This document shows, in pieces, positions 1 through 22,878 of a stretch of DNA of 22,878 nt. The notes below the pieces were generated by a model. The model was not told where the DNA came from. It worked only from the letters and a program-made list of their open reading frames with translations, and did no database searches. The position numbers were made by a program, and so were the translations under genes. Within the stretch, counting starts at the first letter, position 1, and each line of letters opens with the position of its first letter. Source of the DNA: a virus; IMG/VR virus record IMGVR_UViG_3300009507_000136, positions 1-22,878 of that record, one strand, 5' to 3'.

Positions 1-1
1 T

Positions 2-205
2 AACATGCTGTTTCACCCTCGTTGTAAACACACTATTAAATCGATGGAACGAACCTCTTGGAGAGAAAATAATCCTGACTCTGCTATGATTGATAAATCA
101 GCAGGTGACGAACACCATTCAGATGGCGTAAGATATGCTACTGAATTTTTGTTTCCTGTCACAAGTGGTCAAAAGGTGCGTTCTAAGCAATCACATAATT
201 TCTAA
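2..205 (+). CDS. terL: Terminase large subunit, C-terminal fragment (5' end outside window)
   Basis: The reading frame is open from the left edge to a TAA at 203-205, so this is the tail end of a longer gene; the ATG at 5 is probably internal. The visible 67 residues end with the segment DEHHSDGVRYATEF, which matches the usual C-terminal finish of terminase large subunits (an acidic residue followed by H-x-D-x-x-RY in the RNase H-like nuclease domain). The terminase motor cuts and pumps phage DNA into the prohead through the portal, and the next gene is the portal, the classical order. The ATPase domain is not in the window, so the assignment rests on this short motif plus position. The stop codon overlaps the AAGGAG ribosome binding site of the portal gene. 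Confidence 0.75.
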   Translation, partial: NMLFHPRCKHTIKSMERTSWRENNPDSAMIDKSAGDEHHSDGVRYATEFLFPVTSGQKVRSKQSHNF

Positions 206-215
206 GGAGACATAA

Positions 216-1886
216 ATGGCTAATTCAGCTACGTCTGCAAACCGCTCTAAGTCAGTCGGCGATCCTCATCCTAAGTATGAGTCATTGAAGCCGCTGTGGA
301 GAACATCTCGTGGTATTCTTAACGGCCAGTCTCAAGTTAAGGAACTTGACACTACTTTAGATCAATACGGGTTTAGCAACATTTTGTTGCCCTTTTCCCC
401 TTCTATGACTCAAGAACAATACAACTTTTACAAAGCCGAAGCAGAACTCCCCGGCCTTACAGCGCAATACATTAAAGTACTTATCGGAGGAATGCTCCGT
501 AAGCAACCTGAGATTACTCTTCCCGAAGATTGTCCTAAAGGTTGCTCTGATTGGATTCGTCACGAGTTTACATCAACTAACAACTCCTTGTTGTCTTTTC
601 TTGACACTGCGCTGTTTGAAGAGCTTCAGACTTCTCGCGCTTGGGTTTTAGTAGATTACCCTTCAGTACCTAATTATGATATTCTCTCTAAGGAAGAGCG
701 AGATGCAATTAAACCGTATCCTACACTTCTTAATGCGGAGTCTGTTATTAACTGGCGTACTGGGTCTCATCCACGTACTGGAAAGCATTGTTTGCTGGCA
801 CTTGTCGTGCGTTCCTTTGAACAACAATATCGTGATAACCCTTTACACCCTGATTATGTAGAGTGTGCTTATGTTCACCGCATTAACGAAGAAGGAATTT
901 ACGTAGTAGACAAGTACGAGCTTCGTCAAGAAAACTCTGCTAACGTTAATTTCATTAATGGTATTGCACAACAAGACTATGAAGTCTCCGGTGGAATGCA
1001 CAATGCTAATTCAGGAAATAACAATAGTCACTGGAATAAAGTAGCTACATACGATCAAATCATGGGAAATAATGAAATGTTTGATTACATTCCTGCTATT
1101 CCCCTTAACGGAAACATTGAAGGTGAAGAGCCTGTTCTCATGCCTTTAATTGACCGTGAAGTTAGCTTATATAACAAAGTCTCACGTCGTAACCACCTAT
1201 TGCTTGGTGCGGCGACCTACACTCCTGTTGTAATCTCTGATATGACTGACGATCAATTTGAAGACGTCGTATCTGCAGGATTGGGATCTTGGATTAAAGT
1301 CCAACAGGGAGATGATGTTAAAGCGCTGGAGACCCCTTCTCGTGCTCTAAGAGATATGGAGACGGTAATCCAGAACAACATTAACGAGATGGCCCGTCTA
1401 GGAATTAGGATGATGGCGGCTGAAAACGGCTCAGGTCGTGATTCAGGTGTGGCACTCGAAATCCGCAACGCAGGACAATCTGCACTGCTAGCATCTATCT
1501 CAACTAAAGTTTCACAACAGATGACTAAAATCCTTTGCTGGATGATCAACTGGAATTACGGTACTAACTATGTTGTTTCTGACATTAAATTTGACCTTAC
1601 ACCAGACCTCAACCCTGCACCTCTTGGCGCAGATTGGATCAGACTAGTAACAGAATGGTATACTGGTGGACTTATACCCCGCTCTACTTTCCTTGATATC
1701 GCTAAGGCAAATGATATTATTGATTCGGACTATGATGATATGAAAGGACAAGAAGAAATAAACCAAGATGACCTTATTATGGGTGGTTTAGACGCTTCTA
1801 CAATGGATATGGATTCCTTGTTAAAGCAACAAACACAAGAACCTGAAGTGGTCACTAACGAAGAAGAGGATGAAGACGATGACTGA
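216..1886 (+). CDS. Portal protein (DUF4055-like)
   Basis: A 556-residue protein starting at an ATG 8 bases after AAGGAG. Size, place between terminase and a MuF-type head protein, and content fit a phage portal: the dodecameric ring at the capsid vertex through which DNA enters and leaves and on which the neck is built. The N-terminal part (residues 20-110, with an L-P-x-x-P loop and the segment NFYKAEAELPGLTAQYIKVLIGG cut here to its key feature, a helical F/Y-K-A...T-A/V...G-M stretch followed by RKQPE) resembles the DUF4055 portal family, in which a helix leads into a G-x-x-x-R/K-x-P motif. The C-terminus is extremely acidic (EEEDEDDD), common in portals. Its last 8 bases overlap the next gene. 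I cannot tell from sequence alone which portal subfamily is closest. Confidence 0.82.
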   Translation: MANSATSANRSKSVGDPHPKYESLKPLWRTSRGILNGQSQVKELDTTLDQYGFSNILLPFSPSMTQEQYNFYKAEAELPGLTAQYIKVLIGGMLRKQPEITLPEDCPKGCSDWIRHEFTSTNNSLLSFLDTALFEELQTSRAWVLVDYPSVPNYDILSKEERDAIKPYPTLLNAESVINWRTGSHPRTGKHCLLALVVRSFEQQYRDNPLHPDYVECAYVHRINEEGIYVVDKYELRQENSANVNFINGIAQQDYEVSGGMHNANSGNNNSHWNKVATYDQIMGNNEMFDYIPAIPLNGNIEGEEPVLMPLIDREVSLYNKVSRRNHLLLGAATYTPVVISDMTDDQFEDVVSAGLGSWIKVQQGDDVKALETPSRALRDMETVIQNNINEMARLGIRMMAAENGSGRDSGVALEIRNAGQSALLASISTKVSQQMTKILCWMINWNYGTNYVVSDIKFDLTPDLNPAPLGADWIRLVTEWYTGGLIPRSTFLDIAKANDIIDSDYDDMKGQEEINQDDLIMGGLDASTMDMDSLLKQQTQEPEVVTNEEEDEDDD

Positions 1887-2127
1887 AGAAGTCAAAGTAG
1901 CGCTTAAAAAGCGAGGACGTCCTGCTAAAAGCAAAGCGGTCGAAAAGGCCGCTCAACCCACACCTATGCCTAAAAAGGTTGAACTCCAGGCGGGAATGGT
2001 TGCTGAAAGCGGACTATGGAAAATCGAAGAGATCCGTGGAGATCGAGTAATTGTTGTACCTACCGAAAAGCACGTTAATGCTTTCGGAAAAGCAAACATT
2101 ACTAAAGAAGCTTTTAAAGCTCTTTAA
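1879..2127 (+). CDS. Small basic protein with AT-hook-like RGRP motif
   Basis: An 82-residue protein of unknown function. I chose the ATG at 1879 rather than the one at 1870 because AGAGG at 1865-1869 is well spaced only for the later start; the gene overlaps the portal end by 8 bases, suggesting translational coupling. The first 30 residues are rich in Lys, Ala and Pro and contain KKRGRPAKSK, an AT-hook-like core that could touch the DNA minor groove. The second half (from about residue 35) is a compact predicted beta-rich module with the pattern G-M-V-x-x-x-G-L-W-K-I-E-E-I-x-G-D-R-V-I-V. The same pattern recurs in the next gene, so the two look like tandem paralogues. Given its place between portal and MuF protein it may be a minor virion or head-assembly component; this is inference only. 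Confidence 0.75.
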   Translation: MTEEVKVALKKRGRPAKSKAVEKAAQPTPMPKKVELQAGMVAESGLWKIEEIRGDRVIVVPTEKHVNAFGKANITKEAFKAL

Positions 2128-2137
2128 GGAGATTATC

Positions 2138-2371
2138 ATGGCTAAAAGACCTACTAGAAAACAATCATCTCTTGACTTAACTAATACTGTTATGGCAGTA
2201 GCGGCTAAGAAAGAAATTGATCACGCTAAAGAAGAAAAAGTCTCTATTAAACAAGGAGATGTCACAAAGTGTGGATTCACTGTTAAAGAAGTGATGAAGG
2301 ACGGACGTCTACTTATTTCAAGCTTGGACTGTGCGAAAATAGTCAATAGAGGCGAAATAGAACTCGCATAA
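2138..2371 (+). CDS. Small basic protein, probable paralogue of the preceding gene
   Basis: A 77-residue protein starting at the ATG at 2138, which follows the ribosome binding site AAGGAG (2126-2131); an in-frame ATG at 2051 lies inside the previous gene and lacks such a site. The N-terminus is basic (MAKRPTRKQSS) and the C-terminal half reads IKQGDVTKCGFTVKEVMKDG followed by R-L-L-I-S-S, which lines up by eye with the QAGMVAESGLWKIEEIRGDR-V-I-V-V segment of the upstream gene: shared G-x-V-x-x-x-G-[LF]-x-[IV]-x-E-[IV] and a D/G-R-hydrophobic-I strand. No known domain is recognised. The gene sits in the same tight cluster, 16 bases before the MuF-polymerase gene, so co-expression is likely. 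Confidence 0.75.
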   Translation: MAKRPTRKQSSLDLTNTVMAVAAKKEIDHAKEEKVSIKQGDVTKCGFTVKEVMKDGRLLISSLDCAKIVNRGEIELA

Positions 2372-2387
2372 AACAAGGAGGGCTATA

Positions 2388-3125
2388 ATGACCGTTAATA
2401 CTGATTTGTATGACCGTCAAATAGACCATGCGGCGATGACTCGTTTGTTTGAAGAAAATGTTCAAACAGACACTAAAAGAATCATCAGGCGTCACAGAAA
2501 ACGTTTACGTAGCTTACTGGGCGGTTCCGAAAGGGCCGCATTTGAAGAGGTAAGCACAGGAGAGGTTCGTAGATTTACTAAAGAACTCGACCTCTCTCTT
2601 AGTAACAACATGAAAGATTATGGTATTACAGAATTAGATTTTAGCACTAACAACCTAGCTAAGTCAGTTGGGGTCTATGCAAACATTAGACGCCCACGCG
2701 CAACGGCTGTGTTAGAAGAAATTGTTGGGGCTAACATCCGAGGAGAAGGAAATCTAAGCAGACGTATTCAAGCATTAGGCGCAGGTCAGCTTACCCGTAT
2801 ACAAACAAAATTAAAAGCGGGTATAGCGGTTGGTGCAACTAACGAATCAATAGTGAAAGATATTGTTAGAACCACACGCCTAACTGAAGCACAAGCAAGT
2901 GCTTTAGTACGCACTGCAGTTACAAGAACCCAAACAACATCCCAGTTAGCCGCTCTTAAAGAGAACAGAGCTATCATTAAGGGAGTTCGGTTCACTGCAG
3001 TATTGGATAGTCGTACAAGTGCAATCTGCGCTCACCACGACGGCAAGGTTTATGACCTTGATGACGGACGCTTCACTCCCCCACTACATTGGCGTTGCCG
3101 ATCAACTTTGGTCCCGGTCGTCAAA
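2388..3125 (+). other. MuF/SPP1-gp7 domain within the fusion protein
   Basis: This is the N-terminal domain of the fusion (roughly residues 1-246). The region before the motif block contains helical segments and repeated Thr/Arg/Ala runs typical of MuF proteins, then the conserved core: Asp207, Arg209-Thr210, Cys214, His216-His217, and the closing His234-Trp235-Arg236-Cys237-Arg238. The paired Cys/His residues could bind metal. In SPP1, gp7 binds the portal and affects DNA ejection, so this domain is the likely capsid-targeting module for the attached polymerase (inference). Confidence 0.85.
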
Positions 3126-6100
3126 TCCCACAGTGAGCTTTTAGAAAGTACTTCTCCGGATGTAAAAAAGACAGTCTTAAAAGGACTAACAGCAAATAAA
3201 ATCGCTACCCTAAGCGGTTCTGTTGCCCCTCGTGAAAACTATGGGCAATGGTTGAAAAGACAACCTAGACAAGTCAAGGTTAGACACTTTCAGGGAGATG
3301 TGCAGAAAGTAGATCTCTTTGATAATGGTCAATTGCCCTTGGAGAGCTTTGTTACAGCAAGTGGAAAGCCGCTCTCTTTGACGGCCCTTAGACGTTTGGA
3401 TAATAAAAATACAAACACTACTCCTGTCAGGCAAAAAGTTTTAAGCTCAAAAACAGTTAGTGCGTTAGAAGTTAACGCGGCACGACCTAGTACTATTTTG
3501 CGAAACAAAAAAGTTGAGGAGCAACTTAGAACGTTTTATCGTGCAGAAGCGGCTAACTCTAATGCCATTCTCTCTGTAGTAGACTTTCGAGGAACAAGTA
3601 TTCCGGGAAAAAGAGCTAGTCGCAGAAGAGCTAATAATCAATTTGATGAGAGAAACACGGGTGTTGACCCCCTTACTGGTGAAATGAAATCTACTTTAGT
3701 TTACAACCCCGATTTCAAAGTATACCAAGAGAGAATTGACTTCCTTGACAACTCTAAATTACTTAAATCCGACGAAAAGCAATGGATTAAAAACTTCGTT
3801 CAGTCACTAGAGAACGACGGTTTGTCTGTTAACCAGCAATCTGCTGTGTTAGAAAATTTACGTATTGTTTTTGAAAGATACGCTAAAGACAAAAAACCAT
3901 GGGAAAACTTTGCGGCGGTACTCAGAGCAGAATCTAAAAACTCCGTAGTTAACATATCTAGAATTTTAGATAGACGATCTAGAGCAAGATCCCAATTCTT
4001 CCGTTTCGGACCAGATGGTGAACGTGCTCAAATTCAAATTATGGGAGAATGGACCTACTTTGATGATATTACTAAACGTGCTTTAACTAACCAAAGGTTT
4101 GTAGACAGCTGGTCGGTAAGTGAAGGATTAGATTTAGCAAGAACACTTTATTCAAAAGGTCGTTCTCCGCTAAAAACCTATTTTCCTAAACCTCCTTCTT
4201 TCATACCTAAAATACCTAGTGTTAGAAAAAGCATTTTAAAAGAAATTGAATCATTACCTTTTGGTAAGGCTTTTGTAAAGCGATACCAAGGCAAACCTTC
4301 TGACGGAGCCATATCTGAGTTTCTTAGAAGTGGTAATGAAAGAAAAAGAAGATTTCTAGATCTTGATTGGTACTACACCAAGAAAAAAGATGACTTTTTA
4401 CAAAACCAATTAACACCTAAGTATTTACAAAAGCGTGTAAAGCTAATGTCAGAAATTATGGCGGATGTAGCTACTGGGCAATCTACTGACTATGACGCTT
4501 TATCTATTACTATAGGTAAGAAAATATTTGAAGCTGAAAAAAGTGACTTTGAGATATTCTTTAAAGCACCTACTATTAAAAACTACCATGAGGTAGGCTC
4601 TAATATTTTGCAGGGATTAAAAGAACAAGGAAAGATTAAAGTTGGACTCAGAGGCGTTACTAGGCGTGGTGTAGTTGACTTGGATTCGGGCCGTTCGGCA
4701 ATGGGTTCATTTGCAGACACTATTTCTAGAGAGGTTGAAATTATAGATCCAAAGATGTTAGCATTACAACGAGCTAATCGTGAACTTATTTATTCTCGTA
4801 GAATGGGTATTGTAAACGAAAGAGACAGGTTGTATGTAAGAGCAGGACAAAAGAAGTTTTATGATTCTCGTGGAAGAAAAACTACTGAATCTATTATTAC
4901 TAGAAAAGCATCTGCTAACTATGATCAAGACCTTATTGACAAAGATTTTGCTGATATGTTAAATCACGTCATGGATGCTGAATGGGAAATCGACCAAGAC
5001 TTTGCTGGATTTTTTGATGATCTTGCACACTTTAGAGACCCTAGAGGTAACGTAAAGAAATTTGATGAGCTTAACGGCTTTAGAAAAATTATTATACAGC
5101 GTGGTGAGATGGGCGCTGGAATGCTACAATCTATTAGGTGGCACAGACAAAACAAATCAACATGGCGCAATTGGGCGCAAATCGATGGTAGAGGCCGTGT
5201 CTATACCCAAGGTTATTTGCATCCTGCAGGCGGTGAATTTGTTCGTCCATTCCTTAATACAGCAGTAGCAAAAGAAATTAACGAAGAAGTTTTAGAAGAA
5301 TTACGTATTCAATTAGGTACTCTTGTTGGTGAAGCATTTAGCGTTTTAACTAATGAAGGCCGCTTAAGATCTTTCCGTGCTAATGAAAAGGCATTTTTAG
5401 AACTCGGTGAGCTTATGCTTTCTCAAACACAAAGGCCCCGTAGAATACGAGACTTCTTACAGCACCCTTTGGTTCAGGAAATTGAACCTGAAGAATTACC
5501 AAAGCTTGCTAGGTTTGCATTAGAATACGCCCGTATACACAAGCATGTAGACGGTGACTTCACTAATGTAAAGCAACTTCGAACTTACAAAACTAAACTA
5601 GGTAATGAAAACGATGCATCGGCATCAGGAGCACAACTTATTGCTTTGTCAACACGAGACCGTGCGCTCGCAGAAGCAAGCAATGTTGTAGCTACTAGCC
5701 GTAAAAATCGTTTATATGACTTAGTTGCAGAGAGAACTGCATCTGACCCTCGATTCCAAAAATTAGGACTCGACCTCGAATTCGGAGACTTAGCGAAAGG
5801 CGCAAAAGGGCAATCGATGGTCGCATTCTACGGTGCGGGGCAAGTGACTCAGGCGGCTTCCTTAGAAGGGAAGTTATCAAAAGCTCTCAGCAAAAAAGGA
5901 TATACAGTTATTACTAAAAGTGAGTTAGCGTCTTGGAATAGAGACATTGATGTTTCAATTAAACGCGCAGAGCGTGACAATGCTTTATCTATGGTTGCAA
6001 GCTTACGTGAACTTAAAAAAGATGTAAATAACTCAATTAACAACAGTTCTCCAATCGGTAATCGTCTAATGGCGCAAGTCAAAGATGTTCACCCGGACTC

Positions 6101-6815
6101 AGAACTATTTGTTTCAAAACTGACCAACGTTAGAGGCGGCATTGTTGGCCCTGCTCAATTTAAAGAAGTAGCAGAAATCATGTCAGGTCACCTTAAAGAT
6201 ATTGCTCCTATTACAGAGAGTTTTGTATCTTATTGGAAAGACGTTGCGAGAACCTTCATCGAAGAATCCGGACAGGTAGATATACCTTGGGTTACTATGG
6301 ATGGTAAGGTTCTGTTTCAGAGGTACCGTCCTATTGTTCAGGAAAGGATAAGTTTTATTGACCCTGTAACAGGAAGGCGAGTATCAAACATCTATGAGGA
6401 CTCAATAACAGATTCTAAATTTATTGGAAGACAATCTATTATTGGCGCTCGTAGTGGTTTGGGAGTAAACGGTAATCATATGAATGATGCCACTATCGTA
6501 AGATGGTTCCATCTCTGGGGGAGGAAGAACGGTGTTCAGACTTCAACAATCCACGATGGCTTCTTTACGAATCTAGCTGACTCAACTCGGGCTAAATTTC
6601 AATTACGACGAATTTATGCTCGTGCAGTAGAAGGTGAAACACTCTTAAACACCCTCAAAGAAATGAGGAAAAGAGGACTCTCAGAGGAGTCATACCGTAA
6701 GCTTATAGCAAGAGCTAAGGCTGAAGGATTACTAAACCCCAAAGATGGCATAACTGCCAAAGAGATCAATGCCCCTATCCCGGAAGGGTGGGACTTTTAC
6801 GGTATTGGACCCTAA
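2388..6815 (+). CDS. MuF/SPP1-gp7 head protein fused to single-subunit (T7/N4-type) RNA polymerase
   Basis: A 1475-residue protein, ATG 8 bases after a strong AAGGAGG site. Residues about 60-245 form a MuF/SPP1 gp7-type head-morphogenesis domain: AVLDSRTSAIC (204-214), HHDGKVY (216-222) and PPLHWRCRS (231-239), the family's D-x-R-T-S-x-x-C...H-W-x-C-R-S pattern. Ordinary members end soon after this. Residues about 250-890 are unrecognised, basic and mostly helical. Residues about 900-1430 carry the hallmarks of single-subunit DNA-dependent RNA polymerases: DGRGRVY at 933-939; motif A DASASG with catalytic Asp1076 (T7 D537); motif B Lys1140 to Tyr1148-Gly1149, with the exact T7 K631-Y639 spacing; P-W-x-T-x-x-G...Q-x-Y at 1300-1313; NGNH at 1361-1364; motif C IHDGFF with Asp1390 (T7 D812). 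The DNA is continuous in frame, with no frameshift. Inferred role: an RNA polymerase packaged at the portal and injected with the DNA. Cleavage between the two parts is possible and cannot be seen here. Confidence 0.9.
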   Translation: MTVNTDLYDRQIDHAAMTRLFEENVQTDTKRIIRRHRKRLRSLLGGSERAAFEEVSTGEVRRFTKELDLSLSNNMKDYGITELDFSTNNLAKSVGVYANIRRPRATAVLEEIVGANIRGEGNLSRRIQALGAGQLTRIQTKLKAGIAVGATNESIVKDIVRTTRLTEAQASALVRTAVTRTQTTSQLAALKENRAIIKGVRFTAVLDSRTSAICAHHDGKVYDLDDGRFTPPLHWRCRSTLVPVVKSHSELLESTSPDVKKTVLKGLTANKIATLSGSVAPRENYGQWLKRQPRQVKVRHFQGDVQKVDLFDNGQLPLESFVTASGKPLSLTALRRLDNKNTNTTPVRQKVLSSKTVSALEVNAARPSTILRNKKVEEQLRTFYRAEAANSNAILSVVDFRGTSIPGKRASRRRANNQFDERNTGVDPLTGEMKSTLVYNPDFKVYQERIDFLDNSKLLKSDEKQWIKNFVQSLENDGLSVNQQSAVLENLRIVFERYAKDKKPWENFAAVLRAESKNSVVNISRILDRRSRARSQFFRFGPDGERAQIQIMGEWTYFDDITKRALTNQRFVDSWSVSEGLDLARTLYSKGRSPLKTYFPKPPSFIPKIPSVRKSILKEIESLPFGKAFVKRYQGKPSDGAISEFLRSGNERKRRFLDLDWYYTKKKDDFLQNQLTPKYLQKRVKLMSEIMADVATGQSTDYDALSITIGKKIFEAEKSDFEIFFKAPTIKNYHEVGSNILQGLKEQGKIKVGLRGVTRRGVVDLDSGRSAMGSFADTISREVEIIDPKMLALQRANRELIYSRRMGIVNERDRLYVRAGQKKFYDSRGRKTTESIITRKASANYDQDLIDKDFADMLNHVMDAEWEIDQDFAGFFDDLAHFRDPRGNVKKFDELNGFRKIIIQRGEMGAGMLQSIRWHRQNKSTWRNWAQIDGRGRVYTQGYLHPAGGEFVRPFLNTAVAKEINEEVLEELRIQLGTLVGEAFSVLTNEGRLRSFRANEKAFLELGELMLSQTQRPRRIRDFLQHPLVQEIEPEELPKLARFALEYARIHKHVDGDFTNVKQLRTYKTKLGNENDASASGAQLIALSTRDRALAEASNVVATSRKNRLYDLVAERTASDPRFQKLGLDLEFGDLAKGAKGQSMVAFYGAGQVTQAASLEGKLSKALSKKGYTVITKSELASWNRDIDVSIKRAERDNALSMVASLRELKKDVNNSINNSSPIGNRLMAQVKDVHPDSELFVSKLTNVRGGIVGPAQFKEVAEIMSGHLKDIAPITESFVSYWKDVARTFIEESGQVDIPWVTMDGKVLFQRYRPIVQERISFIDPVTGRRVSNIYEDSITDSKFIGRQSIIGARSGLGVNGNHMNDATIVRWFHLWGRKNGVQTSTIHDGFFTNLADSTRAKFQLRRIYARAVEGETLLNTLKEMRKRGLSEESYRKLIARAKAEGLLNPKDGITAKEINAPIPEGWDFYGIGP
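5088..6680 (+). other. Single-subunit RNA polymerase catalytic region within the fusion protein
   Basis: Approximate bounds of the part with recognisable polymerase motifs (residues about 901-1431). Order and identity of motifs follow the T7/N4 family: DxxGR (D933...R937), motif A Asp1076, motif B Lys1140/Tyr1148/Gly1149, a Q-x-Y strand near 1313, NGNH near 1364, motif C His1389-Asp1390. Spacing differs from T7: A to B is 64 residues against 94, and B to C is 250 against 181, so the fingers are rearranged, as also seen in diverged virion polymerases. The basic residue usually found four positions before the motif B lysine (Arg627 in T7) is Ala1136 here, with Lys1137 one position later. A bacterial-type multisubunit polymerase or an RNA-dependent polymerase is not supported. 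Confidence 0.88.
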
Positions 6816-6828
6816 CTATAAACTCACT

Positions 6829-6841
6829 GCGACCGTGTCGC
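6829..6841. other. Hairpin with 5-bp stem and 3-base loop (GCGAC-CGT-GTCGC)
   Basis: A perfect inverted repeat 14 bases after the stop codon of the MuF-polymerase gene. Stem GCGAC/GTCGC, loop CGT. It has no T-run after it on either strand that would make it an ordinary intrinsic terminator. Stem and loop size equal those of N4 virion-polymerase promoters, which are 5-7 bp stems with a 3-base loop; function here is unproven. Confidence 0.5.
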
Positions 6842-6860
6842 TTATACATATCAAATTCAA

Positions 6861-6873
6861 TGGGCTGTGCCCA
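6861..6873. other. Second hairpin with 5-bp stem and 3-base loop (TGGGC-TGT-GCCCA)
   Basis: A second perfect 5-bp stem with a 3-base loop, 19 bases after the first. It ends on the first base of the AGGAG ribosome binding site (6873-6877) of the scaffold gene, so it could also influence translation of that gene. No T-run follows. Both hairpins carry G at the loop centre on the + strand. Confidence 0.5.
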
Positions 6874-6887
6874 GGAGAAAACATACT

Positions 6888-7547
6888 ATGGAAAATGAAA
6901 ATAACGTTGAACTTAATGAAGCTAATGAAAACGGTTCAGACATGAGCACATCAGACGAAATCAGTAAAATGGTTGAAGCTCGTGTCATGGAAGAGCTTTC
7001 CGGAATCAAAGAGAAGCTTAACTCTGCTTACTCTGCTCGTGACGAAGCTGTTAAAAAGGCTGTAGCTTACGAAGAAGAGCGCAAGCAGTTAACTATTAAG
7101 CAACTCGAAGAAGAAGGCAAGCACAAAGAAGCCGCTGACATCAAACTAACTGAATTGTCTGCACGTTTAAACGAGCGTGAGAAGCAAATTACTGAGCTTA
7201 CTCGTGATTCTGTTGTACGTGATGCACTTCGTGGTTTGGACTTCCGTAACGATACTGCGGCTGATTTCGCATATCGTGATGTTGTCTCGCAATTAACTCA
7301 AGACGAGAATGGTCAGTGGGTACACCGCACTGGCGCTTCCATTAAGGACTTTGTTGATTCATTCCGTAAGGATGATGATAAAGAGTTTTTGTTTAGACCT
7401 AAGCAATCAGCAGGCGTTGGCGCACAAGGCGTTCAAACCCCTACTGGCGGCTTCGATGCAACTAAACCACTCTCAGAAATGACCACAGATGAAATAATGG
7501 CGGCGGCCGCTGCTGGACATCTCGGCTCTAACGAGAAGTGGATCTAA
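6888..7547 (+). CDS. Capsid scaffolding protein
   Basis: A 219-residue acidic, glutamate- and lysine-rich protein immediately before the major capsid gene, the standard place of a phage scaffold. I chose the ATG at 6888, placed 10 bases after AGGAG; an in-frame GTG at 6867 lies inside the hairpin and has no good binding site. Residues about 25-110 are a long predicted coiled coil (E/K/A/L heptads, with EERKQLTIKQLEEEGKHKEA at its core), followed by a less charged region and a C-terminal helix region after a Gly/Gln-rich linker (AGVGAQGVQTPTGG). Scaffolds guide coat assembly into the prohead and then leave; C-terminal helices normally contact the coat. No protease domain is fused and no prohead protease is in the window. 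Similar to DUF4355-type scaffold proteins by character; family membership not verified. Confidence 0.8.
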   Translation: MENENNVELNEANENGSDMSTSDEISKMVEARVMEELSGIKEKLNSAYSARDEAVKKAVAYEEERKQLTIKQLEEEGKHKEAADIKLTELSARLNEREKQITELTRDSVVRDALRGLDFRNDTAADFAYRDVVSQLTQDENGQWVHRTGASIKDFVDSFRKDDDKEFLFRPKQSAGVGAQGVQTPTGGFDATKPLSEMTTDEIMAAAAAGHLGSNEKWI

Positions 7548-7600
7548 ATCTAACTAACTAATCTACTTCTATTTTACTTTATTATTTTAAGGAATTTAAA

Positions 7601-8788
7601 ATGGCTATCTCTTCAAGTGCTTTTGGCACTCTTAATAAGGCAATCTCTGCTTACACGGACGAAATGTACACTCGTGCTAAGAAAATTGCTGGTACTGCGT
7701 TGGTAGGTACTGACGCTCAAATCACTCCTAACGGCGAAGACTTCATCGGTCAAGTTCGTTTCTACAAGCCTCTCGGCAACTACGCTGTTGGCGCAACTGG
7801 CGCTTCTAGCCCAGACGTTACTGGTTCTGCAAACGCAGTCGTTAACGTTGCTACTCAGACTGAAGACTACGGTCGTACTACTAACATCAGCACTGAAGTT
7901 CAGACTTACATTAAGACTGTCCGAACTCACGGCGCTAACGAGTACATGGTTCAGAGCGTAATCTCTGGACAAGACGGCCTTTCTAAGATCGCTCGTGACT
8001 TCTCTGAAACTCGTGCAGAAGACGAAGATCAAGCCCTTCGCGCTTGTCTTGCTGGTGTTATGAACGCTGAGCTTAAGGTTGCTAACGACCTAGCTGGTAC
8101 TACTTACAGCGAGATGTTTGCTGGTAACGCTGTTGACGGTGACTCTGCAAAAGCTTTTGCTTACGTTGCGGCTTCTTCTGACACTGTTGGCACTGGTTCT
8201 TCACTTGAGTCTTTGACTGACCTTTCTCAGTCTAGCCCAGGTCGTCGTGTTGAGCACATCATCCGCGCTATGGGTGCATACGCTGACTACACTCCTGACT
8301 TCGTATACCTCGTAGTTTCTCCTGAGACTTACCTCGACATCCGCGTTGCCAACTTGGTTGACGACGAGCGTGTAACTGACGGAAACATCTCTTTCGAAAC
8401 TCTTTTGGGTGGCGTTGTTCGCGTTATCGTTTCACGTAACTTCGGTCTTGGCCTTGGTGCTCAAACTCACGCAGGTCTCTCTGGAACTACTGAAATCAGC
8501 ACTGCTAAGGTTTCTTACATGATGTTGCCTTCTTCAGTCTTCATGAGCAATGTTAACGTTCCTAACCCCGTTGCTGTTGACCGTAACGAAAACGTAGGCA
8601 TGGGTACTGGTCGTACTACTGCTTGGTACCGTTGGGGATACGTTATGCACCCACGCGGCTACAGCTTCGCTGGAACTCAGACTGCATTCGCTACTAACGC
8701 GTCTCTCACTGGTTCTGCGGCTACTCCTGCATGGGAGCGTAAAGCTGACATCCTTAACCTCGGCATCTTGCCTATCTTCCACGCTTAA
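7601..8788 (+). CDS. Major capsid protein
   Basis: A 395-residue protein directly after the scaffold, with a weak AAGGA site at 7591-7595. Length, position, Ala/Gly/Thr/Val-rich composition and absence of hydrophobic membrane segments fit an HK97-fold coat protein. The segment RRVEHIIRAMGAYADYTPDF and the following V-Y-L-V-V-S-P-E-T-Y strand look like a coat A-domain helix-strand unit, but I do not recognise the exact family. Codon use is sharply different from the neighbours: almost only CGT/CGC for Arg, AAC, TAC, TTC and GAC preferred, few TTA or AGA, which is expected for a very highly translated gene. This marks it, with the major tail protein, as one of the two most abundant products. 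Confidence 0.88.
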   Translation: MAISSSAFGTLNKAISAYTDEMYTRAKKIAGTALVGTDAQITPNGEDFIGQVRFYKPLGNYAVGATGASSPDVTGSANAVVNVATQTEDYGRTTNISTEVQTYIKTVRTHGANEYMVQSVISGQDGLSKIARDFSETRAEDEDQALRACLAGVMNAELKVANDLAGTTYSEMFAGNAVDGDSAKAFAYVAASSDTVGTGSSLESLTDLSQSSPGRRVEHIIRAMGAYADYTPDFVYLVVSPETYLDIRVANLVDDERVTDGNISFETLLGGVVRVIVSRNFGLGLGAQTHAGLSGTTEISTAKVSYMMLPSSVFMSNVNVPNPVAVDRNENVGMGTGRTTAWYRWGYVMHPRGYSFAGTQTAFATNASLTGSAATPAWERKADILNLGILPIFHA

Positions 8789-8809
8789 TTATCTAAGAGG
8801 TAACTGACT

Positions 8810-9325
8810 ATGGCACTAATTAAAGGTGTAAACTCTTTTGTGACTTTGAATGAAGCCGACAGTTATCTCGAAGATCGCGCTGACGTCGCGGCTTGGAAAA
8901 ATGCAGACGATTGTCTGAAAGAAACTTGTTTAATAACTGCAACCACCCTTCTTGACGAACTTCCGTTTGAAGGGGGAGTTGTAGATATAGATCAAGATTT
9001 AGCCTTTCCACGCTCTGGTTCTTTCCGGGATCAGAGTCGTGGGATGCGCGTTTCGTATTCTACTTACACATTTCCAACTACCGATGAAGCAGACAATACT
9101 CTGAAAAGAGATATGCGTTTGCTTCGACGCGCAACTTACGAGTTGTCGTATCACTTGATCAACAATGAAGGACTTCTAGACCGAACTGGTTCTGTTACAG
9201 ATATCAAAGTAGGTTCTATTTCTTTGACCGAAGTACAAGATGCATCTGTATTTCCACGTCACATCCGTAAAATTGTTGAGCCTATGTTGAAAGGTGGTGG
9301 AACTAGATATTGGCGAGGCTGGTAA
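8810..9325 (+). CDS. Head-tail connector / adaptor protein (DnaT-like family)
   Basis: A 171-residue protein, ATG about 9 bases after AGAGG. The N-terminus (VNSFVTLNEADSYLEDR, then W and a helical L-x-x-A-T-x-x-L-D pattern, then Q-D-L-A-F-P-R-S-G) matches the family often annotated in phages as putative DnaT-like ssDNA-binding protein. Directly after the major capsid gene it acts, by position, as the neck adaptor that binds the portal ring. I infer the structural role and regard the DnaT name as a historical label rather than evidence of replication function. It ends in G-T-R-Y-W-R-G-W and is followed after two bases by the next start. Confidence 0.72.
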   Translation: MALIKGVNSFVTLNEADSYLEDRADVAAWKNADDCLKETCLITATTLLDELPFEGGVVDIDQDLAFPRSGSFRDQSRGMRVSYSTYTFPTTDEADNTLKRDMRLLRRATYELSYHLINNEGLLDRTGSVTDIKVGSISLTEVQDASVFPRHIRKIVEPMLKGGGTRYWRGW

Positions 9326-9327
9326 TC

Positions 9328-9678
9328 ATGGCATTAAGATCAAAGATTACTAAAGCAGTTGATACTGCGTTTGCTAAAGTTGGAGATCTTGCCGAAACGG
9401 TCACTCTTAAAATTACTTCTGAACAAACCTATAACTTTGGTACAGGAAGTGTTTCTTCTACTACAGAAGAAAAGTCTGTTACTGCAATTGTGATGTATGC
9501 AGAACAAGACACCACAGATATAGACATTTCTGTTCCTAGAAAAGAAGTTTTAATTAAAGAGAAAGACTTGGCAGAACCAAAACGATTTGACAAAGTATCA
9601 ATACAAACCGTCGATCATTCTATTATTTCTTACAAAGTAGAACCCGGACTTGTAACACTACTAGTTACGGAGGTATAG
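9328..9678 (+). CDS. Probable head-closure (neck) protein
   Basis: A 116-residue protein. The ATG at 9328 follows GAGG (9315-9318) and lies two bases after the upstream stop; a TTG at 9310 in the same frame is less likely. The fold prediction by eye is a short helix (residues 5-20) then alternating beta strands, as in head-closure proteins of the SPP1 gp16 / HK97-type neck group: the motif V-x-I-K-E-K-D-L and the strand series D-K-V-S-I...I-I-S-Y-K-V resemble this class. No catalytic residues stand out. The role is assigned by position between the connector and the tail terminator. The next start follows its stop codon after one base. Confidence 0.6.
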   Translation: MALRSKITKAVDTAFAKVGDLAETVTLKITSEQTYNFGTGSVSSTTEEKSVTAIVMYAEQDTTDIDISVPRKEVLIKEKDLAEPKRFDKVSIQTVDHSIISYKVEPGLVTLLVTEV

Positions 9679-9679
9679 C

Positions 9680-10075
9680 ATGTCTAAATATGCAAATGTC
9701 ATTAGTGACATTGAGGGTCAATTCGGAACTTCTGGATGGACTAACACAAACATATCTGCATTCCCCTCTAACTTTCGTGTTCCTGCTAATCTATCTGAAT
9801 TTGTTAAAATTGAGGTGCTACCCCTAAGTAGCAATAGCGACTATGGCAGATTCGGAGTAGAAGGCATCGTTTACATTCAAACATATGTCCAAGCTAACCA
9901 AGGCGTTAAGCGTCTGATGGAAATAGCAGATCTACTCGACAACATTTTACAAAATAAGACCTTTACAAACGGTACTCAAACTCGTGAGAGTTCGCTAAAC
10001 GTACTAGGTCTAGACCGAGATAACCCTGAATTGTTCAGAGGTGATTTCGCTGTCGATTTTATTAACTACAACTAA
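9680..10075 (+). CDS. Probable tail terminator / tail completion protein
   Basis: A 131-residue protein with a GGAGG binding site at 9668-9672 inside the end of the upstream gene. It has the plan of tail terminators such as lambda gpU: an N-terminal helix, a central pair of strands (F-V-K-I-E-V-L-P then V-E-G-I-V-Y-I-Q-T-Y), a helix around GVKRLMEIADLLDNIL, and a C-terminal strand F-R-G-D-F-A-V-D-F. Such proteins cap the tail tube and form the face that joins the head. Position just before the major tail protein supports this. Sequence identity to a named family was not recognised, so the name is an inference from layout and predicted fold. Confidence 0.6.
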   Translation: MSKYANVISDIEGQFGTSGWTNTNISAFPSNFRVPANLSEFVKIEVLPLSSNSDYGRFGVEGIVYIQTYVQANQGVKRLMEIADLLDNILQNKTFTNGTQTRESSLNVLGLDRDNPELFRGDFAVDFINYN

Positions 10076-10093
10076 TTACTGAGGTTAAATACC

Positions 10094-10687
10094 ATGGCAC
10101 ACATTTCAAACATCGGTGCGGCTAAGTTCACTACTCTTGACTACGTACCTAACACTGCGGCTAACGCTAACTCAGCGGCGGCAGACCTTCACGCGCTTTT
10201 CGCGTCTAACAGCTCTACTGCTATCGCTGGCGGAGCTGACGAGGCTGTTGAGGCTGCAGTTGTTCACGTTGGCAACATCCGTGAGTTCCCTTCACTGGGT
10301 ACTCCTGCAAACGTTGTAAACGTTCCTGTTTACGGACAAGCTACTTCTTCACAGGTTTCTGGCCAGTCTGACGCTCCTACTCTGGAGTTCACTCTGAACT
10401 ACGTTCCTGCTGATCACGCTTCTATTGACGCTCTTCGCAAGGCCGCTACTCGTCTTTGCTTCCGCGTTCGTATTGCTGATGCAGACATCACTACTGACGC
10501 TTCTGGCGTTATGCTTGCTGATGACAGCGACAAGTTTGCTGACTTCTACTTCTTCGGAACTGTTGCTTCTTTTGAGATTGCTCCTTCTTTGAGCGACTCT
10601 CTTCAGGCAACTATGGCTTTGACTATTGAAGGTGACTTCTCTGGTCCATTCAGCCTGACTGGTTCTGCTTACGCCCTTCCTGCGTAA
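10094..10687 (+). CDS. Major tail (tube) protein
   Basis: A 197-residue protein, ATG about 9 bases after TGAGG. It builds the tail tube around the tape measure. Support: position between tail terminator and tail chaperones, small size, Ala/Ser/Thr/Val-rich beta-type composition, the phrase PVYGQATSSQVSGQSDAPTL, which recalls the tube-protein pattern of a strand followed by S-G-Q-x-D-A-x-x-L/T-F, and the F-Y-F-F-G-T-V-A-S-F-E strand. Like the capsid gene it uses strongly selected codons (Arg as CGT/CGC, AAC, GAC, TTC) against AT-rich neighbours, expected for the hundreds of copies per tail. A terminator follows 13 bases after the stop. Confidence 0.82.
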   Translation: MAHISNIGAAKFTTLDYVPNTAANANSAAADLHALFASNSSTAIAGGADEAVEAAVVHVGNIREFPSLGTPANVVNVPVYGQATSSQVSGQSDAPTLEFTLNYVPADHASIDALRKAATRLCFRVRIADADITTDASGVMLADDSDKFADFYFFGTVASFEIAPSLSDSLQATMALTIEGDFSGPFSLTGSAYALPA

Positions 10688-10700
10688 TTGAAGCACTCTT

Positions 10701-10730
10701 AGGGGGTCATTCGTGGCCCCTTATATTTTA
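10701..10730 (+). terminator. Probable intrinsic terminator after the major tail gene
   Basis: An 8-bp stem (AGGGGGTC with GGCCCCTT, including two G-T wobble pairs) and a 6-base loop ATTCGT, followed by an AT-rich run TATATTTTAT rather than a pure T tract. Because tail genes continue downstream, it is likely leaky and would set the excess of capsid and tube transcripts over later ones, or protect their 3' end. Confidence 0.6.
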
Positions 10731-10747
10731 TACTTAAGGATATTATA

Positions 10748-10993
10748 ATGGACAATAAACCACCATTTGATAAGTCTTTTGTCCTTCAAACTACTCTACG
10801 TAACATGAAGAAAGACATTGACTTCTCATCACGTAAAACATTTGACCGCTACAAGGACTTCTCTGACGAGCAAAACCCTGAGCATGTTGAAAAACGTCAA
10901 GAAATTTTTGAGACTCTAGACGTATTAAGCAAAATACATAAACTTCTTGATGATTTTCAAGATAATAATCGTCATCTATTTGACTCTAAATAA
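10748..10993 (+). CDS. Small charged protein of unknown function
   Basis: An 81-residue protein, ATG about 9 bases after AAGGA (10736-10740). It is hydrophilic and probably helical: an N-terminal K-P-P-F-D-K-S-F segment, a basic middle, and a heptad-like C-terminal helix (EIFETLDVLSKIHKLLDDFQ). No family is recognised. It lies between the major tail gene and the tail-assembly chaperones and has a clean ribosome binding site and normal phage codon use, so I regard it as a real gene. A helper in tail assembly is possible by position only. Confidence 0.65.
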   Translation: MDNKPPFDKSFVLQTTLRNMKKDIDFSSRKTFDRYKDFSDEQNPEHVEKRQEIFETLDVLSKIHKLLDDFQDNNRHLFDSK

Positions 10994-11004
10994 GGAATAC
11001 TAAA

Positions 11005-11304
11005 ATGAAGCAATTCGTAGGTAAATTATTAACTCGTGAAGTCCCATTTATGGACGATAAAGTAGACATTAAAGTTTTAACAGTTGGCGATATTCGTCAG
11101 ATCGAAGCTAAGACTAAAGAAGTCCAAAAGAAGGCCGGTAAGGCTGGTGATCTCGACCAACTAGAAATCCTCCGTTTCGTTTTGCGTTTAGCTGTTGTTG
11201 GCGCAGAAGACATGTCTGATGAAGACTTTGACGGCTTCCCCGTAACTGAACTTACTAACCTTTCAGAAGCGATTGTAGGTACAGCACCTGCGGGAAACGC
11301 ATAG
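11005..11304 (+). CDS. Tail assembly chaperone, short form (lambda gpG-like)
   Basis: A 99-residue protein, ATG about 8 bases after AAGGA (10992-10996). It has the layout of lambda-type G chaperones: N-terminal beta segment (F-V-G-K-L-L-T-R-E-V...V-D-I-K-V-L-T-V-G-D), then helices containing LEILRFVLRLAVVGAEDMSD, and a proline-containing end F-P-V-T-E-L-T-N-L-S-E-A-I. These proteins coat the tape measure during tail assembly and are absent from virions. The last sense codons contain the slippery heptamer G GGA AAC (11292-11298), two codons before the TAG stop, allowing a share of ribosomes to produce the longer fusion. Position directly upstream of the tape-measure region supports the call. 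Confidence 0.85.
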   Translation: MKQFVGKLLTREVPFMDDKVDIKVLTVGDIRQIEAKTKEVQKKAGKAGDLDQLEILRFVLRLAVVGAEDMSDEDFDGFPVTELTNLSEAIVGTAPAGNA

Positions 11305-11624
11305 GCGAAAGTGATCTTTGGATTTATGATCTTGCCTTCCACTTAGGAATTCCTGTATACCAAATTGAAAATGAAATGCCCCATAGTGAATTACTTATGT
11401 GGGCACAATACTTACAGGCTAGACCGATAGGTTGGCGAGAAGATAACCGAACCGCAATGATGCTACAGTGTCAGGGCGTTAAGGAAGAATCAAAGAACAT
11501 TTTCCCTACATTAAACCAAATGAAACGCTGGGAAGAACAAGCAGAAGATGAAGAAGCGATGAAGAAATCGTTACGTCGTTCTGTATTTGGAGCTTTACTT
11601 GAAGGCGCTAATAAAGGAAACTAA
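11005..11624 (+). CDS. Tail assembly chaperone, frameshifted long form (lambda gpGT-like)
   Basis: Made by a -1 shift at 11292-11298: translation runs 11005-11298, then continues from 11298 to the stop at 11622-11624, giving about 206 residues. In the new frame reading after G-K is R-I-G-E-S-D-L-W-I-Y-D-L-A-F, then H-L-G-I-P-V-Y, E-L-L-M-W-A-Q-Y and R-P-I-G-W-R-E-D-N-R-T-A, a typical T-domain pattern (helix, hydrophobic W-x-x-Y, then GWxxD-x-R). The -1 frame has its own upstream stop at 11256, and the downstream part lacks a convincing independent start (the first ATG, at 11376, would drop conserved residues). In lambda the T part binds tail tube subunits and brings them to the tape measure. 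Confidence 0.85.
11292..11298 (+). promoter_or_regulatory. Programmed -1 ribosomal frameshift site, G GGA AAC
   Basis: The heptamer fits the X XXY YYZ rule exactly in the frame of the short chaperone (GCG GGA AAC GCA TAG). Slipping back one base pairs the two tRNAs with GGG and AAA. It is one base different from lambda's G GGA AAG site. I saw no convincing strong hairpin or pseudoknot right after it, only weak pairing of GATC repeats at 11313 and 11328. Confidence 0.85.
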
Positions 11625-11625
11625 A

Positions 11626-12024
11626 ATGCCAGTATCGATTAAACTTAAAAACGTAAATCTTGAGTTCGCAAAAGCAGAAAAAGAAGTTATAACTTTAATC
11701 AATCAGGCGCAACGTATTAGCGCTTTCCAAGCAAGTTCTGATCTTCAACAAGTCACTCCTATAGATACAGGAAGGGCTAGATCCTCTTGGTTCACTTCTC
11801 ATTTTAGGGGTGATTTCAGGGATAAAGTTACGGGCGTTTCTGAAAATAGAGCGCTTCTCGGACCAGTTGATACCTCTAAGGTAGAAACACTATACATAAC
11901 AAACGGAACACCCTACATAAAAGATTTGAACCAAGGAAGCTCACAACAAGCTCCTCCTAGGTTTATTGAAAAAACAATTAGCAAATACTTCCAAGTAAAA
12001 GGAAACAGTATTCGCGCAACATAG
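11626..12024 (+). CDS. HK97 gp10-like neck/tail protein
   Basis: A 132-residue protein; the ATG at 11626 begins one base after the stop of the chaperone fusion, with AAAGGA at 11613-11618. Residues 44-53 read TPIDTGRARS followed by S-W, and later residues read Y-I-T-N-G-T-P-Y-I...L-N-Q-G-S-S-Q-Q-A-P-P-R-F-I. This is the diagnostic pattern of the HK97 gp10 family: T-P-x-D-T-G-x-A-R-x-S-W, then N-x-x-x-Y-x-x-x-L-x-x-G-x-S-x-Q-A-P. Members take part in head-tail joining or tail completion. Here the gene comes after the tail chaperones and before the tape measure, not in the neck cluster as is more usual. It is followed by a strong terminator. Confidence 0.8.
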   Translation: MPVSIKLKNVNLEFAKAEKEVITLINQAQRISAFQASSDLQQVTPIDTGRARSSWFTSHFRGDFRDKVTGVSENRALLGPVDTSKVETLYITNGTPYIKDLNQGSSQQAPPRFIEKTISKYFQVKGNSIRAT

Positions 12025-12027
12025 TTG

Positions 12028-12083
12028 AAGCCCCTTGATGGTTATATATTTACTTACTTTATATAACCCTTGAGGGGTTTTTT
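12028..12083 (+). terminator. Strong intrinsic terminator before the tape-measure gene
   Basis: Arms at 12028-12048 and 12060-12080 pair over 21 positions with one mismatch and three G-T wobbles; the loop is 11 bases (12049-12059). A T6 run (12078-12083) follows, partly within the last paired bases. The stem core CCCCTT / GAGGGG sits next to the T-run as expected. It lies three bases after the stop of the gp10-like gene and 23 bases before the tape-measure start, so transcription of the tail-tip genes must read through it or start anew. Confidence 0.85.
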
Positions 12084-12106
12084 ATTAATTTAACTAGGAG
12101 ACTAAC

Positions 12107-15100
12107 ATGGCTGTAGAAATTGAAGTCAAGAGTAATAGTCGTCAGGCACAAGCGGATTTAGCCCGTCTTAACAAGTCTGTCGATAATATTTCTCGTACTA
12201 CAGATCGAGTTACTAAACAATTCGATAACCTTGTTAAAGTGTCAATTGCTACGTTTGCTGTCATTGGAAGCACTAGAGCTATAACTAATATTACGGATTC
12301 ATATCGAAGACTTGAGGCTCGAATCGCGCTTGCCACCGATGGCATAGAAAAACAGGCAGTTGCATTTAAACGATTAAACCAAATTGCAATTCGTACTCGT
12401 TCAAATCAAGAATCTCTTGCAGACTTATATTCTCGAATTGGTCGCGCTACAAAAGAAATGGGCGTAGAACAAGAGACTGTTATACAAGTAACAGAAAATA
12501 TCGCTAAGGCGATTACTATTTCAGGGTCCTCTGCTGTATCTGCCAATGCGGCAATTGTTCAGCTGGGCCAGGGCTTAGCCGCTGGCGCACTTAGAGGGCA
12601 AGAATTAAACTCAGTAATGGAACAAACCCCAGCTGTAGCACAAGCTATCGCTCGTGGTTTAGGGATTACTATTGGTGAGTTACGAGCTTTTGCTAACGAA
12701 GGTAAGCTTTCAGCAGAAGCTGTTATTACTGCATTAAAGGATCAAGGGGATGCAATTGATCAGGAATTTAAAAAGGTTGCCCCTACCTTAGAACAATCAC
12801 TTACCGTATTAGGTACTGGTATTGGTCGTGTTGTAAATGAGTTTGACAAGATTACTGGATTTAGCGGATTTATTACTCAAGCCTTCTTAGACATCGGTGC
12901 ATCACTAAACTCTTTTGCTCCGAGTTTAGAAAGTTTAATTGAGGGTCTTACAGAAGGTAACTTTTACACTGATTTGCTAGGTCGTATTTTCCAAAATACA
13001 GGAAGAGTAGTTGTATCTATTGGAAACTTAATTGCGGCCGTATTTGACAGGCTAATTCCTACTAGTCTCTTAATTCGAATTGAAAGATTAAGAGCAGAAC
13101 TCTTTGTAGCTTTCATTAGAGGCGCAGGAGGGTTCTTTAGAGCATTTTCTAACGTTGAAATGGCACTACTTAAAGCTTCTTTAGCTATTGATGAATTAAC
13201 AGCTAAAACTAAGCGTTCTATTTTCTCTAGGTTTGCTCGTAGCTTCGCGCAAGACTCTTCTAGGTTGCTAGGCGACTTTACCATTTTAACTGCAAGTCTT
13301 TCAGAAGGCTTACAAATTCTAGAAACAAGAGCAGTAACCTTTTTGGCAAATGGGGCTTTGCCTGTTATTTCTGGATTAAAACAATTTCGTAATGCACTAT
13401 TACGAATTAGAGTTGAAATCAAAGAAATACCAGAAGCGCTTCAAGACGTAACAGATGGCTTTGCGGCTTTTAGCGGAATGATCCTTGAATCGTTCAAGAG
13501 ACTTAGAAACTCAGGTTTCCTAATTGGTTCTGTAATACAACAAATTAAAAATTCAAGTGAAATAAAAGATGTTGTTAATGATATTAGATCGAGCTTAGTT
13601 GGTGTAGCAGGCGACTTAAAAGATTTTCCTGACGTTGTTCAAACTGCTTTTTCTCAAGCTTTTGACAGAATGAAGTCTTTTGCAAGACAGTCTAAAGATA
13701 TACTACAATCCTCATTTAGGGAAGCTTTTGAAAATATCACAAATAACCCCGCTCAGGGAGTTGTTAACCCTGGCATACTACTTGCTCCTCTTATTCAAGC
13801 AATAACTGGTCTAGATATTAACGAAAGACAGGTTATTCAGAAATTTGATGAAATTAAAGAAGCCTTTGTTGACATGACATCCGGTATGCAAAAAGGTGCT
13901 AGTTTTATAAAGCAGACTTTTATTGACATTTACAATTACACTGTAAACGGCGTAAGAAAAGTAATTGACACTATTAAAAACTTTCGATATGGAGCAGAAA
14001 AAGAGTTTTATGATTTATACATAGAGCTTGTTGGTAACTCTATTTGGCCTGATACAATTGACGGAATCGTTCAATACACTAAAAAATTGTTTGATGCTAG
14101 CGATCTTGTAGCGCGTTTTTCAAATTTAGTTCAAGGGTCATTTAGGGTCTTAAAAAATTCCTCTAAAGATATTTCAGACTTTTTTGGAGCTATTTTAAAT
14201 TTTGCTACACTAAACCTAGCAGTTGCAGGACTGCTTAGAATAAACCCCCTAATGGCGGGTTTAGTTTCTATCGTTAGTATTGGCCTTGCGGTATTTGATG
14301 CGTTTGGATTATCTATCGACAAAATTGAAAACGGGTCAAACCGGTTATCTGCGGCTATTAGGCAAAATCTACAAGATTTTAAACTACTAGAAACGATACC
14401 TAATATTACAGCAGGTATTGCAGGCGGATTAATTGAGTTAGGCGCTTTTGACGCGCTAGAAAACTTAGGAAGACTAGCTATTTCGGTCATTAAACCTATT
14501 GCAGCAGTTATAGAGGGCATTTTCGGAGACGCTATTGCAGGCGGTATTGCTATTGCACTCTCTGCTATTCGCTTTGGTATTGTAGGCCCGATTGCAATTA
14601 TTGCGGGTCTTCTTTCTGATAGTATTGTAGGAAGCATTAATGCGGCGTTAAGCATTGTAGGGACAGACATGTTAAGCGTGTTTAGCACCCTTGCTAATAA
14701 TGCAGGTGAACTTCTTTCTAAAGCTTTACAAGCTGTAGCTTTAAATGCCATACCTATTTTACTTACTGTAGGCGAAGCCTTTGTAGAAGGATTTACAAAA
14801 TCAATCCCTATTGTAGGAGATGCCTTATTTAAGTTATTTAGCATTATTGATAACCTTACTTTTGGTGTGGGAAGTATTGTAGGCGGTTACATACTTTTCG
14901 CTACTATATTCGGAAAGCTAGGACCTAAAGGTATATTAGCACTAGTTACAAGCACCTATGCTCTGTTAGATAAAATAACATTAGCTTTTGCATTAAAGCA
15001 AGTTAACGTAGGAAAAGGTGCCGGTGTATTCTCTAATATATTTTTTGGCAAAGATGGAAAAGGCGGATTCCTTGCAGGTATCTCTAGCGCCCTTGGTGGT

Positions 15101-18100
15101 GCAGAAGGGCCAATTGCAAAGTACGCTTTGTTTGTAAGAAGCGCATTATCTACTGCGTTTAGTGGTTCTGTGTTAACTGCAACTTTCCTAGGCCCAATTA
15201 GAACATTGTTTACAGCTACTGTACCTACTTTATTTGCTAAAGTAAAAAGCCAAGTTGTAGGAATATTTGCTACCGGTGGTTTATTTGACGCTTCTTTATT
15301 TGGCGGAAAAGGCGGTTTTGCTAGCGTATTAGCTAAGTTTAACGTTGGTCTTAAAACAGCAGAAACAGCGGCAGGAGCTTCAAGTGCAAGAGCCCAAAGG
15401 CGTGCAGGAAGAGGCGGCTTGTTAGGCAAGGTCTTGATAGGCGCGGCGTTATTTGGCGCATCAACCGGCGCATTCGCTTCTGATATCAGTGATGGTATTG
15501 AAAGCGCTACCATAGATGCTCCTTGGTATAGCGGTTTGCTGAAATATGCAGATGTAGGTCTTTTAGGATTGACACTATTTGGCCCTCAACTATTAAGCGG
15601 ATTTTCTTCTATGTTAGCAACAGCCGCAACAGCTATTGCGTCATTTGTCATGGCTAACCCATTAACAGCGGCAATAGCGATAGGTACTGCGGCAGTCGTG
15701 GTTGGTGGAAGTATTCTTGCTAACTACCTTTTTGGAGCTAACGGTGAATTTTTCACCCTTAGAGACCAAGCAGGCTCACAATTAAACGACATGTTTAACG
15801 GGGTTCAAGCAATGGCAGAGTCTCGTAGAGGCTTGTTGTCTGAAATGTTTGGAGATCTTAACGATTTTAACCCGCAAGCCTTAAGAGGTAGTAGGGCATT
15901 TGGATCTTCTAGTCAAAGCGGTGAAAACGATTTGTTTGGAAATTCAGTAAATGAGTTAATCAAAAACAGCGCTGTTACAGCATCTCAGCTTACTGAGCTT
16001 AGACGCGTTGCTAGAGAAACTAAGAAACTTCAAACGGACCTTAACAAAACAAACTCTAGGTTTGGTAAAACAAGCGTCCAATCTAAAGATTTGCTAAAGC
16101 AAATTTCTTCTTTAGAGAAGCAAGCTGTTGGCTTGTTAAAACAAAACGTTGAACAACAAAGGCAACAAGCGCAGGACAATATCGGTGCGGCGTCAGAGAG
16201 AGAAACCGATAGAGGCTTGTTTAGTTTCATTGGTGACCTTACTTCATCTATCGGTGGTGTAATTGGTAATCTTTCTGTTCAAGAAGGTGCTGATTTTGAA
16301 GCAGACCTTTCAGACAACGCTATTGGTTTGTTTAGGGAGCTAAATGATCTAGCAAAGCTTAACGGTGGAACGCAAGATGAATTTAATTCCGTATTAAATG
16401 AGTTAGTAGCCGAGCGTAAAAGCCTACAACTAGGCATTACAGGTCTATTCAGTACTAGCCAAAACAATGATCTTGCTATAAACGAAAAAGAGTTAGCGGC
16501 GGCTATTGGCCAAGAAATTGCAAGACTTCAAGGAATTGAAGGAGCAAACTTAAGGCTTGATGCCCTAGACAGTGTTAATCGATCTACTGGAAATAGCTTT
16601 GGTGTTCAAAACATCCTTAAGCTAGACGATGCTAACCTCGCATCATTAGATGGGTTAACTCAGCAACTGACTGGAGTTACTAATCGGTTAGAAACACGCG
16701 GACTTGATACTGACGAAAGGGCAAAACTTGAGTTAGATAAAGCAGAGATTATTTCTTCGCTTAACACTATCTTAGGCTCTACTGATTTGTCTTTTGATAC
16801 ATTTTCTAAAAACTTAAGTAAAGCTGGAGCAGATGCATTTGATAGACAATTATTCGATTCTATTAAAGCCCCTGATTTATCAACTCTTCGCAACGAACTA
16901 GTTAGTATTGAAGCTTTAAGTTCTGAAGTAACTGCTTTAAGCGGAACAGATCCACAGCGAGAAGCTTACTTAAATGCATTAATAGAAGAAAGAGTTTTAA
17001 ATATAAACGAGATAGCCCAAGGCTACCGTGATAAATTAATTCCTTTTCAAGCTCTCTTAAACAATGCAGGTGTTACTTCACTTCAACAAGACAGATTGTC
17101 TCTTGATAATCAAAAGCGAATTGCAGACTCTCAACGTATTATTGAAGGTTTGCAAGCCCGTAGAAACACAGTTGACCGTGATAATCTTGGATTACAGCAA
17201 GACATTACCCGTGAAATTGAAGAGCAAGAAGACGTTATTGAACGCATTCAAAACACTGTACTTACGCTAGGAGATACGCTAGCTCAATCAGGGCTTAATA
17301 CCTTACAAGTTGGTAACTTAGATGATTCTAGCCTAGAAACTGTTCGACAAGCAGTAATGGACAGACTAGAGGCGTCCTATGAGCTTCAAAATAATGAAGA
17401 CTTAACATTAGAGTCAGCGAAAGCGTATTACGCTACGTTACTGGCGGCAGAAGCTACTTTGCGTAGAACTGCTCGTGAAACTAGAACCCTTGCAGATTCA
17501 TTAGGTGAAATACCAAATATTACTGCGTTAAGTAATGAGCAAATATTGCAACAACAAAATCTTAACAACGAAATATTTGATATTAACGAAAACATCCGAA
17601 ATGGGGTTTATGAAACTAATGAAGAATATACTGAAGCAGTTAAGCGTTTGCGCGAAGTTGAAGGCCAACAGGGAAGACTAAACTCTGCAATTGAAAGAGG
17701 CAAAGATTTTGCTAAAGGTCTACGTGCTGACTTTGAATCTACTGTATCAGGTATTCTCAAGGGCACTAACGATGTAGGTGATCTTTTTGATACCATACTA
17801 GGACGAATAGCTACTACTTCTATTGACAATGTAGCTAGTCAGCTTGCTGATTTATTGTTTAGTAAAGACAACAGTGGTTTAGAAGACTTCTTTGGTAGCA
17901 TGTTTGGAAATGCAGAAACTGAAGGCGAAAATATGTTTTCTAAACTAGCTAGCTTTGCATCAAATGCACTTACTCCTGTTATTGATGGTTTATTCGGCGA
18001 CGGTGCTTTATCTGGCATTGGTGATTTCTTTGGAGGCTTGTTTGGCTCCTCAGATGACAAGCCAGATGGTACAGAGAATAATCCTCTTTCAGTAAGAATT

Positions 18101-18895
18101 GCAAAAGCAGTTCAGGGAGTTAGCGATGCGGGTTTACCCGGGTTACCAGATTTCCTTGGTAGTGCTGAAGACCAAGAGTTTCTTGACACAGAAGCTACTG
18201 ACTTTGGCGACCCTTTAGGGGCTACGGGCGATTCGGAAGGCGGAGAACAAGGTAAAGCCACTATTGGCTTAACTATGTTTACAGACAAGCTTAAAGAAGG
18301 AGTTGCGGGCTTAGGGGGCTGGGTTAGTCAAACTGCTACTAATATTTTGCAATTTTTAGGATTGGCAACAGCTACTACTACTCAAACTACTAGTTCAGCT
18401 ACTGCGGCAGTAACCGCAACTTCGCTTAGTCTTGCAATGAATGTGGCAACGGGTGCGGCTGCTGCTTTGGCGTCGGCTATGCTCGCGGCGGCGGCGACGG
18501 CGGCAATCCCGGGGTTTTCTACCGGCGGTGCTATTAGTGGTCCCGGTACTGGAACCTCAGACAGCATTTTAGCGCGGTTGTCTAATGGCGAGTACGTCAT
18601 TAATGCGGCTTCTACTAGGAAGTATAGACCCATAATTGAAGCGATTAACAACGGCGATTTCACCTTACCAGCCTATGCTGATGGTGGGGTTGTAGCTTCA
18701 GATGTTTTAAACGGCACTAGCGTTGTAAGTAAGGCGGTTGCTTCAAATAATGCTAAAAGATCAGGTGGATCCCAGCAAAACATTTCTATTAATGTTACGG
18801 GAGATATCTCTCGACAAACTAAGAAAGAAATATTTGGGATGTTGCCTACGATAGCAACAGGTGTTAATCAATATAATAGTGAACAAGGAAGGTAA
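12107..18895 (+). CDS. Tape measure protein
   Basis: A 2262-residue protein with ribosome binding site TAGGAG (12093-12098). It sets tail length, is assembled inside the tube and leaves at infection. Residues about 50-245 match the tape-measure N-terminal domain (ANAAIVQLGQGLAAGALRGQ, then E-L-N-S-V-M-E-Q-T-P and A-x-G-L-G-I-T-x-G-E-L-R). The middle has several hydrophobic stretches (about residues 692-730, 800-850 and 1170-1210) that may insert in the host membrane, and coiled coils near 1294-1361 and 1676-1719. The C-terminus carries the common closing module: F-S-T-G-G-A-I-S-G-P-G-T-G-T-S-D-S-I, then RLSNGEYVINA (about 2137-2165). No lytic transglycosylase, M23 or NlpC/P60 domain was recognised. 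At the lambda rule of about 0.15 nm per residue the tail would be near 340 nm, an estimate. Confidence 0.93.
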   Translation: MAVEIEVKSNSRQAQADLARLNKSVDNISRTTDRVTKQFDNLVKVSIATFAVIGSTRAITNITDSYRRLEARIALATDGIEKQAVAFKRLNQIAIRTRSNQESLADLYSRIGRATKEMGVEQETVIQVTENIAKAITISGSSAVSANAAIVQLGQGLAAGALRGQELNSVMEQTPAVAQAIARGLGITIGELRAFANEGKLSAEAVITALKDQGDAIDQEFKKVAPTLEQSLTVLGTGIGRVVNEFDKITGFSGFITQAFLDIGASLNSFAPSLESLIEGLTEGNFYTDLLGRIFQNTGRVVVSIGNLIAAVFDRLIPTSLLIRIERLRAELFVAFIRGAGGFFRAFSNVEMALLKASLAIDELTAKTKRSIFSRFARSFAQDSSRLLGDFTILTASLSEGLQILETRAVTFLANGALPVISGLKQFRNALLRIRVEIKEIPEALQDVTDGFAAFSGMILESFKRLRNSGFLIGSVIQQIKNSSEIKDVVNDIRSSLVGVAGDLKDFPDVVQTAFSQAFDRMKSFARQSKDILQSSFREAFENITNNPAQGVVNPGILLAPLIQAITGLDINERQVIQKFDEIKEAFVDMTSGMQKGASFIKQTFIDIYNYTVNGVRKVIDTIKNFRYGAEKEFYDLYIELVGNSIWPDTIDGIVQYTKKLFDASDLVARFSNLVQGSFRVLKNSSKDISDFFGAILNFATLNLAVAGLLRINPLMAGLVSIVSIGLAVFDAFGLSIDKIENGSNRLSAAIRQNLQDFKLLETIPNITAGIAGGLIELGAFDALENLGRLAISVIKPIAAVIEGIFGDAIAGGIAIALSAIRFGIVGPIAIIAGLLSDSIVGSINAALSIVGTDMLSVFSTLANNAGELLSKALQAVALNAIPILLTVGEAFVEGFTKSIPIVGDALFKLFSIIDNLTFGVGSIVGGYILFATIFGKLGPKGILALVTSTYALLDKITLAFALKQVNVGKGAGVFSNIFFGKDGKGGFLAGISSALGGAEGPIAKYALFVRSALSTAFSGSVLTATFLGPIRTLFTATVPTLFAKVKSQVVGIFATGGLFDASLFGGKGGFASVLAKFNVGLKTAETAAGASSARAQRRAGRGGLLGKVLIGAALFGASTGAFASDISDGIESATIDAPWYSGLLKYADVGLLGLTLFGPQLLSGFSSMLATAATAIASFVMANPLTAAIAIGTAAVVVGGSILANYLFGANGEFFTLRDQAGSQLNDMFNGVQAMAESRRGLLSEMFGDLNDFNPQALRGSRAFGSSSQSGENDLFGNSVNELIKNSAVTASQLTELRRVARETKKLQTDLNKTNSRFGKTSVQSKDLLKQISSLEKQAVGLLKQNVEQQRQQAQDNIGAASERETDRGLFSFIGDLTSSIGGVIGNLSVQEGADFEADLSDNAIGLFRELNDLAKLNGGTQDEFNSVLNELVAERKSLQLGITGLFSTSQNNDLAINEKELAAAIGQEIARLQGIEGANLRLDALDSVNRSTGNSFGVQNILKLDDANLASLDGLTQQLTGVTNRLETRGLDTDERAKLELDKAEIISSLNTILGSTDLSFDTFSKNLSKAGADAFDRQLFDSIKAPDLSTLRNELVSIEALSSEVTALSGTDPQREAYLNALIEERVLNINEIAQGYRDKLIPFQALLNNAGVTSLQQDRLSLDNQKRIADSQRIIEGLQARRNTVDRDNLGLQQDITREIEEQEDVIERIQNTVLTLGDTLAQSGLNTLQVGNLDDSSLETVRQAVMDRLEASYELQNNEDLTLESAKAYYATLLAAEATLRRTARETRTLADSLGEIPNITALSNEQILQQQNLNNEIFDINENIRNGVYETNEEYTEAVKRLREVEGQQGRLNSAIERGKDFAKGLRADFESTVSGILKGTNDVGDLFDTILGRIATTSIDNVASQLADLLFSKDNSGLEDFFGSMFGNAETEGENMFSKLASFASNALTPVIDGLFGDGALSGIGDFFGGLFGSSDDKPDGTENNPLSVRIAKAVQGVSDAGLPGLPDFLGSAEDQEFLDTEATDFGDPLGATGDSEGGEQGKATIGLTMFTDKLKEGVAGLGGWVSQTATNILQFLGLATATTTQTTSSATAAVTATSLSLAMNVATGAAAALASAMLAAAATAAIPGFSTGGAISGPGTGTSDSILARLSNGEYVINAASTRKYRPIIEAINNGDFTLPAYADGGVVASDVLNGTSVVSKAVASNNAKRSGGSQQNISINVTGDISRQTKKEIFGMLPTIATGVNQYNSEQGR

Positions 18896-18900
18896 AAGAA

Positions 18901-19503
18901 ATGGCGACATATCAATTTAAAGGGCAAGATATTGTCGCTCCATTTCGAATTACATCTAACGAACCTGCGTTCGTGGCGGATACTGTTTCTTTAAAACAAC
19001 GTCGCGTTACGCAGGGGTCTCAAAGATGGGAACTCGAATTTGGAGTAGTAATGGAAGACCCAGCAGATACTTTTGCTGATATGGTTTCTAGTTTTCACTC
19101 TACAGTGACTATGGAAATGCCACAGCTTAATGTAAGGGGAGAAACTATTTCCTCTGGAACAAGCAGTTCTCAGGTTAGTGTTAACGGAACACACGCGGCA
19201 GGTAGCACTAATGTATCTCTTTCATTCGCAAATGGAACAATTAAAAAAGGTAGATTTATTAAATTTAACAACCATGATAAAATCTACTTAGTAACATCTA
19301 CATTTACAACCGGAAGCGGAATACTAAGCATATTCCCTTCTCTAAGACAAACTGTACCAAGCGGAACTCAATTATTGTACCGTGACGTTACTGACCAAAT
19401 AACATTTACAGCATACCGTGAGGTATCAAACGTTAGCGGCATTGTATATACAGACGGTATATTGTCTGAAGCTGGAAATATAAACTTAATCGAGGCATTG
19501 TAA
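18901..19503 (+). CDS. Probable distal tail / tail-tip protein
   Basis: A 200-residue protein, ATG five bases after the tape-measure stop, with AAGGAAGG (18885-18892) as binding site inside that gene. It looks like a two-part beta protein: an outer domain formed by residues about 1-80 and 160-200, and an inserted, roughly 60-residue small barrel (A-A-G-S-T-N-V-S-L-S-F...G-R-F-I-K-F-N-N-H-D-K-I-Y-L-V-T...P-S-L-R-Q-T-V-P-S-G-T-Q-L). Such interrupted beta proteins are typical of the distal-tail protein that links tube and tip. Position right after the tape measure supports this. No named family is recognised with certainty. Confidence 0.55.
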   Translation: MATYQFKGQDIVAPFRITSNEPAFVADTVSLKQRRVTQGSQRWELEFGVVMEDPADTFADMVSSFHSTVTMEMPQLNVRGETISSGTSSSQVSVNGTHAAGSTNVSLSFANGTIKKGRFIKFNNHDKIYLVTSTFTTGSGILSIFPSLRQTVPSGTQLLYRDVTDQITFTAYREVSNVSGIVYTDGILSEAGNINLIEAL

Positions 19504-19504
19504 A

Positions 19505-20056
19505 ATGAAAAATACTCCTGCATCTATTACAAGCGCGTTAGGACAAGACGTTCTTCGCCCTTACTTAATACTTGACATGGAGTTTACTACGGGTACGGTT
19601 AGGCTTACCAATCTTGCTTATGATATTACTGTAGATAGTAATGTTTATTTATCTGACGGGGGGTTAACAGAGTTTTCCCCTCCTCAGTTAACATCCGTGT
19701 TAGATAGGGAAGTATACCGTATTAAACTAGTAGACCATGGCAACACTTATAAAAATTATTTTGAAAGCGGGGTCTTAGGGACACCTGTTACAGTAAGATT
19801 AGGAATTGAAGGTAATCTTACAGATTTTGATATTCTCTATAAAGGGCGCATCGATGCGACTTTTATTGAAACAGAATCAAGCGAATATACAAAACACGCT
19901 ATTATAGAATGTTCTTCTCCTTTTGGAGCACTAGATAGAACTACTGATAGGCGTACAGAAAAAAATACTCAAAGGCAAATTAATTCATCTGATTCTGCTT
20001 TTGATAGAATTTATAACAGTGCAGATGAAATTACATTAAAATGGGGTAAGAAATAA
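19505..20056 (+). CDS. Minor tail protein / tail-tip hub component (DUF2163-like)
   Basis: A 183-residue protein that begins one base after the previous stop and shares one base with the next gene (TAATG), so translation is likely coupled. The beta-rich first 130 residues (Y-L-I-L-D-M-E-F...V-R-L-T-N-L, then Y-L-S-D-G-G-L, then E-V-Y-R-I-K-L-V-D and a G-R-I-D-A-T-F strand) and the ending R-T-T-D-R-R-T...Q-R-Q-I-N-S-S-D-S-A-F-D-R-I are typical of DUF2163-like phage tail proteins located between the tape measure and the J-type tip protein. The final D-x-A-F-D-R-I motif is common in this group. It probably forms part of the hub below the tube. Family assignment is from motif memory, not a search. 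Confidence 0.65.
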   Translation: MKNTPASITSALGQDVLRPYLILDMEFTTGTVRLTNLAYDITVDSNVYLSDGGLTEFSPPQLTSVLDREVYRIKLVDHGNTYKNYFESGVLGTPVTVRLGIEGNLTDFDILYKGRIDATFIETESSEYTKHAIIECSSPFGALDRTTDRRTEKNTQRQINSSDSAFDRIYNSADEITLKWGKK

Positions 20057-22878
20057 TGGCTCTTTTTACAGCAATTGTTGCAATTGTGTCAATTACCTTC
20101 TCTTATACCCAAGCAAGAAAAGCAAAGAAAAGAGCGGCTAGAGAAGCTGAGAAAAGAAAAGGCTTTGAATTAAGCGTTGCGGGAGATGCTCGTTCTTTAC
20201 CTATTGTTTACGGACGCTCTGTTGTAGGTTCTACATTAGCAAACCTAACAGTAAGACATGATTACACTCACGTAGGTGCAGGTACAGATCAAGTTTCTTG
20301 GGTTAACGGATTAAGCAATAGTAAAAATCCTAAAAAGTCAAGAAATGAATTTTTAGTTGCACAATATGCAATTTGCCAAGGTGGCATTAATGCAGTAAAG
20401 TTTATAGAAGTAAACGACCTTGATTACTTAGATGCAGAATTTTCTAAAGATAACAAAGGTGGACACTATCTAGTAACTGATGTAGAGGGTGGCGCTACAA
20501 TGGGCGTTGCTACTTCTAACGGTTTGCCCTCTTCTTCTGTATTTACAGATTGTGCTTATGCCTCGGGGGCTTTTTATTTAAACAGAGACGATCCTCAATA
20601 TTACGATGTTCCTGAACTTAGATTTTATGTAGAAGGTAAAAAGGTTCCTACTGTAACAGAAAGCAACGGTGTTTATTCTTATGACAGGAATAGCGGCACT
20701 AAACTGTATACAACGAACCCTGCTTGGATTCTCTTAGATTACATGACTGCTTCTTACGGGGCAGGATTGTCGCCTAATGACTTAAACCTTGAATCTTTTT
20801 ATAACGCCGCTCAAATATGCGGAGAAGGGGTAAACACTGCTTTAGGGATGGGGCCTGTTAAACGCCAAGGTAAAGTATGGGAAAGTAGTAGATATGGTTA
20901 TTCTGCTAATCACACTTCAGGCACTAGCTATATAAACACAGGTGGGCCAATAGGGAGTAGTGCAGGTAGCATTAACTACTCAATTGAAGGCGAAACGGGA
21001 ACTTATTATTCTTTCCAAGGAAATGATGTTTATTATGATAGCGCTACTGGCGAGTACAGAGTAAACGACGAAGACATTAGTACTAACGGACCTGGGCCAG
21101 ACATGAGCTCTAGCACAGACTTGCCTGTTGGCTCAGTAAGTGCTTTTTGGGTAAGTGAAACAACTAATACTTTAGGACTTCCCCGTTATGAGTGTAACAT
21201 TACTCTTGACCCTTCTGCCCCTGTTAGAGAAAACATTGATGACATTTTGTTTACAATGGGTAATGCAGATTTGGTTTACTCTGAGGGCCAATACAAGCTT
21301 AACCTAAGCTATGCGGCTGACCAGACAGAGCTTTCTAATTCTGTAGCTCTTACTGTTACAGATGACATTTTACGTTCTACAGAAGTTAAAATAACTTACC
21401 CAAGCGCTCAAAGTCGTTTAAATCAATGTACAGTTAGGTATTCTAATGAACAAGATAACTTCGGGTCGGCCTCTGTAACGTGGCCCCCTACTGGTTCTTC
21501 TATTCATAATACTTATTTACAAGAAGATCAAAGTGTAATATTAAACACAAGCTTATCTGCGGAAGGGATTTCTGACCCTTACCACGCTACTGCTAGGGCA
21601 GAACAAACAGTTCGAGAATCTAGAAGAGCTACTATCTACGAGTTTGAATTATTTTCAGAAGGGTACTCATTAGAACCCGGCGATCACATTAATTTTAACA
21701 GTGTGGTAAACGATTTAAACAATTCGGATGATATTGCTATTGTTCGTTCAGTTAGTCTTACTGAAAACATGACTGTAAAGATTGAAGCAGTTAAAGTTCA
21801 TTCTGGAGATTTAGCTTGGAACGTTGCAGATACAGAACTTAGCTCATACCCCGCAGTTACTAACTTCGTTAACCCTACTCCTGTGTTAACAGACGCGGTT
21901 ATTGCAACTGCTGATTTAACTGACGAAACTGTTTACGGGTATCACATTAATGAGCAAGACGGACACATCTTTCTAAGATGGGAAGAAGTAGACGCTTCTT
22001 TGTTTGAAAGCTATGAACTACAAGTCCAGTTAGGTGGTACTACTGAAACCACTTGGGAAACTGTTTCTTTTACTCAAAATGAAACTTTTACTTTTGTTCC
22101 TGGAAACCCTACAGACCAAGTATATTTCCGTTTGCGTACTCTATCACAAAACAGTCGTAAATCAAGCTTCTCCAATGTTCTTGGTGGACTCTCTATTGAG
22201 TTTACTGGCGCTAAAGGAGAAACAGGAGATAAAGGAACTATTGGCGACAAGGGTACTATTGGTAACAAAGGTCAAGACGGTGTTAAAGGTGACACTGGGC
22301 TTAAAGGTGAACAAGGGCTTAAAGGACAAGTTGGTGACGCTGGAGATAAAGGTTCTGTTGGTGAAAAAGGAAACCAAGGAACTAAAGGACAAACAGGCGA
22401 TCAAGGTCAAAAAGGAGAACTTGGAGATAAGGGTACTAAAGGTCTAGAAGGACCCCAAGGCGCACAAGGTGAAGTAGGCGCGAAGGGTGTACAAGGTCTC
22501 CAAGGACAAGCCGGATTACAAGGAGAAGCCGGTGATCAGGGCGCTAAAGGTCAACAAGGTGCACAAGGTCAGCAAGGTATCAAAGGTACTGTTGGTGATC
22601 AAGGTACTAAAGGCCAGCAAGGCTCACAAGGCGCTAAAGGTATTACTGGTGACCAAGGTTCTAAAGGTACTACTGGTACTAAGGGTCTAACCGGATTACA
22701 AGGCCCCCAAGGCGACCAAGGTGAAACCGGCGCTAAGGGTATCCAAGGCTTACAAGGCTTACAAGGTAATCAAGGTACTAAAGGTGAAACCGGTGCACAA
22801 GGCACTAAAGGCTTAACTGGATTGCAAGGGGATCAAGGTTCTAAAGGAGAAGTCGGTGCACAAGGCACTAAAGGCTTA
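20056..22878 (+). CDS. J-like tail-tip / host-specificity protein with collagen-like fibre, 3' end outside window
   Basis: The frame is open from the ATG at 20056 to the right edge (941 codons, no stop), so the gene is incomplete. The ATG overlaps the upstream TAA. Residues 2-17 are hydrophobic and followed by a basic run (K-A-K-K-R-A-A-R-E-A-E-K-R-K), as in many J-type proteins. The J-like core shows L-P-I-V-Y-G-R-S-V-V-G at 50-60 and N-P-A-W-I-L-L-D-Y-M-T at 221-231, both hallmarks of the lambda J/central tail-tip family. Residues about 610-715 look like a fibronectin type III domain (I-F-L-R-W-E-E-V...Y-E-L-Q-V...Y-F-R-L-R-T). From residue 718 on, uninterrupted Gly-X-Y collagen-like repeats run to the edge. 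Expected role: hub plus central trimeric fibre that contacts the host receptor. A receptor-binding head probably lies beyond the window. Confidence 0.88.
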   Translation, partial: MALFTAIVAIVSITFSYTQARKAKKRAAREAEKRKGFELSVAGDARSLPIVYGRSVVGSTLANLTVRHDYTHVGAGTDQVSWVNGLSNSKNPKKSRNEFLVAQYAICQGGINAVKFIEVNDLDYLDAEFSKDNKGGHYLVTDVEGGATMGVATSNGLPSSSVFTDCAYASGAFYLNRDDPQYYDVPELRFYVEGKKVPTVTESNGVYSYDRNSGTKLYTTNPAWILLDYMTASYGAGLSPNDLNLESFYNAAQICGEGVNTALGMGPVKRQGKVWESSRYGYSANHTSGTSYINTGGPIGSSAGSINYSIEGETGTYYSFQGNDVYYDSATGEYRVNDEDISTNGPGPDMSSSTDLPVGSVSAFWVSETTNTLGLPRYECNITLDPSAPVRENIDDILFTMGNADLVYSEGQYKLNLSYAADQTELSNSVALTVTDDILRSTEVKITYPSAQSRLNQCTVRYSNEQDNFGSASVTWPPTGSSIHNTYLQEDQSVILNTSLSAEGISDPYHATARAEQTVRESRRATIYEFELFSEGYSLEPGDHINFNSVVNDLNNSDDIAIVRSVSLTENMTVKIEAVKVHSGDLAWNVADTELSSYPAVTNFVNPTPVLTDAVIATADLTDETVYGYHINEQDGHIFLRWEEVDASLFESYELQVQLGGTTETTWETVSFTQNETFTFVPGNPTDQVYFRLRTLSQNSRKSSFSNVLGGLSIEFTGAKGETGDKGTIGDKGTIGNKGQDGVKGDTGLKGEQGLKGQVGDAGDKGSVGEKGNQGTKGQTGDQGQKGELGDKGTKGLEGPQGAQGEVGAKGVQGLQGQAGLQGEAGDQGAKGQQGAQGQQGIKGTVGDQGTKGQQGSQGAKGITGDQGSKGTTGTKGLTGLQGPQGDQGETGAKGIQGLQGLQGNQGTKGETGAQGTKGLTGLQGDQGSKGEVGAQGTKGL
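22207..22878 (+). repeat. Collagen-like Gly-X-Y coding repeat (at least 74 triplets)
   Basis: Every third codon encodes Gly for 224 codons with no break, giving a 9-base DNA periodicity. X and Y are rich in Lys, Gln, Asp, Glu and Thr, with triplets such as GTK, GDQ, GLQ, GAQ and GET repeating; Pro is rare (two seen), unlike animal collagen. An exact 24-base copy occurs at 22792-22815 and 22855-22878, 63 bases apart, showing a higher-order unit of 21 residues near the right edge. Bacterial and phage collagen-like regions form triple-helical stalks without hydroxyproline. Confidence 0.95.

Follow-up and report, generated by a model that had tools for sequence, protein, structure and literature searches.

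A MuF-type head protein fused to a T7-type RNA polymerase, a probable virion RNA polymerase in a family of long-tailed phages

Virion RNA polymerases are known from few groups of phages (N4-like phages, phiKZ-like jumbo phages and P23-45), each with its own solution for delivery. The promoters read in N4 are hairpins in single-stranded DNA. N4 gp50 is a single-subunit virion polymerase of about 3,500 aa with unrelated flanking domains, carried by a podovirus that also has a second RNA polymerase; in a survey of phage effectors, N4-type virion polymerases were found only in N4-like phages (PMC5512222). In the long-tailed phage P23-45 the virion polymerase (gp96) is fused to a structural protein, a second polymerase (the non-virion gp64) is free, and a special motif lies upstream of the pre-early genes, including that of the second polymerase (PMC10770324). 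MuF proteins are carriers of another kind. They have an N-terminal MuF domain, are encoded after the portal gene and bear C-terminal enzymatic domains (PMC5576092, PMC5512222). The cargos described are toxins, ADP-ribosyltransferases, RNases and RelA-like domains, and MuF toxins occur in temperate phages; in a survey of 1515 muf genes toxin cargos are described and RNA polymerase is absent from the description (PMC5576092). Few copies of SPP1 gp7 are brought into the procapsid by the portal, and the protein improves infection (PMC6316719).

Here we describe a phage gene, termed MuF-RNAP, in which an N-terminal MuF/SPP1-gp7 head domain and a C-terminal T7-type single-subunit RNA polymerase are joined in one frame. 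It comes closest to the virion polymerase that P23-45 carries on its tape measure, with which it shares the fusion to a structural protein, the long tail, the second free polymerase and the special upstream motif. However, the P23-45 enzyme is a two-barrel polymerase of the cellular type on the tail tape measure, whereas a T7-type right-hand polymerase is found here on a MuF protein, and the second polymerase of the MuF-RNAP phages is T7-like. The principle is known from P23-45; the polymerase type, the carrier protein and the phage family differ. Compared with T7 and mitochondrial RNA polymerases, MuF-RNAP has the complete fold with DxxGR and motifs A, B and C, but differs by its virion gene position and by an N-terminal extension of about 550 residues that contains the MuF domain. 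In the literature searched, which did not include the Naomviridae description (Curr Biol 2021), no account of a MuF-polymerase fusion was found, in agreement with the initial annotation, which knew of no characterised example. We propose, with a probability of about 0.8, that MuF-RNAP is a virion RNA polymerase which is delivered by a head protein and reads early promoters to make a second polymerase, RNAP2.

The window, that is the whole stretch of DNA analysed, comprises 22,878 nucleotides of an IMG/VR virus record. MuF-RNAP lies on its plus strand at 2388-6815 and encodes 1475 aa in a single frame that is open from end to end. Residues 1-420 (2388-3647) form the head-morphogenesis part, a helical N-terminus followed by the MuF domain (PHROG 241, E=3e-53). 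The Pfam Phage_Mu_F core, DxRTS..C..HH...PPLHWRCRS, occupies residues 137-241 (2796-3110) and scores 54.6 bits against a cut-off of 29.6 (PF04233, E=2.2e-14). Towards the C-terminus, PF00940 matches residues 1060-1436 above its cut-off (E=1e-5) and the RNA polymerase family PHROG 414 matches residues 914-1183 (E=9e-23); the N4-like PHROG reaches E=1.5e-4. T7 RNA polymerase chains in the PDB are found with E=4e-4 by the single sequence and 1.7e-5 by the family profile. The catalytic motifs are D933GRGR (5184-5198; DxxGR, D421-R425 of T7), the motif A aspartate D1076 (5613-5615; T7 D537), which is the Asp of NDASASG aligned with DGSCSG of T7, motif B with K1140...F-Y1148-G1149 (5805-5834; T7 K631...Y639-G640) and motif C with H1389-D1390 in IHDGFF (6552-6557; T7 H811-D812). 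The protein ends only 85 residues past the motif C aspartate, which leaves no room for the C-terminal region of N4, where a zincin-like metallopeptidase domain comes after the polymerase. The motif residues given in the initial annotation are correct, and its central claim, a MuF head domain fused to a full single-subunit RNA polymerase, is borne out by the open frame, Pfam, PHROG and the AlphaFold fold alike.

AlphaFold models based on the family alignment were obtained for residues 2-430 (pLDDT 82) and 276-1475 (pLDDT 80). Foldseek matches of the polymerase model reach E-values down to 7e-20. It superimposes on T7 RNA polymerase with Z=30.5 (529 residues, 3.8 A, about 16% identity over the fold) and on the mitochondrial polymerases Rpo41 of yeast (Z about 27) and human POLRMT (Z about 26), as compared to Z about 18 for the N4 mini-vRNAP and 17.4 for N4 RNAP II. 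As modelled, the enzyme is closer to T7 and mitochondrial polymerases than to the N4 vRNAP, so that of the label T7/N4-type given to it at the outset the first half stands and the second fits less well. The structural match begins near residue 557; the predicted enzyme therefore includes a T7-like N-terminal region and measures about 920 aa (residues about 557-1475, 4056-6812 on the plus strand, aligned to T7 residues about 35-883). The palm and the complete fold anticipated by the initial annotation are predicted, but its start at residue 880 and its length of about 600 aa have to be corrected. With the whole right-hand fold predicted and DxxGR and motifs A, B and C all present, the polymerase part is of the T7 type. 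In BFVD the model of the MuF part finds minor capsid and head morphogenesis proteins of phages; against the PDB it gave no significant match.

The surroundings of the gene are those of a structural operon, all on the plus strand. The portal protein (216-1886; PHROG 145, E=2e-56; DUF4055), to which a MuF protein would be expected to dock, is followed by two small ORFs, MuF-RNAP, the scaffolding protein (6867-7547; PHROG 206, E=4e-13), the major capsid protein (7601-8788; PHROG 247, E=1e-23), a tail tape-measure protein of 2262 aa (12107-18895; many PHROG tape-measure families, best E=1.5e-73) and distal tail and tail tip genes. The head protein in a siphovirus of the initial annotation is supported: the gene lies in the structural operon close behind the portal, in a long-tailed phage. 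By its domain, gene position and fold, the window protein belongs with the MuF/SPP1 gp7-like head proteins. MuF toxins combine a toxin domain with a small immunity ORF; in the window the ORF after MuF-RNAP is the scaffold and the cargo of the MuF protein is the polymerase itself. Since the protein has a MuF domain and its gene stands after the portal and before scaffold and capsid, it may be carried in the manner of SPP1 gp7. One of the small ORFs in the gap between portal and MuF-RNAP (1870-2127) encodes an AT-hook-like KKRGRPAKSK (Pfam under cut-off), and the tail gene at the window's end (20056-22878) contains long collagen-like Gly-X-Y repeats. DSS3_VP1, a cultured relative introduced below, has a tRNA-Asn gene between portal and MuF-RNAP (21063-21138), and DSS3_PM1 likewise; no tRNA was found in the 22.9-kb window.

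Among 50,697 phage records, the polymerase part was matched only in DSS3_VP1, DSS3_PM1 and EBPR siphovirus 1 (four records with a duplicate), none of which annotates a polymerase at this gene. The isolates DSS3_VP1 and DSS3_PM1, Naomviridae roseophages, encode full-length orthologues with 45% identity (1463 aa in DSS3_VP1) annotated as 'minor head protein-like protein', and we found no description of this protein as a polymerase. The portal-to-tape-measure order of DSS3_VP1 is the same as in the window. MuF-RNAP belongs to a large, mostly aquatic family of bacterial viruses that is represented in many metagenomes and by two cultured phages. A search of 84,980 prokaryote genomes gave one match, the 74-kb MAG contig C53, whose protein has 28% identity to that of DSS3_VP1 along most of the sequence. 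This sole match also carries RNAP2, and a prophage gene was rejected; with just one match in so many genomes, the phages look lytic, and MuF-RNAP is apparently a gene of lytic phages. RNAP2 is a separate, free T7-like polymerase of 732 aa in DSS3_VP1 and DSS3_PM1, with relatives in C53 and in four other large IMG/VR records that have MuF-RNAP. In three IMG/VR contigs (G022, G038 and G050) about 700 bp interrupt the RNAP2 gene at residues 264-270, and the upstream piece contains a stop; these interruptions are probably introns.

A promoter-like motif upstream of RNAP2 became apparent when intergenic regions of DSS3_VP1, DSS3_PM1 and two complete-looking contigs (G001 and G002) were compared: all four share AAAAAGTGAGAAAAnTnAnGYATCTATAATG. 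In DSS3_VP1 the transcripts predicted from it would start at 35.8 and 36.25 kb. When 2.9 million viral contigs were scanned for exact matches to the 25-bp pattern GTGAGAAAA-N5-GYATCTATAAT, 110 stretches contained it, as compared to none for the reversed pattern of equal composition. RNAP2 is present in 43 of the 50 longest carriers, MuF-RNAP in 25 and at least one of the two in 49; both polymerases are encoded in all 12 carriers of 55 kb or more, the shorter ones being fragments. In the 58 stretches that show motif and RNAP2 together, every one of the 86 sites lies upstream of RNAP2 on the same strand, at a distance of 0.8-7.2 kb (median 2.6 kb). C53 has a different, triplicated motif, GGTATCTTATATG, in the same place. 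The shared motif upstream of RNAP2 is family-specific and a predicted promoter. In imperfect sites ATCTATA is nearly constant; of the two bases that follow, the A is replaced only by G and the T only by C, with the caution that the search pattern fixed the core positions, so that invariance of the core is partly built in.

Promoters of the T7 family have an initiator of C-TATA followed by a purine start. The geometry of the early motif, with CTATA and a purine at the predicted start, fits this pattern. Of 85 dereplicated sites, 37 carry an inverted repeat of 6 bp or more whose first base is at most three bases from the final T and in nearly all cases is this T, one base after the predicted start; shuffled sites gave 0.7 on average and at most 5. 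About 40% of the sites are without a stem of at least 4 bp there. The stems vary in sequence (TGATAC/GTATCA, TGATATA/TATATCA, TGATAAA/TTTATCA, TAGAAGA/TCTTCTA). We read the repeat as a putative 5' stem-loop of the early transcript, in which case transcription must start right after CTATA.

Because the CTATAAT box resembles a bacterial -10 element, the host RNA polymerase could also read this motif. MuF-RNAP might then be delivered all the same and have its targets elsewhere, the early genes being served by sigma-70 promoters with TATAAT. We consider this unlikely. A -35 hexamer is missing at 16-18 bp, the spacing at which GTGAGAAAA is conserved is foreign to sigma-70, and the motif is nearly confined to records of the MuF-RNAP phage family. 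Moreover, the last A and the T of TATAAT vary and ATCTATA hardly does. Finally, the repeat begins at the T7-type start, and sigma-70 initiation some 7 nt further on would truncate the stem. Reading of the motif by a delivered MuF-RNAP is the interpretation we prefer.

A second class of motifs comes after RNAP2 and ahead of structural operons. About 14 sites of the form TAGGKTRCGTTAAAGA-GGG occur in DSS3_VP1, every one on the coding strand; those at 19203, 19238 and 19327 stand directly ahead of portal and MuF-RNAP. In G001 and G002 the late motif is CCAGGGGACGCTAAAGAGAG, with a one-base variant immediately after RNAP2. These sites resemble T3-type promoters and would be natural sites for RNAP2. 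In DSS3_VP1 (2243-59197; L082, L085), many late sites have a G-rich/C-rich inverted repeat behind them, which suggests that late transcripts, like early ones, may carry 5' stem-loops. In the clade of the window the late motif was looked for and not found. As the 22.9-kb window ends before RNAP2 and the early promoter, the circuit proposed for this genome is drawn from its relatives. Contig G043 overlaps the window from the ORF at 11005 to that at 20056 with 56-76% identity (33% in the tape-measure gene), as compared to about 27-45% for DSS3_VP1 and G001. It carries two early sites (24731 and 25051) and then RNAP2 (27336-29537), and three contigs tied to it by shared genes (G040, G041 and G058) have the same layout. 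The circuit of two polymerases and predicted early promoter is thus present in the close relatives of the window.

Computation on sequence and structure shows that the fusion exists and is conserved, that fold and active site are intact, that there are genomes with two polymerases, and where two classes of promoter-like motifs lie; packaging, ejection, catalytic activity and the pairing of each polymerase with its motif are inferred. Late in infection, the MuF part would bind the portal and bring few copies of the polymerase into the procapsid. At the next infection MuF-RNAP would be ejected together with the DNA and pass down the long tail, probably in unfolded form. In the new cell it would transcribe from the early promoter class (A-tract, GTGAGAAAA, GYATC-TATA, purine start), which would drive the gene block holding RNAP2. 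RNAP2 in turn would read the T3-like promoters before middle and late genes, among them the structural operon with the MuF-RNAP gene itself. It is possible that MuF-RNAP also pulls DNA into the cell. The early-transcription role put forward in the initial annotation is strongly, if indirectly, supported by the genomes with two polymerases and by an early promoter specific to the family. We also think it likely that a host-independent early cascade, consisting of a MuF-delivered polymerase, its own double-stranded promoters, RNAP2 and late promoters, operates in this widespread long-tailed lineage.

The polymerase might instead be active inside the producing cell, for example in late transcription or as an aid to DNA packaging at the portal, and never be delivered. 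Its gene does sit in the late structural operon, and MuF proteins work at the portal during assembly. But late transcription is already served by RNAP2, a family-specific early promoter upstream of RNAP2 requires a reader from the start, and SPP1 gp7 aids the start of infection, not assembly. A role confined to the producing cell is accordingly quite improbable.

The conservation of the fusion bears on the remaining alternatives. An IMG/VR search gave 132 stretches encoding MuF-RNAP relatives, of which 80 were kept; removal of near-duplicates left 37 full-length sequences, the window and 36 others with 41-75% identity to it. Throughout these the fusion is kept in one frame of about 1460-1490 aa, two sequences having longer C-terminal extensions, and the conserved MuF motif is retained. 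The D and the RGR of DxRGR, D1076, K1140, Y1148-G1149 and H1389-D1390 are invariant; among the residues that had been singled out beforehand only G934 varies, being Ser in some homologues. It is highly improbable that the polymerase domain is decayed or repurposed, for example as a DNA-binding plug that makes no RNA: its similarity to T7 is low (about 16% over the fold), but even in homologues with 41% identity no catalytic residue has changed, the Tyr-Gly of motif B included, and the predicted fold is complete. An assembly chimera or a frameshift artefact can be dismissed, as dozens of independent contigs and two phage isolates all have the full-length fusion.

If a delivered MuF-RNAP reads the early promoters, a further independent route to a virion polymerase would exist, and among MuF fusions this would be the first with a cargo that drives expression of the phage's own genes. 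A common head protein, elsewhere a loader of toxins, appears to have been turned into the carrier of a T7-type polymerase. The system would supply a new polymerase-promoter pair, and it opens the question of how an enzyme of about 165 kDa passes along a long tail. It makes concrete predictions, namely the MuF-RNAP protein in virions and an early promoter that can be put to the test in vitro.

Several homologues have unusual gene structures. Three divergent ones (L071, L074 and L076) are longer, at about 1840-1980 aa, with several hundred additional residues towards the C-terminus; an intein or intron was considered for L071 and L076 and rejected, the extra length being mainly C-terminal extension. 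In EBPR siphovirus 1 the polymerase part is split by a likely group I intron (L083:23179-23405; RF00028, E=6e-8, under the gathering score), with an HNH endonuclease ORF adjoining. In two IMG/VR relatives (G051 and G039) the gene is broken beside motif B, after residues 1142-1148. The 127-bp terminal repeats of DSS3_VP1 and DSS3_PM1 lie at differing genome positions and look like assembly overlaps, and no direction of DNA entry was drawn from them.

Deoxyuridine phages such as PBS2/AR9 and phiR1-37 use phage-encoded virion polymerases. The DNA of DSS3_VP1 and DSS3_PM1 also carries deoxyuridine (PMC12697855). Gene 64 of DSS3_VP1 was considered as a dTMP phosphatase and gave no Pfam match. Homologues of the dCMP/dCTP deaminase of DSS3_VP1 are found in 12 of 16 related records (G040, G041, G058, G001, G002 and others). 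Such deaminases are common in phages, and deoxyuridine DNA as an explanation for the virion polymerase is only suggestive.
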